From NCBI GenBank assembly GCA_026390695.1, contig JAPLFL010000126.1, forward strand, positions 1 through 64,000: a DNA stretch of 64,000 bases, in the 5' to 3' direction. Positions 1-64,000 of the stretch are shown piece by piece (the first letter of the stretch is position 1; each line of letters begins with the position of its first letter). The position numbers and the translations under genes are program-made. The notes beneath the pieces were generated by a model that made no database searches, was not told where the DNA came from, and saw nothing but the letters and a program-made list of their open reading frames with translations. Source of the stretch: Candidatus Kapaibacterium sp. GTDB taxonomy: Bacteria; Bacteroidota; Ignavibacteria; Kapaibacteriales; UBA2268.

Positions 1-198
1 GTCTTTTGCCTTTAATTTACCGTTTCCAGGAAATGATTCCTCCTGATCTTGTTCGAGTTTATTGCGCCAATTATACAATAAATTCTCATGGATACCCAGA
101 TCACGGGCTGTTTCTGATAGTTTGCGACCTTTGTCGTTTAATATTTTTACAGCATTTATTTTAAATTCTTTGCTGTATTGTTTTCTTTGTGTTCCCAT
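1..198 (-). CDS. IS3-family transposase OrfA (partial, runs off left edge)
   Basis: The reverse strand reads from an ATG at 198 to the window edge without a stop, giving 66 residues that begin MGTQRKQYSKEFKINAVKIL and contain ETARDLGIHENLLYNWRNKL. This is the helix-turn-helix of IS3-type OrfA (HTH_Tnp_1 family), which binds the element ends; the catalytic OrfB would lie left of the window. It is too short and too close to the edge to appear as a complete ORF. A good ribosome-binding stretch (GAAAGGAGT) lies just upstream of the ATG. The element end lies at about 272. Confidence in the family is high; the state of the whole element cannot be seen. Confidence 0.85.
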   Translation of the reverse strand, partial: MGTQRKQYSKEFKINAVKILNDKGRKLSETARDLGIHENLLYNWRNKLEQDQEESFPGNGKLKAKD

Positions 199-246
199 TT
201 TGACTCCTTTCGTTCTTGCAATTTAACATTTTTTCCACTCTAACTT

Positions 247-272
247 GCTGTCCCGATTTCTGGGGGGCTCCA
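247..272 (-). repeat. Probable left terminal inverted repeat of the IS element
   Basis: Read on the minus strand, the sequence from 272 starts TGGAGCCCCCCAGAAATCGG, about 75 bases before the orfA start codon. This is the position and G/C-rich style expected of an IS3-family terminal repeat. The partner end is outside the window, so neither the exact boundary nor a target duplication can be confirmed. Confidence 0.55.
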
Positions 273-544
273 CTATTCCACCTCAATAGTCCCCAAAATT
301 CCAAAAAAAACGACCAAATAATGCCCCGAGTTCCAGCCGTTCTTGTATATCGTTTATATTACACAATTTACGCAACATACAAAAATATTTTCAGAATTTT
401 CGAAGTTCCGAACGTCGCAGCAGTTCTACGTAAAATGCCATTTATCCCCGATTTATCCCCTTTTCACATTTCATTTTAAAAATTTGTTCGTGTAAATTTT
501 TATTTATTAAAATAATTACAAGAAAAAGTGTTCGTGAATGGGCA
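273..544. other. Intergenic stretch between the IS end and guaA
   Basis: No convincing gene, RNA or strong hairpin is visible. An 87-codon open frame on the plus strand (216-479) begins inside the IS end and has an unnatural composition, so it is not called. Any terminator for guaA would lie at 480-544, which is AT-rich without an obvious stem. Confidence 0.5.
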
Positions 545-2086
545 CTATTCCCATTCGATTGTCCCAGGCGGTTTGCTCGTCACGTCATAAACAACCCTAT
601 TTATTCCACGAACCTCATTAATTATTCTATTGGAAATTTTGGCTAATACCGAATGTGGGAACTCATACCAATCCGCCGTCATTCCATCAACACTTGATAC
701 TGCTCTTAATGCACAAACATTTTCGTAAGTGCGTTCGTCGCCCATTACACCAACACTTTGCACTGGAAGTAGTACCGCAAATGCTTGCCAAATATCATTA
801 TAAAGTCCAGCATTCTTGATTTCTTCGAGATAAATATCGTCTGCTTTTTTTAATATATCAAGGCGCTTAGGTGTTATTTCTCCAATTACTCTGATGCCTA
901 ATCCCGGGCCAGGAAAAGGATGACGCGCTACAAACCAATCAGGAACACCAAGTTCACGTCCAACAGCCCGAACTTCATCTTTGAATAGCTCTCGGAAAGG
1001 CTCTAAGAGCTTTAGATTCATTTTTTCCGGCAAACCACCAACATTATGATGTGATTTTATAGTTGCCGATGGCCCTTTAACTGATACAGATTCAATGACA
1101 TCAGGATAAAGTGTGCCTTGAGCTAAAAATTTTGCTCCATTGAAAAGCTTCGCCGCTACTTCGAATAAATCAATAAAAGATGTACCAATTATCTTGCGCT
1201 TCTTTTCCGGATCTGTTATTCCAGCAAGGCGGTTAAGAAACATTTCGGAACCATCAATTAGTTCAATTGACATATTAAAATGCCTTGCAAACAAATCCAT
1301 CAATATTTTACTTTCGTTCAAACGCATTAAGCCTGTATCTATGTGAATACAATGTAGCTTATCGCCTATCGCCTGATGTAATAATACAGCTAATACGGTT
1401 GAATCCACCCCTCCCGATAATGCACAAATTACTTCATGCCCATTTGTTTGCTCTTGAATGGTTTTTATTGCTGATTCAATAAATGAATGAGCATTCCAAA
1501 TCTGAGTACAGCCACAAATATTACGGACAAAATTGTTTATTAGGGTTTTTCCATCAGGTGTATGATGTACTTCAGGGTGAAACTGAACACCATAAATTTT
1601 CTTTTCTCGGTTTCTGATTGCGCAGTAAGGTGAATTTCCTGAATTTCCGATTTCGTCGAAACCTTCTGGCATCTTAGTTAGATGATCACCATGGCTCATC
1701 CAAACTCTTGTGCTTTTAGAAATTCCTTCAAACAACTCATCTTGTTGAATAATAGAAAGTTCGGCAGCTCCAAATTCACGGGCAGCGGCCTTATCTACTT
1801 GTCCGCCATTAAGATAGGCTAATAGTTGCAGACCATAACAAATTCCAAGAACTGGAATTCCAAGTTCAGCGGGATTGAAAGATGTGCGCGGTGCATCTTC
1901 GGCATAAACACTTGATGGGCCGCCGGATAGAATGATTCCCTTGGGATTGATAGAGCGAATTTGCGCTTCGTTGATCCTAAAAGGATGAATTTCGCAAAAA
2001 ACGCCGCATTCGCGGACTTTGCGTGCAATTAATTGGGTGTATTGTGACCCAAAATCGAGGATGAGGATGGTTTCAGTTGTTTGCAT
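545..2086 (-). CDS. guaA: GMP synthase (glutamine-hydrolysing)
   Basis: Converts XMP to GMP with ATP and glutamine, the last step of guanine nucleotide synthesis in the cytosol. The frame opens at 2101 (518 residues), but the second methionine (2086, MQTTETIL) is preferred because it sits directly before the GATase core [13 protein letters not shown] and clears the upstream stop at 2088. Counting from the long start, the class I amidotransferase has the nucleophile Cys88 in GICYGLQ and the His176/Glu178 pair in HPEVHH. The ATP pyrophosphatase P-loop SGGVDS is at 229-234, and the C-terminus [10 protein letters not shown] is the conserved GMP-binding end. Length is normal for the family. It follows the HEPN gene with almost no gap, so it may be cotranscribed with the toxin pair. 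Very secure call. Confidence 0.97.
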
Positions 2087-2087
2087 A

Positions 2088-2495
2088 TTAATTATTTTCA
2101 AATATTGTTTTGCTTAATTTATTTTCTATAAATAGTTTCAGTTCAAGAACAGCCGTTAGTGAGCTTTTAATAAATTCTTTATCAATTTCTTCCAATTCGT
2201 CATATCTTGCAATAACTCCACAGTCAGTTAATTCAAGAATTATTGAATCATCAAATATAATAAATTCTTCGTCAATTTTCTTGCATTCATGTATAAGCAG
2301 TCCAATATCATGAATTTTCTTAGGCTGATTTCCATTAAAAATCAAATATGCTTTAAGATACTTTTCTACACTTTGCTGCAAATGAAAGCAAATAATTTCA
2401 GACTCAATTTCATCATCATCCATGAGTTTTATTGATGCCTTTAAATCTGAATTAGCTTTTTTAAGAAACATTTGGTAAGCTAATAATTTACTCAT
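2088..2495 (-). CDS. HEPN-domain protein, probable toxin of a HEPN/MNT pair
   Basis: 135 residues with the helical HEPN signature around [20 protein letters not shown], followed by [16 protein letters not shown]. Small HEPN proteins next to a minimal nucleotidyltransferase form type II or type VII-like toxin-antitoxin modules; HEPN is the (often RNase) toxin and MNT neutralises it, in known cases by AMPylating it. The canonical R-x4-6-H RNase motif is not clearly present, so catalytic activity is uncertain. Its ATG overlaps the end of the MNT gene by four bases (ATGA), showing translational coupling. The stop lies one base before the preferred guaA start. Family call is strong; the toxin role is inferred from the pairing. 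Confidence 0.87.
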
Positions 2496-2836
2496 AATAA
2501 TATTCCTTCGTTTTTAACAGTATAGGCTAAATAGCCATAATTTTCTGATTCCCAAGCCCAATTATCTAAATTTTTTATTACTAAATCCATACTTATTATA
2601 ATATTCTTACTTATTAAATAATTCCGAATTTCTTTTGAGATTCTTCTTTTCTCCTGAAAGCTTTTATTGTCATTTAAAATTATAAAGAAGTCAAAATCAC
2701 TATCAGGATTTGCTTCGTTTCTTGCACGCGAACCAAACAAATAGATAGATTTAATATTGTTATTAAATTCAGACAGATATTTTATCATCGTTTCTTGGAT
2801 TTCTATTATATCAATTTCCGAATCAATTGTGTTCAT
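2492..2836 (-). CDS. Minimal nucleotidyltransferase (MNT) antitoxin
   Basis: 114 residues with the polymerase-beta-type motif GSRARNEANPDSDFDFF: the GS pair binds the triphosphate and the D-x-D aspartates bind metal. A third acidic position is plausible in SMDLVI further on. It is the first gene of the HEPN/MNT pair. In characterised systems MNT transfers AMP to the HEPN partner to silence it. It lies 45 bases downstream of the MmeI-like gene on the same strand, so this pair sits inside the defence island and may be read from its promoter. Length is typical of the family. Confidence 0.88.
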   Translation of the reverse strand: MNTIDSEIDIIEIQETMIKYLSEFNNNIKSIYLFGSRARNEANPDSDFDFFIILNDNKSFQEKRRISKEIRNYLISKNIIISMDLVIKNLDNWAWESENYGYLAYTVKNEGILL

Positions 2837-2881
2837 AATATTTCCTATTTTCTAATTTGAAATTAAAATTCATGTTTAGTT

Positions 2882-5833
2882 TTATTTCTTCTTTCTTTTC
2901 ACTTTTTCTTTCACAAACAAACCAGCTGTATATTTTTCATAAAGTTCAAAAAGGAATTCTATTCTTTTGGTTTCGTTTGCAAATGGTTCTTTTCTGTATG
3001 CCCCATCAACTGCTTTGTCTAATGCTTGATGACCCTTCACTAATGCCGGTGGCATGGTAAGTGGATCATATAAATCGGCAAGGCTGCTGTTTGGAAATTC
3101 TGCACGAACATCTAAAACTCTTTGAGCTGCTTTTTCAATTGCTTTAATTTGCTTATCGGTTGGATTTTCCGGCCAGGGGAAATTGTTGTAAACTATTTTG
3201 TTGGAATAAATAAAGTCACTTTTCATTCTTCCACAGACATATCGCATCCATGACATATGCATTTCACTTTCAACGACACCAAAATGAAAAATTGAAGCAT
3301 TAGGAATGAATGAAGCCGTATTATTAATTAAGTACTCTGATTCTACAAAAGCAAATGGAATGTACTGTCTTTTCTCAGATGAAACTTTTGGAAACATCAA
3401 ATATCTATCTACTGGCTGTCTATCTTCGGTAAATAAATGTGGCTTTTTTGACCAAAAATTAGTTCTTTTTTTATTACTTGCTTCTCGAAAAATTCTGACT
3501 TTATTAATGCGATCTGCAATGAAAGGAATTTTATTTAGTTCATCCTTATTAGCATCTTTCAACCATAAGCAATGCCTAATTTTACCATTAATAAAATCTC
3601 CACCACCAATAAATGGACGAATAAACTTCTCACAATCAGGGTATTGTTCTTTAAGTATTAATATATCATAGTCTGTTAGCATGAAATGACCATTATCTGT
3701 CGTTTCACTTCCTTTAATCAAATCAGGAACACTACATATTGGCTTAACTCTTGATATAACAAAAATATCTTTCCCTTCAACCAAATAAGGATTAATATTC
3801 TTAACTTTATGTTCTACTGGTTCGCTTGTTATTTCATCATATTCATAAAGCAGTTTTTCTTGTATATCACAGTTTGAATATCCAATTATGATAACGTGGA
3901 CTGCAGCATTATATTTAGCCTCATTTCCCCATTTGAATGTCCTATGAGCAAAATGAATTTTCATATTATATTTATTAAACAATTCATTCCATAATACACC
4001 GACCTGCTCACCCTGTGAAATTGAATTTGTAGATACAAATGCAGCTCTAACAAAAAAGTCTGTAATTACAAATTGATTCCAAAATTCTCCTGCATCATTA
4101 TGCAATTTTAAATATTGTGCTGCTTTGATATACCATGCGCAAACATAATCAAGAACTCCTGAACCATTTACACTATTTAATATTAAATCCATATCTCTTT
4201 TTTGATCCAAGCTCTGCATTTGTTTTCCAATAAAGGGAGGATTTCCAAAAATATAATCAAATCTTAATTCTTGTTTATCATCATTCAGAGAGAATTCATC
4301 AACAACTTGATAATGATCTACAACTAATTTCACTTTTCCATAAGTTTCCGTTGGTTCTTTTACATACGATCTTACTATGATATCAGCTTCCTGAGCATGG
4401 ATTTCTACAGTTTTTTCTCTACTCAATAAACTATCCCAGTCAATTTGGAGTGCATTTCCATGAACTATATGAGCAGATTTATTGAGTGGAATTCGAGTAA
4501 AATATTTTCCAAATTCCCAACTTGCTTTCAGATTCATCTGATGATCAATCATCCACATTGCCACCTGAGCAATTTGAGTAGCAAAATCATCAATTTCAAT
4601 TCCATAATATTTATCTATATCAACTAAAAACAATGACCGAACATCAAGAACTTGCTGACCATAATGCTGGTTATTCTTTCTATTAATATGTTTTACAAGT
4701 GCTAATTCTAATTCACGAATTTCTCTATAGGCTATTATCAAAAAATTTCCACACCCACAAGCCGGATCAAGAAATCTAAGAGATGCAATTTTTTGATGAA
4801 ACTCGTTTAATTTCGGTCTGCTAAATTTTGCATCTTCAAATTCTTTCCAAAGATTATCTAAAAAGAGTGGTTTTATCAGTTTTAAAATATTTTTTTCACT
4901 TGTATAATAAGCACCGAGATTTCTTCTTTGTTTCTCATCCATCACGCTCTGAAACATTGATCCAAATATAGCTGGTGATATTTTACTCCAATCCAAATTA
5001 CAGCACTCTAAAAGTGTTTTTCGCATTATACTATTGAAAGATGCAAATGAAAGTTGATCTTCAAAAAGATTACCATTGATATATGGGAACTCATTAAGGC
5101 TTTCATCAAGTGTTTTTTGCCGTTTTTCTTTTTCAGTATTAAGTATTTGAAAAAGTTGTGCCAAATGTAATCCAAGATCAGAACCATCCTCGTTTGTTTT
5201 GTCTTCAATATATTCCTGAAAAGAATTTTTGTTAAATATTGCTGTATCTTGAGCAAAAAGACAAAATAAAATTCTAACTAAATACTTTTCTAATTCTTGA
5301 CCACTATAACCAGCTTCTTTTAATGCATCATGAAGTTTCCCCATTCTGTAAGCCGCTTCAACATTTATCGGCTCCTGATCCTTAAAAGTTCTTTTTATAT
5401 ATCCTGCTAAAAAACCAAAATGCTGAACATTTGAAAGCAGGTCTTTAAGTTCAAATCGGGTTTCAATACCTTCGTCGAGATCAATTAATCTGAAATTATG
5501 AAAATTGCTGACACAAATATATTTAGGTAATTCATGATCTTTGAGCCCGGGGAAATAATCAACAGCCTGACTGAAAGCCATATCAAGATTTTTTCCGGCT
5601 GATTTATGTTCAACCAGTAGCACGCCCTTCCAGAGCAAATCAATATATCCGTCTTTACGGTTTGCTTTGACTACTCTATATTCAAATGTTGCAACCCTGC
5701 GTCGGTTCACTCCGAAAATATTAAAGAAGCCATCCCAAAATGACTTGGCATCAGCGTCCTCACTGATTGCATTTTCCCATTCCCTTGAAAAATCAATCGC
5801 TCTTGATTTTATTTCATTCCATGATAAAGCCAT
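2882..5833 (-). CDS. MmeI-like type IIL restriction-modification enzyme (nuclease-methyltransferase fusion)
   Basis: 983 residues combining restriction and modification in one chain. The N-terminal PD-(D/E)XK nuclease shows Asp65, Glu75 and Lys77 (IDLLWKGVLLVEHKS), the same D-x9-E-x-K spacing known from MmeI. A helical connector follows. The adenine-methyltransferase core has the SAM motif FLDPACGCGNFL near residue 355 and catalytic NPPF in GNPPFIGK near 531. The target-recognition region and an MmeI-type C-terminal domain (VYNNFPWPENP onward) complete the order. Such enzymes methylate one strand of a short asymmetric site and cut about 20 bases away. All key residues are present, so it is probably active. 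It starts 6 bases after the YhcG remnant, and a collapsed copy of the same gene lies at 6907-7073. Confidence 0.92.
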   Translation of the reverse strand: MALSWNEIKSRAIDFSREWENAISEDADAKSFWDGFFNIFGVNRRRVATFEYRVVKANRKDGYIDLLWKGVLLVEHKSAGKNLDMAFSQAVDYFPGLKDHELPKYICVSNFHNFRLIDLDEGIETRFELKDLLSNVQHFGFLAGYIKRTFKDQEPINVEAAYRMGKLHDALKEAGYSGQELEKYLVRILFCLFAQDTAIFNKNSFQEYIEDKTNEDGSDLGLHLAQLFQILNTEKEKRQKTLDESLNEFPYINGNLFEDQLSFASFNSIMRKTLLECCNLDWSKISPAIFGSMFQSVMDEKQRRNLGAYYTSEKNILKLIKPLFLDNLWKEFEDAKFSRPKLNEFHQKIASLRFLDPACGCGNFLIIAYREIRELELALVKHINRKNNQHYGQQVLDVRSLFLVDIDKYYGIEIDDFATQIAQVAMWMIDHQMNLKASWEFGKYFTRIPLNKSAHIVHGNALQIDWDSLLSREKTVEIHAQEADIIVRSYVKEPTETYGKVKLVVDHYQVVDEFSLNDDKQELRFDYIFGNPPFIGKQMQSLDQKRDMDLILNSVNGSGVLDYVCAWYIKAAQYLKLHNDAGEFWNQFVITDFFVRAAFVSTNSISQGEQVGVLWNELFNKYNMKIHFAHRTFKWGNEAKYNAAVHVIIIGYSNCDIQEKLLYEYDEITSEPVEHKVKNINPYLVEGKDIFVISRVKPICSVPDLIKGSETTDNGHFMLTDYDILILKEQYPDCEKFIRPFIGGGDFINGKIRHCLWLKDANKDELNKIPFIADRINKVRIFREASNKKRTNFWSKKPHLFTEDRQPVDRYLMFPKVSSEKRQYIPFAFVESEYLINNTASFIPNASIFHFGVVESEMHMSWMRYVCGRMKSDFIYSNKIVYNNFPWPENPTDKQIKAIEKAAQRVLDVRAEFPNSSLADLYDPLTMPPALVKGHQALDKAVDGAYRKEPFANETKRIEFLFELYEKYTAGLFVKEKVKRKKK

Positions 5834-5839
5834 AAGAAC

Positions 5840-6403
5840 CTATATATTTTCATAATATTGTTTTGCATCCGTAAGTTTTTCATTGTTTCCTATTTTATTG
5901 AAACTTGGATTTTCAAATTCCTTCTTTAACTCTTCTAATAATTGCTTTTCGGTTGGCAAATATAATTGATATTTACTCGCAAGAATATTATTTTTCTCTT
6001 CTGGCAGTGTAAATTTTACGACTGCATCGTTTTTAACAGCTTCAGCAAGATAAAATTCACGTTTATCACCATTATCCATTCGAATCAGTAATTTGTATTG
6101 ACTCCAATTCAATTGCGAATACAGTGTATTCGCAATTGGGAAAATTCTATAAAATTGACGGCTGAGTTCAATCTGCCTTCGTGAAAAGCCGCTTCCATAC
6201 TCCGGTTCAATTTGCTCAGAAATATATTTGGTTAAATATTCTCCGTATTTTGCTCTATCTTGTCCTTGTTGTACTTCTTCGAATATTCGTTGTCCAATAT
6301 GCCAATACATTAATGTTCTTTCACGATCGACAGCTCTTATTGCATTCTCTCTTGAAAGATTTATGATCCCTTCGATATCTGAAATTATAGATTTTTTAAG
6401 CAT
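5840..6403 (-). pseudogene. YhcG/DUF1016-family protein with the nuclease core deleted
   Basis: The N-terminal half matches the DUF1016 (YhcG_N) domain: RTLMYWHIGQRIFEE, EYGSGFSRRQIELSRQFY and the typical NWSQYKLLIRM. Full-length members run to about 340-370 residues with a PD-(D/E)XK nuclease domain. Here the chain passes from EFYLAEAVKN straight to DAVVKFTLPEE and ILASKYQLYLPTEKQLLEEL, which is the usual C-terminal tail. About 150 residues, the whole nuclease core, are missing in frame; both flanks normally contain a KN pair, a likely junction. The open frame begins at 6424, but the methionine at 6403 (MLKKSIISDIEG) is the natural start and overlaps the DinD fragment by 8 bases. It may still make a DNA- or protein-binding remnant of 187 residues. 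Confidence 0.8.
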
Positions 6404-6875
6404 AAATCTCCAAACCACGTTCATAGATAATTCCAGATAATTTCTTTTCTGATTTAGTAAGTTTTTCTCGTGCAGTTATTCTATCAATATCAAGAAGCCT
6501 TCTTTCAATAATCTCTTGTTTCCGGGTTTGAACGGCAAAATAAGTTTGGGCAAAAGCAATTTCACTTTTAGAAGAATCTCCGTTCTGGGCTATAAGATAG
6601 CACCCGTAGCGTGTGAGGGCAATATCCGTTATCTCTCTTTTGGCTCCCTTAGCTGCTTCAATCAACTTGTTGATTTCAACAAAATGATCTGAAACAGCAA
6701 CAGAACTTGTTTCACATGCAATTTTGGCTTTATCAATTACTTTTAGAAAGTTTCTCCATTCTGTATATGAAAATATTTCCTGAAGTTCACGCGCGCTCCA
6801 GCATTCTATTCCATCAAGAATAAGACAGGCATTTTCAAATTTTTCAAAAAGTTCAGTTATTATTTCTTTTTTCAT
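6396..6875 (-). pseudogene. DinD-like DNA-damage-inducible protein, C-terminally truncated
   Basis: 159 residues match the N-terminal half of DinD: ECWSARELQEIFSYTEWRNF, LTRYGCYLIAQNGDSSKSEIAFAQTYFAVQTRKQE, then REKLTKSEKKLSGIIYERG. Family members continue from this point for about another 120 residues. Here five unrelated residues and a stop follow, running into the YhcG start. A deletion has therefore joined the middle of dinD to the front of yhcG. DinD interferes with RecA filaments in E. coli, and DinD-like genes are often carried in restriction-modification loci. Function of the stub is doubtful. Confidence 0.75.
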
Positions 6876-6906
6876 AATAGTTTCTAAACCTAATAGTTTG
6901 AATCAT

Positions 6907-7073
6907 TCATTTCTTCTTCCGTTTCACTTTTTCATTCACAAACAATCCGGCGGTATATTTTTCATAAAGTTCATAGAGGAGTTCTATTCTTTTTGTTTAT
7001 TTTGCAAAAGGCTCTCCCATTCTCTTGAAAAATCAATCACTCTTTGTTTTATTTCATTCCATGATAAAGCCAT
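6907..7073 (-). pseudogene. Collapsed second copy of the MmeI-like gene (both ends only)
   Basis: From an ATG at 7073 the minus strand encodes MALSWNEIKQRVIDFSREWE, which matches residues 1-20 of the intact enzyme at 2882-5833 except for two residues. It then jumps into EPFAK, a stop, TKRIELLYELYEKYTAGLF and VNEKVKRKKK, matching the last ~35 residues of the intact protein. Some 930 codons are missing, there is a frame change at the junction and a nonsense codon. This is what is left of a paralogous gene upstream of dinD and yhcG. It is too broken for an ORF finder. Bases 7074-7199 hold nothing recognisable. Confidence 0.85.
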
Positions 7074-7199
7074 CTGATTATCTAATCCCGTATATAACTA
7101 TCTTTGATTTACCAAAAATAGATATAAACGATTAAATTTCTTCTTTATTTTGAAAGATAATCATTAATTTTGCTTCAAAAGCTGACTATTTAATTTTGT

Positions 7200-9227
7200 T
7201 TATTCCTTAATAAATTTGAAGCGCTTGTTATTTATCGAAATAAAATACATTCCATCAGGTAAGTCTGTTATATCAATTGTTCCAATATTAAGCCCAGACT
7301 TGACCATCTCCCCCAACAAAGAATAAATCTCTATTTTACAAATATTTAAATCGCCCTTAATATTTATTAAGGTACTTGCTGGGTTTGGATAAAATGAATA
7401 TTCCGAGCTAAATGAATTTGCATCATTAACATCTGAATAATTATTGAACGTAAAACTGTTAAATCCCAATGGCGCTGTCATAGGCTTAGTTATTGTTTTA
7501 CCGTTCCACGACGTTGCACTTATATAGTATTCAATTACTCCGCTTGCCGAATCATTCTTTAAAACGCCTGTAAAATAGGTTTTATCATACATAATATTTA
7601 ATAATATAAGGTCTCTCCATGTTGACTCGCCCTTATATCTCCATTTAGCTACTGCAGATTTTATTCCACTCTTATTTTTAATTGTTGCATTAATTAAATA
7701 TTGAGTATTACCTTTCTGTGTGCTTTTAAGCGGAAAATCAAGAATTCTTATAGGATTATCGGCTGGAATTTGTTTAGTAATGCAATGTATCGCACCTCCG
7801 AATCCATCGAATGCCCGAATATCAATTGGAATAATATTATAGCCAGGATAAGCCGACCTAATAGAATCAAGATCAGTCAGCATGCTTTGATAATCACCTG
7901 TTTTATCATCGGCGAAAACAGGTTGGATAATAGATTTATTAAGAATTAAATGGTTGCTATAGGAACGAGTATATTTTTGGTAATCAGCAGAAGTCTTATA
8001 CCATGATCCATCATCTTTTTTTGGTAAGGGAATAAAATGTTTCAAATATTTATCGCCATCGGTTCTAATAATAGACGAAATTGTATCTACATTTTTAGAG
8101 ACAGTCTTATAATCGGTGAATGTTTTCATTGCATCAGGATACTGAGCAAAAACAAAATTATTCGGATCAAACAAATCTGCATATAAATCAATATGACCGG
8201 TTCCTCCATCGAATTGAAGCATGGGAAGAATTTTAAGAGAATTCAAATTTAATATATTGGTTAAATTATCTTTTAATTGCTGTGTGGTTAAAGGATTCCT
8301 ATCTGTAGGATAAACCTTTCCGTCGCTTCCAAGTGTATCCTGACCGAAATTATTCTGATTTTCAATTGTTACTGCAGTCGATGTAAATAAATTCCCTACT
8401 CCATCCAATAAAATATTTCCACCTTCAAAACAAACTGAATTTGTAAAAACAGGAATTCCTAACTTATTACCGATATAAATCGGAATGCTATCATCCAATG
8501 GTCTGCCGGTATAATATTCAAAATCAATAAAACCAAGCGAATCTAATTGACTATAATAAAATCCAACAGGCCCGCAATCGCGGTACCAGAACGAATTGCC
8601 GGAATTTACGAAAAATTTGGCATGTTGCAAAGGCCATGATTTCGATGCCATATATCTCTGAACAACAGCAGTATCAGCATCCTCCCAAACATTAATCCAT
8701 ACTTCGGCGTTGGAATCGATAGCATGAATGAGTTTGGAAAAAACTTCTGGCATCGGGCTGACAGCGAATGTATCAATGATTGATATAACCGGATAAATAT
8801 CATATTGTCCGGTTTGATTATTATAAACGGCTCCTATACCTTTAAATTCAGGTTCACCGGCATCCTGTTGATTCTCATCATAAGTCAGATATGGCCAAGT
8901 AACCATGACTGCTTTAACTTCCTCGAACTCACCGGGGAAAGTCATCATTGCAGGTAAAACTTGATTATTTAGGCTTTGTACCCGAGGATTTTGGTTTTTT
9001 TTTATGGCTTTTGATTTGTTGGAATTAGCTTTTGATCGATTAGCTTTGTCAGGAATGCGTTTGTGCGATTTTTTATATTTATCGATGAAATCTTGTCGGG
9101 ACATTGATTGAGATTTCTTAACTGCTGAATTTATTTGGTCTTGTTTAACTTCCTTTTCTGTTTTTGCCAACATAAAAGCTGAACTTATAAGAAAAATGCA
9201 AACAAAGATTGTAATTTTTTTGAACAT
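7200..9227 (-). CDS. Secreted peptidyl-arginine / agmatine deiminase-like enzyme with T9SS sorting domain
   Basis: 675 residues from the preferred start at 9227, where AAAGGG lies upstream and a signal peptide MFKKITIFVCIFLISSAFML begins; the open frame extends 16 codons further. After a basic, low-complexity linker comes a Porphyromonas-type deiminase fold (PF04371) with FWYRDCGP, GGTGHIDLYADL and the catalytic Cys near residue 482 in GGAIHCITK. This family hydrolyses guanidino groups, turning arginine to citrulline or agmatine to carbamoylputrescine. A beta domain and a type A T9SS C-terminal signal follow (FYPNPASTLINI ... LPDGMYFISI ... FKFIKE). Secretion and surface attachment resemble P. 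gingivalis PPAD, but the substrate here is not proven. Monocistronic by spacing. Confidence 0.88.
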   Translation of the reverse strand: MFKKITIFVCIFLISSAFMLAKTEKEVKQDQINSAVKKSQSMSRQDFIDKYKKSHKRIPDKANRSKANSNKSKAIKKNQNPRVQSLNNQVLPAMMTFPGEFEEVKAVMVTWPYLTYDENQQDAGEPEFKGIGAVYNNQTGQYDIYPVISIIDTFAVSPMPEVFSKLIHAIDSNAEVWINVWEDADTAVVQRYMASKSWPLQHAKFFVNSGNSFWYRDCGPVGFYYSQLDSLGFIDFEYYTGRPLDDSIPIYIGNKLGIPVFTNSVCFEGGNILLDGVGNLFTSTAVTIENQNNFGQDTLGSDGKVYPTDRNPLTTQQLKDNLTNILNLNSLKILPMLQFDGGTGHIDLYADLFDPNNFVFAQYPDAMKTFTDYKTVSKNVDTISSIIRTDGDKYLKHFIPLPKKDDGSWYKTSADYQKYTRSYSNHLILNKSIIQPVFADDKTGDYQSMLTDLDSIRSAYPGYNIIPIDIRAFDGFGGAIHCITKQIPADNPIRILDFPLKSTQKGNTQYLINATIKNKSGIKSAVAKWRYKGESTWRDLILLNIMYDKTYFTGVLKNDSASGVIEYYISATSWNGKTITKPMTAPLGFNSFTFNNYSDVNDANSFSSEYSFYPNPASTLINIKGDLNICKIEIYSLLGEMVKSGLNIGTIDITDLPDGMYFISINNKRFKFIKE

Positions 9228-9317
9228 TTTATCGCCCTTTATATTTATTTTACTTAAATTTTCAATATTTTTCAATTACAAATTAAATACACATAACGAA
9301 CATGTTTGTTAGATATT

Positions 9318-11165
9318 TTATTCTATTTCAAGCAATCTCATTCTTGCCCATATCGCACCTTTGGTTCGTCCGAAGTGTTTGGCAAGTTCAGGAATTTTCA
9401 TACCATTTTCGCTCATTGCTCTCAGTTCTCTGTCCTGTTGCTTGGTCCATGCCTGATATGCTGCAGAATGCTTCACTCTAATTTTCTCAACTGAATATGC
9501 TTTTTCATCATTCTGTATTTTCTTACTTATCCCTTTTTCGATTTGTTCCTTAATTTTTTCAGTCCCCGGCTTCACCTTTGTTGTTATTCTTTTAGGTACT
9601 GGTTTAATCTTTGCTATTGATTTTATTTCTGGTTCAGCTTTCTCATCTTTGGATTCTTTCACTATTAAAATAATATTTGGGGAATCCGGGAAATCCTCTG
9701 AGACTAATCTTTCCGGCAGATAAATTTTAGTCTTCGTCCTTGTAAGTGCAACATAAAGAAGATTTATTTCTTCATTTAATTTTGACAGATTTATTTCCTC
9801 TCCGTCATTGTTTTTCAAAATATCAATGATCCCTTTCTCCGAAAGAAAGTCATCAACTATATGAACTTCATCATATTCCATTCCTTTACACCTGTGTACC
9901 GTCGAAAAAATAAATTCCGCTTTATCTTTCTCGTTGTCGCCCACATGATTATCCTTGATTTTCTTGATTATACCCGGTATTTCATTCCCATATTCCTTGA
10001 CAATTTCCAACATCATCCCAAGTTGCTGATCTTCAGTCTGCTCAATGTATTCTTTAAGCTCTTCAATATCCTTCATACTTGCAATTAACTTATCTCGAAT
10101 GCTTTTCCGCTTACCATTAAACAAATCTAATACATCATAAAGCGAGGTTCCGTCCTCTGCATAAGTGTAAGAGCTAATATTCCCCTCGAAATATATGGGT
10201 TTGTTCTTACCTTTTTCCGTTACAAAGTCGATTGCCCTTAATAGTAAGCCTAAATTCGTTCTTCCTAACACTGCTTTTGATTTATTAACCTTGTTTTTCC
10301 CTAATCCAATGATTTCAGTCCCTTTATATTCCTCTAAATGTTTCTTCCAACCCAAGACTTCTTTGGCAAGAGAAGCGATTTCCTGTCCAAATCTGAAGCT
10401 TGTCGATAAATTAAGAGTGGCAAATTCTGTTTTCTCCAAGGAATTTACCGCATGACGCCAGCCATAAATCTGTTGATAAGTGTCACCTACTATTATCTTA
10501 GTGGCATTTTGTTTGAGAAAGACGTCAAGCATGGCTGGAGATGCGTCTTGGCCTTCATCAAACAAGATATAATCGTAATTTAAGATGGGATTCGATAATT
10601 GATACTTCTTCAAATAAAAATCATGAATGACATTTATCTCTCCGGTACGCATTTTATTTAAAAGAACCCTGGATTTTTCTATTATATAATCGTAATATTT
10701 TGTTACAAAAGATTTTGCTTGTACTTCAAACACGGTTTTCAAATAATTTAACTCGTCAACCCGCTGTTTATCGCTGTTGCAGAAATAACTAATGAATTTA
10801 TTTATATGATTAGCAACCACATATTCCGCATGTTTCTCCGGCAGTCCTCCTAAATGCAGTATTTCTACTATTTCGTGAGTCTTATATCCCGAACATACAC
10901 TGTAATTATGTTTATAAACAATGTTTTTATATGCAAGAGAATGAGCGGTTTCTACTTTAACGTTGTTAAGTCCTTGTTTTAAGAATTTTCTCTCTGCTTC
11001 TAACCTGACAGACCGATTAAATGCAAGGTAAAGTATCTTTGAGGACTTAGGGCGCGCTTTTGCATATTCGATAATCGTTGTTGTTTTGCCGGATCCTGCC
11101 ACAGCATTGATTTTTATGTTGCCTTGAGAGTTGATAATCTCGATTTGTTCCGACGTTAATTTCAT
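9318..11165 (-). CDS. UvrD/Rep-like superfamily 1 helicase with C-terminal helix-turn-helix
   Basis: 615 residues. Walker A is NAVAGSGKTTTIIEYA near residue 20; motif II is YILFDEGQDASPAM; motif III is GDTYQQIYGWRHA; motif IV-like SFRFG; motif V STVHRCKGMEYDEV; motif VI LLYVALTRTKTKIYLP. These are all SF1A DNA helicase motifs that couple ATP hydrolysis to 3'-5' strand separation. The layout resembles compact Fbh1-type helicases rather than full UvrD or PcrA. After a Lys/Pro linker the last ~50 residues (WTKQQDRELRAMSENGMKIP ... HFGRTKGAIWARMRLLEIE) look like a SANT/Myb-like or sigma-type HTH that may guide DNA binding. It stands alone between the deiminase-like gene and a divergent methyltransferase. 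Confidence 0.88.
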   Translation of the reverse strand: MKLTSEQIEIINSQGNIKINAVAGSGKTTTIIEYAKARPKSSKILYLAFNRSVRLEAERKFLKQGLNNVKVETAHSLAYKNIVYKHNYSVCSGYKTHEIVEILHLGGLPEKHAEYVVANHINKFISYFCNSDKQRVDELNYLKTVFEVQAKSFVTKYYDYIIEKSRVLLNKMRTGEINVIHDFYLKKYQLSNPILNYDYILFDEGQDASPAMLDVFLKQNATKIIVGDTYQQIYGWRHAVNSLEKTEFATLNLSTSFRFGQEIASLAKEVLGWKKHLEEYKGTEIIGLGKNKVNKSKAVLGRTNLGLLLRAIDFVTEKGKNKPIYFEGNISSYTYAEDGTSLYDVLDLFNGKRKSIRDKLIASMKDIEELKEYIEQTEDQQLGMMLEIVKEYGNEIPGIIKKIKDNHVGDNEKDKAEFIFSTVHRCKGMEYDEVHIVDDFLSEKGIIDILKNNDGEEINLSKLNEEINLLYVALTRTKTKIYLPERLVSEDFPDSPNIILIVKESKDEKAEPEIKSIAKIKPVPKRITTKVKPGTEKIKEQIEKGISKKIQNDEKAYSVEKIRVKHSAAYQAWTKQQDRELRAMSENGMKIPELAKHFGRTKGAIWARMRLLEIE

Positions 11166-11344
11166 AAATAAGATAAATTATCAATATATAAATTAAATAA
11201 ATATAACAAATCATTACAAAATTAAACAATAATTCTATTCTATACAAATTATTATTTCATAATATAAACTTTTATTCTAAATAAACGATATATTTATAAT
11301 AGAATTTTTTTTTATATACATGCTATTTTTCTTATTTAATTTGT

Positions 11345-11352
11345 TATATTTG
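11345..11352 (+). promoter_or_regulatory. Possible -7 element (TATATTTG) for the RNA methyltransferase
   Basis: TATATTTG fits the Bacteroidota -7 consensus TAnnTTTG and lies 45 bases before the ATG at 11397. No good -33 TTTG is found about 20 bases upstream, so this is tentative. Confidence 0.35.
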
Positions 11353-11396
11353 TATTGCAAATTAGTTTCTCATTTATTAATTTAGTTAATTATATC

Positions 11397-12572
11397 ATGA
11401 ATACTAACGATAATCAATTTGAACTCAGCGCAACAACTCTTTATGGTCTGGAGCCAATCTTAGCAGATGAATTATCAGCAATAGGTGCAGAAAATATTGA
11501 AATACAAAATCGCGCTATTACTTTTACCGGTACAAAAGAAACTATGTATCGCGCCAATCTTGAGATTAGGACAGCACTTCGTATTTTAAAACCGATTTAT
11601 TCTTTTCGGGTCTTGGATGAAATAGATTTATATAAGGAAACTTTTAAATTTAATTGGGAAAAATATCTCGATCCAAAGACAACTTTCGCTATAAATAGTG
11701 CGGTTCATTCAGAAAACTTTAATCACGAAAATTATGTTGCATTAAAGGTAAAAGATGCAATGGTAGATCAGTTGCGAACCATTTATGGTAAACGGCCGGA
11801 CGTGGATATTGAAGATCCTGATATAAGATTTCATGTTCATATAAATCAGGAAGATTGCACAATCTCGCTGGACAGTTCCGGAGAGTCGCTGCACAAGCGT
11901 GGATATAGGATTGGCCAAGGATTGGCACCGATAAATGAAGTTTTAGCAGCAGGAATGATTAAACTAACCGGTTGGAATGCCGATTCTAATTTCGTCGATC
12001 CAATGTGCGGTTCGGGAACTTTTCTTATGGAAGCAGCAACTATAGCATATAATATAGCGCCCGGCGTTAAAAGAGATTTTGGCTTTATGAATTGGAAGGA
12101 TTTCGATGATAATTTGTGGCGCAAGCTGCTTCAGGACGCGAAAGATCGTGAAAGAGATTTCTCATTTAAGATTTTAGGCTTTGATGAATCTCCTAAGGCG
12201 ATTAATATTGCCAAGGATAATATTAAAAATGCTGAATTAGGCTGGAAAATTTTATTAAAAGTAAAGAATATCCAAGATTTGGAACCGGATATTCTTGGTG
12301 GAAGCGGAACAGCTATTATTAATCCACCGTATGGCGAAAGATTAAATGAGACAGATACCGAGCGGCTCTATAAAATCATTGGAGATAGCCTGAAGCAGAA
12401 CTTTGAAGGATTCAGCGTTTGGATTATATCGTCGAATAAACAAGCATTAAAGAATATTGGTCTTAGAACTTCGAAGAAATTAACTTTATATAATGGATCA
12501 TTAGAATGTAAATTTCATAATTATCAAATTTATAAAGGATCGAAGAAATCCAAATTTTTGACTAATGAATAG
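11397..12572 (+). CDS. THUMP-domain class I RNA methyltransferase (RlmL-N/YpsC-like)
   Basis: 391 residues from MNTNDNQFELSATTLYGLEP; the open frame begins 14 codons earlier, but that extension is unlike the family. The N-terminal ferredoxin-like/THUMP region is followed by a Rossmann methyltransferase with DPMCGSGTFLMEAA as the SAM motif and INPPYGERL as the catalytic N/D-PPY motif, typical of N2-guanine methylation. Bacterial relatives modify 23S rRNA (m2G2445 in E. coli RlmL) or related sites. The protein lacks the second methyltransferase half found in the RlmKL fusion, as is usual outside gammaproteobacteria. It is divergent from the helicase gene and followed by repeats. Confidence 0.9.
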   Translation: MNTNDNQFELSATTLYGLEPILADELSAIGAENIEIQNRAITFTGTKETMYRANLEIRTALRILKPIYSFRVLDEIDLYKETFKFNWEKYLDPKTTFAINSAVHSENFNHENYVALKVKDAMVDQLRTIYGKRPDVDIEDPDIRFHVHINQEDCTISLDSSGESLHKRGYRIGQGLAPINEVLAAGMIKLTGWNADSNFVDPMCGSGTFLMEAATIAYNIAPGVKRDFGFMNWKDFDDNLWRKLLQDAKDRERDFSFKILGFDESPKAINIAKDNIKNAELGWKILLKVKNIQDLEPDILGGSGTAIINPPYGERLNETDTERLYKIIGDSLKQNFEGFSVWIISSNKQALKNIGLRTSKKLTLYNGSLECKFHNYQIYKGSKKSKFLTNE

Positions 12573-12584
12573 ATAATTTATACA

Positions 12585-12750
12585 TGTCATTCCTGTGAAT
12601 ACAGGATTCTCAATATTAACTCTGGCTGTCATTCCTGTGAAGGCTGGATTCTCATTATTAACTCTGGCTGTCATTCCTGTGAATACAGGAATCTCCTTCG
12701 TAAAGAGTGTTGCCCTAATTTAGGGGATTCCTGCATTCGCACAAATGACA
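12585..12750 (+). repeat. Three 42-bp repeats of a GTCATTCC element plus its inverted half
   Basis: TGTCATTCCTGTGAA begins at 12585, 12627 and 12669, exactly 42 bases apart, with related sequence between (GGATTCTCA ... TTAACTCTGGC). The third copy runs into an inverted partner, GGGGATTCCTGCATTCGCAC ... AATGACA, ending at 12750. Related palindromic copies lie at 14032-14103, 14127-14208 and 53571-53682. The long stem, AT spacer and lack of coding content suggest a small non-autonomous, REP- or MITE-like element. Confidence 0.75.
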
Positions 12751-12775
12751 GAAATGATATTCTAAGGAGAGCGAT

Positions 12776-12896
12776 TTTATATTTTAGCACAGCGGATTTG
12801 TATTTTAGTGCAGCGGATTTATATTTTAACGTTGCAGATTTATATTTTATTTTCGCCATTTTATATTTAAACATTGCGGATTTGTATTTTATTTGA
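12776..12896 (-). repeat. 21-bp tandem array, coding-like on the minus strand
   Basis: About 5.7 units of a 21-base repeat (plus strand TTTATATTTTAGCACAGCGGA and variants). Read on the minus strand the units keep one frame and spell KYKSATL, KYKSAAL, KYKSAVL, a perfect heptad rhythm; the open frame starts with MFKYKMAKI at 12874 and then runs into the GTCATTCC repeat. Period preservation suggests either a degenerate coiled-coil peptide gene or a slippage array. A second array with the same period is at 22952-23224. Confidence 0.6.
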
Positions 12897-12934
12897 TAAT
12901 AATGAATATATTTGTTATAAATATTAAAAATAAA

Positions 12935-12966
12935 TTTGGATTTGATAATATATTTTATTATGTTTG
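12935..12966 (+). promoter_or_regulatory. Bacteroidota-type promoter for the fibronectin-III gene
   Basis: TTTG at 12935-12938, a 20-base spacer and TATGTTTG at 12959-12966 match the known Bacteroidota consensus TTTG-N19-21-TAnnTTTG. Transcription would start about 40 bases before the ATG at 13013, which has AAGGAATAAAAA directly upstream. Confidence 0.6.
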
Positions 12967-13012
12967 TATGTTGATTATCATGTATTTTTAATTTATTTGA
13001 AAGGAATAAAAA

Positions 13013-13948
13013 ATGGCTGATCTAAGAAGAGATTTTGCAATGTCAAATTATGCATTGTCTGCTTTTGCAACTAATATCATTAGTTTTATGACTCGTGATT
13101 CAACTGAATTTACTGCACGCGGTGTTACTTCTCTGATGCGCACTGCCTTCCAGACTCTTATTACAGCTTTCGGAGTCTTTCCTTCTGATGAAGAATATAA
13201 AGGTTTGGTTACAATTGAGGTTGAGGCAAAGACAGTATTGCGTTCCTCAATTATAATTAAAGTTCAGTCAATCTCTGGCTATGTTGAGCAGAAATGGGGA
13301 ATTGGTTCGGGACAATATAAACGTCTTGCCATTGCTGGTTTTCATAAAATGGGTGATGATGAATTTCTTTTTCGTTCCAGAGAAGTTGTTCGCATCGCTA
13401 CAGAATATCTAACGGATCTTACCCCAATTGGATTGACACATGATATGATTGATGATCTGGAGGATTTGACTAATGGCTTCCAATCTAAAATGCAATCGAC
13501 GAGTGATGCGAAGGCATTGCGTGATATTAAGACGCGAGAAAGAATTGAAAAGGGCAATGAGCTTTATTCATTTATTGTAAAATATTGTAAAATTGGAAAA
13601 TTGATCTGGGAAAATGTTAGTTCGTCAAAGTATAGCGATTATATTATTTATGAAACATCTTATCCGGTATTGCCAAAACCTCAAAATCTTAATATTGTTT
13701 TTAATCCGGTTGGATTGAATATTGAATTATCATGGGATGCGGTTAGTGGCGCTACTTACTATGAAGTTTTTTATTGTTTATCCGGTGTTGGCTTGCCTTC
13801 TGGTGATTATAATCTCTTGAATACATATAATTCATCACCTATACATACTGCTGGAACAATCAATAAGAGAAATTATTTTAAGATAAAAGCTAAAAATGAG
13901 ACTCAATCGAGTGATTATTCAGATGAAGTATGGTGGGATATTGCTTAG
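13013..13948 (+). CDS. Protein with conserved helical domain and C-terminal fibronectin type III domain
   Basis: 311 residues without a signal peptide or membrane segment. Residues 1 to about 205 are predicted mainly helical and I recognise no named family. Residues ~222-311 look like a fibronectin type III fold (LNIELSWDAVSGATYYEVFY ... KRNYFKIKAKNETQSSDYS). The stretch RIEKGNELYSFIVKYCKIGK with KYSDYIIYE is closely matched in the protein at 30513-31463 (RIAAGNALYAKVSNYCDVGK, KYNDYVIY), so the two are paralogues. It has its own promoter-like sequence and a strong hairpin just after the stop, so it is a single-gene unit. A cytoplasmic or T1SS/unconventional secreted scaffold is possible; no function is claimed. 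Confidence 0.85.
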   Translation: MADLRRDFAMSNYALSAFATNIISFMTRDSTEFTARGVTSLMRTAFQTLITAFGVFPSDEEYKGLVTIEVEAKTVLRSSIIIKVQSISGYVEQKWGIGSGQYKRLAIAGFHKMGDDEFLFRSREVVRIATEYLTDLTPIGLTHDMIDDLEDLTNGFQSKMQSTSDAKALRDIKTRERIEKGNELYSFIVKYCKIGKLIWENVSSSKYSDYIIYETSYPVLPKPQNLNIVFNPVGLNIELSWDAVSGATYYEVFYCLSGVGLPSGDYNLLNTYNSSPIHTAGTINKRNYFKIKAKNETQSSDYSDEVWWDIA

Positions 13949-13952
13949 GGAA

Positions 13953-13983
13953 ATCATCCGATGGCTTTCAGTCATCGGATGAT
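13953..13983 (+). terminator. Hairpin after the fibronectin-III gene
   Basis: Inverted repeat ATCATCCGATG / CATCGGATGAT with a 9-base loop, starting 5 bases after the stop codon. The stem nearly equals that at 30466-30498 behind the paralogous gene. No clean T run follows, so it may be a processing or stability hairpin rather than a simple intrinsic terminator. Confidence 0.65.
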
Positions 13984-14031
13984 TCTATTTATAAATAAAA
14001 TTATTGCTTTTATCATTCATTTTCATCGCAT

Positions 14032-14103
14032 TGTCATTCATGCGGATGCAGGAATCTCCTAATCGTATTGCTTATGGGGATTCCTGCATTCGCAGGAATG
14101 ACA
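14032..14103. repeat. Dispersed palindromic GTCATTC element, copy
   Basis: TGTCATTCATGCGGATGCAG at the left pairs with CTGCATTCGCAGGAATGACA at the right around a short AT-rich spacer. Same family as 12585-12750. Confidence 0.75.
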
Positions 14104-14126
14104 ATATTTTATTTTTTTCCTGTGTT

Positions 14127-14208
14127 TGTCATTCCCGCGAAGGCGGGAATCCCCTTCATTAAGGGATTTTCCATTATTTTGGGGATTCCTGCATTCGCAC
14201 AAATGACA
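14127..14208. repeat. Dispersed palindromic GTCATTC element, copy
   Basis: Left arm TGTCATTCCCGCGAAGGCGG, right arm GGATTCCTGCATTCGCAC...AATGACA. It lies 23 bases from the previous copy. Apart from these elements, the 13949-14251 gap holds only the hairpin at 13953-13983. Confidence 0.75.
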
Positions 14209-14251
14209 TATATATAGATTAGTGTTGGAATATCCGAATTATAATTATGAA

Positions 14252-14863
14252 TTATCTGCGTAATTTGATGTTCAGCTTTTTATAAATATCGTCTTTCTGA
14301 TATTGGCGAACTTCTCCGGAGATCATATTTCCTATTGTAAGGTTTTCAATTGAGAATCGAATTAATCTTAGTGTTGGAAGTCCAACTGAGGCGGTCATTT
14401 TCCGAACTTGGCGGTTCTTCCCTTCGCTTAGAATTATTTTTAGCCAGCTTGTAGGAATATTTTTACGGAATCTGATTGGCGGATTACGTTGTGGAATATC
14501 GGGTTCTGCTTCTAAGATTGAGATTTCACATTTATCCGTCAGGAAATTACGACCTCTGATATTGAGTAGAACTCCATTTTTTATGCTATCAAGACTATTG
14601 TGATCGGGCAACCCTTCTACCTGAACCAAATAAACTCTTTCGTGATGAAATTTCGGTTCAATAAGTTTGTATTTCAGATAATTATCATTGGTTAGAATAA
14701 GTAAGCCTTCGCTATCATAATCAAGGCGACCGATTGGATAGACATCATCTTCGAAATGATAAAGATCGGCTAAACTTGCTTTTCCTTCTTCGCTGGTAAA
14801 TTGTGATAAAACTTTGAACGGCTTATATACGGAATAGTATTTCGGATTTTGTATTATGTTCAT
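14252..14863 (-). CDS. rRNA pseudouridine synthase, RluE/RsuA type
   Basis: 203 residues. The catalytic block GRLDYDSEGLLILTND carries the invariant Asp that attacks uridine, and LSEGKNRQVRKMTASVGLPT with RLIR is the characteristic second motif of the RsuA/RluB/RluE/RluF family. No S4 domain precedes the catalytic domain, as in RluE, which converts U2457 of 23S rRNA. The opening YYSVYKPFKVLSQF is the family's KP-x-x-x-L-S-x-F motif. Length is normal. Target position is inferred from architecture only. Confidence 0.88.
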   Translation of the reverse strand: MNIIQNPKYYSVYKPFKVLSQFTSEEGKASLADLYHFEDDVYPIGRLDYDSEGLLILTNDNYLKYKLIEPKFHHERVYLVQVEGLPDHNSLDSIKNGVLLNIRGRNFLTDKCEISILEAEPDIPQRNPPIRFRKNIPTSWLKIILSEGKNRQVRKMTASVGLPTLRLIRFSIENLTIGNMISGEVRQYQKDDIYKKLNIKLRR

Positions 14864-14968
14864 TCAAGTATTGAAGTTGATTATATTAGTTATTTTATTA
14901 ATTTATCATATTCGGAATGAAATATGATTTGTTTCGTTCCTTATATTTATCATTCTAAATTATTAATT

Positions 14969-17900
14969 CTACATAGATTGAAGCATTTTCTTGATTCGCC
15001 ATAAAAATTCAACTGCTTTATCACGTTTATCAAGAGGCATTTCGAGGGATAATTTCTGTTTTTGTTGGGTTAGGCGTGTTTCTGGATATTCTTCAATAAA
15101 TTCGCTGATGATCGGAAACACATGATCGAAGTATTCCTTGTTTTCTTCGCTCGGAAAATCTGCTATAAATTTGTTTTCTCTTATTGTAATTTTGGTTAGT
15201 CCTGTTCCAAGAGCAGCAATACGAACTTTAACGGCAAATATCAGTTCTTTTAATTCCTTCGGGAACTTTCCATATTTGTCTTTCAGCTCTTCGGAGAGTT
15301 TATTAAGTTCTTCGGTTGATCTTAGTTTGAATAATTGTTTGTAATAATTGTATCGATCGGCGTCTCCGCTTATATATTTAGCCGGAATCAGAGCATCGGA
15401 TTCGAGATCAATCGCTATGTCATCGTTTTCCGGGATAAAATAACTCATTTGCTTAGTATCAACGAAGACATCGGCGAATTCTTCTCTGCGTAGTTCCGTT
15501 ACGGCTTCGTCCAAAACCTTTTGATACATCTCAAAACCGATTTCATTTATGTATCCGCTTTGTTCGGGGCCTAACAGATTGCCTGCGCCACGGATTTCCA
15601 TATCTCTGAGGGCGAGTTTCAGGCCTGAACCAAGCTCAGAAAACTCTCCGATAGCCTGCAAACGTTGTAATGCTTTCTGTGGAATAGATTTAACGGGCGG
15701 AATAAGGAGGTAGCAATAGGCTTGAACGTTTGAGCGCCCCACCCGGCCGCGTAATTGATACAATTCCGCTAATCCGAAATTGTGTGCGCGGTTTATGATA
15801 ATGGTATTTGCATTTGGAATATCGAGTCCCGACTCAACGATTTTGGTTGTAAGAAGTACGTCGGTTTTTTTCTCAAGAAATTTTTCCATTACCTTTTCTA
15901 AAGTAGTGCCCGGCATTTGTCCGTGAGCGATTCCGATACGTAATTTAGGGATTAGCATTTGCAGATCGGCCGATATTTTTTCTAAATCATCGATTCTATC
16001 ATTGACAAAGAACACCTGACCGTCTCGCTTAAGCTCACTTCTGATTGCATCGACCAATACCTGATTTGTCCAAGGCAATATTTCTGTTACGATTGGGATT
16101 CGGTTTCGTGGAGCGGTCTCAATCGTTGATAAATCACGGGCTCCCATGAGTGAGAAATTGAGTGTACGAGGAATGGGAGTGGCAGTAAGAGTTAGTGTAT
16201 CCACTGAAACTCGCATTTGACGTAATTTCTCCTTTGAGCCGACGCCAAAACGATGTTCTTCATCGATTACAAGCAATCCTAAATCCTGAAATACTATATC
16301 TTTGCTCAATAGACGATGTGTGCCGATCAAAATATCTATTTTACCATCGCCAAGTTTCTTTATTATTTCCGATTGTTCGGCTTTTGTTCTGAATCGTGAT
16401 ATTGCATCGACGATTACGGGGTATCTGCTAAGGCGGTCAGAGAATGTAAGATAGTGTTGGTCGGCTAAAATTGTGGTTGGAACTAATACGGCGACCTGTT
16501 TACCGGATTGCACAGCCTTAAATGCAGCTCGGATAGCTATTTCAGTCTTTCCGAAGCCCACATCGCCGCATACAAGACGGTCCATAGGAGTTTGGGATTC
16601 CATATCACGCTTTACTTCTTCGCTTGTCTTTGCTTGGTCGATGGTATCCTCATATATAAAAGAGGCTTCAAACTCTTTTTGCCAGACAGAATCGGCAGCA
16701 AAGCCATATCCCTTCTGTTGTTTGCGCTCGGCGTAGAGCTTTATTAAGTCTCGTGCAATATCTTTAAGTCTTTTCTTTGTTTTGGCTTTCTTTCGTAGCC
16801 ATTCGGTATTGCCTAACTTGCTTAATATTGGTTTTACACCTTCCTGAGCGGAGTATTGCTGGATTTTGTTGATGTAATTAAGGTGTAAATATAGAATATC
16901 GCCTTCTGCATAAATGATTCGAACGCAATCTTGCATGCTGGCCCCAAGTTTGACGGTCTCAAAACCATCGAATCGACCTATTCCCTTGTCTTCGTGAACG
17001 ACAAGATCTCCTATTTTTAGCTGTCGTAAGTCTCGGAGGGATATTCCGCTCGATGCTTTCTTCTTCCGCCTTAATGATTGATTGTGTACGCGGTTAAAGA
17101 TTTGATGTTCTGTAAGTACGGCAAGCGATGGAAGACCTAATTCAAATCCCGCCGAAGGTGCTTCGGCAATCCAATTGATTTTTTCAAATAATAAATCGTT
17201 TGCTTCGATTGAATCCGGGTTTGTTCCGACGTTTATATCAAGTGCATTACGCGTAAGTTCTTTTAATCTATTTAAATGAATCTCTCCATCGGCACATAAA
17301 ATGATACGGCAATTCTCCTTATCCAGTTTCATAAGCTCCGCACCGAATATTCTGAGCTGTCCGCTGAATTCGGGTTGAGTGCGTGAGATTATCTCAACAT
17401 CTGCATGGGCTACATGATTTATTGTAATCGTTGTATATTTCTCTTTAAGTTTGGCTTTTATCTCCGGATGAATTAATTCGGAGGAATCAAGTATTATGAT
17501 GGAATTTGGTTGAAGATAATCATAAATATCACAGAATAATTCGCCTTGATCATTGGTTATTATACCGGAAATAAACTCAATTTCGGTGTATCCATGGATT
17601 GATCGCTGCGAAAGTACGTCAAAATCTCGGATCGACTCAATTTCATCGCCCCAGAATTCTATTCTAAGTGGATTGTCACGACCGAACGGAAATAAATCAA
17701 GGATAAAACCACGTAAAGAAACCTCACCTTGACACGAAACATAGTCCTGCCGTTCAAATCCATTTAGTGCTAATTGCAAAACAAAATCCTGCGGGCTTAT
17801 TTTATCTCCAATGGAAACCTTCCTTCTTAGTTCATCGAACTTAGCGGGGACTGGAATTTTATATCTGAAGATTTCCTGAGTAGTTACAATGATTGGCGCA

Positions 17901-18259
17901 ATGTTTTGAACGAGTGTCGGAAGTCCGTCATAGAGCCAGAGGAGTTCGTCATGGCTGGTTTCCGTCAGATCAAGTAGAGTGGATTTAGGTTCGGAGAGTA
18001 TGCTAACCTTTACATTCTCGGAAAATAGATTAATATCATGAAATATTTCCTCTGCAGAGTAGTTTGATGGTGAAATATATACAAATGGACGCTGAATTTT
18101 CTTTCGCAAAGCCGAAACAGTAAGAGATCGGAGTGATGCAGAAAGATCTTTGATATTAATTTCCTTTTTGCCAGATTCTATAAGCTTAGTTATTTGCTTA
18201 ATTGTCTGCGATTCAGCTATTTCGGAGCAGAGAGTTTTTAAATTAATGGTATTTTTCAA
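14969..18259 (-). CDS. mfd: Transcription-repair coupling factor
   Basis: 1,096 residues with the full Mfd order. A UvrB-like N-terminal region is followed by a CarD-like RNA-polymerase interaction domain near residue 415 (LKIGDLVVHEDKGIGRFDGF). The RecG-type translocase then shows Walker A GDVGFGKTEIA near 565, motif II DEEHRFG near 666, TATPIPRTLNFSLMGARDLS and the motif VI arginines in YQLRGRVGRS. The C-terminal TRCF domain that masks UvrB binding ends the chain. Mfd removes stalled RNA polymerase at lesions and recruits UvrA/B. The gene begins 82 bases after the secreted hydrolase region and is followed by the pseudouridine synthase gene. Confidence 0.97.
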   Translation of the reverse strand: MKNTINLKTLCSEIAESQTIKQITKLIESGKKEINIKDLSASLRSLTVSALRKKIQRPFVYISPSNYSAEEIFHDINLFSENVKVSILSEPKSTLLDLTETSHDELLWLYDGLPTLVQNIAPIIVTTQEIFRYKIPVPAKFDELRRKVSIGDKISPQDFVLQLALNGFERQDYVSCQGEVSLRGFILDLFPFGRDNPLRIEFWGDEIESIRDFDVLSQRSIHGYTEIEFISGIITNDQGELFCDIYDYLQPNSIIILDSSELIHPEIKAKLKEKYTTITINHVAHADVEIISRTQPEFSGQLRIFGAELMKLDKENCRIILCADGEIHLNRLKELTRNALDINVGTNPDSIEANDLLFEKINWIAEAPSAGFELGLPSLAVLTEHQIFNRVHNQSLRRKKKASSGISLRDLRQLKIGDLVVHEDKGIGRFDGFETVKLGASMQDCVRIIYAEGDILYLHLNYINKIQQYSAQEGVKPILSKLGNTEWLRKKAKTKKRLKDIARDLIKLYAERKQQKGYGFAADSVWQKEFEASFIYEDTIDQAKTSEEVKRDMESQTPMDRLVCGDVGFGKTEIAIRAAFKAVQSGKQVAVLVPTTILADQHYLTFSDRLSRYPVIVDAISRFRTKAEQSEIIKKLGDGKIDILIGTHRLLSKDIVFQDLGLLVIDEEHRFGVGSKEKLRQMRVSVDTLTLTATPIPRTLNFSLMGARDLSTIETAPRNRIPIVTEILPWTNQVLVDAIRSELKRDGQVFFVNDRIDDLEKISADLQMLIPKLRIGIAHGQMPGTTLEKVMEKFLEKKTDVLLTTKIVESGLDIPNANTIIINRAHNFGLAELYQLRGRVGRSNVQAYCYLLIPPVKSIPQKALQRLQAIGEFSELGSGLKLALRDMEIRGAGNLLGPEQSGYINEIGFEMYQKVLDEAVTELRREEFADVFVDTKQMSYFIPENDDIAIDLESDALIPAKYISGDADRYNYYKQLFKLRSTEELNKLSEELKDKYGKFPKELKELIFAVKVRIAALGTGLTKITIRENKFIADFPSEENKEYFDHVFPIISEFIEEYPETRLTQQKQKLSLEMPLDKRDKAVEFLWRIKKMLQSM

Positions 18260-18346
18260 TATCTACTTACTAAAAAATTGATTACTATGAAAAAAAAATT
18301 GTTGGCTAATTACATTTAAAGTTCAAATTATTCTAATTTATTTAAA

Positions 18347-19303
18347 TTATTCATACATAAATCTGCAAACATAAACATCAGAATTTCTTCGCGCAGCCCC
18401 AAAATAAATATTACCACAAATAAAACTCAACCCTGAGATATTGTACGGATATTCAATTACTCCGATTTTCCGTCCCAACGCATCGTAAATCAATATATCG
18501 CCAACATTATTGTGAACGGGCAAAACATTTGTATTCTCATTAATAATAAAATAATTCCCGCTTTTCTCTGCAACTTTTTCGGGCTCGGAAACATCCGCCG
18601 CCGCATTGATTACAAAATCATAACAGGCGCGGTAATCAACAATAATATCCGCAGAATTAAAATACGCATTGTCCACGTGCTGAACGCCGGGCTTTATCAA
18701 ATAAAGTAATTCACCGCCTTTGGTTTTAATAGAGTTCATAAGGCTATTAACCGCAGTATAATTGAAGTCCTTGTCACCCAAGATAGTTGCAAGTCTGAGT
18801 TTTGTGATATTATCCCACATTGTCTGACTAAACGAGCCGATTGCCGGTGCATGACCGAAAATTCCAACCCATTTCTCAGGATATTGCAAGCCAAGCGTAT
18901 AAGCCATTGCCCCTCCCCACGAAAAACCCATGATTACTTTCTTATTTGCGTCGATTTTATAGTTAGTCAAGCAATAATTATACGAAGTATCTACCAAATT
19001 AACCAGATAATCCGTTGTTTTACCATTCAATTGGTTGGCATCAGGGCAAATAAGAATGGCATTAATACTCTTTGCAAGGATTGTCGAAACGATAAAGCGC
19101 ATATTATTGCCGTTATCGCCCGCTCCATGCAAAGCCAAAAGCAATGGATAATCGTTGGCAGGATTATAATTCTTGGGAACAGAAACATAAACGGCGCTGG
19201 TGACTCCTCGATCTGTGTAATTAAAAGAAAAATCGCCGGTTTTTTGGGCAATCAAGCAGCTGCAAACACCAAAAAACATGAAAAAAGCAATTAATTTTTT
19301 CAT
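18347..19303 (-). CDS. Secreted alpha/beta hydrolase (LpqC/PHB-depolymerase-like) with degenerate T9SS tail
   Basis: 318 residues. Signal peptide MKKLIAFFMFFGVCSCLIAQ is probably cut after the Gln. The hydrolase domain has the oxyanion HGAGDNGNN segment and the nucleophile Ser near residue 126 in GFSWGGAMA; a His in GVQHVDNAYF could complete the triad. This esterase family acts on polyesters or feruloyl-type esters. The last ~60 residues (DILIYDALGRKIGV ... YICRFMYE-like end) have the shape of a T9SS sorting domain but lack the usual NP motif, so export by that system is uncertain. It sits 9 bases after the tricorn-like gene, in one operon with it. Confidence 0.75.
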   Translation of the reverse strand: MKKLIAFFMFFGVCSCLIAQKTGDFSFNYTDRGVTSAVYVSVPKNYNPANDYPLLLALHGAGDNGNNMRFIVSTILAKSINAILICPDANQLNGKTTDYLVNLVDTSYNYCLTNYKIDANKKVIMGFSWGGAMAYTLGLQYPEKWVGIFGHAPAIGSFSQTMWDNITKLRLATILGDKDFNYTAVNSLMNSIKTKGGELLYLIKPGVQHVDNAYFNSADIIVDYRACYDFVINAAADVSEPEKVAEKSGNYFIINENTNVLPVHNNVGDILIYDALGRKIGVIEYPYNISGLSFICGNIYFGAARRNSDVYVCRFMYE

Positions 19304-19312
19304 TTTTGCACC

Positions 19313-22300
19313 TTATTTTAACATTTCTTTAACAGCAGCTTCAATTTGCTCATCACGACCTGCGGACAGAATTTCAAAGTGATTCTGCACCTTTAAATCA
19401 GGCTCTAACTGATTATTCTCACAGAATTTTCCGTCCGGCGTTCTCCAGCCACCCATTGGAATTCCAAAAACAATGCTTGGATCGATCTGGCGCTCCCACC
19501 AAACAAATGTTCCGGTTCCGGGAACGGGCATGCCGAGAGTTTTTCCAACATTTTTTAATTTGTAAGCGACCGGGAAAAGATGTGCATCGGAATAATTGCT
19601 CTCCCCCATTAAAACAATTGAAGGTTTAACCCACTTATATAGTGGTTCGGAACCGATATATTGTCCATGCGGGATGATGTCCACATATTTTTTGCCGTTA
19701 AGAAAGTCTGATAATTGATCGTGAATATTTCCACCGCCATTAAAACGGGTGTCGATAATCAGGGCTTCTTTTTGAAGATTTCTGCCTAAGGCTTCTTCGA
19801 AAACAACGCGCATACTTGCATCACTCATTGAACGAACATGAATATAGCCTAATTTTCCGTTAGATAATCGATCAACTTCTTTGCGCCTGTTATCCACCCA
19901 ACGTTTATATAATAATTCTCCTTCTTCACCGCCGCTTATCGGTTTGACAACTTCTTCCCAACGCTCATTATTTTTTGGGTTAAACAAAGACAGGAGCATG
20001 AATTTTCCGGCTTTTCGATTGAAAAGTGCATAGAAATCTATGTAATCTTTAATATCTTCACGGTCTATTTTTTCGATTATATCGCCTGCGCGAACTTTTA
20101 ATGTTGATTTGTCCAGCGGTCCACCGAGCAGAATTTCAGCTATTTTCAGTCCTTGTCCTTTATATGAATAATCGTAAAAAGCAGCAAGCGATGCAGTTTG
20201 GTCGGAATTTGGTTTTGCGAATCCATAACGGCTTCCGGTATGGGAGGCATTTATTTCACCTAACATTTCACTGAGCATTTCGGCGAAATCATAATTATTA
20301 TTGATATAAGGCAGGAATTTTTTATAAGTAGTGTAATAATAATCCCAATCAACTCCCTGCAGATCTTCTACGTAAAATTTTTCTTTTAATTGGCGCCAGC
20401 TATGCTCAAAGATATATGAGCGTTCGGCATCGGTACGCAATTCCATTTCACCGTTAGTCTTTAAAGGTTCAACTTTTGCACCTTCAACTTCAACTTTCAT
20501 GGTTTTTCCATCACCGACAACGAAAATAAATTTACCATCTTTCGACATTTCCATTCCGGCACTGGACATTCCTAATTTTGCAAATAACTTTGTTTCCTTT
20601 GTCCGAAGCTCAGTAACCCAAATATCGTTATTCTTTTCAAAACTAGTAGTATAAAAAAGTTTCTCATTATTTTTGGATAGAACCCAATCGTTAGCCGGCG
20701 AAGTATGGACTGTTAGTTTTGCTTTCCTATCGGTTAAATTTTCCCATTCGATAACGATATCTTTTACCGAACTATCTTTGACATCAGTATCTTTCGATGA
20801 TTTCTTGCTTTTCTTATCTTTTTTATCCTTATCATCTGTATCTTTTTTATCTTTTTCAGCTTTCTCATCAATTTCTTTATTAAGATCAAATTCTTCTTTA
20901 GTTAATTTGAATTTTTCAAAGCCTGATTTTGTTAAAAATATAGAAAAAACATCAGTATTACTCATATCTCCGCCCTCCTGACGAGTTCCGTCACGGTTGG
21001 AGCCCCAGATAATCATAGAACCGTCCGAAGACCATTTCGGATTATAATCATCATAACCGCTCATTGACAAATTGTGCAGCTCACCTTTGCCGTCGGCAGA
21101 AATCAACCCAACTTCGGGAAAGAAAATTCTCTCGGAGTAACCGAACGAAACTAAAAACCATTTGCTATCCGGCGACCATTGATAATACTGATCACCATCG
21201 GCATAAGAGTAATTCTTATCAGCCGGTAGAATTGTACGAGTTTGTTTGCTTGCAAGGTTGATAACTTTCAATGTTTGACGATTTTCAAGATATGCGACTT
21301 CCTTAGCATCCGGGGAAAACATAGGCTGAAATTCTTCCGCAGTACTGGCTATAATTGTATCGGTTTTTAATATTGTAGAAACGAAAAAATACGGCTCTTC
21401 TTTTCTCACTATCGTTGCAGAATAAACATTCCAGTTATTATTCACTTCGGCAGCATAAAGCAAGCTCCTTCCATCAGACGAAAAACTAACACTACGTTCC
21501 TGATAAGGGGTATTTGTTATGCGTTTTGTAATCCCACCCTCGATACTGCTTACGAAAATCTCCCCGCGAAAAATATAAGCATACTCTTTACCATTTGGAG
21601 AAAGTGTCGCTTCGCTAAAATTACCATTTATCGGAACAAATTTATTCAAATTATCACGTCCGTCTTCGGCAATGCGAATCTGAACCTTCTGAGGAGTTCC
21701 GGCGTTCTTTAATATATATATCTCACCATCGAAACAATAGCATAATGTATTGTCCGAAGCTCGGCTGAGAAAGCGAACAGGATTTTTTGAGTAATTCGTT
21801 ATCTGCGTTTTTCTGTCAGGAGAACTAACAGAACTCTTATAAACATTAAATGATCCGTTTTCTTCACTCAAATAAAAGAAATCATCATTATTAGAACCGA
21901 AAACAGGATTCCTATCTTCGCCTTTGAAGGAAGATAACTGAGAATATTTTTTTGAGATATTATCATAAAGCCATATATCGCGGGTAACTGCCGAAGTATG
22001 GTGTTTGCGCCATTCATTTTCATAGCCCTTAATATCCTCAAAAAGCATTTTGGCTCCATCGGAGCTTACCGACAAATTCAAAGCAGGAGTTGTCAGCAGC
22101 TGCGTCACTCTTCCTCCTTCGGCAGGCACGGAATAAAGTTCACCAAATAAGCCAATCGGAAACTGAGCATTATTCACATCATCTTGCCTGACGGCAGAAA
22201 ATAAAACAGACCTATCATCTGCTGCAAAACAAAGTGGAATTTCCTTACCTGAATGGTATGTCAGACGCTTAGCCTCGCCACCGCCTGAAGACATGATAAA

Positions 22301-22579
22301 AACATCAAAGTTGCCGTATCTGTCCGATGCAAAAGCAAAAGATTTGCCATCGTGGCTCCAGACAGGCGAAAAATCATAAGATTCACCCACAGTCAAAGCT
22401 ACGGCAGTTCCACCGATACTTTGGACGGAATAAATGTCTCCCTTGTATGTAAACAAAATTGTTTTGCCATCAGGTGAAATTGCCGAATAGCGCATCCAAA
22501 GAGGACTTTCCTGTGCAAAAGATTTAGAAAATATTACAATTAAAAAAGCAACAAAACAAATTATTTTATAAAAATTCAT
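19313..22579 (-). CDS. Tricorn-like S41 peptidase with WD40-type propeller and PDZ domain
   Basis: 1,088 residues with a signal peptide ending at SFAQ. Two sets of propeller repeats (SPDGKTILFTYKGDIY, WSHDGKSFAFASDRYG and similar) gate the substrate. An Asp/Lys-rich stretch of about 40 residues near 566-606 splits the second propeller. A PDZ segment (GGPLDKSTLKVRAGDIIEKI) precedes the S41 protease domain with DTRFNGGGNIHDQL near 947 and the nucleophile serine in the ESNYSDAHLFP motif near 996. Tricorn homologues degrade peptides downstream of larger proteases; in Gram-negative species they are usually periplasmic. Operon with the esterase downstream. Confidence 0.9.
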   Translation of the reverse strand: MNFYKIICFVAFLIVIFSKSFAQESPLWMRYSAISPDGKTILFTYKGDIYSVQSIGGTAVALTVGESYDFSPVWSHDGKSFAFASDRYGNFDVFIMSSGGGEAKRLTYHSGKEIPLCFAADDRSVLFSAVRQDDVNNAQFPIGLFGELYSVPAEGGRVTQLLTTPALNLSVSSDGAKMLFEDIKGYENEWRKHHTSAVTRDIWLYDNISKKYSQLSSFKGEDRNPVFGSNNDDFFYLSEENGSFNVYKSSVSSPDRKTQITNYSKNPVRFLSRASDNTLCYCFDGEIYILKNAGTPQKVQIRIAEDGRDNLNKFVPINGNFSEATLSPNGKEYAYIFRGEIFVSSIEGGITKRITNTPYQERSVSFSSDGRSLLYAAEVNNNWNVYSATIVRKEEPYFFVSTILKTDTIIASTAEEFQPMFSPDAKEVAYLENRQTLKVINLASKQTRTILPADKNYSYADGDQYYQWSPDSKWFLVSFGYSERIFFPEVGLISADGKGELHNLSMSGYDDYNPKWSSDGSMIIWGSNRDGTRQEGGDMSNTDVFSIFLTKSGFEKFKLTKEEFDLNKEIDEKAEKDKKDTDDKDKKDKKSKKSSKDTDVKDSSVKDIVIEWENLTDRKAKLTVHTSPANDWVLSKNNEKLFYTTSFEKNNDIWVTELRTKETKLFAKLGMSSAGMEMSKDGKFIFVVGDGKTMKVEVEGAKVEPLKTNGEMELRTDAERSYIFEHSWRQLKEKFYVEDLQGVDWDYYYTTYKKFLPYINNNYDFAEMLSEMLGEINASHTGSRYGFAKPNSDQTASLAAFYDYSYKGQGLKIAEILLGGPLDKSTLKVRAGDIIEKIDREDIKDYIDFYALFNRKAGKFMLLSLFNPKNNERWEEVVKPISGGEEGELLYKRWVDNRRKEVDRLSNGKLGYIHVRSMSDASMRVVFEEALGRNLQKEALIIDTRFNGGGNIHDQLSDFLNGKKYVDIIPHGQYIGSEPLYKWVKPSIVLMGESNYSDAHLFPVAYKLKNVGKTLGMPVPGTGTFVWWERQIDPSIVFGIPMGGWRTPDGKFCENNQLEPDLKVQNHFEILSAGRDEQIEAAVKEMLK

Positions 22580-22951
22580 TGTATCTCCGATAATGATGAT
22601 TATATTATATTGTTAAGACGCAAAGAAATAATTATCATTGTAAATTAAAAAAATATTTCTAATAAGCATTGCTTCTTCCTTTAATGCAACTACAATAATG
22701 ATTGCAAAATAGAAAGAATAGTAAAATATCAAATAAGTATATATTCCAATAATATTACTGTTTTTTGTTTACTCTTTTCAGCTTATTATTTTAATTATTC
22801 CGGTTATCTTGATAATATATCCGCATTGATTCATATTTATATATTATTCTTATATATTATTTCATTACATTTCTATATTATTTATTACTAATACATTTTA
22901 TATTCCTCTTCCTTCATAATATATTATTCGTTTTCCATATTCGGCTTCTTT
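22580..22951. other. AT-rich intergenic region with no recognisable gene
   Basis: Long runs of A/T with many ATATTATT motifs. I see no gene, tRNA or conserved hairpin. The promoter of the protease operon should lie near 22580-22640 on the minus strand, but no full TAnnTTTG motif is present there. Confidence 0.5.
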
Positions 22952-23157
22952 ATTGCTCTCTCCGCTATATTTTTTGCTTTCTCCGCTATATTTTTTGCTC
23001 TCTCCGCTATATTTTTTGCTCTCTCCGCTGTATTTTTTGCTCTCTCCGCCATATTTTTTGCTCTCTCCGCTATATTTTTTGCATCTTCCGCCATTTTTTT
23101 TGTATTGTCCGCCTTATTTTTTGCACTCTCCGCTATATTTTTTGCTTCTTCCGCCAT
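22924..23157 (-). CDS. Possible 77-residue heptad-repeat (coiled-coil) peptide
   Basis: Open frame within the 21-bp array from ATG 23157: MAEEAKNIAESAKNKADNTK then repeated AERAKNI heptads to a non-repeat tail KKPNMENE. Composition (Ala, Lys, Glu, Asn) resembles long apolipoprotein- or LEA-like helices. No ribosome-binding site stands out because the upstream sequence is itself repeat. The unique tail and lack of frameshifts over ten units favour coding; the upstream stop in the array argues for decay. Low confidence. Confidence 0.35.
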   Translation of the reverse strand: MAEEAKNIAESAKNKADNTKKMAEDAKNIAERAKNMAERAKNTAERAKNIAERAKNIAEKAKNIAERAIKKPNMENE

Positions 23158-23224
23158 ATTTTATGCTTCTTCCGCCATATTTTTTGCTTCTTCCGCTATA
23201 TTTTTTGCTTCTTCCGCCTTTTAT
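22952..23224 (-). repeat. Thirteen-unit 21-bp tandem array encoding heptads
   Basis: Thirteen consecutive 21-base units, consensus on the plus strand TTTGCTCTCTCCGCTATATT plus T. On the minus strand each unit is seven codons, AERAKNI or AEEAKNM, giving an ideal alternating Ala/charged helix. The frame is kept through all units; only unit 11 carries a stop (TAA), after which an ATG at 23157 restarts a 77-residue open frame ending IKKPNMENE. Substitutions are mostly conservative for a helix (R/E/S/D at one position, I/M/T at another). It could be a small coiled-coil gene or a slippage array; bases 23225-23410 after it hold nothing visible. Confidence 0.7.
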
Positions 23225-23410
23225 TTTTTATATTTATCTTATTTTTCTATTTGTGTAATTATATTGTTTTACTCTACTTAGTATTTTTTTGCTTTTATAA
23301 TATATTATATTATTACTATTATTATATTTTTTCCTAATGATTATTGCTTGATACATACCAATTACCATCATATTGATTTGTTTATAATATTTTATGATAT
23401 TAATATAATT

Positions 23411-25975
23411 TCAAATCTGAGAATAGGAATCTATATCGACTAATATATATACTAAATTCGTTGATTTCTCTGTCTTATACAGCTCTATTGCTTTTGATAA
23501 TATATCTTTATAATATCTACCGGAAGGATCTTTTGATTTTATACTCTTTACTATTATTATTCTCCGATAATACCCCTTTAATCTTTCAATTGACGGTATA
23601 TTCGGGCCAATAACATTAATATAATTGTTTGATTTAGGCAATTTTTTTGAAAAGTAGTCGGAATGTTCTATAACTTTGTCTTCATATTTCGAAGAAAACT
23701 CAATATAAATGAATCGGCTATAGGGTGGAAACAAAGCATCTAACCGACATTTGGTTTCTGCTTCGTAAAATTTATCATAATCATTATTTATTGCGTTACT
23801 TATTGCAGAATTTTCCGGATGATTAGTCTGTATTATTACTTCGCCGGGTGCTGATGCACTTCGTCCGCTGCGTCCCGATACCTGAGTGATGAGTTGAAAG
23901 GTACGTTCGCTTGCTCTGAAATCAGGCATGAAGAGTTGCAAGTCAGCATGAAGCGCTCCAACCAAAGTAACGCGCTCAAAATCCAAACCTTTAGCCACCA
24001 TTTGCGTTCCGACAAGTATATCTGTTTCACCGGCGGCAAATGATGTTAAAATACTACGATGTGAACCGCGCTTTCTGGTTGTATCCATGTCCATTCTGCT
24101 TATTCGCGCTTCAATATTGTTCTTTTTGAGCAGATCGGACAGCTCTTCCTCGATACGTTGGGTTCCTGATCCGACTTCTTTCATTTTTGTTCCGCCACAA
24201 ACTGAACATGATTTGATAGCAGGCACAACATATCCGCAATAATGACAACGTAGTTGATTAACTCTTTTATGTAAAGTCAAAGATACGGAACAATTTTTGC
24301 ACATTGGTATCGTTGCGCAGTCAGCACACTCAATTAAAACGGAATAACCCCGACGATTTTGGAAAAGAATGGTTCCTTCTTTTTTCTCGACTCTGTCTTT
24401 AATATCATTGAACAATTCTTTTGAAAATGCGCCCATCATTTGTCCGGTTTTGAGCATCTCAAAGGTGTTAACTACCTTAATTATCGGGAGACGTGCGCCG
24501 TCTGCACGCCGGCGGATTTCGAGTAATTTGTATTTTCCGCTTTTTGCATTGAACATGCTTTCCATTGAAGGAGTTGCAGAGCCTAAAACTATGGTACAGT
24601 TCTCAATTTTTGCTCTCATTACGGCACTATCGCGGCCTTGATAACGCGGTGATGGAGCTTCTTGCTTATATGATTGCTCATGTTCCTCATCTATTATTAT
24701 AAGTCCTAAATTTTTTAGCGGAGCAAACACGGCTGAACGCGCCCCGATTACGAATTTTGATTCACCGCTGTGAATTGATCGCCAAGAATCCAGTCTTTCG
24801 CCCTCAGACATGCGGGAATGAAGGACAGAAATCCTCTTTGGAAAGATACGTTGGAACCTATCGATCAATTGAGGAGTGAGTGATATCTCAGGAACCATAA
24901 GTAACACCGATTTTCCGCAGTTTATTGTGTGCTTGATTGCATGAATATAGACTAAAGTTTTACCACTTCCGGTTATTCCGTGCATTAGAAAGGGAGAATA
25001 TTCTGATTTATCGATAGCATTGATTATTTCATCGGTACAAAACTGCTGTTCATTTGTTAATGGCAGCTTTGATTCGTCTCTTGTGCTCAAAGTTTCTTCA
25101 TCATCATTCGATTTTGCGGAACGATTATAAACTTTATCGCTGAGATTGATGTAATTTTTGCTAATCAAGCCATTTAAAGCCTGGCGATTGGTTCTTGTTT
25201 CGCGCAAAACATCGCTTACGAAGGGAGCATCGCCATCATTTGCTAAATGAACATAAATACTTCCCAATAATAATGCTTGTTTGGGAGCACTTTTATCAAG
25301 TGAGTCGAAAACTGACCGCAATATATTTTCATCTTCCAACAATTTAGAATCAATGTTGGCAATTTGTTTAATAACAGGCTTTGAATCATTTTCAACAAAC
25401 TGGTTTATTTTGATGAAATCATGTTTTTTCAGCCAATCCAACTGTACAGCGATGCTATCGGTCTGCAATTTTTTTTCAAGGTAGCCGATTGTTAGCACTC
25501 TGCCTAAATGATTTAACAGCTCATCCAACAAAGCAGCGCGTTTGGGGGCGCGTTTTTTCATTTCGCCGAGCTGATTGTCTGAAGGTATGAAGCATGTTTC
25601 GACAACAATCTGGCTTTGAGGCGTAAGGCCTTGAGGTAAGGCAGCCTTGAGAGTCTCTCCGTGGAAAGCTAAATAATATTCTGACATCCATTTGGTAAAT
25701 TCCAGCATAGAAGCGGAGAAAGCCGGGGAATCATCGAGGATTTCGATGATATGTTTGAGTTTGAATTTTGTATCGGAGAGAGTTAGTGAGGAACTTTTAT
25801 CAATCACCACTCCAGTTAGAGTTCTTTTGCCAAAAGGAACAAGGACACGCTTTCCGATGTAATCGGCTTCGCTTTCAGTTCCTTCGGGTAGTAGATAAGA
25901 AAAGCTGTGGAACACAGGAACCGGCAAAGCTACTTGAACACAATTGAGTAAATTATCCAAAAAATCTAAATCCAA
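23411..25975 (-). CDS. priA: Primosomal replication protein N' (PriA helicase)
   Basis: 854 residues. The 3'-DNA-binding N-terminus (VALPVPVFHSFSYLLPEG ... GKRVLVPFGKRTLTGVV) is followed by a linker winged helix. The helicase core has Walker A GITGSGKTLVYIHA near 332, DEEH in IIDEEHEQSYKQE near 427 and GSATPSMES. The zinc-binding region at about 549-600 has the expected paired cysteines (CADCATIPMCKNC, CHYCGY, CSVCGG). Motifs V-VI follow (GTQMVAKGLDFERV, QVSGRSGRS). PriA reloads the replisome at repaired forks. Length is somewhat above E. coli PriA (732) but normal for this phylum. The start at 25975 is near the start of the domain. Confidence 0.97.
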   Translation of the reverse strand: MDLDFLDNLLNCVQVALPVPVFHSFSYLLPEGTESEADYIGKRVLVPFGKRTLTGVVIDKSSSLTLSDTKFKLKHIIEILDDSPAFSASMLEFTKWMSEYYLAFHGETLKAALPQGLTPQSQIVVETCFIPSDNQLGEMKKRAPKRAALLDELLNHLGRVLTIGYLEKKLQTDSIAVQLDWLKKHDFIKINQFVENDSKPVIKQIANIDSKLLEDENILRSVFDSLDKSAPKQALLLGSIYVHLANDGDAPFVSDVLRETRTNRQALNGLISKNYINLSDKVYNRSAKSNDDEETLSTRDESKLPLTNEQQFCTDEIINAIDKSEYSPFLMHGITGSGKTLVYIHAIKHTINCGKSVLLMVPEISLTPQLIDRFQRIFPKRISVLHSRMSEGERLDSWRSIHSGESKFVIGARSAVFAPLKNLGLIIIDEEHEQSYKQEAPSPRYQGRDSAVMRAKIENCTIVLGSATPSMESMFNAKSGKYKLLEIRRRADGARLPIIKVVNTFEMLKTGQMMGAFSKELFNDIKDRVEKKEGTILFQNRRGYSVLIECADCATIPMCKNCSVSLTLHKRVNQLRCHYCGYVVPAIKSCSVCGGTKMKEVGSGTQRIEEELSDLLKKNNIEARISRMDMDTTRKRGSHRSILTSFAAGETDILVGTQMVAKGLDFERVTLVGALHADLQLFMPDFRASERTFQLITQVSGRSGRSASAPGEVIIQTNHPENSAISNAINNDYDKFYEAETKCRLDALFPPYSRFIYIEFSSKYEDKVIEHSDYFSKKLPKSNNYINVIGPNIPSIERLKGYYRRIIIVKSIKSKDPSGRYYKDILSKAIELYKTEKSTNLVYILVDIDSYSQI

Positions 25976-26026
25976 TATGATAGTGAACGAAAATAAAGAT
26001 GTAAATTAGCCTTTTTTTTTATTAAT

Positions 26027-26644
26027 TTATAAACTTATTCCCGGACGTTTCAGATATTCTGAGTAATTGAAGTATAAATTCTCAATATCTTCTTTGGACC
26101 AGTCTTTTGTTTCGAGTGTACGCATTTCATTTTTGGCTTCGTTATCATCAAGCGGATACATCCATGCACTATAAGCAATATCCTTTTTGCCTTCGAACAT
26201 GAATGTAATTTCATGTCCGCCGCCTATGTGCCCGGAAACAGAGAGAACAATGATTTTAGAATTATAAAAACTGTAATCAATGCCAATCGGTTTGTTTGCT
26301 GCATCAAATTTAATTTTTGCAACATCAAAAAAGCCTTCGCCGATAAATTTTGATTTCCAATTGGATTTGCTAAGATCGTTCAGTGCTTTTCTTAGGTTTA
26401 GCACAAATTTTTCTTTATAAACTGCTGTAAATCCTTTAAAATTTTTCTGCGTGAAAGGGACTGGTTTTTCCATTCTTTCAATATTAACAATTACTTCCTT
26501 TTTTACCGAATCTTTCTTTATAGATTCAGTCTTTGTGGAATCGGCTTTGCTTGGCATAGTGGCAGGTTTATTTTCCTGTTTGGAGCAAGCAATGATAAAC
26601 AGACATGCGATAAGTGCAATGATAGTGGTGCGGCTGAGTTTCAT
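26027..26644 (-). CDS. Lipoprotein of unknown function
   Basis: 205 residues with a lipobox, LIACLFIIAC|S, so it is anchored to a membrane through Cys20. A Ser/Thr/Lys-rich linker (KADSTKTESIKKDSVKKE) leads to a ~140-residue globular domain with mixed strands (GFFDVAKIKFDAANKPIGID, SVSGHIGGGHEITFMFEGKK). I do not recognise a family. It lies downstream of nothing close: 50 bases before priA on the same strand, so it could be cotranscribed as the first gene of a two-gene unit. Confidence 0.8.
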   Translation of the reverse strand: MKLSRTTIIALIACLFIIACSKQENKPATMPSKADSTKTESIKKDSVKKEVIVNIERMEKPVPFTQKNFKGFTAVYKEKFVLNLRKALNDLSKSNWKSKFIGEGFFDVAKIKFDAANKPIGIDYSFYNSKIIVLSVSGHIGGGHEITFMFEGKKDIAYSAWMYPLDDNEAKNEMRTLETKDWSKEDIENLYFNYSEYLKRPGISL

Positions 26645-26821
26645 GGTGAGCTTTCAGTTGTGATTGGTAGATAATTATTGTTTGTTTTACTAAATAAATC
26701 TCTCTTTGATGAAAAGACGTTGAAATAGTTTCATTATTGTTTAAATTATATGGTATGCAATTTTTTAATATAGAATTAATGCCAAATGATTTTGCGATTT
26801 TACTAACATTATTTTGTGAAG

Positions 26822-27372
26822 GCGGCGCAGCTGCAATTATGAAGTGCCCAAGAAGAAGCAGCGGCGAAAAGCCCTTTGGAGTGGGATTACCACCAGATAA
26901 AAAATCCCGTAGGAAGAAAATTTAGACATCCAATGTTTTCAAAACATTGGATGTCTTTATTGGCAAAGCGGCGCTGCTTTATGCTGGAATTTGCAGAAGC
27001 GGGAAAGTGGGAAATAAAAAGCCATGCGGAGGGGATTCCCGTCGGATAAAACATCCCGTAGGAAGAAAATTTAGACATCCAATGTTTTCAAAACATTGGA
27101 TGTCTTTATTAGCAAAGTGGCGCTGCTTTATGCTGGAATTTGCAGAAGCGGGAAAGTGGGGGAAATAAAAAGCCCTGCGGAGGGGATTCCCGTCGGATAA
27201 AAAATCCGGTAGAGGAAATTTAGACATCCAATGTTTTCAAAACATTGGATGTCTTTATTAGCAAAGTGGCGCTGCTTTATGCTGGAATTTGCAGAAGCGG
27301 TAAAGTGGGGGAAATAAAAAAGCCCTTCGAAGATGAATTCCCGTCGGATAAAAAATCCGACGGGAGGGAAAA
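26822..27372 (+). repeat. 149-bp repeat array, block 1 (three palindromic units)
   Basis: Perfect 31-base palindromes centred on ACATCCAATG..CATTGGATGT lie at 26925-26955, 27074-27104 and 27223-27253, exactly 149 bases apart. Between them each unit carries GGCAAAGCGGCGCTGCTTTA-type sequence, GAATTTGCAGAAGCGG, AATAAAAAGCCCTGCGGAGG and CCCGTCGGATAAAA. Units are nearly identical. The period is not a multiple of three, so the open frames through it are accidental. The region from 26645 to 26821 shows nothing else. Confidence 0.85.
27340..27364 (+). terminator. Hairpin closing repeat block 1
   Basis: CCCGTCGGAT / ATCCGACGGG, a perfect 10-bp stem with a five-base A loop. Inside the repeat units the same stem is degraded on one arm. 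It faces the end of the toxin gene (stop at 27393), so it may terminate that transcript. Confidence 0.55.
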
Positions 27373-27392
27373 ATATCGAAACTTAGTATTTT

Positions 27393-27662
27393 TTAATAAA
27401 CTTCATCATGAGAACCAACATCAAAAAAGACTACTTTGTTATTATCAGTAAAGTAAAAAATTATTCTGCAATCATATTCTAATGAAAAGCTATAAAAATC
27501 CTTCAATTCACCTGATAATTTGTGAGTTTTTAATCGCATATCGAAAGGATTTTGCTTAAATATATCGATTGTATCTCGAAAATTCCTGACCAGTAAAGAA
27601 TTAAATTTGGATTTTTTGTTAAATGCTTTAATAAATGCAGGGGAAAATGTAATTTCAATCAT
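27393..27662 (-). CDS. RelE/StbE-type mRNA interferase toxin
   Basis: 89 residues from MIEITFSPAFIKAF; the open frame begins four codons earlier but this start matches the family. The body KTHKLSGELKDFYSFSLEYD, RIIFYFTDNNKVVFFDVGSH DEVY is the compact RelE/YafQ-like fold that cleaves mRNA in the ribosome. The conserved C-terminal GSHDEVY and the basic/aromatic residues needed for catalysis are present. It overlaps the antitoxin gene by 8 bases. It lies between the two blocks of the 149-bp repeat. Confidence 0.88.
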   Translation of the reverse strand: MIEITFSPAFIKAFNKKSKFNSLLVRNFRDTIDIFKQNPFDMRLKTHKLSGELKDFYSFSLEYDCRIIFYFTDNNKVVFFDVGSHDEVY

Positions 27663-27876
27663 GAACATTCTCAAGCATATTCATCAATTCATCAGTTTCG
27701 CTTGTAAATATCAAATCGCCATTCCCTTCCATTTTTTTGGCTTCCAGATAATTATTATATATTTCTTTCCTTCTTTCCTCAATCAGGAATTTCACTATTA
27801 ATTCTTTGACTTCAATTTTATCTTCGGTAGGAAGGGTTTTAATTTCTTCAATTATTTCGAAAAATGACATATTCAA
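27655..27876 (-). CDS. Antitoxin of the RelE-type pair
   Basis: 73 residues, acidic and helical (FFEIIEEIKTLPTEDKIEVK ... RRKEIYNNYLEAKKMEGNGD). It resembles small antitoxins that precede RelE/StbE toxins in Bacteroidota and cyanobacteria; the first ~40 residues would be a dimerising/DNA-binding part and the tail would wrap the toxin. First gene of the pair, so likely autoregulated by the complex. Assignment rests mainly on the overlap with the toxin. Confidence 0.8.
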   Translation of the reverse strand: MNMSFFEIIEEIKTLPTEDKIEVKELIVKFLIEERRKEIYNNYLEAKKMEGNGDLIFTSETDELMNMLENVHD

Positions 27877-27979
27877 AATCCTTTGATTAATAAAAAAATC
27901 ATAGACGTTTAAAAAAAGTTCTTATTATAGGATATGAAAAAAAATGTAATATAATCGTATTATTAAGTAAAATTCACCT

Positions 27980-28004
27980 CCAGTCAGCTGTTTTGCCTGA
28001 CTGG
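27980..28004. repeat. Hairpin at the edge of repeat block 2
   Basis: CCAGTCAG / CTGACTGG stem of eight pairs around a nine-base loop, at the start of the second block. It lies about 100 bases upstream of the antitoxin start on its coding strand, so an operator role is possible but unproven. Confidence 0.45.
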
Positions 28005-28339
28005 GGATTACCGTCGGATAAAACATCCCGTAGGTAGGAAATTTAGACATCCAATGTTTTCAAAACATTGGATGTCTTTATTGGCAAAGCGGCGCTGCCT
28101 TATGCTGGAATTTGCAGAAGCGGGAAGTGGCGGAAATAAAAAAGCCCTGCGGAGGGGAAGCCCGCCGGATAAAAAATCCGGTAGAGGAAATTTAGACATC
28201 CAATGTTTTCAAAACATTGGATGTCTTTATTGGCAAAGCGGCGCTGCTATATGCTTGAATTTGCAGAAGCGGGAACGGGGGAAATAAAAAGCCCTGCGGA
28301 GGGGATTCCCGCCGGATAAAACATCCGACGGGAGGGGAA
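28003..28339 (+). repeat. 149-bp repeat array, block 2 (two palindromic units)
   Basis: The same 31-base palindromes recur at 28046-28076 and 28195-28225, again 149 bases apart, in the same orientation as block 1. The block opens with GGATTACCGTCGGATAAAAC and ends with the hairpin CCCGCCGGAT / ATCCGACGGG at 28308-28332. Block 1 and block 2 together flank the RelE-type module. Confidence 0.85.
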
Positions 28340-28365
28340 ACATCATTATAAGAGCAAATTTATGG

Positions 28366-29262
28366 TTAAATAAATTTCCAAATATCCTCGATCAATAAAT
28401 TGTCAAAGGTCTTAATATTATCTTTGAGAATACTTTCAGTCTGCATATTCGGTCTGATGTCGCAATAATAAACTCCATCAAGTGGATTCAGTTTTACAGT
28501 ATAACCTTTAAAGTGTCCCGGAAGAAAAGTTGAATTGATTCCATATTCATTATCTTTTTTAGTATTTTTTCTTTGAACATCGTTTAAAAAAATCGCTATG
28601 TGTGGAGTTGCTTTTTCTGTGAGTTTGTTGTAAAGGAATTTATCGATGAAAATTTTATCAATGCGGTCTTTGCTTGATGTTTTGATAGAGCCTATAACTT
28701 TTACTTCATTATCTTTTTCAATGATCAAATCATGTTGATAACTCATATTGAATTGTGGTTCGTTTGCGACAATAATCGGAACTTGAATAACTCCAGAATT
28801 GCAAGTAATTCCGATTTCACGAATGATTAAACGAATGAAGTGTTCAAACAAATCACCGTTTAATTTCCTTGCTGTATTTGATTTTCCAGCAGGTAAACCG
28901 TCTAATGCTGAACCAACAGATTGTTGAATTGTATAAGTTGCGTTATTAAGAATTGATCTTAAATCTTCATCTTTCCTATTAATAGTTTTTATACTCTGCA
29001 AAACCTTTAAAAATTCCTTTGAAGTTTTTGCAAATGTCTTTGCATCATACATCAGATTAGAATTGATTGGTCTTGTGATTTGAAAATTACCTTCTTTCTT
29101 GTATTGATAGAAACGGTAATGATTTTCATTTTGAGAAATGATAGTTGCTTGAAGATTATCACTAATATAATTCAAATATTCATCACAGAAAGAGATATAA
29201 GCCTTCAAGTCAAAGAAATTATTTTTATCTTTGGCTTTATTAACCAGTTTAATTAAGTTCAT
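28366..29262 (-). CDS. Probable type II restriction endonuclease
   Basis: 298 residues overlapping the methyltransferase gene by four bases. A PD-(D/E)XK-like centre is visible around YQHDLIIEKDNEVKVIGSIK near residues 173-192, with Asp, Glu and Lys candidates. SSKDRIDKIFIDKF and HIAIFLNDVQR follow. I do not recognise a named enzyme; some features recall the CCGG-cutting group but that is a guess. The role follows from the partner: nucleases in this position cut the site that the adjacent enzyme protects. Confidence 0.7.
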   Translation of the reverse strand: MNLIKLVNKAKDKNNFFDLKAYISFCDEYLNYISDNLQATIISQNENHYRFYQYKKEGNFQITRPINSNLMYDAKTFAKTSKEFLKVLQSIKTINRKDEDLRSILNNATYTIQQSVGSALDGLPAGKSNTARKLNGDLFEHFIRLIIREIGITCNSGVIQVPIIVANEPQFNMSYQHDLIIEKDNEVKVIGSIKTSSKDRIDKIFIDKFLYNKLTEKATPHIAIFLNDVQRKNTKKDNEYGINSTFLPGHFKGYTVKLNPLDGVYYCDIRPNMQTESILKDNIKTFDNLLIEDIWKFI

Positions 29263-30245
29263 CTTATTGAGTTTCTCCTTTTTTGATTTTCAAAATCGTA
29301 TTTAATCCATTTCTCAATACTCCAATTTTCAACAATATCCAGACGATGAACTGCCCAATCTAAATACTCTGGAGATAAATCGCAAGACATCCATTTTCGT
29401 TGAAGTTGTTCAGCACAAACCGGAGTTGTTCCTGAACCGCAAAAAGGGTCAAGCACAATATCACCAATATTTGAAGATGCTAATATAATTTTTCGTAAAA
29501 GTTCTTCCGGTTTCTGTGTCGGGTGAGGGGTTTTTTCATGCATCCCGTTGCAAGTTGTCGGTACTTCAATAATATCTTGCGGAATTTCTATAACATCTTT
29601 TGGTTTTGCTCCAAATTGATTTGGTTCCCATAAGTGATTCCCATTCTTACCATTGCCATATTGACTTGTCTCCGCTTGTGGATGACTTGGATATTTCAAA
29701 GTATGCTCACTATAAGGAATACGAATTTCGTCTATATTGAAAGTAAAATTCTTTGTCTTTCGAAAATGCAAAATACTTTCGTGACTTCTTCCCCAATCAC
29801 TGCCAAGATTTGCTTTGTTTTTATAGTTCCAGATAATCCAACGACAACCTTTGAAGTATTTCGTTGCAGGATGTTTCAAATCAGCAAGAATTTCAGAGAA
29901 ACCACAAATATAAAGAGTGCCCGTTGGTTTCAAAACTTTTGCAGCTTGTTCAATCCATTGCATAGAAAACTTGATGTATTCTTCCTGACTTTCAAAAGTG
30001 TCCCAATCTGCTTTCTTAATGTTGTAGGGTGGGTCAGCAAAAATCAAATCAACACTTTCAGAATCTAATGATTTAAGCCATTCAATGCTGTTGCCTTGCC
30101 AAAGTTGTCCATTTGGGTGTTGATAGAATAAAGTCGGCAATTCATTTTGATTTTGAGTAAAGTTAGCAAGTAAGCGTTCACCTTTCTGTTGAACCTCACC
30201 GAAGAATGTCGGCAATTCCTTATTTCTTAATAGAGTATTTCTCAT
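29259..30245 (-). CDS. Site-specific DNA methyltransferase (beta class)
   Basis: 328 residues. Motif IV DPPYNIKKADWD is at residues 71-82 and the SAM-binding motif DPFCGSGTTPVC is near 263, so motif IV precedes motif I: the beta order used by N4-cytosine and N6-adenine methyltransferases. The TRD lies between, around NGNHLWEPNQFGAKPKDVIE. HPTQKPEELLRKII is the usual motif X-like segment. Forms a type II restriction-modification pair with the gene downstream. Target sequence cannot be read from the protein. Confidence 0.9.
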   Translation of the reverse strand: MRNTLLRNKELPTFFGEVQQKGERLLANFTQNQNELPTLFYQHPNGQLWQGNSIEWLKSLDSESVDLIFADPPYNIKKADWDTFESQEEYIKFSMQWIEQAAKVLKPTGTLYICGFSEILADLKHPATKYFKGCRWIIWNYKNKANLGSDWGRSHESILHFRKTKNFTFNIDEIRIPYSEHTLKYPSHPQAETSQYGNGKNGNHLWEPNQFGAKPKDVIEIPQDIIEVPTTCNGMHEKTPHPTQKPEELLRKIILASSNIGDIVLDPFCGSGTTPVCAEQLQRKWMSCDLSPEYLDWAVHRLDIVENWSIEKWIKYDFENQKRRNSIR

Positions 30246-30465
30246 TTCGATTGAATTTTAAGTAAAGCACTGTTTGTAAAACAAAAAAGATCACTCATTC
30301 CAATATAAAATTTATCAAATTTCCCAAACATTTCATTTAGACCATTCAATTTTAACATTCATTTTATTTTCTCCTAATATTTTACAAACATCAACAATTA
30401 CAAAACTAAGCATATTTCAATAAAAATCATTAAAATTCATAACAATTACCAAAATATTTTTTTCA

Positions 30466-30498
30466 ATTCATCCGATGACTCCCAGTCATCGGATGAAT
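30466..30498 (-). terminator. Hairpin after the second fibronectin-III gene
   Basis: Perfect 14-bp stem ATTCATCCGATGAC / GTCATCGGATGAAT with loop TCCCA, 15 bases after the gene's stop. Core sequence matches the hairpin at 13953-13983. The preceding gap 30246-30465 has no gene. Confidence 0.7.
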
Positions 30499-30512
30499 AT
30501 TTATAATTACAC

Positions 30513-31463
30513 TCACGTCGGATTTACCGGCACATCCACCATCACTACCGCACTTGAGGCAGATTCTCGATATGAGTTTTTCGCTACCACATAAAAATAA
30601 TAGCGCTTGTTCTCAACTGATGCCTCGGAATAGGAATTTGTCGCTGGCTCGGCTATTTGATTGTAAATCCCTGCCGCTGCACCAACTGCCACTATACTCT
30701 CATACACTCTATAGCTCGTCGCGCCCGCAACTGCACCCCAATTTACATTGATTGTCAGCGGCAAACCGGGCCCGGTCAAGCTGATTGCCATGTCAGGCGG
30801 CGCGGCAAGAGAAGCATAATAGGTGAACAGCAGTTCCGCCGCAAAATCTCCGAAACCGCCCGCATTCCGCGCACGTACCCGATAATGCTTTGAAACGCCG
30901 GAACTTGGCGTATATATGAATGTTAGCGAAACATCTGCATAAATCTCCGACCAATCGGTTCCGTTGTCGCTTGCTTCGATCTGATAACTCGTGGCATTCG
31001 TAATCGCGTCCCATGAAAAGGTGTTAGTCGAAAAATTATATGCAAAATTAGCCGGCGAGGTGAGTGCGCCACCCGTTCCACCCGCGCCGTAAATCACGTA
31101 ATCATTATACTTAGCCTGATTCGTGCTGGCAAAAACCCGTTTGCCGACATCACAATAGTTGGACACCTTGGCATAAAGCGCATTCCCCGCCGCAATACGT
31201 TCTTCGGTCTTATTATCGCGCTCATTGATTGCCGTATTCTGCGCATTCCGTGCAGCTTCGTAATCATCGTTGGCAGTAGCAAAGGCAGTGAGCATACCGG
31301 TAGTCAATCCGGTTGAAGCTAAGTCAGACAGGAAGCTAATCATAATAGTATGAACGCTTCGGGCAGTGACTAACAGCTTATCTTCAGAAAAATTATTCAT
31401 TCCGGTAATACCATTGTAAAACTCTCCCCCTCGAGTAGCCGCTGCAGAACTTATTTTAAACAT
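30513..31463 (-). CDS. Paralogous fibronectin type III protein
   Basis: 316 residues, no signal peptide. A ~130-residue helical N-terminal part ends in RIAAGNALYAKVSNYCDVGK and KYNDYVIYGAG, matching the equivalent part of 13013-13948. Two fibronectin type III modules follow, about 135-220 (FAYNFSTNTFSWDAITNATS) and 225-316 (LTINVNWGAVAGATSYRVYE ... RYYFYVVAKN). The helical segment is shorter than in the paralogue. GC content is visibly higher than its neighbours, especially in the FN3 part, which may mean recent acquisition. A TATTTTTG (-7-like) lies at 31504-31511 on its strand. Single-gene unit with a downstream hairpin. Function unknown. Confidence 0.85.
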   Translation of the reverse strand: MFKISSAAATRGGEFYNGITGMNNFSEDKLLVTARSVHTIMISFLSDLASTGLTTGMLTAFATANDDYEAARNAQNTAINERDNKTEERIAAGNALYAKVSNYCDVGKRVFASTNQAKYNDYVIYGAGGTGGALTSPANFAYNFSTNTFSWDAITNATSYQIEASDNGTDWSEIYADVSLTFIYTPSSGVSKHYRVRARNAGGFGDFAAELLFTYYASLAAPPDMAISLTGPGLPLTINVNWGAVAGATSYRVYESIVAVGAAAGIYNQIAEPATNSYSEASVENKRYYFYVVAKNSYRESASSAVVMVDVPVNPT

Positions 31464-31606
31464 TTTCCAAACCTATTCTTTCGTCCGTCAAACATTCATA
31501 ATACAAAAATAACTATTTTTCAAAAAGCAGTTATTAACAATTTGATTTTCTTTCAAATATTCTTAATCATGAAAAAAGGAAACGCCCCGATAGGGACATT
31601 GCCTTC

Positions 31607-31668
31607 ATTGCCGTTCTATTTACAATATTGGTTGATTTTAATTACAGAACGCAAGTTAGACAAGTCTT
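31607..31668 (+). repeat. Direct repeat, left copy, flanking the PIN module
   Basis: Starts ATTGCCGTTCTATTTACA, contains ATTGGTTGATTTTAATTA and ends AGAACGCAAGTTAGACAAGT. It is imperfectly repeated in the same orientation at 32390-32452. The arms TTGC.GTTCT and AGAACGCAA can pair. The stretch 31464-31606 contains nothing else visible. Confidence 0.6.
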
Positions 31669-31693
31669 ATATATAAAAAATATTAAAATTATC

Positions 31694-31861
31694 TCAAGTC
31701 ATTTTATTATTCCAATCTTTAATATTGTATTTAACCTTTAACTCCTTGACACTATCTGTAATGAATTCGGTTAAATTTTTATAATTGCTTTTTTGATAAT
31801 CTTCAATTACTTTTTCTTTCATTAACCATACTTCCAATAGCGAATCATCAATCTTTGTCAT
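31694..31861 (-). CDS. Small protein (55 aa) next to a decayed PIN toxin; possible partner
   Basis: MTKIDDSLLEVWLMKEKVIE ... YQKSNYKNLTEFITDSVKEL, then KVKYNIKDWNNKMT. The frame is intact, with TGGAGGTTTTAT (good ribosome-binding site) before the ATG. Small proteins of this shape accompany PIN-domain toxins in several phyla, so an antitoxin role is plausible. The gene starts at the 3' end of the PIN remnant, as expected for coupled genes. Confidence 0.6.
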   Translation of the reverse strand: MTKIDDSLLEVWLMKEKVIEDYQKSNYKNLTEFITDSVKELKVKYNIKDWNNKMT

Positions 31862-31863
31862 AT

Positions 31864-32324
31864 AAAACCTCCATAGGATTTAATAATAAAATCGAATTTG
31901 TATGTCCATTCAAATTATTTATTTCATTTGTACTTTAATATTTGAAAGATGTTTGAAATTCCATGATAGTAAAATATCAAATTTATGAAATGTATCAAAT
32001 GCCAAATGTAATGAATCTTCAGCTTGCTTTTAAGGAACAATCCCATTTGATAAATAAAGTACAGAAAGAGAATTAATATTTAAATTTAGATGCCCAAAAA
32101 CCCTAATTTTGTAATGTTCAATTGCTCTAAATAATTTATTTAGCTTTTCAGGATTAGTAGTATTCCCAATTTCTCTTAAAACAATATCAGAAATATAAAC
32201 ATCAAAATCATTTAAATAATTTTCAAAAAAATCAACCGTAACTTCTTTCTTCTCTGACGCATCGTCAGCAAACAAGAAATTTATAACTGATGTATCAAAA
32301 ATATAATTTAAGCTTCTTTTCCAT
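31864..32324 (-). pseudogene. PIN-domain toxin (VapC-like), frameshifted and interrupted
   Basis: Reading the minus strand from ATG 32324, MEKKLK is followed by a one-base shift into YIFDTSVINFLFADD, the acidic N-terminal PIN motif. The open part (32030-32275) gives DFDVYISDIVLREIGNTTN and more. A TAA then replaces a codon after LYLSNGIVP, and the frame goes on KQAEDSLHLAFDTFHKFDIL LSWNFKHLSNI, carrying the second and third PIN acid motifs. A second one-base shift near QMK leads into INNLNGHTNSILLLNPMEVL. At least three lesions, so no functional RNase is expected. The family is clear from the three conserved motifs. Confidence 0.75.
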
Positions 32325-32389
32325 TTACAAAAATAATCAAATTATGTTACATTCCAAAATAATATAAAACCATTAAGTGGCGTGCCTCT

Positions 32390-32452
32390 ATTGCCGTTCT
32401 CTCGTGTTTAAATTGGTCGATTTCAACTAAGAACGAAAGTAAGACAAATCTT
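32390..32452 (+). repeat. Direct repeat, right copy, flanking the PIN module
   Basis: Starts ATTGCCGTTCTCTCGTGT, contains ATTGGTCGATTTCAACTA and ends AGAACGAAAGTAAGACAAAT. It matches 31607-31668 in orientation and length. Confidence 0.6.
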
Positions 32453-32559
32453 TCATTTAAAGTTTTTTATTTTTTCTAAGTCATTTCAATTCCATTTATT
32501 AAATTCATTAATAATCCAATACAAAATTAAGCATATTCGTATTCAACCTTCATCGGTTG

Positions 32560-32721
32560 TTAATTATGTTTTGAAGCATTCAATACTTCTATTTCAACAA
32601 TATTGCCGTCCTTATCATAATCAATAATAATTCCAGCCTTATCTTCATCGGTTTCAATAATTTCCGCATCACTGAACTGTATGTTCATTACATCAACATC
32701 TTTATCATATTTTATTTTCAT
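32560..32721 (-). CDS. DUF2283-family small protein
   Basis: 53 residues beginning MKIKYDKDVDVMNIQFSDAE and containing DKAGIIIDYDKDGNIVEIEV. This is the usual DUF2283 pattern, a small beta-rich protein often coded next to DUF4258 as a suspected toxin-antitoxin partner. No DUF4258 gene is present here; it lies 94 bases after tsaB and could be the last gene of that transcript. It is too short for the supplied ORF threshold, but the frame and family match are clear. Confidence 0.8.
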   Translation of the reverse strand: MKIKYDKDVDVMNIQFSDAEIIETDEDKAGIIIDYDKDGNIVEIEVLNASKHN

Positions 32722-32815
32722 AATTGTTCCCTTATTAAGATGATTAAAATCCGTGAAATCCTATAATCGGTTTAATCCGTGATTTAGGATTATCAAATGT
32801 CATTTTTTTTCTCTC

Positions 32816-33475
32816 TCAAACTTCCTTTGGAACAAAATCAAGAATATATGTCGGGGTAAAAGATTTAGCATCTGTGAAAGTGGAATTTAAATATAACGAG
32901 ACAGCTTTCCGGGCAATTGTTGAAGCATTTAAAATCTCAGAAATATTTAACCATCTGGAATCCTGTGGTTTTAAATTTTGCTGACATAAAAATAGGGTTT
33001 TTTCTGCATTGAAAGAATTCAATACATCCATTGTTGAGGTTAAAACCTCGGTCAAAGGTGACGAATCTGTATTAAATGTTTGAATATAAATGTTATCCTT
33101 GTGAGATGGGATTGCAACAACAATTTGATCATAAAAAGAGCAGTTTGTCAAATTGCAAGCTTGTTCAGCCACTGCTTCCAAAGTTGGTACGGCAATGAAT
33201 TTAGGAGAATTACCGAAACATAGTCCTTTTGCTAAGGCTGCACCGATTCTTAATCCTGTGAACGAACCGGGACCGGCACTTACTGCAACAGCATGGATGT
33301 CAGTAATTTTCAAATTGAAGTCAGGAAGTATCCGGTTCACATATTCGGATAATAATCGATCGTGACTATTTGTAATGTATGCAGAATATTCAGCTATTAA
33401 TTTATTTCTTTCTGTGAGGCTAATACTGCAAATTGTTCCAGAGCTTTCAATAGCTAATATAATTGGTTCTGTCAA
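32816..33475 (-). CDS. tsaB: tRNA threonylcarbamoyladenosine biosynthesis protein TsaB
   Basis: 219 residues with the ASKHA opening ILAIESSGTICSISL and the signature VSAGPGSFTGLRIGAALAKG. TsaB is the inactive paralogue that holds TsaD (Kae1) in the complex making the t6A37 base of ANN-reading tRNAs. Length is typical. It begins 27 bases after the CheZ-like gene. Confidence 0.95.
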   Translation of the reverse strand: MTEPIILAIESSGTICSISLTERNKLIAEYSAYITNSHDRLLSEYVNRILPDFNLKITDIHAVAVSAGPGSFTGLRIGAALAKGLCFGNSPKFIAVPTLEAVAEQACNLTNCSFYDQIVVAIPSHKDNIYIQTFNTDSSPLTEVLTSTMDVLNSFNAEKTLFLCQQNLKPQDSRWLNISEILNASTIARKAVSLYLNSTFTDAKSFTPTYILDFVPKEV

Positions 33476-33502
33476 ATTTATTCCAAAGTAATTTTTAAAA
33501 TT

Positions 33503-34471
33503 CTAATTTGCAAAAAGTGCGTCAATATCGTCAAGATCAATTTCTTCGTCTGCATCGGTTCCGGTATCAAATAGAGAATTAATATCATCTTGAGAAACAG
33601 TCTCATTTCCTGAATCTGATACATCGCTAAAAGCAACTTCGGAATTAGAACCGGAAAATAAAGCGTCAATATTTGCTGAGTCAAGATTATCTTCCATATC
33701 AGATTCGTCAAGAGTACCATCTGCCATTTTTTGCATGAACGAATCCACATCCCTCTGACGTGTCTCTTTTGATATAATTGCATTAATTGCATGAGGATCA
33801 AATGCAATATCACGGTGCATTTTACTTATCATTGAACTACTGCTACTGACCATATCGGAAAATTCACTTGTATTATAAGAAGCAAGAATTTCGGCAAGTC
33901 TTTTGTGAATGGAGGTAATCAAATGATTTACCGCAGCAATTTGCTGAGAAGTGATATCCTGCACCTGCAGGGCCATCATAATATTTGTCAGATCATTATT
34001 AAAATCTGTAATATGATTGTTAATTACATTATTAATCGAGTTATCTGACTGATCAGCCAAGTTTGAGGCAGCACAAAGATTTTTCAGATTAACAGCTAAT
34101 GATATAATATGAGTTGAATTATTCTGATGAGGCTGACTCAGTAAGGCTTCGGAAAGAAGATTTGCCTGTTCCTTCAAATCATTCAGAGTCTTAAAAGAAG
34201 AATTAAGTTCATTTGTAAATATCCCAAGTTTTGATAAAAGGCTGTCAACAGTATTTAAAATCTCAGTGGTGGCTGATTCCGTAGCTTCAGTAACTTTAAT
34301 AAGTTTGGAACTTGCCGAAGGCATTTTTTTAATATTATCTTCAATTGAATGATTAATATTCTTCACTATAGGAGCTATCTCCGAAGCAAAAATCAGAACA
34401 TCTTCCAAAAATTTTACTGCTTTTAAATTATCAACTTTTTCTGTGAGTTCCGCCAACAAATGTTCACTCAT
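33503..34471 (-). CDS. CheZ-like chemotaxis phosphatase with repeated FliM-like C-terminal motifs
   Basis: 322 residues. A long helical part (about 1-190) includes MMALQVQDITSQQIAAVNHL; the D-x3-Q pair Asp172/Gln176 matches catalytic Asp143/Gln147 of E. coli CheZ, which hydrolyses CheY-phosphate. An acidic linker follows. Three repeats then appear: NIDALF at 267-272, SQDDINSLF at 293-301 and DIDALF at 315-320. The phrase SQD-(E/D)-I-(D/N)-(A/S)-L is the N-terminal CheY-binding motif of FliM, and CheZ also ends in a CheY-binding helix. So the tail looks like a multivalent CheY tether. It sits between an ABC exporter and tsaB, away from other chemotaxis genes. Confidence 0.78.
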   Translation of the reverse strand: MSEHLLAELTEKVDNLKAVKFLEDVLIFASEIAPIVKNINHSIEDNIKKMPSASSKLIKVTEATESATTEILNTVDSLLSKLGIFTNELNSSFKTLNDLKEQANLLSEALLSQPHQNNSTHIISLAVNLKNLCAASNLADQSDNSINNVINNHITDFNNDLTNIMMALQVQDITSQQIAAVNHLITSIHKRLAEILASYNTSEFSDMVSSSSSMISKMHRDIAFDPHAINAIISKETRQRDVDSFMQKMADGTLDESDMEDNLDSANIDALFSGSNSEVAFSDVSDSGNETVSQDDINSLFDTGTDADEEIDLDDIDALFAN

Positions 34472-34535
34472 TTTTCAATCCAATTAAACTTTTAATTCTT
34501 ATAATTTACGCTTTTTTCTTCTGATTTCATAAATT

Positions 34536-35657
34536 TTATGAAGATACTTTTCTATATCTCCATACTGATAGAATAAGCATAACCATACCATATACAGTTA
34601 AAATCCAGACCTGCTGCAACACATCAAAGAATCCTGCACCTTTTAAAATTACTCTTCGCATAATTTCAATAAAATGAGATATAGGATTAAATAGTGTTAC
34701 AATCTGCGCCCAGTGCGGCATGGATTCAATCGGAGTAAATAAACCGCTCATTAGAATAAAAATTACTACAAAAAACCATGATATAAACATTGCTTGCTGC
34801 TGAGTTTCGGTTACTGTGGAAACAAAAAGAGCGAATGATAGCGCTACAATGAGATATATAGAAGCAAGGCCAAAAATTAGAAAAATATTTCCAACTATTG
34901 GAATATGAAAAAGCACTTTCCCTAAAAATAAGCCGAGAGCAAGGTCAAACATTGCAATAATCCAGAATGGCACTAACTTTCCGGTTATAAACTGATATTT
35001 TTTAATGGGCGTCACATTCAATTGCTCAATAGTTCCCATTTCCTTTTCTTTGACTATATTCATTGAAGTTAGGAACATACCAATAATTGTCACCAGCACA
35101 ACCAGAATGCCCGGTACCATGTAAAATTTAAAATTCAATTCAGGATTATACCAGTATCTCTCCTTTACTGTAATCGTTGAAATAGTAGGCTGAGTCTGTA
35201 TTAGTCTCATACTTTTAACAAGTTCTTTGTTATAATCATAAATAATTTGCGCTGCATAATTCTGTATAATACCGGCAGCAGCGCCATCCACAGCGTTTAA
35301 TATAATTTGTATTTCCGGGAATTCCGATCTTGAAATATTACGTTCAAAGCCCCGTGGTATAATCAGAGCCATTTTTGCGATATTCTTATCAATTTCCTGA
35401 AAAGCTAATTTTTCTGAATTATAATCGGAAACAAATTTGAATCTCCCTGTAGAAGCGAACTTATCGACTAAACTTCTCGAACTGGAACTTTTATCATAGT
35501 CCACCAATGTTACATAAACCAATTTCACTTCAAAATTTGCCGCAAAAACCAGCACCAGAAGCTGAACAATAGGCACAAAGAATATTATCGGCAGCATTTG
35601 TTTATTGCGCCTGATCTGAAGAAATTCTTTCTGTATTAGAAATAATATTGTTCTCAT
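34536..35657 (-). CDS. ABC-2 type exporter permease (YbhR/YbhS-like)
   Basis: 373 residues: one N-terminal helix, a ~150-residue extracytoplasmic domain (KLVYVTLVDYDKSSSSRSLV ...), then five helices. KEKEMGTIEQLNVTPI is the coupling motif of this family. It pairs with the permease upstream; the two are 16 bases apart. With two ATPase genes they form a YbhFSR-type exporter of drugs or lipids. The missing piece is the periplasmic HlyD-like adaptor (YbhG), not seen nearby. Confidence 0.88.
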   Translation of the reverse strand: MRTILFLIQKEFLQIRRNKQMLPIIFFVPIVQLLVLVFAANFEVKLVYVTLVDYDKSSSSRSLVDKFASTGRFKFVSDYNSEKLAFQEIDKNIAKMALIIPRGFERNISRSEFPEIQIILNAVDGAAAGIIQNYAAQIIYDYNKELVKSMRLIQTQPTISTITVKERYWYNPELNFKFYMVPGILVVLVTIIGMFLTSMNIVKEKEMGTIEQLNVTPIKKYQFITGKLVPFWIIAMFDLALGLFLGKVLFHIPIVGNIFLIFGLASIYLIVALSFALFVSTVTETQQQAMFISWFFVVIFILMSGLFTPIESMPHWAQIVTLFNPISHFIEIMRRVILKGAGFFDVLQQVWILTVYGMVMLILSVWRYRKVSS

Positions 35658-35673
35658 AATCTCAAATCCTGCA

Positions 35674-36783
35674 TCAGTCCAGACGAATTTTAAATTTTTT
35701 CATACTAACTATTAAAAAGAATACCATCATACTGATTAAAATTAGTGTTTCATTTCGGATATAACTGAATCCGAGCCCTTTTAGCATAATATTGCGAGTG
35801 ATTATCAAATACCATTTTGCAGGTATGAAATTGCTAATAAACTGCAATGGTAGCGGCATATTTTCAGTTGGGAATATAAATCCCGATAAAAGTGTTGTTG
35901 GAAGTAAGAGACCTGCTAAACTTACCATCAATGCTACCTGCTGCGTCTTTGCAAAAGTTGAAATCATAATTCCTAATGAAAGCGCTGTTCCCAAATAAAT
36001 TAATGTTTCAAACAAAAGGAGAATGAAACTACCCTTGAATGGAACTCCAAACACATAGACTCCGAGCGCCAGGACAGAAAAAGCATTTAATAGCGCAAGT
36101 AGTGTATAAGGAATAACTTTGCCTATAATTATAATAGATGGCTTCAGCGGCGATACAAGCAGCACTTCCATTGTTCCTGTTTCTTTTTCCTTGGTTATAG
36201 CTATAGAAGTCATCAAAGCTGATACTAACATTAGAATTAGCGCCAGAAGCCCCGGAACAAACATATATACACTTTTCATCTCAGGATTATAAAGCATTTT
36301 TATTTGTGGAGTCACCATCCATCCGGCTTTTGAGAGCTTATTAATTTTTGTATTCTGATAATCTGCAATAATAGAGCTTATATACCCATATAATAAATTA
36401 GAGATATTAGGATCACTGGCATCTATCAGGAATTGCACATCTGCATTGCCTGTACGCTCTAATTGCTTGGAAAATTCAGGCGCAAAGCACACCACTACTT
36501 TATACTTTCCTTGCCTGAACCCAGCTTCAATCTCAGATTCGTTACTAATATAATTTGTAAGTTTAAAATACTGCGATGAGAGCAACTTTTGAGATATTTC
36601 ACAACTTATATAATCCTTTGATCGGTCATAAATAGCAATATTTGCATCATTTACTTCAGTCCTAACTGCATATCCGAATATTAGTAGCTGCACTGGCGGC
36701 ATTCCGAATAGAACAAGAAGTGTTCTGTAATCTCTGAATATATGTAAAAATTCTTTCTTTACAAATTGAATAAAAGTGTACAA
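35674..36783 (-). CDS. ABC-2 type exporter permease (YbhS-like)
   Basis: 369 residues with the same topology as its partner: first helix after LRVLFGMPPVQLLIFGYA-like sequence, large outer domain, and five C-terminal helices. KEKETGTMEVLLVSPLKPS is the coupling-helix motif and TTLLSGFIFPTENMPLPLQ is the family's hallmark. Starts 13 bases after the ATPase gene. Confidence 0.9.
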   Translation of the reverse strand: MYTFIQFVKKEFLHIFRDYRTLLVLFGMPPVQLLIFGYAVRTEVNDANIAIYDRSKDYISCEISQKLLSSQYFKLTNYISNESEIEAGFRQGKYKVVVCFAPEFSKQLERTGNADVQFLIDASDPNISNLLYGYISSIIADYQNTKINKLSKAGWMVTPQIKMLYNPEMKSVYMFVPGLLALILMLVSALMTSIAITKEKETGTMEVLLVSPLKPSIIIIGKVIPYTLLALLNAFSVLALGVYVFGVPFKGSFILLLFETLIYLGTALSLGIMISTFAKTQQVALMVSLAGLLLPTTLLSGFIFPTENMPLPLQFISNFIPAKWYLIITRNIMLKGLGFSYIRNETLILISMMVFFLIVSMKKFKIRLD

Positions 36784-36796
36784 AATTTATCTCCTT

Positions 36797-37546
36797 CTAT
36801 TGATTCAAAGCCATATTCGGTCGAGCAAGCCGAACAAATACATCATTAATACTTTTAACGTTGAATTGCTGCTTGAGCTTGCTTGGAGTGTCGATAGCAG
36901 CAATTTTACCATCAACCATAATTGAAACGCGGTCGCAATATTCTGCTTCATCCATATAATGAGTTGTTACAAAAATTGTTTTCCCTTCACTGACTGCTTC
37001 GTAAATCATATCCCAAAACTGTCTGCGCGTGATTGGATCAACTCCTCCGGTGGGTTCATCTAAAAATACAATTTTCGGATCATGGAACATCGCTACGGCA
37101 AAAGCCAGCTTCTGCCGCCATCCAAGCGGTAACGATGCAATTAATGAGTTTTTATAATCAATCAATTTCATTTTTGTAAGCAAAATATTTGTCTGTTCTT
37201 TTATGTGTTTATTGCTAAGACCATAAATTCCTCCGTATAGTCGTATGTTTTCAGCAATTGTTAGATCTTCATATAGCGAAAATCTCTGACTCATGTATCC
37301 GATATTTTTTTTAATTTTTTCTGATTGACGAAATGCGTCAAATCCTGCTACAGTTGCCTCTCCCGAACTTGGAAGTAATAATCCTGTCAGCATTTTTATC
37401 GCCGTTGTTTTGCCTGCACCGTTTGCACCAAGGAATCCAAATATCTCACCTTCACCTACTTCAAAAGATATATCATTAACTGCAATGAAGCTACCAAAGC
37501 GCTTTGTCAGGTTTTCAACTTTTATAACTTTTTTATCACTAATCAT
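36797..37546 (-). CDS. ABC transporter ATPase with altered signature motif
   Basis: 249 residues. Walker A GFLGANGAGKTTAIK, Q-loop GYMSQRFSLYEDLT, Walker B IVFLDEPTGGVDP and the switch His in FVTTHYMDEAEYC are all intact. The LSGGQ signature is replaced by ASLPLGWRQKLAFA, a variant common in the second half of YbhF-type fusions. Its ATG overlaps the stop of the other ATPase (ATGA). Works with that ATPase as a heterodimer. Confidence 0.9.
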   Translation of the reverse strand: MISDKKVIKVENLTKRFGSFIAVNDISFEVGEGEIFGFLGANGAGKTTAIKMLTGLLLPSSGEATVAGFDAFRQSEKIKKNIGYMSQRFSLYEDLTIAENIRLYGGIYGLSNKHIKEQTNILLTKMKLIDYKNSLIASLPLGWRQKLAFAVAMFHDPKIVFLDEPTGGVDPITRRQFWDMIYEAVSEGKTIFVTTHYMDEAEYCDRVSIMVDGKIAAIDTPSKLKQQFNVKSINDVFVRLARPNMALNQ

Positions 37547-38469
37547 CTTGTCATAAGCTCCATAAATACATCTTCGATATTGGGAGAAATTATATTTATC
37601 TCGAAATTTTCAACTGCTTTTAATCTCAGATATTCTGAAATTTTATCTTTATCAGCGTTTTCAGATCTGCATGAAAAGTGAACATTCTCACCAAATAGAA
37701 AAGCTGTTTTGCAATCAGAATAATTTCTAAGCAATTTCAATAATGAATATTTATCTTCTGCTGTGATTGAAAATAATTTACTTTCCGATTTGGCAATTAT
37801 AGCTTCCGGTGTATTTATATCAAGAATTTTTCCTTGAGAAATAAGAGCTATCCTTTCGCACAGACTTGCTTCATCCATATATGGTGTAGAAACGATAATG
37901 GTTATTCCTTGATTTTTCAAATTTTTAAGCATTTCCCAGAATTCTGTCCGAGAAACTGCATCCACACCGGTTGTCGGCTCATCAAGAACTAATAAATCGG
38001 GTTTATGGATTAATGCACACGAAAGAGCTAATTTTTGTTTCATTCCACCGGATAAAGCGCCAGCCTTGCGCTTTTTGAAAGGTTCAATGTGAGAATAAAT
38101 ATCTTTAATCAGATGGTAATTTTTAGCAATTGTTGATCCGAATATTGATGCAAAAAATGATAGATTTTCCTCAACCGATAAATCAGGATAAAGCGAAAAT
38201 CTGCCGGGCATATATCCGATTCTTTGCCTGATTGATTTATAATCTTTCTTTGTATCAAGCCCGAAAACGCTCACCCTGCCTGAGTCGGGCAATAACAGAG
38301 TATTAATAATTCTAAAAAGAGATGTCTTACCGGCTCCATCGGGTCCAATAAATCCGAATATTTCGCCCTCTTTTACCTCAAAGCTAATATCAGACAAAAC
38401 CTGCACGGCTTTATACGATTTATTTAAATTTGAAACATGGACAATTTTATCAGCAATCATTTTAATCAA
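37543..38469 (-). CDS. ABC transporter ATPase (YbhF first-half type)
   Basis: 308 residues with Walker A GFIGPDGAGKTSLFRI, Q-loop GYMPGRFSLYPDLSVEEN, a true signature LSGGMKQKLAL, Walker B LLVLDEPTTGVDA and ThrPro in place of the usual switch His (VSTPYMDEA). The loss of the switch His here and of the signature in the partner are complementary, typical of asymmetric ATPase pairs. In E. coli the two halves are one fused YbhF protein; here they are separate overlapping genes. Confidence 0.9.
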   Translation of the reverse strand: MIKMIADKIVHVSNLNKSYKAVQVLSDISFEVKEGEIFGFIGPDGAGKTSLFRIINTLLLPDSGRVSVFGLDTKKDYKSIRQRIGYMPGRFSLYPDLSVEENLSFFASIFGSTIAKNYHLIKDIYSHIEPFKKRKAGALSGGMKQKLALSCALIHKPDLLVLDEPTTGVDAVSRTEFWEMLKNLKNQGITIIVSTPYMDEASLCERIALISQGKILDINTPEAIIAKSESKLFSITAEDKYSLLKLLRNYSDCKTAFLFGENVHFSCRSENADKDKISEYLRLKAVENFEINIISPNIEDVFMELMTR

Positions 38470-38538
38470 TCGGTTTAACCAAATAATTTAACCATAAGGT
38501 TAATTACAAAAATAAGATTAAATTCTTTATTTGCAAAA

Positions 38539-39258
38539 TTATTTCTTTAAGTGCATTGCTCCATCAACTGTTAAAATCTGGCCGCTAATGAAATTCGGAC
38601 AATCAACAAAAAACTGAACAGCTGCAAACACATCGGCTACTGTGCCATTTCTTCCGGCAGGTATTTTTGAATAATCAGGTAATGGATGTTCTGCAGGATC
38701 ATCTGGAATTTCAATTGAACCCGGACAAACGCAATTAACTTTTATTTTGGGAGCAAGCTCGACGGCAAGTGACTTAGTAAGGTGTATCAGTGCAGCTTTG
38801 GACACATTATAAGTCATTCTATACTTCCAAACTTCCCTGCCACCCAAAGATGAAACATTTACAATCGACGAATCATGGTTGGAAATCAATGAAAACTCGC
38901 GACTGCACCATAGAGCTGCCTTTAAATTAATATTTAATACATTATCGACAAAATCTTCATCAATTTCATTTAACGGCTTTGGTGGCGGGAATATACCAGC
39001 ATTATTAATCAATGCAACCGGTATTTCAAAATCTGACTTAATTTTCTCGTACATCTTTTTTATTTCATCTTTTTTTCTTAAATCAGCTTTTAACGAAAAC
39101 ACATGGCGCCCTATGAGTTTTATTTGACCGGCAAGTGCCAGAGCCGATTCTTCAGATTTATTATAATGCAAAATAATATCCCAGCCCTTTTTGGCAAATT
39201 CTAAAGCAAGTCCTTTGCCAATTCTACGTCCAGCCCCGGTTATAATAATTGAACTCAT
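38539..39258 (-). CDS. Short-chain dehydrogenase/reductase (pteridine-reductase-like)
   Basis: 239 residues. The cofactor motif TGAGRRIGKGLA is the TGx3RxG form of FolM/pteridine reductases that use NADPH. NNAGIFPP, the catalytic Ser in VNVSSLGG, and Tyr/Lys in YNVSKAAL complete the site. Possible roles are reduction of pterins or another carbonyl; the sequence cannot decide. It begins divergently 59 bases from the subtilase gene and lies 69 bases before the ABC operon on the same strand. Confidence 0.88.
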   Translation of the reverse strand: MSSIIITGAGRRIGKGLALEFAKKGWDIILHYNKSEESALALAGQIKLIGRHVFSLKADLRKKDEIKKMYEKIKSDFEIPVALINNAGIFPPPKPLNEIDEDFVDNVLNINLKAALWCSREFSLISNHDSSIVNVSSLGGREVWKYRMTYNVSKAALIHLTKSLAVELAPKIKVNCVCPGSIEIPDDPAEHPLPDYSKIPAGRNGTVADVFAAVQFFVDCPNFISGQILTVDGAMHLKK

Positions 39259-39317
39259 TTAATCAATTTCTTTTTATTAATTTGAAAGTTTACAATTTAC
39301 CAAAAATCAGCTAAAAC

Positions 39318-41336
39318 ATGAAGAAAAGCCTGTTAATAAGTATATTAATTTTTTTTATTGTATTTGAATATAGTAATAGTGAGACATTTAGAGTATTTTT
39401 GAAGGATAAAGGCCCCGAGAGCTTCATAAAAGGGAAGGCTATTTACGACAGCACTGCTAAACTATTATCAAAACGCTGTCTGGCTCGAAGATCCAAGCTA
39501 ATAAGCCAAGAACCTTATTTCTCAATAACAGACGCTCCGGTTTACAGTCCCTACATTAAAACTATAGAATTAATCGGTGCTAAAACGCTTCTAAAGCTAC
39601 GTTGGAGAAATTATATTGTAGTCGGTTGTGATTCTTCATTAATTAATTATATACGGATTCTTCCTTTTGTCAGAGCAGTACAGAGAACAGGAGAAAAGGC
39701 GAATTTATTGACAAGTCCAATGTTAGGAAAGCCTGAAAGATTAAATACAATTTGCAACTACAGCAATGATTGCGGGAAATTCGATTATGGACCATCGTTT
39801 TTACAAAGCTCTTTGCTTAATATTCAAGAGGTACACCGAATGGGCATTACCGGAGATGGTGTTTTAGTTGGATTTCTGGATAATGGCTTCAGGTGGCGAT
39901 TCCACGAAGCCACAAAAAATGCAAACGTTATTGCTGAATATGATTTTATAAATAATGATTCCGTTACATCAAATCAAGCCGGTGATGCCGACGGACAAGA
40001 TGGGCACGGTCATCTTTGTTTTTCGACGGTTGCTGGTTTTATGCAGGGGAAACTTATAGGAGTGGCTCCAAATGCAAGTTTCATCCTTGCAAAGACTGAA
40101 GATGATAAATCAGAGAAGAGGATTGAAGAGGATAATTATGCAGCCGGTATCGAATGGTTTGAAGCTATGGGTGCGGACATTTCATCTTCCTCACTGGGTT
40201 ATAAAACTTATGATTCAACCGATATAAGTGATGACTTTCTGGATTTTGACGGTAAAACAACTATATCTGCTCGAGCCATAAACAGAGCATTTTCTTTGGG
40301 TATGGTCTGTATTTCAGCAGCCGGGAATAGCGGCCCTTCGCCAATGTCCATAATTACACCTGCCGATGCAGACGGAGCAATTGCTGTTGCCGCCATAGAT
40401 ACAAGTGGGGCGGCAGCCGGATTTTCTTCTCGTGGCCCGGCTAATAATCGCGAAGTAAAACCAAACTTAGCAGCTCTTGGAAGCCGTGTTGTTGCTGCCG
40501 ATGGTAGAGATTCACTGTCTTATGTATATGCGGGAGGAACTTCACTGGCGACTCCTCAAATTGCAGGATTGGCAGCATTAATCCTTTCAACTTTCCCTGA
40601 ATTATCTCCATCAGAACTGCGTGACGCTTTGCAAACAGTATCATCACAGGCTACCAAACCTGATTCAATTCTCGGATACGGTGTCCCAGATATTTATAGA
40701 ACATTGCATTATTTAGGAATTATTATTGGCCCAATTTCATATTACAAAGTTGCTGATAAGCTAAGAATTATTTCTTATATCAAAGCTGATCCGAAATTAA
40801 CACAAGTGGCACTCAATATCAAATTCGGCAGTGGCTCTGACTTTAAAGCGTATAATATGAAAGAATCAGTAATACATGACCAATTTTGGACTGATATTCC
40901 AATTTCATCCTTCGATAATAAACCGGCTCAGGCTTACATTTCAGCTCAACATATCGGAGATCTGCGAAGAATGCCCAATAACTGGAATGAATATGTTGAA
41001 ATCAATCCATCGATTGAGTTTATTCATTGCGGAATTGATCCAAACGAGATATTACGTTATCCTGACAATACTGACATTGCTTATTTGAATCCATCAGTTA
41101 TCAATTCTGGAATTAATGACTTAACAGTTAGCATTTCTGTTGCTGACGAATCGGAAGTTGAAATTGTAATTCTTAACTCAATCGGTCAGTTCATTACACG
41201 TTATCATTTTGATAAAAGCCAGAAGGGATTACAACATTTTGCTCTCAAGTTCCCGAACTGGGCAAGTGGAGCTTATTTTATTCACTATGCCGCCGGAGTA
41301 CATAAAGGCATCCTGCCATTTATCATTGTAAAATAA
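39318..41336 (+). CDS. Secreted subtilisin-like serine protease with T9SS sorting domain
   Basis: 672 residues with signal peptide MKKSLLISILIFFIVFEYSN. A propeptide-like region (about 25-165) leads to an S8 domain: catalytic Asp in GFLDNGF near 185, His in QDGHGHLCFST near 230 and Ser in AGGTSLATPQIAGLAAL near 407, with oxyanion Asn in SAAGNSGP. The last ~90 residues (INSGINDLTVSISVADESEV ... GAYFIHYAAGVHKGIL) resemble a type A T9SS signal, though the usual NP motif is replaced. An extracellular peptidase. Divergent from the SDR gene. Confidence 0.9.
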   Translation: MKKSLLISILIFFIVFEYSNSETFRVFLKDKGPESFIKGKAIYDSTAKLLSKRCLARRSKLISQEPYFSITDAPVYSPYIKTIELIGAKTLLKLRWRNYIVVGCDSSLINYIRILPFVRAVQRTGEKANLLTSPMLGKPERLNTICNYSNDCGKFDYGPSFLQSSLLNIQEVHRMGITGDGVLVGFLDNGFRWRFHEATKNANVIAEYDFINNDSVTSNQAGDADGQDGHGHLCFSTVAGFMQGKLIGVAPNASFILAKTEDDKSEKRIEEDNYAAGIEWFEAMGADISSSSLGYKTYDSTDISDDFLDFDGKTTISARAINRAFSLGMVCISAAGNSGPSPMSIITPADADGAIAVAAIDTSGAAAGFSSRGPANNREVKPNLAALGSRVVAADGRDSLSYVYAGGTSLATPQIAGLAALILSTFPELSPSELRDALQTVSSQATKPDSILGYGVPDIYRTLHYLGIIIGPISYYKVADKLRIISYIKADPKLTQVALNIKFGSGSDFKAYNMKESVIHDQFWTDIPISSFDNKPAQAYISAQHIGDLRRMPNNWNEYVEINPSIEFIHCGIDPNEILRYPDNTDIAYLNPSVINSGINDLTVSISVADESEVEIVILNSIGQFITRYHFDKSQKGLQHFALKFPNWASGAYFIHYAAGVHKGILPFIIVK

Positions 41337-41377
41337 AAGTTAATAACGAATCAATCATTTATAATTAACCATTAAAA

Positions 41378-42502
41378 TTAGAAGTTGTCGTCAACTAATT
41401 GAGCAATATCCTCGATAACAAACTGATTCTTCAAATCTTCTTCCAGTGGCCTGAAAACTTTTCCACCCACAACATACTCCTGAAGCTCATCATAAGTTAA
41501 AGTTATATATTTCTGTTTATCAGGGATGTATAAATTCAAAGTATCTTTAAATACATCGATTTTTAATATTTTTGCCATTCCCTGATTTGTTTCGATTCTC
41601 GAATTTAATGCAGGATATTTTTCTAAAGATTTGGAATAACTTTCATATTCGAATAATAAGCAGCATTTTAATCGTCCGCAATTTCCAGACAATTTTGCAA
41701 CATTGCCTGAAAGTTGCTGGGTTTTAGCATGATCAAGAGTGACATGGCAAAATTCATTTAGGAACGAAGTACAACACAGATTAAGCCCACAGCATCCAAC
41801 ACTGTCACCCAATCTTTTTGTCTCTTCACGGGCACTTATCTGGCGTAATTCAATCCTTGTTTTAAACTGACGTGCGAGTTCCTTAACAAATTCCCGGAAA
41901 TCAACTCTTTGGGGAGCTGTAAAAAAAACTGTTAATCTTTGGCGATCGAATTGCCATTCAGCTTCGGTTACCTTAATATCAAGATTAAATTGCGTTAGAA
42001 GGCTTCTGGCAAATTGTGCGGCTTTTGATTCATCTGCCCAATTTAAACGAAGCTGAGCAAGGTCATCGGGGCGAGCATGTCTGATTATTCTATATTTAAC
42101 AGGCTTGCTACCATAGCTTGATTTGTGTCGTTCAACAGCATGATTTGAAACTGAGCAGATTGTGGCAATATCCATACCGTTTTCTACTTCTACTATAACT
42201 ATTTCGCCATCGTGAATCGGATAATTGTTTTCATTTTTATAAATAGCTAACCGGTTACCTTTAAACATAACCTCTGCAAGTGGAGATTCCACCCGCATTC
42301 TTGGATTCTGAACATATTTGAAAGAAGAAACTTTGCAACACTCGCGGTAGTCCGAGTCTATAACCCTGTTATGCTGTACTACAAGATTTTTACAATGATT
42401 ATTTCTAATAACGTTGGAAATGGGAAATTGTGCTTGCTTTGATTCTTCTTTAATTGTATTTTCATAAGTATTTGATAATCTATCTGGTTGATTATTATTC
42501 AT
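41378..42502 (-). CDS. ricT: PSP1-domain regulatory protein RicT/YaaT
   Basis: 374 residues. The PSP1 core (FREFVKELARQFKTRIELRQ) is followed by the cysteine-rich stretch GCCGLNLCCTSFLNEFC and GRLKCCLLFEYE that binds an iron-sulfur cluster in B. subtilis. There RicT with RicA/RicF steers RNase Y and other steps. An N-terminal extension of about 60 residues has more cysteines. The gene lies directly after holB, a conserved neighbourhood in many phyla, which supports the call. Confidence 0.9.
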   Translation of the reverse strand: MNNNQPDRLSNTYENTIKEESKQAQFPISNVIRNNHCKNLVVQHNRVIDSDYRECCKVSSFKYVQNPRMRVESPLAEVMFKGNRLAIYKNENNYPIHDGEIVIVEVENGMDIATICSVSNHAVERHKSSYGSKPVKYRIIRHARPDDLAQLRLNWADESKAAQFARSLLTQFNLDIKVTEAEWQFDRQRLTVFFTAPQRVDFREFVKELARQFKTRIELRQISAREETKRLGDSVGCCGLNLCCTSFLNEFCHVTLDHAKTQQLSGNVAKLSGNCGRLKCCLLFEYESYSKSLEKYPALNSRIETNQGMAKILKIDVFKDTLNLYIPDKQKYITLTYDELQEYVVGGKVFRPLEEDLKNQFVIEDIAQLVDDNF

Positions 42503-42640
42503 TTAGAACCTGTGTTTATATGTTGTCGTGTACATAAATCAAAAAAATATCTATATTTATTGTTAAATTATTTTTAAATTGCTTTTTGTCTATTTTTAAA
42601 ATTATTAATAATTGAACATGCAAATTAATCAATTTAATTG

Positions 42641-43783
42641 TCATCTCATAATATATTCTCTTAGATTAATAAATAAATTTATCAAAGATAATTGTATCAG
42701 AGCATTATGACGAAGTCCTGAGATTGTCTTTTCTATTACATTAACAGAATTTTCAATATCTGCATTTAAATAAGCATTGGTGAATTTAGATATTGTTGAA
42801 ACCTGATCAATATTAATTATATTTTCCGTATTGTTTAAAGATCGAACTGTATAGACATCTCGCAACCACAATAAAAGCAGATTTAAAGAATATTCAATTC
42901 TTCTTTTATCCTTATTTTTCAAAAATGTATCTATTTTATTAATAAGTTCTACTCGAAAGTTTCTTTTTAAGCATGATCTTAGTAAGTCCACAATATCAAA
43001 ACGTAACTGTTTCATATCTTCATCTAAATATTCTGTTGCTTTATGGTATGATCCTTGTGCAAATGCAGAGATTAAACGAGCTTCTTCCTGACCTAATTTA
43101 TTTCTGCTAATTAATGCTTCTTCGATGGATTGATTATCGAGCGGTTCGAATTTGATCTGTTGACATCGGGATAAAATTGTAGGTATTATCGTTTCATGGC
43201 GCGATGTAACAAGTATTATAGTTACATTATCCTGAGGTTCTTCTAATGTTTTCAGAAAAGCATTTGCAGATTCGCCGGTAAGTTCTTCAGCATTGAAAAT
43301 AATGATAACTGTTCTTCCATCGGTTTGGGCGGAGAGCGTTAATTTTCTTTTAAGTTCACGAATTGAAGCAATTTTTATCTGATTTGCATTTTGAATATTT
43401 ATTTTGTAATAATGATCTTTAGCTTTGGTTTGTATTTCATTCTGAATTTCAGTAATTTGTTCATCACTAAGTTTTGAATATGGTGAATCCCCTTTGCTGT
43501 CGGTGCCTTTGCCTGCGGGAAGTGAAAATATTAATTGTAGATTCGGATGAGTAAGAGTTGATATTTTTTTGCAGTTTGAGCATTCATCGCAAGCATTGAT
43601 TTTCTGTTCATTTCTTATTGGATTTGAGCAATTTAGCAGTTTGGCAAATTCAATAGCCACTGCCTCTTTTCCTATTCCGTCTATCCCCCAAAAGCAATAA
43701 GCGCCTGCTATCCTTTCTTCAAGAAACGATCTTTGAATTATCTTTTTTACTCTTTTATGGCCGATTATATGATTCCAGGACAT
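42641..43783 (-). CDS. holB: DNA polymerase III delta' subunit
   Basis: 380 residues. Clamp-loader AAA+ features: IIGHKRVKKIIQRSF, Walker A-like GIDGIGKEAVAIEFAKLLNC, zinc cysteines in NACDECSNC, sensor region NAEELTGESANAFLKTLEEP and SRCQQIKFEPL. DnaB-like C-terminal helices follow. Delta' opens the loader with delta and gamma/tau. The atypical IDGIGKEA loop is expected, since delta' does not hydrolyse ATP. Forms a two-gene unit with ricT downstream. Confidence 0.9.
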   Translation of the reverse strand: MSWNHIIGHKRVKKIIQRSFLEERIAGAYCFWGIDGIGKEAVAIEFAKLLNCSNPIRNEQKINACDECSNCKKISTLTHPNLQLIFSLPAGKGTDSKGDSPYSKLSDEQITEIQNEIQTKAKDHYYKINIQNANQIKIASIRELKRKLTLSAQTDGRTVIIIFNAEELTGESANAFLKTLEEPQDNVTIILVTSRHETIIPTILSRCQQIKFEPLDNQSIEEALISRNKLGQEEARLISAFAQGSYHKATEYLDEDMKQLRFDIVDLLRSCLKRNFRVELINKIDTFLKNKDKRRIEYSLNLLLLWLRDVYTVRSLNNTENIINIDQVSTISKFTNAYLNADIENSVNVIEKTISGLRHNALIQLSLINLFINLREYIMR

Positions 43784-43791
43784 CTCTTTTT

Positions 43792-43833
43792 AGTTATGAG
43801 TTATGAGTTCTCAGTTATCAGTTATGAGTTATT
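43792..43833 (+). repeat. Heptanucleotide array 1 (AGTTATG-type, six units)
   Basis: Six seven-base units, AGTTATG, AGTTATG, AGTTCTC, AGTTATC, AGTTATG, AGTTATT, begin 9 bases before the holB start codon on its own upstream side. Confidence 0.75.
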
Positions 43834-43863
43834 TTTAGATTATTAATACCAATTTTGCCAAAT

Positions 43864-43982
43864 CATTTTGCATTTTGCATTTTGCATTTTGCATTTTGCA
43901 TTTTGCATTTTGCATTCTACATTCTACATTCTACATTCTACATTCTACATTCTACATTCTACATTCTACATTCTACATTCTA
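43864..43982 (+). repeat. Heptanucleotide microsatellites (CATTTTG)7 and (CATTCTA)10
   Basis: Seven perfect CATTTTG units at 43864-43912 join ten perfect CATTCTA units at 43913-43982. The two motifs differ at two positions, so one probably arose from the other. This lies between the start of holB and the stop of the sensor kinase. Unit number should vary by slippage and could alter holB promoter spacing. The open frame on the plus strand here (ILHFAFC.. pattern) is an artefact of the repeat. Confidence 0.9.
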
Positions 43983-44006
43983 CATTATTAAATTCATTTT
44001 GCATTA

Positions 44007-47000
44007 TTATATAAAGGTCAATGGTAATTTTACAGTAATAGTTGTACCTTGGTTAAGTATTGAATCCATTAAAATCGTCCCTCCCATTATGTCAATACAA
44101 CGTTTCACAATCGAAAGCCCAAGCCCGGTACCTTGAGTTGCTCCAATATTGGATCCACGATGAAATGGATCAAAAATTAAGACTAAATCCTCGGGTGAAA
44201 TACCTCTTCCTTGGTCACTAATAGTTACCTGAAATGAATCATCAATTTTAATTAATTCAACAGAAATAGCCGTACCGGTATCAGAATATTTTGAAGCATT
44301 TGTGATTAAATTCCCAAATATTTGCCTTAAAAGAACCATATCAGAGTTAAGAAGATAATCATAATCATCGGTTTCAAATATATATTCATGCTTATTAATT
44401 TCAAGTTCATTTGTTTCTTCGATAATTTCAGCAATTAATTTTTTAATATCAAGTTTTTCAGGATTATATTTAAGTTTTTTAGAGTCACTTTTACCAATAA
44501 ATAAAACATCTTCAAGTAATTTGGTCATTAGGTTTAGTGAAATTCTTATTTTCTCTAATTGACGCATGAAAAGTTCATAATTATCTGAACCAAATAATTT
44601 TTCGAGTAAATATGTAGAAGTTAAAATAACAGTAAGTGGAGTCCTGTATTCGTGAGAAATCATTGAAATAAATCTTGTTTTTAATTGGCTGAGTTCTTTT
44701 TCTTTCTCTAAAGCTAAAACAATTTCCTCTTTCGTTTTTATAAGCTCGTACTGTGTCTGTTTTCTTTGTTCATTCTCTGTTTCAAGGTTTTCGAGGGCAT
44801 CTTTTAATTCAATTGTTCTTAAAACAACCCTTTGCTCCAATTCTCTATTAAGTTCTTTAACTTTTTCTTCAGCTTCGATCATTGCTGTAATATCAGATAC
44901 CATTACAAGGTCGTATAAAATTTCACCCGTTTGATTTCGGACAAGAATAGAGAAAACTTGCCCCTTAAACTTTGAACCGTCTTTTGAGATAATCTCTATT
45001 ATATAAGGTAAAGATTCCTGATTATCAAATTTTTTTCTAAAATTAATCATAATATTTTCTTTGGTTGAAGGCTCAAGAAATTCAATATCATTGGGTGTTT
45101 TACCGATGATTTCCGATGGGCTATACCCCAACCAATCGTTTAATCGTCCGTTTACATCGATAATTTTTCCTGATTTATCAACCAAAATTATCAAAGCAGG
45201 AGTGAGTTCAAATATTCTTCTATAACTTTCTTCGCTATCTCTCAATGCTTCTTCACTTTTTTTTCTTTCGCTAATATCATCCAGAATTATTATCCCACCT
45301 ATAACTTTCTCATCTTTGAAAATTGGAACTCCGCGAAGATTAATATAACCGGAAATTCCATTAGGCAGTTCAGGTACATAAACTTCATTTAAATCGAGTA
45401 TTTCACCATATAAAATACTTGAAATTTCCATTTCAATATTAGCTGTTTTGAAGTAAGTCAAATCAGAAATATTCTTACCAACAAAAGATTCATCGTTAGC
45501 ATATTTCTTTTGGTGATAATCATTTGCAAATTGAATAATTCCATTAGCATCAAAACTCATTATCGAAACAGGTGCTTTGGTAGAAAGTATTCGATACATT
45601 TCTTCGGAATGCTGCAATGATTCTTGCATTTTCATCAGCTTTGTAATATCTTGTATAACAGCTAATGACCTAACAAACACATTATTTTCTGAATATTCCG
45701 CAATTGCTGAAAGAAGAACATCAATAGTAGTTCCATCTTTACGAATAAATTGATAGTGAACATCCTTCAAAATACCAGTCTTATAGAATTCTTTCAGTAC
45801 CGATTGAGCATAAACTTGCGATTTAACAGTTAAAAACTCAACCGATTTTCTTCCAATTACTTCCTTTCTGCTATAGCCCATCACTTCGAGCCAATAATTG
45901 GAAACACTTACTAATCTTCCTTGATCATCAATTGAATGAAGCATCACGGGAGTGTTCTCATAAATGTGTCTATATCTTTCTTCACTGATCATTATAGCTT
46001 TTTCAAGCTCCACACTCTCGCTTATATCCTCTACAATGCCAATTCCACCACAAACTTCACCATTTGCTAAAATTATAGGATTGAATTTTGCATCAATAAA
46101 GCTGGCTTTCATGAACCCATCAATATCATGAAATCCAATAAAACTTGAAACTTTCCCATTTAGACATTTTTTAATAGCTTCGATCATCCTTGAATTTTTA
46201 ACTCTATCAAAAATTTTCTTGCCAATCATTCTTTCTTTTAAAATTCCGGATATTAGTTCCATTGCCGGATTTACGTCTGTTACCTCCGAATTGAGGTCAA
46301 ATCTGATAATCCCGATGGTTGAGTTATTGAAAATTGTAAAGTATTCATTGGCAGCTTTTTCCAAAGAACCCAACATTGCTTTCTTTTCAGTAATGTCAAT
46401 TACTATACCTCTGCCACCAACAACAACATTATTGGAGATTATCGGACTTAAATAAATTTCAACCGGTAAACTTGTTCCATCTTTTCGAATTGCTTCATAA
46501 TATGATCCATTTATTATCTCATTTCTTCCAAGCTTTTGCATATCAGCTTCAAATGTACTCAAATACTCTTGTTTCATTAATGAAACAGCAGATAAGCCAC
46601 CATGAAAATCATCTTGATTAATACCAAGAAGTTCAAATCCAGCGCGATTCATAAACTTTACATTACCGCTATTATCAATTTCAAAAACAACTTCCGGAAG
46701 CAATTCACAAAGCTCTCGAAATCTTGACTCACTTTCAATTAAATCTTTATAAACGCTCTTGGATTGGCTAATATCCCGAATTACTCCCTGATAACCTAAA
46801 ACCTTTCCAACCTTATCCAATCTTGAATTTATCCTTAATATTCCTAAAAAATTATTCCCATCAGATTTGATAAAGTCAATTTCAAAGTCTTTGATAAATC
46901 CGTTCGCCTGAATTTTATCTTCGAATAATAATTTATCGGATTCATTTAAAATAATATCTTGAAATCGGGTAGTTTGTAACTCGGAATTATATGCAAATAA

Positions 47001-47231
47001 GGACTGAAATTCATTGTTTAACTTAATGAGCTCAAATTTATCATTAAGAATGAATATAGCGTCTAATGAATTATCAAATAGATCTTTATAATCATCATTA
47101 ATTGATTTTAATTGATTTTCAGATATTTTCGATAGGTTGGGTGAATTAATTTCATTAGCAGTGCCTTCAATGATTCCGCTTTTTGTTTCGAAAAATTTAT
47201 CATCTTTTTTAAGATTATTTTCTTCTATCAT
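44007..47231 (-). CDS. Multi-PAS sensor histidine kinase
   Basis: 1,074 residues from MIEENNLKKDDKFFE; the open frame begins 7 codons earlier. Six PAS domains are visible in a row, starting with YKDLFDNSLDAIFILND, SRFRELCELLPEVVFEID, EYFTIFNNSTIGIIRFD, RYRHIYENTPVMLHSIDD, MYRILSTKAPVSIMSFD and SYRRIFELTPALIILVDK. No transmembrane helix is seen, so the protein is cytosolic. A coiled coil leads to a HisKA domain with phospho-His in FISMISHEYRTPLTVI near 860, and an ATPase with NLITNASKYSD, DQGRGISPEDL and GTGLGLSIV. No receiver domain or regulator gene is adjacent, so it is an orphan; input signals are unknown. Confidence 0.93.
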   Translation of the reverse strand: MIEENNLKKDDKFFETKSGIIEGTANEINSPNLSKISENQLKSINDDYKDLFDNSLDAIFILNDKFELIKLNNEFQSLFAYNSELQTTRFQDIILNESDKLLFEDKIQANGFIKDFEIDFIKSDGNNFLGILRINSRLDKVGKVLGYQGVIRDISQSKSVYKDLIESESRFRELCELLPEVVFEIDNSGNVKFMNRAGFELLGINQDDFHGGLSAVSLMKQEYLSTFEADMQKLGRNEIINGSYYEAIRKDGTSLPVEIYLSPIISNNVVVGGRGIVIDITEKKAMLGSLEKAANEYFTIFNNSTIGIIRFDLNSEVTDVNPAMELISGILKERMIGKKIFDRVKNSRMIEAIKKCLNGKVSSFIGFHDIDGFMKASFIDAKFNPIILANGEVCGGIGIVEDISESVELEKAIMISEERYRHIYENTPVMLHSIDDQGRLVSVSNYWLEVMGYSRKEVIGRKSVEFLTVKSQVYAQSVLKEFYKTGILKDVHYQFIRKDGTTIDVLLSAIAEYSENNVFVRSLAVIQDITKLMKMQESLQHSEEMYRILSTKAPVSIMSFDANGIIQFANDYHQKKYANDESFVGKNISDLTYFKTANIEMEISSILYGEILDLNEVYVPELPNGISGYINLRGVPIFKDEKVIGGIIILDDISERKKSEEALRDSEESYRRIFELTPALIILVDKSGKIIDVNGRLNDWLGYSPSEIIGKTPNDIEFLEPSTKENIMINFRKKFDNQESLPYIIEIISKDGSKFKGQVFSILVRNQTGEILYDLVMVSDITAMIEAEEKVKELNRELEQRVVLRTIELKDALENLETENEQRKQTQYELIKTKEEIVLALEKEKELSQLKTRFISMISHEYRTPLTVILTSTYLLEKLFGSDNYELFMRQLEKIRISLNLMTKLLEDVLFIGKSDSKKLKYNPEKLDIKKLIAEIIEETNELEINKHEYIFETDDYDYLLNSDMVLLRQIFGNLITNASKYSDTGTAISVELIKIDDSFQVTISDQGRGISPEDLVLIFDPFHRGSNIGATQGTGLGLSIVKRCIDIMGGTILMDSILNQGTTITVKLPLTFI

Positions 47232-47497
47232 ACTTTCTCCGCAAATCAACACTCAAAAATATTGTAAAAACCAAAAAGCCAATTAATGAATCCATGTAAT
47301 TTACAATTTTTTCCTGAAATACAATCATAAAAAAATGTGATAATCTTCATTCAAGAAATCCAGCAATAAATCTTTGTTTACTTCTTCACTGAACAACTCT
47401 TTGAACCCAAAATCCGTAAAGGGACTAATATATCTTTAATTATTTCCTCTATAATCAATAACTATTAAAAATAAACATTTATCCACTCAATTAAACA

Positions 47498-48970
47498 TTA
47501 CCACAAGCCTGTAATAATGTCCATTAATATTGACGGATAAATTCCAATCACTAAAATTCCCACAGTTGCAATCAGAAGTGAAATAATATAAGCACCTTTA
47601 ACATCAGGAAACTCTTCCCCGTCATTTTCTTTGAAATACATATTCAATACCAAACCAATATAAAAATATACTGAAATAATTGATGAGATTACAGCAACTA
47701 TTGTCAGCCATACAAAGCCCGATTCAATTGCTGCAGCAAATAAATAGTATTTTCCAAAAAAGCCTCCCATCGGAGGAATACCTGCAAGTGAGAACATAAA
47801 CATAGCAAGCATTGCCGCAAGATAAGGATGTGTCTTATATAAACCTTTATAATTATCAAGATCAAGGTTATCTGCCTTAGCATTTTCCAATACAGAAATG
47901 ATAATGAAAGCACCTATTTGCATAAATAAATACGCTGCAGAATAGAATAAAATTCCATTCAATCCATGTTGATTATTTGCAACAATTCCCATGAGAAGAT
48001 AACCTGCATGAGCAATTGATGAATATGCAAGCATCCTTTTTATATTTTTTTGGACTAATGCGCTAATATTTCCTATCAACATAGTTGCAGCTGAAATTAT
48101 CGCGATCACAAGTTGCACCGATTGGGCTGTACGCGACGAATAAGCAGCAAAATAAACATTTGGAACAAGTGCCCGAGCGATTATGATAAAACCAACCAAA
48201 GCGGCTGCTTTTCCGGCTGTGCTCATAAATCCTGTAATGACAGTCGGAGCACCTTCGTACACGTCCGGTGCCCATTGATGAAATGGAAAAGCTGCAACTT
48301 TGAAACTTAAACCGATAATAATCAATCCGATTCCTATTGATAAATAAGTTGGATTAAATGTCAGTTCTTTGAATTTTAAAGGAATAAGTGCTAAGTCAGT
48401 AGTTCCGGTTGCACCATAAATCATTGCCATTCCGTAAAGTAAAAATCCTGTGGCAAATGAACCAAGAAGAAAATACTTTAAAGCAGATTCAACAGATCGA
48501 TAGCGATTGCGGATAAAACCTGTCAAGATGTAAAATGGAATCGACATAGTCTCAATTCCAATAAAAATCATAACCAAGTTACCTGCATGGGCAATCATCA
48601 TCATTCCTGAAACAGAAAATAATATAAGGCTGTAATACTCTTTGTATTCGGTATAAGCCTTTGTTAAATAATCACGAGATGCAAGTATTGTCATAAATGC
48701 TGATAAGCAAAAGAGAATATCAAAAAAATAAGTATAACCGCCAAAAACTACCATCCCTTTGGATATGGAATCCAAAGGATTAGTCAATGCTGATGTATTA
48801 GCCGGTAATGCCATTGCATAAATAGCAGTTATACTTGTAACTATTAATCCGATTAAGGAAACATAGTAAGTAATTTCTTTTGTTTTTCTGGTAAAAGCAT
48901 CGCTAAGTACAGCTAACAATGCAAATGATGAAATTGATATCAGAGGTAAAAGTAATTGCATTTCCGCCAT
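47498..48970 (-). CDS. nuoN: NADH-quinone oxidoreductase subunit N
   Basis: 490 residues, about 14 transmembrane helices, antiporter-like. The conserved glutamate sits in FIGIETMSIPFYILTGF and the channel-forming lysines in KYFLLGSFATGFLLYG and SFKVAAFPFHQWAPDVYEG. Complex I subunit N pumps protons during NADH oxidation. 22 bases after nuoM, so cotranscribed. Confidence 0.95.
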   Translation of the reverse strand: MAEMQLLLPLISISSFALLAVLSDAFTRKTKEITYYVSLIGLIVTSITAIYAMALPANTSALTNPLDSISKGMVVFGGYTYFFDILFCLSAFMTILASRDYLTKAYTEYKEYYSLILFSVSGMMMIAHAGNLVMIFIGIETMSIPFYILTGFIRNRYRSVESALKYFLLGSFATGFLLYGMAMIYGATGTTDLALIPLKFKELTFNPTYLSIGIGLIIIGLSFKVAAFPFHQWAPDVYEGAPTVITGFMSTAGKAAALVGFIIIARALVPNVYFAAYSSRTAQSVQLVIAIISAATMLIGNISALVQKNIKRMLAYSSIAHAGYLLMGIVANNQHGLNGILFYSAAYLFMQIGAFIIISVLENAKADNLDLDNYKGLYKTHPYLAAMLAMFMFSLAGIPPMGGFFGKYYLFAAAIESGFVWLTIVAVISSIISVYFYIGLVLNMYFKENDGEEFPDVKGAYIISLLIATVGILVIGIYPSILMDIITGLW

Positions 48971-48992
48971 GACGGATTCCTTTTCAAATTTT

Positions 48993-50549
48993 TTATTTTA
49001 TTATTTCTTGTGAATTAAATTGGTATGGAACTCTGTTAAATTTAATTTTTTCAAATTTATTTATCAATTGTTCGCTTGATTTTTCAGATACTTTCATAAA
49101 TGTTGCAGGATAAACACCAATCCATACAATGAATATAATCGAAGGAACAAGCATTGCCCATTCGGTCTTATTCAAATCCTTCAGATCAAAATTCTTTGGA
49201 TTAGTATTTTGTCCGTACATAACTCGCTGGAACATCCAAAGCAAGTAAACAGCTGCGAATATAACTCCGGTTCCACTTATTATTGCATAAGCCCATGATC
49301 CTAAAAATTGAGACTTAAAGGCACCGAGTAGCGTCAAATACTCACCGACAAATCCATTTAATCCTGGCAAACCCACTGAAGCAAGCATGGCTAATGCAAA
49401 AATAATGGTATAAGCCGGCATAACGCGGGCAATGCCTCCAAACTCGCTAATTTCACGAGTATGACGACGTTCATATATCACACCTACACACATAAAGAGC
49501 ATTCCAGTCGATAAACCATGGTTTACCATCTGAATAATTCCACCTTGCAAACCTTCAACCGTTAATGAAAATATACCGAGAACTACAAATCCAAGATGAC
49601 TGACCGATGAATATGCAACAAGCCGTTTAATGTCTGTCTGAACCATCGCAGTCAGTGCGCCGTATATTATACCAATCACTGCTAATGCACTAATATAAGG
49701 AGCAAACATGATAGTTGCTTGTGGGAATAAATCCAGATTAAAACGCACCAAACCATAAGTTCCCATTTTAAGTAAAACGCCTGCCAAAATCACAGAACCC
49801 GGCGTAGGAGCCTCGGTATGAGCATCAGGCAGCCAAGTATGAAATGGGAATAACGGAACTTTAATACAAAATGATAAGGCAAAAGCTAAAAACAGCCATT
49901 TTTGAATATCAAGAGGAATATTCATTGAATAATTGCGTATGAGTTCAAAATTACTCGTAAATCCGGCAGAAGTATGCAGCATATCCTTGCCAACATAAAC
50001 ACCAAGCCAGACAATGGCAACTAACATAAAAAGCGAACCTACAACCGTAAAAATAAAAAACTTCACAGTTGCATATATTTTATCCTTACCACCCCAAATA
50101 CCTATAATAAAATACATAGGAATTAAAATAAGTTCCCAGAAAATGTAAAACAAAAACAAATCAAGAGAAACAAAGACTCCCACCATTGCAAATTGCAATA
50201 GCAGAATCAAAGCATAATATTCTTTTTCACGCTTCTTTATCGCTTCAAATGAAGATAAAATTGTAATCGGTGTTAGAAATGTTGTCAGCATAACCAACAG
50301 AAGAGACATACCGTCAATCCCCACACGAAATCCGGCATCAACAGATCTGATCCAAATCCCGCTATAAACATATTGAAAGCCGGGATTGTCAGAATTGAAG
50401 CCAAAGAATAGAGACAGCGATACTAAAAAGGTCAGAATCGAAATTCCGAGAGTGAAATATTTAATTAATTGCTTTTTTTCCTTATCAATAAACAGAACGC
50501 TCAAGCAGCCTGCAAGTGGAAGGAAAAGTGTGATAAAAAGATACTGCAT
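48993..50549 (-). CDS. nuoM: NADH-quinone oxidoreductase subunit M
   Basis: 518 residues. RVGIDGMSLLLVMLTTFLTP, FYIFWELILIPMYFIIGIWG with the key Glu, and SFCIKVPLFPFHTWLPDAHT are typical of NuoM. About 14 membrane helices. It should directly follow nuoL, but 692 bases with a decayed ORF lie between. Confidence 0.96.
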   Translation of the reverse strand: MQYLFITLFLPLAGCLSVLFIDKEKKQLIKYFTLGISILTFLVSLSLFFGFNSDNPGFQYVYSGIWIRSVDAGFRVGIDGMSLLLVMLTTFLTPITILSSFEAIKKREKEYYALILLLQFAMVGVFVSLDLFLFYIFWELILIPMYFIIGIWGGKDKIYATVKFFIFTVVGSLFMLVAIVWLGVYVGKDMLHTSAGFTSNFELIRNYSMNIPLDIQKWLFLAFALSFCIKVPLFPFHTWLPDAHTEAPTPGSVILAGVLLKMGTYGLVRFNLDLFPQATIMFAPYISALAVIGIIYGALTAMVQTDIKRLVAYSSVSHLGFVVLGIFSLTVEGLQGGIIQMVNHGLSTGMLFMCVGVIYERRHTREISEFGGIARVMPAYTIIFALAMLASVGLPGLNGFVGEYLTLLGAFKSQFLGSWAYAIISGTGVIFAAVYLLWMFQRVMYGQNTNPKNFDLKDLNKTEWAMLVPSIIFIVWIGVYPATFMKVSEKSSEQLINKFEKIKFNRVPYQFNSQEIIK

Positions 50550-50637
50550 ATATTTTTCCTAAATTCTATTTATCATTATTTTATTTTGTCAATTCTTAAT
50601 TGTTTTTAATATTAACTTTACCAACATCACTTAACTT

Positions 50638-51236
50638 CTAACTCCATATAATTTTCATCAACCAAAGCAATCGAAAGTTATATTCATTCAGGCTTTTATG
50701 AAATATGTACAGAGAGACTGTAATATACGACTCATTTGATGCTTGAGAAGTTAAAGGTGTTGAATACATATTCAAGGTTTTTATTTTATCATTAAACTTA
50801 GAACAAAAAGTTTTTAATATTTCTATTGGAGTTGTAATTTTAGTTCTCCTTGAAAAGTAATTTAAATTTTATTGGAAGATGATCAGGCATATTTCTTTTA
50901 TACTCTCGAAAATACATAATGAAATTTTAGATTTGAATCAAATTTACTCATATAGTTAATAAAATTGAACTCTTTTCTTCTCGAATTTGTAAATATCTTA
51001 ATATTTGATGCTTCGGATAATTCTGTACTTGAATTAGAGTACTCGCATGATCGATTTTTTTTTAATTTTTGCAAAAACTCCTCATTGGGAATGCCTTTAC
51101 ATTCATTAATTAAAATTACATAATAATTTGAATCTGGATTAGCGATCAAACTTGGCAATAGCTCCAATGTTTTGAAATTATTTTTAATATACCAAGTTAA
51201 AAAAGTGACTTCCATATTTTTCAAAATATCATACAA
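50638..51236 (-). pseudogene. Fragmented unknown ORF inserted between nuoM and nuoL
   Basis: The largest piece (50898-51236, 112 residues, probable start MEVTFLTWYIKNNFKTLELL) ends at HYVFSRV. A second frame (50840-50917) continues EYKRNMPDHLPIKFKLLFKE, and a third (50638-50769 and just upstream) gives ILKTFCSKFNDKIKTLNMYS and onward to MKIIWS. The three pieces abut with one- or two-base frame changes, so they look like one protein of ~195 residues broken twice. No family is recognised. Its start overlaps the end of nuoL to within 5 bases. If not a pseudogene, the first piece alone may be a small gene. Bases 50550-50637 hold nothing. Confidence 0.5.
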
Positions 51237-51241
51237 TTTAT

Positions 51242-53209
51242 CTATATCCCCACTATCAGTGCTGTTAAAATTAAAATTATTCCTATCAGCATCACAAAAG
51301 CATAATTCTGCACAACCCCTGTCTGAATGCGGCGTACTGCTTGACCAGCCGTCATTGTTATTTTTGCAGAACCATTAACAATTCCATCAATAATAGCCAC
51401 GTCAACAAATTTCCATAAAAATTTAGTCGAAACATTAATTAAAGGATCAACAAGAATTTTGAAGTAAAATTCATCAAGTTTATACTTATTAAATAACATC
51501 CGATAAACAAATTTATTTGATTTGACAATGCTGCGTGGACGATCCCAGTTGCCTTTGTACCAATCATTTGCAAGTTTCATTCCGAAAAGTGCGATACAAA
51601 TAGAAATTGCCATAAGCACATATTCTATTATATGAACTTCGTGCATCTCAGGACGCTTCATTATTACCATTGCATCTTTGAATATCGGCTCAAGCCATGT
51701 TTCAAGCAAATTTGAGTGATTTCCTAAAACTCCTCCAAGAGCGTAAGGTATCCCAAGGAAGCCTCCCAATGCCGATAACACTGCAAGAACTATCAAAGGA
51801 ATTGTCATAGTTTTAGGTGATTCATGAGGATGTATCTTGTGATGATCGAATCTTTCTTCGCCATGGAAGGTGAGATTCAGCAATCTGAACATATAGAAAG
51901 CGGTACATAGAGCTGCTGTTGCACCAATCACCCAAAGCACAGGACTGCCCTGCGAATAAGCCATCCAAAGTATTTCATCTTTCGAGAAAAAGCCGCTGAA
52001 GAGCGGGATTCCGGCAATAGCAAGTGTTCCGACAAAAAATGTTTTATAAGTTACAGGCATATATTTTTTCAACCCACCCATTTTTTTGATATTCTGCTCG
52101 TCGTGCATACCATGAATGACAGAGCCAGAGCCAAGAAATAGCAATCCTTTGAAAAAGGCATGAGTCATTACGTGAAAAACTCCAGCCACATAAGCGCCCA
52201 CACCCAGAGCCACAAACATGAATCCAAGCTGACTGACAGTGGAATATGCTAATACTTTCTTTATATCATTTTGTACAAGTCCGATTGTAGCTGCTAAAAA
52301 TGCTGTTGCCACTCCGACTATTGCAATCACTGTCATTGTAGTTGGTGATAATGAGAACAGCACTGCATTACGAGATATAAGAAAAATACCTGATGTCACC
52401 ATCGTTGCAGCATGAATTAATGCAGAAACAGGGGTTGGTCCCGCCATGGCGTCTGGAAGCCAGACTGCAAGCGGTATTTGAGCAGATTTACCGGTACAGC
52501 CAAGGAAAAGCAGTAAGGTTGCGGCAGTCATCAAACCGGTGTTAAAATATACTGCAGGTACTGCAGCAGCAGTTTCTGAAATATTTTGATAATCCAGAGT
52601 GTTAAATAAAGAATAAATAATAAACATCCCGATAATAAACCCGAAATCACCGATTCTATTAACGATGAATGCTTTGTTTGCAGCGTCTCCTGTCCACGTT
52701 ATTCGAGTTCCTTCAAACTTGCGGTCATACCAGAAGCCAATAAGAAGATATGAGCAAAGCCCTACGCCCTCCCAGCCAACAAATGTAAGAAGAAAATTTG
52801 ATGCAAGAACAAGATTTAGCATCATAAAAATAAACAGGTTCAGATAGGCAAAGAAACGATAAAAGCTACGGTCGCCATGCATGTATCCGATTGAATATAC
52901 ATGGATTAAAAAGCCTACTCCTGTGATTATCAGCGAAAATAAAATTGACAATTGATCGACTTGATAGGAGATATTTATCGAAAATTTTCCGGCTGCTATC
53001 CACTGATAAACCTGAACTATCAAGGGTTTTTCGGGCATTGAGCCTGCAAGATTGAAAAATATTAATAACGACAAAATGAAGGAAATTCCTATAGTTCCGC
53101 TGCCAATCGCTCCGATCACAGATTCTTTCTTTAAGTATCTGCCAAAAAAGCTTATGATTAAAAAGCCGAGAAGCGGCATAAGTGGTACAAACCTGATTAA
53201 CTCGTGCAT
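51242..53209 (-). CDS. nuoL: NADH-quinone oxidoreductase subunit L
   Basis: 655 residues with the NuoL pattern SIGYMHGDRSFYRFFAYLNL, FVGWEGVGLCSYLLIGFWY, and TGKSAQIPLAVWLPDAMAGP. The long amphipathic lateral helix and last membrane segment (RRIQTGVVQNYAFVMLIGII) are present at the C-terminus. Terminal proton-pumping subunit of complex I. No other nuo gene is in the window upstream; 53210-53802 is non-coding. Confidence 0.96.
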   Translation of the reverse strand: MHELIRFVPLMPLLGFLIISFFGRYLKKESVIGAIGSGTIGISFILSLLIFFNLAGSMPEKPLIVQVYQWIAAGKFSINISYQVDQLSILFSLIITGVGFLIHVYSIGYMHGDRSFYRFFAYLNLFIFMMLNLVLASNFLLTFVGWEGVGLCSYLLIGFWYDRKFEGTRITWTGDAANKAFIVNRIGDFGFIIGMFIIYSLFNTLDYQNISETAAAVPAVYFNTGLMTAATLLLFLGCTGKSAQIPLAVWLPDAMAGPTPVSALIHAATMVTSGIFLISRNAVLFSLSPTTMTVIAIVGVATAFLAATIGLVQNDIKKVLAYSTVSQLGFMFVALGVGAYVAGVFHVMTHAFFKGLLFLGSGSVIHGMHDEQNIKKMGGLKKYMPVTYKTFFVGTLAIAGIPLFSGFFSKDEILWMAYSQGSPVLWVIGATAALCTAFYMFRLLNLTFHGEERFDHHKIHPHESPKTMTIPLIVLAVLSALGGFLGIPYALGGVLGNHSNLLETWLEPIFKDAMVIMKRPEMHEVHIIEYVLMAISICIALFGMKLANDWYKGNWDRPRSIVKSNKFVYRMLFNKYKLDEFYFKILVDPLINVSTKFLWKFVDVAIIDGIVNGSAKITMTAGQAVRRIQTGVVQNYAFVMLIGIILILTALIVGI

Positions 53210-53570
53210 TAGTATCCCTTTTTCAGTATATTTCGACTATAATTTCAAAATTAAAAGAACAACTTTCTAAAACTTCCAAATTACGAAAGTTCTGATTTAC
53301 TGCAAAGAATAAAGTGAAAATGTGTGTGGTTTGTGAATAATTTCTTAAGAAGATAAAATTTTATTCTTAACCCAGTTTAAGGATTAGAAAATTCGTGTTA
53401 ATCTGAATATTAGTGTAGTGGCAGGCCGTACAGGGCCCTTTGTTAGTAAGATTTAAATTTATAGTGGTGGATTCTAAACCCGCCACTACGGCTATTATCT
53501 AATTAATATTTTTTTCAATTGAATAATTTGGGTTTAAGGAATGTCATTTCTTAAATGAATTTGGAGTAAT

Positions 53571-53682
53571 TGTCATTCCTGCGAATGCAGGAATGACAAT
53601 TTTATTAAATATGTGGCTTTTGAGACAGCCTCAATCCCCTGATTGCTACTGGAATGGGTTTCCCGCATGCGCACAAATGACA
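53571..53682. repeat. Dispersed GTCATTC palindromic element, copy
   Basis: A 28-base perfect or near-perfect palindrome TGTCATTCCTGC..GCAGGAATGACA at 53571-53598 and a separate arm CCCGCATGCGCACAAATGAC ending at 53682. Same family as at 12585-14208, though the arrangement is shuffled. Confidence 0.7.
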
Positions 53683-53715
53683 GACTTCAAGTAGGAAACG
53701 ATATAATAAGAGTAG

Positions 53716-53735
53716 GTCAGACATTCGTGTCTGAC
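53716..53735 (-). terminator. Hairpin with TTCG loop after the sugar transferase operon
   Basis: GTCAGACA / TGTCTGAC with loop TTCG, an exceptionally stable tetraloop hairpin. It is 68 bases after the stop of the sugar transferase gene. No clear T-run on the gene strand, so it could also be a dispersed hairpin. Confidence 0.45.
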
Positions 53736-53802
53736 TTTGTAAGAATATTAATTAGACTCTATATAACTTGGGCCAGTGTACTTATCAACTTTATAACTCA
53801 TT

Positions 53803-54378
53803 CTACTTCGCTCCTTTTGAAGTGAAAAGTACAGAAACAGTTCTAAATAGAATTTTTATATCGTTTATCAAACTAATAGAATTTATATATTTCATATCGT
53901 AATTATATTTCATTTTAGCTTCTTCGATTGTGAGTGTATGCTGATATTCCACTTGAGCTAAACCTGTTAATCCGGGTTTGATTCTATATCTTGATCTGTA
54001 TTCGGGAAATATTTCAATTATTTGTTTGAAATACGGCCAAGGCTCGGGACGCGGCCCGATTAAACTCATTTCACCTTTCAAAATATTAATAAACTGCGGC
54101 ACTTCGTCGAATCTGTGTAATCTGACAAATTCCAATGATGCAGGAATATTACCTTCGTCATCCATGGTACGAAATTTCAATAAGGTAAAGGGCTGGCAAT
54201 CTTTTCCAGGTCGTTTCTGACGAAAAATAATTCTTTTTTTTAGATAAATTGAGATATAAATAAAAACGAAGAAATTGATACCTAATATTAAAGGTAAAAT
54301 TAAAACAATGATTATTTTTTCAACAGTGTATCTGAAATTGAGATAAAATTTAACACTATTTTTTAATTCAGTATTCAT
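53803..54378 (-). CDS. Polyprenyl-phosphate sugar-1-phosphate transferase (small, PglC-like)
   Basis: 191 residues. One N-terminal membrane hairpin (TVEKIIIVLILPLILGINFF) is followed by the PF02397 catalytic part: RQKRPGKDCQPFTLLKFRTM, LRRFDEVPQF-like RLHRFDEVPQFINILKGEM, SLIGPRPEPWPYF and GLTGLAQVEY. These enzymes start surface glycan assembly by attaching a sugar phosphate to undecaprenyl phosphate. Overlaps the deacetylase gene by four bases; last gene of the glycan operon. Confidence 0.92.
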   Translation of the reverse strand: MNTELKNSVKFYLNFRYTVEKIIIVLILPLILGINFFVFIYISIYLKKRIIFRQKRPGKDCQPFTLLKFRTMDDEGNIPASLEFVRLHRFDEVPQFINILKGEMSLIGPRPEPWPYFKQIIEIFPEYRSRYRIKPGLTGLAQVEYQHTLTIEEAKMKYNYDMKYINSISLINDIKILFRTVSVLFTSKGAK

Positions 54379-55181
54379 AGATTAATCGGCTCGAATTTAA
54401 AATCATTCAGTAAATTGTCAAGTTTTGATAAGTTATTTTTAATATTGTACCTATGCCGAAAAAGTATTGTATTGGAAATATTTATTTTTGGTAAATGTGT
54501 ATCAAATTCCCAAGGATGAATGTAAAAAATTATTTCCTCATTCTTTTCTTCAAATGAATAAATTATGCTTTTAGTCAGACGGTAGGGATAATATCTAAAA
54601 TATGCTCCGCCTGAAAATGGGATATATAGTTGCCCAAATTCAAGTGTTGGTATTTGATATTCCTTTATACCATAAATTTCAAATTCATGAATCGGGAATT
54701 TGCTCTGGCTGCCATAATCAGGATGAAATGTCGGCTTGTGCATTGAAGAATCATATTTTATTCCTGCCCTGCTTAATATTTTAACACACCACTTTGTTTT
54801 ATCATTAATACTAAAATTAGGTGCTCTATAAAATAAGGGATATTCCCGAAGAATTTCGAATATTTTATTAATACATGAATTGGTATCAAGTTCAAAGGTT
54901 GTCTCGTCGGATAAATTAACCGGCAGGTGGTAATACGAATGTATTCCGATTTGATGCCCATCAGAGGCTATAGTTTCAACAAGATCAGGAAAATTCTCGG
55001 CAATCCAACCGACAATAAAAAATGTTGCTTTTGTTTTATGGTTCTTAAATAAATTTAATAATAATTGAGTCTGATATTCAATTCTTGAAATATCTTTATT
55101 CCAATCCTTTGTAGGAATTATATCCCGATAATGAAATGGATGAAACCACTCTTCAAGATCAACTGATATTTTATGAGCCAT
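54375..55181 (-). CDS. Polysaccharide deacetylase (NodB/DUF3473-type)
   Basis: 268 residues opening SVDLEEWFHPFHYRDI, with the catalytic acidic pair, then KATFFIVGWIAENFPDLVE and the metal histidines in IGIHSYYHLPVN. FYRAPNFSINDKTKW and IHPWEFD close the site. The length and DUF3473-like tail match deacetylases in exopolysaccharide clusters. Acts on N-acetylated glycans made by the operon. Overlaps the upstream epimerase gene by 11 bases. Confidence 0.9.
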   Translation of the reverse strand: MAHKISVDLEEWFHPFHYRDIIPTKDWNKDISRIEYQTQLLLNLFKNHKTKATFFIVGWIAENFPDLVETIASDGHQIGIHSYYHLPVNLSDETTFELDTNSCINKIFEILREYPLFYRAPNFSINDKTKWCVKILSRAGIKYDSSMHKPTFHPDYGSQSKFPIHEFEIYGIKEYQIPTLEFGQLYIPFSGGAYFRYYPYRLTKSIIYSFEEKNEEIIFYIHPWEFDTHLPKINISNTILFRHRYNIKNNLSKLDNLLNDFKFEPINL

Positions 55182-56142
55182 AATTTGTCTGTATTATAGA
55201 TTTGATTGAATCTTCAATGGAAAAATTCGGATTCCAGCCGTAAGATTCCTTAAATTTATCATAACATGGTTTTCTAAAAGACACTTCTTCAAATTCTGTA
55301 TGAACTTCCTTAAAAGGTATATAAATTTTTTGTGATTTTGAGTTTGTATATTTCAAAATTTTATCGGCTAAGTCATTAATACTTATTTCATTATCGGAAC
55401 CTAAATTAAATACATTGTATTTATAATCTTCTTTGTCAATTATTTTTTCGATTGCATAAATAACATCCCTTATATCGCAAAAAGAACGCACTTGATTACC
55501 GTTTCCATATATTGTTATCGGTTCATTTTTAATGGCTTGTTTAATAAATTTTGGTGTCACCATACCATATTTACCTGTTTGGTTAGGGCCGATAATATTA
55601 AAAAATCTCAGTACTATCGACTGCATTCCTGAATCTTTTAGCAGGAAAAGTTTCATTTCGTCCAATACTTTTGAAACAGTATAACTCATCCTTTTAGAAA
55701 TAATATTGTCAAATTCGGATTTCGACTCTTCCTTCATGCAGGTTGATACGTAATTTCCATAAATTTCAGAGGAACTGGCAATAATAAGCGGCTTTTTAAG
55801 TTCATAACACAACTCAATAATCCGATGCGAACTATTGATATTATTTTCTAAAGTCAGTAGAGGTTCGCAGTAAGTTTTTAGAACTCCGACAGATGCTGCT
55901 AAATGAATAACAATATCAGTCTCTGATATCAGGTCGCGAAGAATTTCCAAATCCTGAATTCTGGAATGATAAAATGTGAATTTTTCATTTTCCAATAAAT
56001 TTGAAATATTTCTTTTACATCCGCTTGAGAAATCATCTATTCCGATAATTCGATGATTCAATACCAAGTTTGCTGACAAATGAGATCCTATGAAACCTGC
56101 TGCTCCACTAACTAAAACGGTTTTCGATTGCGAATTATACAT
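55171..56142 (-). CDS. NAD-dependent nucleotide-sugar epimerase/dehydratase
   Basis: 323 residues from MYNSQSKTVLVSGAAGFIGS; the open frame starts 9 codons earlier. Rossmann motif GAAGFIGSH, Ser in ASSSEIYG and catalytic Tyr/Lys in SYTVSK define an extended SDR of the UDP-glucose epimerase group. RSFCDIRDVIYAI is the usual substrate-side motif. Supplies a sugar nucleotide for the glycan. First gene of the sugar operon. Confidence 0.9.
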   Translation of the reverse strand: MYNSQSKTVLVSGAAGFIGSHLSANLVLNHRIIGIDDFSSGCKRNISNLLENEKFTFYHSRIQDLEILRDLISETDIVIHLAASVGVLKTYCEPLLTLENNINSSHRIIELCYELKKPLIIASSSEIYGNYVSTCMKEESKSEFDNIISKRMSYTVSKVLDEMKLFLLKDSGMQSIVLRFFNIIGPNQTGKYGMVTPKFIKQAIKNEPITIYGNGNQVRSFCDIRDVIYAIEKIIDKEDYKYNVFNLGSDNEISINDLADKILKYTNSKSQKIYIPFKEVHTEFEEVSFRKPCYDKFKESYGWNPNFSIEDSIKSIIQTNYGS

Positions 56143-56238
56143 ATTTTGCGTAATAGTAATATTATACAATTAATAATTACAAAATTAATAAATGTTTGTT
56201 TAAGAAGCAAATTTTTTTTGAAAATCTAAGATAAATAT

Positions 56239-57441
56239 TTATATCTTCATAAATTTACAGACACTATCCCCTATTTTTACAAAATATAATCCCGATGAAT
56301 ATTGAGATATATTAATCCGATAACTTTGAGTCATCGGATTAATTACTTCAACAAGCTCACCAAAAACATTATAAATTCCAAAACTTGTAATTGTTGATGT
56401 GTAATTTGTAATTTCAATGAATTCGTTTGCAGGGTTGGGACTTATAAATTCTCTTGAATTTTTATTAGGTTCTATATATCCTGATTTTATCGGAGAGTTT
56501 GCTACGGTCAGATCATCAATCCACATAGTTTGATCAACCGGTGATCCATCCCCGATATACGGTGCAATTAAAAACTGATTTAATTTCATATCGGGGAACT
56601 GAGCCGTTCGGAATAAAATATTATCATAGCTAATTAATAATTTGGAGTCATACCAATATCTTATTTTTCCATCTGGAATCCCTTTACCTGAAGAAATACT
56701 ATTTAATTTGAAATATACTTCCACATGATGCCAGTCATTTTTATAATATTGTCCCGGAAAGTCAGTAAAATAGACAGAATCCATATCCCAGATCCGGGCA
56801 CTGTAATAATAATTAGCATCATATTTAAAGCAATCGCGGCGGTCATATCCTCCGATGATTCCATTGCACGCAGCAACCGAATGATTTTCCGTAAATTGAT
56901 AGCTATTAAAATCACCATTACAGCCGATAAATCCGTTATTATTTTGTAAAATACAATTCTGGTCAACATTTTTGCTGTCCTGCAGTGCAATCAGTGGACG
57001 CCCTTCATTTTGTTCAATGTACAATGTAAGATGTGTAATTGCCGGACCGATATATTTATCATCTACATTGGTCATAATATTAAATTCATGCGGGTGATAA
57101 GGTTTATTCGAGCCTTCCCAGTTAGTACTGTATTTAACCCAATAACCAACATACATCTCATCTGTTTCCGTGAAAAGATGGCGGCTTGGAGTGCCTGCGG
57201 CACAGCTTCTTTGTCCTTTTTTAAATAAACATTCAAAGCAAGCATTACTGCCTTTAATATGTTCTGTCGTTGAAATGGAACATTTCGAGCCATCATACCA
57301 ACCTCGAGATGCAAAATCATTATCTTCAAAAGTTTCAATGAAGAAAATTGTTTGAGAAAATGAATAATTACTTGTGAATATAATAAATAAAACAAAAAAT
57401 ATACACATGGAATCTGTCAATATTTTTCTTGGGCTAATCAC
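56239..57441 (-). CDS. Secreted protein of jelly-roll type with T9SS sorting domain
   Basis: 400 residues with a signal peptide (CIFFVLFIIFTSNYSFSQ). Residues ~30-320 look like a concanavalin/polysaccharide-lyase-like beta fold: TFEDNDFASRGWYDGSKCSI, YVGYWVKYSTNW, DWHHVEVYFKLN and ILFRTAQFPDMKLNQF fit carbohydrate-binding or lyase folds. Ten cysteines are present. The C-terminus FISPNPANEFIEITNYTST ... YSSGLYFVKIGDSVCKFMKI is a clear type A T9SS signal. Enzyme activity is not proven. Placed upstream of the glycan genes on the same strand. Confidence 0.8.
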   Translation of the reverse strand: MISPRKILTDSMCIFFVLFIIFTSNYSFSQTIFFIETFEDNDFASRGWYDGSKCSISTTEHIKGSNACFECLFKKGQRSCAAGTPSRHLFTETDEMYVGYWVKYSTNWEGSNKPYHPHEFNIMTNVDDKYIGPAITHLTLYIEQNEGRPLIALQDSKNVDQNCILQNNNGFIGCNGDFNSYQFTENHSVAACNGIIGGYDRRDCFKYDANYYYSARIWDMDSVYFTDFPGQYYKNDWHHVEVYFKLNSISSGKGIPDGKIRYWYDSKLLISYDNILFRTAQFPDMKLNQFLIAPYIGDGSPVDQTMWIDDLTVANSPIKSGYIEPNKNSREFISPNPANEFIEITNYTSTITSFGIYNVFGELVEVINPMTQSYRINISQYSSGLYFVKIGDSVCKFMKI

Positions 57442-57562
57442 GTAATTTATCCATTAACTTTTAAAACTAACCAATAGTAAGAGAAAACAAATTCAGTAAT
57501 GCATTTTTCATCCTATTCAATAAAAATTAACCTTAACTTTATGAATTTTAAACTTTATAAAC

Positions 57563-60500
57563 TTACTTCACATTCACCAAAACCCTTATTTTCATAACTC
57601 CCATTCCGGAGAAATTCTCCATTGCTTTACCTATCACTGTGCCAAATCTTATTTTATTAGGATCACCCTTCATCGCTACACCGGGAATTGAAGAAGTGAC
57701 AAGTAAATCTCCGATTTTAATATCTCCGCCTTCACCGCAAACTTTAGTTGGAATTACTCCAACAACACCCATTGGCACAAAACTGGACAAATCCGCATCA
57801 ATATTTTTTTCTGCAAGAGTAACACCTGCTCTTGTTGCATAAACTCCTGACACAAGCTGAGAATATGCTTCAGATGATTTCATAATCTTACGCTCACCTT
57901 CAGGAGAAAGAGCAAGGACATCACCTGGCTCATAATCCGATGCCAATCCGTTAACTTCAAAAGCTTCAGCAATATCAGCACCAAAAATTTGAAGAGTGCC
58001 GTTAAAATACCCTTTACCATTTTTATCAATACGTGCTTGATTGCCAAAAGAATTTTTGAAAACAGCAAAGTTATTATTAGTTGTTGTACTGACAGTATTA
58101 GAGGATTGAGTACCCGTCGGACTGTAAACATATAAAGCATTTCCACTTACACTTGGAGTTTCAACATAAAGAATATTAGCAGTATTGCTTGAATTATAAT
58201 TTATTATACTTTCTCCGGAAGTAAAGCCATAATTATTAACCTGCAAAACTGTCGAAATATTTGAACTACTATTCTGGAAAGTTGCAGCCTTACCGGATCC
58301 GTTATTAATAGCATAAAGAGCAGATCCAGAACCATTTGAATATCCATAAAGTGCAGAACCTGTTCCAGCAGTACTTGCATAAACTGCATTATTAGAATTT
58401 GAGGAACTGGAAATTCTAAAATCTCCGGCATTACCCGTTCCGCTTGTTGCTGCATACAAAACTGAAGAAGTATTTGATGAATTTGAAATCGCAAAGTTAC
58501 CCGCACTACCCGTTCCGCTACCGGAAACTGATCCTACTACCGCATTAGCACTTGAAGCATAAGTAATTTCACCTTGAACGGCAGCTCCCGAACCCCAAGT
58601 TGAGCCATAAATTGCTGCCTGAGAATTAGAACTATTGTATATTGATGAAGAAACACCTCTTCCTGTTCCGTTTTGATAACCAGATAATAAATAACCCGAA
58701 CCGGCTACTGAAGCACTGATAACGTTTCCATTACCGCCTGCAGCACCGCTAAAAAGATTTCCATTACCAGAAGTAACTGCATTAATTAAATCTCCGTAAC
58801 TTGATGAAGTTAATTTTAAAACGACATTAGGAGTATTAGTAGTCATTTCTACAACAGGATTGTAAGTTTCAGAATATTGAGAAGAATGGCCGCCGTTACT
58901 TATTCCGAAATATGCAGCCCTACCTCCACCATAAGAATTAACCGAATGAACTACATCTCCATATCCATTCGATAATATATCAATTGCACTGCTTGTGCTT
59001 GAACTATTGCTTATCTGGAATTTGCCAGCACGGCCAGTTCCACTTGAACTTGCAGTGAAAGCATCCCCTGATCCACTTGCATTAAAAGAAATTAAACTGC
59101 CAGTTCCGTTTGTTGTTAATTCAACAACTGAAGCTGTACTTGAAGTGCTTGTTAATTCAAATTTTGCAGCAGGCCCTGATCCAGCGTTAGAGACATAAAG
59201 TGCTGGATTAGAATTGGACGGACTGAGGTTTGATACCTGAACACCAACACCATAGCCTGTATGTTCGGTATATAAAGCAGCTCCGGATCCATTGGTTGTA
59301 ATTGATACAGCATTTGCAGAATTTCCGGCATTTCCGATTGCAAAATTTGCAGCAGGGCCTGCTGTAGTAGTTGACACAAATAGAGCTGGCTGTGTATTTG
59401 ATGGACTGGAACTTGATATTTGTGCACCATAGCCATATCCTGCATTTTCAGCATATAAAGCAGCACCTGAACCACTCGTAGTTGTGAATAATGAATTATT
59501 ATTATTATTATTCCCAAGTTCAAAGCGACCTGCATTTCCTGTACCATTATTCACTGCTCTTATTGCATTGCCGCTTCCGGCTGTTGTTGCATAGATAGCA
59601 TTTCCTACACTTGTAGTTGAAGAGAGTTCAAAGTAACCTGCCGAAATAGGTTCTGGATTAAAAACATCAGCATCACAATAAACATGTAATGCAGAACCAG
59701 CGCCATGAGCTCCAATTTTAACTGCATAGTCAGTCGCGTTCCCATTCCCTTGATCAAATGTAGCGACACTGCTGCCATAACCAGCATTACTTGCCTTAAT
59801 TGCTTCGCCGTTGCCAATAGTTGAAATCAGTAATGCAGGCTGTGTATTGGATGGGCTGGAAATAGAAATTTGTGCTCCAATTCCTGTTCCTGTATTTTCA
59901 GCATATAAAGCAGCTCCTGAACCATTATTAGCAGTTGATAATGAATTTGCAGAACCTTGAGAATTATTTATTTTAAATTCTCCAGCCATACCCGAACCAG
60001 TATGTTCAACATATAAGGCATTTCCAGTTCCAACACTTGTAACATTTATTACTTTTCCTGCATTTCCTGAATTAGTTATCGCAAAATCTGCCGCATTTGC
60101 AGAAGTGTTCATACCAGTTTGCACAACGTTTAATGCAGATGCACTACCAGTAGCTTGTGCATCTATTGTTGGAAGCACTCCACTGGAAATGGCAGTGATA
60201 GCATTAGCCCCGCTTTGAAAATATCCTGCGGTTGAATATGGTGAATTTGAATAAACTCCATTGCCATTATTGTGATTTTCAATATGAATTCCATCACCAT
60301 ATTTATAATTTTCTATATATATACCGTGGCCTGTACCATTGTAACAATCATTGTAACAACCCTGCATGATTTCTAAGCCATTACTTGAGCCAAGATTATT
60401 GAAAAATTCTCCATAAGTATTGTTAATTCTAAGTACCGAAGAATTGTTATCACCATTATTATTAGTAAATTCAGCAGCGTGTCCCATTCCAACAGTATTA

Positions 60501-63500
60501 AATAATGCAACTGTTTCGGTACTTGATGAATTAGTTATCTGGAAAACTCCGGCTTTGCCGGTGCCATTGGAAGTTGATGTGAAAACATTACCAGATCCGT
60601 TTGATATAAATTCCATCAAACTACCATTACCGGCTGTTACAAGTTCCATAACAGAAGCATTACTTGATGGATTAGTAATCTCAAATCTTGCTACTGGGTT
60701 GGTTCCAGCAGTAGTTGCTTTAATAGCATATCCATTTCCATGAGTACTTGCATCAATAACATTTCCACTATTTGCTGCACCGGTGATACTAAAACTGGCA
60801 GCGGGAACACTTGTTGGATAACCGTTATAAATATTTGATGTTTGTGACACATCCAATGCAGCCATTGTATTAGCATTTGATGTGATCTTTACTGTTACTG
60901 CTGTAGTGCATTGAGGACAGCTTGGACTCTGGTTTGTCTCAAAATAACCGGCAATTCCCTTACCAGTAGAAGAAGCAGCCAGAGCATTCCCATCACCCGA
61001 AGTAGAAAGATTCATTAGCGAACCATGTCCCGAATTAGCCAGTTCTAATACTGAGGCATAACTTGAAGGATTTGTGATTTGAAACTTTGCCGCAGGGCCA
61101 GTACCGTTAGTTGTCGCCTGAATACTCGGCTGATTATTAGAACTATTATAAATTTCGAAGGATCCTGAATTACCTAAACCATAATTCTTAGCTGTAATAG
61201 CAGAACCGGATCCCTCAGCATCTGCCCATAGTGCACTTCCATCACCCGGAGTATAAGTATAAATAGCATCTGAACTATTTGTAGAACTTCTAATTTCAAA
61301 ATCACCTGCAGAACCATTCTCATTATTAAAATTATTAGCCGAAATCGTTGAGTTATAACCATCTGTACTTGCATCAACGGCAGATCCATTTCCCGCAGTA
61401 TAAGCATAAATAGCAGAATTATTATTAGTGGTCGGACCATTTGGATTGTAAACTTCAAAATCACCTGCGGAACCGCTATTTCCTTCATGATGAGCATAAA
61501 TAACTAATCCATTGCCAGTAGTACTTGCATTAATGGCAGAACCGTTTCCTACTGTACTTGCATTAATTACATTTCCATAATTTGTAGATTTAGAGATTGA
61601 AAAAGTTGAAGCGTGGTAAGAGCCGTCAGCCTCGGATGATTGTACTACTTCCAGTGCCGAACCTTGTCCGGCTGCTTCAGTTCTTGTTGTAAAACCTGCA
61701 TATCCATTTGAGTATGCAAATACAGCATTATTCGGATTATTAATATTGTTAATTACAAATTGTCCGACTCTTCCCATATCAGACTGAGCAAAAACTGCAT
61801 CTCCGGCAGCAGAGTGCGCATATAGAGCAGCAGCAGTATTATCAGGGTTAGCTATAACAAATTGTCCTGCTGATCCAAAACCACTGTTCTCTGCGTAAAT
61901 TGCTGATCCGGTACCAATGTTTTTTGCATAAACTGCAGATCCGGTATTCCATGAATCTGTGATTTCAAATTTAGCTGCGTGTGCTGGTTGTGTTGTATGT
62001 CCGGTTTGAAAGACTTCGAGTGATCCTGCATAAGGAGAGTTGGAAGTAATTTTTACAGTTACGGATTGTGAACATTCCGAACAAATATTATTAGTTTCAA
62101 AAACGGCAGCAGCACCTTCGGCAGTTGATAATACCTGCAATGCATTCCCAACTCCCGATGTTGTTAAATTCATTAAACTTCCCTTACCATTTGAGGCAAG
62201 TTCAAGAACCGTAGCAGTACTTGCAGTATTAGCAATCTCTAAATGTGCAGCAGGGCCAGTTCCAGCGGTAACAGCATTAATAGCCGGATTCGGATTATTC
62301 CAGTGTGATAACAGGAATGTACCGGCATAACCTAAACCGTCATGTTCTGCAAAAATAGCTGATGTTCCTTCGCTGCTATTATTATCTACTATAAAATCAC
62401 CTGCATCACCTAATGCCGAATTTAATGTATATAATGTTGGATAAGTATTCTCATTACCATTATCCTTGAATTGTGTTTGTAAAAATGCACCGTAACGATT
62501 ACCCCAATTATCTATTGTCAAACCGTTGCCGTTTCCTGTTGGCTTTATCTTCAGAGCGTCGCCGTTGCTGTTGGTTTCGACGTATATAGCATTAGCGCTG
62601 CTCCCTTGGTTATTAATTTGGCTATAAATACTTGGTCCGGTACCATAATTAGTAATATTTAAAGCACTGGCAGCATTATAACTACTAACCCATAAATCCA
62701 AAGCACTATTACTTGATCCGTAAGCATCAAACTCAGCAACAGCAGAATTATTTGAATATGAAGAAGCATAAAGTCCGGTTCCACCCATTGTGTTACGGAC
62801 ATCAATAGAAACCCCATGACCATAAGAATTATTATCAATACTAAGAACGGGTGAATAGCTGCCTTCATTTGGAATTGAAAAATAAGCAGCACCTCCGCCA
62901 CCTTCCTGATTACTTGTATTTTCAGCAAAAAGAGTGGAATTTGATCCGTTATTGGTTGCATATAAAGCATTGTTATTACCATTAACATTATCTATTTCAA
63001 ATCTTCCTGCTTTCCCTGTACCTGTTGATTTTGCACTTATTGCATCTCCGGCTCCAGTGGCATTAAACAGCATCAAAGCTCCGCTACCTGCATTGGCAAG
63101 TTCAATTGTCGGGGCTGTACTCAGTGGATTTGAAACCTCAAATTTAGCGGCAGATCCTGTTCCATCGGTAGTAGCCAGCAAAGCGGCAGAACTGCTAATC
63201 TCATTATCAATCACAAATTCGCCTGCTAATCCGGATCCGTAAGATATTGTTCGTAGAGCAGATGATCCATTCGCTCCGGCTGCTGTATAGAATAATGCGG
63301 CAGAACCACCTATCTCACTTGAATTTTTCGCAATAATTGCAGGATAGGATGACGCTGTTGTTGCATAAATTGCTGGATTATTATTATATAAGTTAGTTAT
63401 TTCAAAATAACCTGCTGCTCCACTTCCATTACTATTAAATCCGTGATGAACCACATGGAGTGCATCGCCTGTTGAATTTGTTGAAATATCAACTGCATTG

Positions 63501-64000
63501 CTGTTACTGTTTTCATTATTAATTGCAAAATATCCTGATCTTCCTGTGCCATTATTAAGAGCAGTTAATACGTTACCACTACCGGCGGTATATCCATAAA
63601 TTAAATCTGACGTTGTTCCAGGATTCATGTGTAAAAACCTACCAGCATATCCATTTCCAAAACTCCTTGCCAAAATAGCAGAGCCATTACCAGCTGCATC
63701 TGATTGTAAAACATCATTATTATTATTTGAGTTCATAACAGCAAATACTGCTGCTGAACCGGATGTTGTAACGCCATCAGCATAGTTGAGAGCTGATACT
63801 GCACAGCCTCCTCCATACGAAACCGATTGTACAGTATGCCCGTTTCCGTAACTTGCTGCAGATAAAGCTCCTGATTGAGTATTTGGATTACTATTGTAAA
63901 AATATCCTGCAGCTCCATTACCATTATTTGAAACTTGTAATGTTGGGTCCCAATCAGCACTGTGTGAAGAAAAAATTGCAGCTGAACCTTTTGAACTATT
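57563..64000 (-). CDS. Giant repeat protein (partial at its N-terminus, >2,145 residues)
   Basis: An ATG-based call would start at 63736, but the same frame continues without a stop to 64000 (NSSKGSAAIFSSHSADWDPT ... GSAAVFAVMNSNNNND), so the true start is outside the window. Over 2,000 residues are degenerate repeats of ~35-45 residues, pattern GTGSALYAENTGTGxAGxF then IxNxSNTxxALYATT, typical of a beta-solenoid adhesin or fibre. Three Cys-containing units occur (ICSECSQS, SCPQCTTA, GCYNDCYNG). The last ~150 residues are not repeat: KNGKGYFNGTLQIFGADIAE, EPGDVLALSPEGERKI and IKIGDLLVTSSIPGVAMKGD, a domain found at the end of other large solenoid proteins. No T9SS signal is seen. Function unknown, presumably surface or appendage. 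Confidence 0.85.
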   Translation of the reverse strand, partial: NSSKGSAAIFSSHSADWDPTLQVSNNGNGAAGYFYNSNPNTQSGALSAASYGNGHTVQSVSYGGGCAVSALNYADGVTTSGSAAVFAVMNSNNNNDVLQSDAAGNGSAILARSFGNGYAGRFLHMNPGTTSDLIYGYTAGSGNVLTALNNGTGRSGYFAINNENSNSNAVDISTNSTGDALHVVHHGFNSNGSGAAGYFEITNLYNNNPAIYATTASSYPAIIAKNSSEIGGSAALFYTAAGANGSSALRTISYGSGLAGEFVIDNEISSSAALLATTDGTGSAAKFEVSNPLSTAPTIELANAGSGALMLFNATGAGDAISAKSTGTGKAGRFEIDNVNGNNNALYATNNGSNSTLFAENTSNQEGGGGAAYFSIPNEGSYSPVLSIDNNSYGHGVSIDVRNTMGGTGLYASSYSNNSAVAEFDAYGSSNSALDLWVSSYNAASALNITNYGTGPSIYSQINNQGSSANAIYVETNSNGDALKIKPTGNGNGLTIDNWGNRYGAFLQTQFKDNGNENTYPTLYTLNSALGDAGDFIVDNNSSEGTSAIFAEHDGLGYAGTFLLSHWNNPNPAINAVTAGTGPAAHLEIANTASTATVLELASNGKGSLMNLTTSGVGNALQVLSTAEGAAAVFETNNICSECSQSVTVKITSNSPYAGSLEVFQTGHTTQPAHAAKFEITDSWNTGSAVYAKNIGTGSAIYAENSGFGSAGQFVIANPDNTAAALYAHSAAGDAVFAQSDMGRVGQFVINNINNPNNAVFAYSNGYAGFTTRTEAAGQGSALEVVQSSEADGSYHASTFSISKSTNYGNVINASTVGNGSAINASTTGNGLVIYAHHEGNSGSAGDFEVYNPNGPTTNNNSAIYAYTAGNGSAVDASTDGYNSTISANNFNNENGSAGDFEIRSSTNSSDAIYTYTPGDGSALWADAEGSGSAITAKNYGLGNSGSFEIYNSSNNQPSIQATTNGTGPAAKFQITNPSSYASVLELANSGHGSLMNLSTSGDGNALAASSTGKGIAGYFETNQSPSCPQCTTAVTVKITSNANTMAALDVSQTSNIYNGYPTSVPAASFSITGAANSGNVIDASTHGNGYAIKATTAGTNPVARFEITNPSSNASVMELVTAGNGSLMEFISNGSGNVFTSTSNGTGKAGVFQITNSSSTETVALFNTVGMGHAAEFTNNNGDNNSSVLRINNTYGEFFNNLGSSNGLEIMQGCYNDCYNGTGHGIYIENYKYGDGIHIENHNNGNGVYSNSPYSTAGYFQSGANAITAISSGVLPTIDAQATGSASALNVVQTGMNTSANAADFAITNSGNAGKVINVTSVGTGNALYVEHTGSGMAGEFKINNSQGSANSLSTANNGSGAALYAENTGTGIGAQISISSPSNTQPALLISTIGNGEAIKASNAGYGSSVATFDQGNGNATDYAVKIGAHGAGSALHVYCDADVFNPEPISAGYFELSSTTSVGNAIYATTAGSGNAIRAVNNGTGNAGRFELGNNNNNNSLFTTTSGSGAALYAENAGYGYGAQISSSSPSNTQPALFVSTTTAGPAANFAIGNAGNSANAVSITTNGSGAALYTEHTGYGVGVQVSNLSPSNSNPALYVSNAGSGPAAKFELTSTSSTASVVELTTNGTGSLISFNASGSGDAFTASSSGTGRAGKFQISNSSSTSSAIDILSNGYGDVVHSVNSYGGGRAAYFGISNGGHSSQYSETYNPVVEMTTNTPNVVLKLTSSSYGDLINAVTSGNGNLFSGAAGGNGNVISASVAGSGYLLSGYQNGTGRGVSSSIYNSSNSQAAIYGSTWGSGAAVQGEITYASSANAVVGSVSGSGTGSAGNFAISNSSNTSSVLYAATSGTGNAGDFRISSSSNSNNAVYASTAGTGSALYGYSNGSGSALYAINNGSGKAATFQNSSSNISTVLQVNNYGFTSGESIINYNSSNTANILYVETPSVSGNALYVYSPTGTQSSNTVSTTTNNNFAVFKNSFGNQARIDKNGKGYFNGTLQIFGADIAEAFEVNGLASDYEPGDVLALSPEGERKIMKSSEAYSQLVSGVYATRAGVTLAEKNIDADLSSFVPMGVVGVIPTKVCGEGGDIKIGDLLVTSSIPGVAMKGDPNKIRFGTVIGKAMENFSGMGVMKIRVLVNVK

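Follow-up and report, generated by a model that had tools for sequence, protein, structure and literature searches.

CheZ, the textbook enzyme that turns off CheY, the messenger of chemotaxis, has a single docking helix in each chain. The locus described here, in a Candidatus Kapaibacterium genome, raises the question of what a CheZ-family gene standing apart from chemotaxis genes does with a tail that appears to hold three such helices. It lies in a window of 64,000 nucleotides (the whole stretch of DNA analysed), and its features and neighbours are listed in Table 1. An earlier note on this DNA had read the gene as a CheZ-like phosphatase with the catalytic pair Asp172/Gln176 and three FliM/CheZ-like motifs in an acidic tail.

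Table 1. Features of the orphan cheZ gene and of its neighbours in the window.
Feature	Position	Strand	Basis
Orphan CheZ-family CheY-P phosphatase (predicted), 322 aa	33503..34471	-	ORF; PF04344; one of the genome's two CheZ
Long two-helix hairpin core (predicted), residues 3-197	33881..34465	-	AlphaFold helices 3-112 and 119-197
Putative catalytic Asp172 (E. coli D143)	33956..33958	-	Alignment; D of DxxxQ in 68/68 homologues
Putative catalytic Gln176 (E. coli Q147)	33944..33946	-	Alignment; Q of DxxxQ in 68/68 homologues
Clade-specific conserved box HRDIAFDPHAI...RQRDVDSFM, residues 219-246, between core and tail; possibly a further motif	33734..33817	-	Conservation, n=27
Tail motif 1 DSANIDALF, residues 264-272, weakest match	33656..33682	-	7.9 bits; AlphaFold helix 265-273
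Tail motif 2 SQDDINSLF, residues 293-301	33569..33595	-	20.1 bits; AlphaFold helix 294-301
Tail motif 3 DLDDIDALF, residues 312-320, at the nearly universal C-terminal position	33512..33538	-	20.1 bits; AlphaFold helix 313-320
TsaB-type neighbour (TsaD/TsaB family), 27 nt downstream, unrelated function	32816..33475	-	PF00814, 9.6e-18
ABC-2 exporter operon, two permeases and two ATPases, upstream, unrelated function	34536..38469	-	Pfam

The open reading frame is intact and begins with ATG, and its product scores 44.4 bits against the CheZ model PF04344 (E=2.2e-11; curated cut-off 30.7), which bears out its assignment to the family. In a phmmer comparison with E. coli CheZ (1kmi_Z), residues 152-198 align with 123-169, a match that is weak alone (E=0.38), and D172 and Q176 fall on E. 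coli D143 and Q147; the catalytic pair had thus been placed correctly, in coordinates and residues alike. The AlphaFold model (mean pLDDT 65.8; hairpin helices about 60-80) predicts the long-helix hairpin expected of CheZ, a fold that pairs into a four-helix bundle in the family's dimers, followed by further short helices (201-223 and 226-232), a helix at 235-250 and a four-residue stub. When this low-confidence model was compared with the PDB by Foldseek, coiled-coil noise was returned, with nothing at E<=0.001 and CheZ not recovered, and a profile search of PDB sequences reached 1kmi only at E=0.18. By its profile and its catalytic residues, the protein is a CheZ and a predicted phosphatase.

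The tail is strongly acidic (net charge -22 over residues 246-322). We scored it with a matrix nine residues long, derived from the C-terminal motifs of further CheZ proteins with the window protein excluded, and recovered the three motifs that had been proposed. In 5000 shuffles of the 97-residue tail, sites of at least 8 bits averaged 0.017 and the observed counts were reached by none; motif 1, at only 7.9 bits, is the weakest claim of the three. The model places three isolated helices in the tail, at low to moderate confidence, and these coincide with the three motifs, the tail being otherwise disordered. Both the sequence and the predicted helices fit the FliM-N-type short helix SQx[DE]IDxL[LF], and the C-terminal CheY-binding helix of CheZ appears to be present in three copies as against one, with docking predicted. 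The tail therefore bears three probable FliM/CheZ-type CheY-docking motifs. None of them matches the SQDDIDALF consensus exactly, and the gene sits on a long branch, so the tail may be weakened or retuned. In the conserved box that precedes it, F224, D225 and Q239 are invariant among 27 sequences, and H219, R220, R238 and V242 are at least 90% conserved. The conserved RQxxVD segment after the AFDPDAV box, helical in the model (235-250), resembles the C-terminal SQDQVDDLL of E. coli CheZ and is a possible fourth CheY motif, offered as a lead only.

The genome (4.63 Mb in 129 contigs, rated 100% complete) encodes two CheZ proteins. The canonical cheZ belongs to a cheR-cheY-cheY-cheZ-cheA cluster, and its product carries one strong motif, NQDDIDALF, and one weaker, FDIDKLF. 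The second copy, that of the window, is an orphan: it stands between the exporter operon and the tsaB-type gene, and the ORFs scanned in the window include no further chemotaxis gene. The earlier note had described this setting accurately; it missed that the gene is a second copy and that multi-motif tails occur elsewhere in the phylum. It had also suggested looking for flagellar genes and had held that a genome lacking CheY or a flagellum would undo its reading. That objection fails because FliM, FliG, five flagellin-domain matches, two CheA and CheYs are all present. The FliM N-terminus begins MADVLSQYEIDSLLSEM, the same motif class as the CheZ tail, and the CheY of the canonical cluster, when aligned with its E. 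coli counterpart, keeps the DWNMP and YVVKPF segments and has the surface expected for docking. A second CheA cluster holds CheW, CheR, CheB and response regulators.

Orphan cheZ copies also occur in four other genomes (L085 in G021, L087/L037 in G004, L099 in G012 and L032/L161 in G010), with differing neighbours. TsaB was not found beside them and none of three exporter genes used as queries matched there, so a conserved orphan-cheZ neighbourhood of tsaB and ABC exporter was rejected. Promoter and terminator scans gave results near chance. A degenerate-codon scan of the window's own genome for DIxxLF (80 matches as against 45 in the reversed control) was too noisy for listing motif proteins, and the matches inspected were mostly short or unrelated ORFs; a tandem 21-base repeat encoding EINKLFQ in a short ORF (G000 C53:30551-30673, minus strand) looks like a DNA repeat and not a CheY motif array. 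Elsewhere in the window, we noted an MmeI-type restriction-modification protein (2882-6875, minus strand) with DUF1016_N and Bro-N proteins directly upstream. Type 9 (Por) secretion C-terminal sorting domains occur in the products of 7200-9275, 39318-41336 and 56239-57441, which comprise a peptidyl-arginine deiminase type, a subtilase (with a weak sorting-domain match) and one of no assigned type. A 2057-aa ORF (57563-63736, minus strand) has no Pfam match at E<=1e-5.

A search of genome contigs found the close relatives of the protein in Candidatus Kapaibacterium and in metagenome-assembled genomes of Ignavibacteria. In all 27 aligned proteins D172, Q176, F224, D225, Q239, D315, I316 and F320 are invariant, and because the last three of these belong to the final motif, that motif looks ancestral; it is nearly universal among motif-bearing homologues. 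The number of motifs is far more variable. At a threshold of 9 bits, which counts the window protein as having two, 68 proteins carry none (16), one (18), two (20), three (2), four (9), five (2) or seven (1). The conservation of the motifs that the earlier note had proposed to check is accordingly seen for the C-terminal one, whereas one-to-one conservation of all three is not, and having three motifs is best regarded as a single point within a range. Mapped on a quick tree, four states of copy number take 21 changes and the three-or-more state takes 8. In another family of the phylum (f26), SQDEIDALF recurs four or five times in CheZ, almost unchanged, which suggests separate expansions; in two of its loci (L134 and L136) five such repeats stand in tandem at the C-terminus. 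Within one protein, motif copies are 82% identical and their flanks 28-32%, and 34% of the identical residues are encoded by different codons; the copies thus seem to be kept by selection and not only recently copied. In the relative with seven motifs, five of the seven are predicted to be helical.

Proteins scoring zero are mostly of an Ignavibacteria type that lacks the tail, and the genes of several stand in adjacent pairs. In L038-L043 (e.g. L039:5929-6666 and 6713-7348), two adjacent divergent CheZ-like genes without a tail motif lie beside cheR and cheY, and such pairs possibly form heterodimers. Within the order, the CheZ of three genomes (G053 C125, G085 C42 and G086 C112) reach 183-195 bits against PF04344 where all others score far lower, a possible case of lateral transfer or contamination. 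Among the orphans, L085 carries four perfect motifs, L099 has none and L037/L087 have a degenerate motif only, so the array appears dispensable in some copies; the catalytic D and Q are retained in the window copy and in all orphans read. A clade of the window copy, L085 and L099 is supported at 99/90 in one tree and absent from a larger quick tree, and since the trees disagree and long branches meet, the orphans are only candidate orthologues of one another.

A profile search of the order found CheZ of the window kind in 51 of 122 genomes, including those of one family (f7) that the Pfam model had missed. In this family, neither FliM nor FliG was matched in any of nine genomes (completeness 86-99%), while G000 and other controls were matched in the same searches; PilT-family proteins, a candidate alternative output, gave nothing above the cut-off. 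Where the loci of the family were read, cheR, cheA and cheZ are retained and most have one cheY call or more, and in seven genomes (G041, G049, G056, G105, G106, G108 and G109; loci L154-L160) the chemotaxis cluster includes a three-motif CheZ. These are cluster proteins, at most possible orthologues of the window copy, and all seven read have three motif sites. Their pN/pS is 0.141 in the core, 0.121 in the motifs and 0.584 in the linkers (0.266, 0.091 and 0.013 for the three motif sites separately), ratios that are approximate because pS is near saturation; gaps amount to 1%, 0% and 26% in core, motifs and linkers. The motifs of this family are under purifying selection. As relatives carry from zero to seven motifs, among them a lineage with no detectable flagellar switch, the docking array looks to be a real and tunable part of the enzyme.

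CheY offers one and the same face to CheZ and to FliM (PMC3774744), and the affinity of CheY for the FliM N-terminus rises about 20-fold on phosphorylation (PMC7355467). CheZ activity has been reported to be cooperative in CheY-P, and the CheZ dimer has been modelled with up to two CheY-P bound (PMC2673030). We consider it probable (roughly 0.7) that the window gene encodes a CheY-P phosphatase, an orphan second CheZ, with a multivalent tail serving to capture CheY-P for the DxxxQ site. The three short tail helices would dock on the alpha4-beta5-alpha5 face of CheY-P, raising its local concentration near residues 172 and 176 of the long-helix core, where it would be dephosphorylated. If the protein dimerises like E. 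coli CheZ, each dimer would offer six motifs. Several motifs per chain could hold several CheY-P molecules and feed them to the active sites in turn, so that multivalency would give higher capture and possibly a steeper response to CheY-P, with motif duplication and loss tuning the copy number. For the window protein, we infer the binding of CheY-P, the dimerisation, the handing-over and the cooperativity.

An orphan with such a tail might instead act mainly by sequestering CheY-P in competition with FliM, with little or no phosphatase role. Its motifs are of the FliM class and the gene is divergent and apart from the che cluster, as this would have it, yet the retained catalytic residues of every orphan read argue for an enzyme, multi-motif tails are also found on cluster CheZ, and they occur in genomes without FliM or FliG, where no competition with FliM is possible. 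We regard sequestration as unlikely. It is comparably improbable that the partners of the motifs are other receiver domains (the second CheY of the cluster, or CheY-like domains in further proteins) and that the orphan serves another pathway, such as that of the second CheA cluster. The presence of that cluster, with its own response regulators, and of two different CheYs in the canonical one speaks for this; the motif class, being that of the genome's own FliM N-terminus, points to a motor-type CheY, and no genetic link joins the orphan to the second CheA cluster.

The long end branch, the drift of the window motifs from consensus and the motifless orphan in G012 would all suit a decaying paralogue, in which the tail motifs of a diverging duplicate would be vestiges. 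With a full-length frame, intact catalytic and box residues and an orphan (L085) bearing four perfect motifs to set against them, we find decay no easier to credit than the two preceding proposals. That the motifs are short acidic repeats arisen by chance and without function is strongly contradicted and hardly credible: an Asp-rich tail does favour strings like DIDALF, but no tail shuffle reached the observed counts and the motifs of relatives are under purifying selection.

The preferred reading, of a phosphatase with a capturing tail, has a wider and much more speculative extension, which we put forward as doubtful: the CheZ tails of Bacteroidota may be evolvable multivalent CheY-P traps in which the capacity or the steepness of CheY-P removal depends on how many motifs there are, and in the family without a FliM, FliG or PilT match the three-motif CheZ may control CheY-P for a non-flagellar output, e.g. 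gliding or type 9 secretion motors. The origin of CheZ cooperativity has long been debated, and a natural series of zero to seven docking motifs on one catalytic core makes it directly testable. A conserved three-site array without a detectable flagellar switch indicates that docking on the phosphatase is separable from docking on FliM, and prompts one to ask which output CheY-P governs in those genomes. In the accessible parts of the open-licence literature, we found no description of multi-motif CheZ arrays (DIDALF-type tails, Kapabacteria or Rhodothermus CheZ, multivalent CheY binding).

Among known systems, the remote and divergent CheZ orthologue HP0170 of Helicobacter pylori, recognised by its DxxxQ, is likened to the window protein by description only. 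The FliM N-terminal CheY-binding peptide shares an SQxEIDxLL-type motif (the FliM of the same genome has LSQYEIDSLLSEM), but FliM has a single N-terminal copy, for motor switching, whereas the window CheZ repeats it on a phosphatase tail and ends it in LF, not LL. The cluster CheZ of Kapaibacterium and Ignavibacteria have the same architecture, with one to seven SQDDIDALF-type motifs; they differ in lying in a cheR-cheY-cheY-cheZ-cheA cluster, outside which the window copy stands, and in mostly keeping a GQRVIPFLEE segment near the N-terminus that it lacks. With E. coli CheZ (PDB 1kmi) and other proteobacterial CheZ, the protein shares PF04344, the DxxxQ pair, the predicted long helical core and a predicted C-terminal CheY-docking helix. 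In proteobacterial CheZ the active Asp is preceded by AXXF(Y)Q (PMC7750401), which is absent here and replaced by ALQVQ (xLQVQ in most of the clade); this is a conserved proteobacterial feature that we do not treat as diagnostic for the whole CheZ family. CheZ is described as distributed among Proteobacteria (PMC7750401), whereas the window copy belongs to another phylum. The enzyme itself is already known; what sets this form apart is the multi-motif tail, with three predicted docking sites in the window protein and up to seven in its relatives as against the one C-terminal CheY-binding region of E. coli and proteobacterial CheZ.
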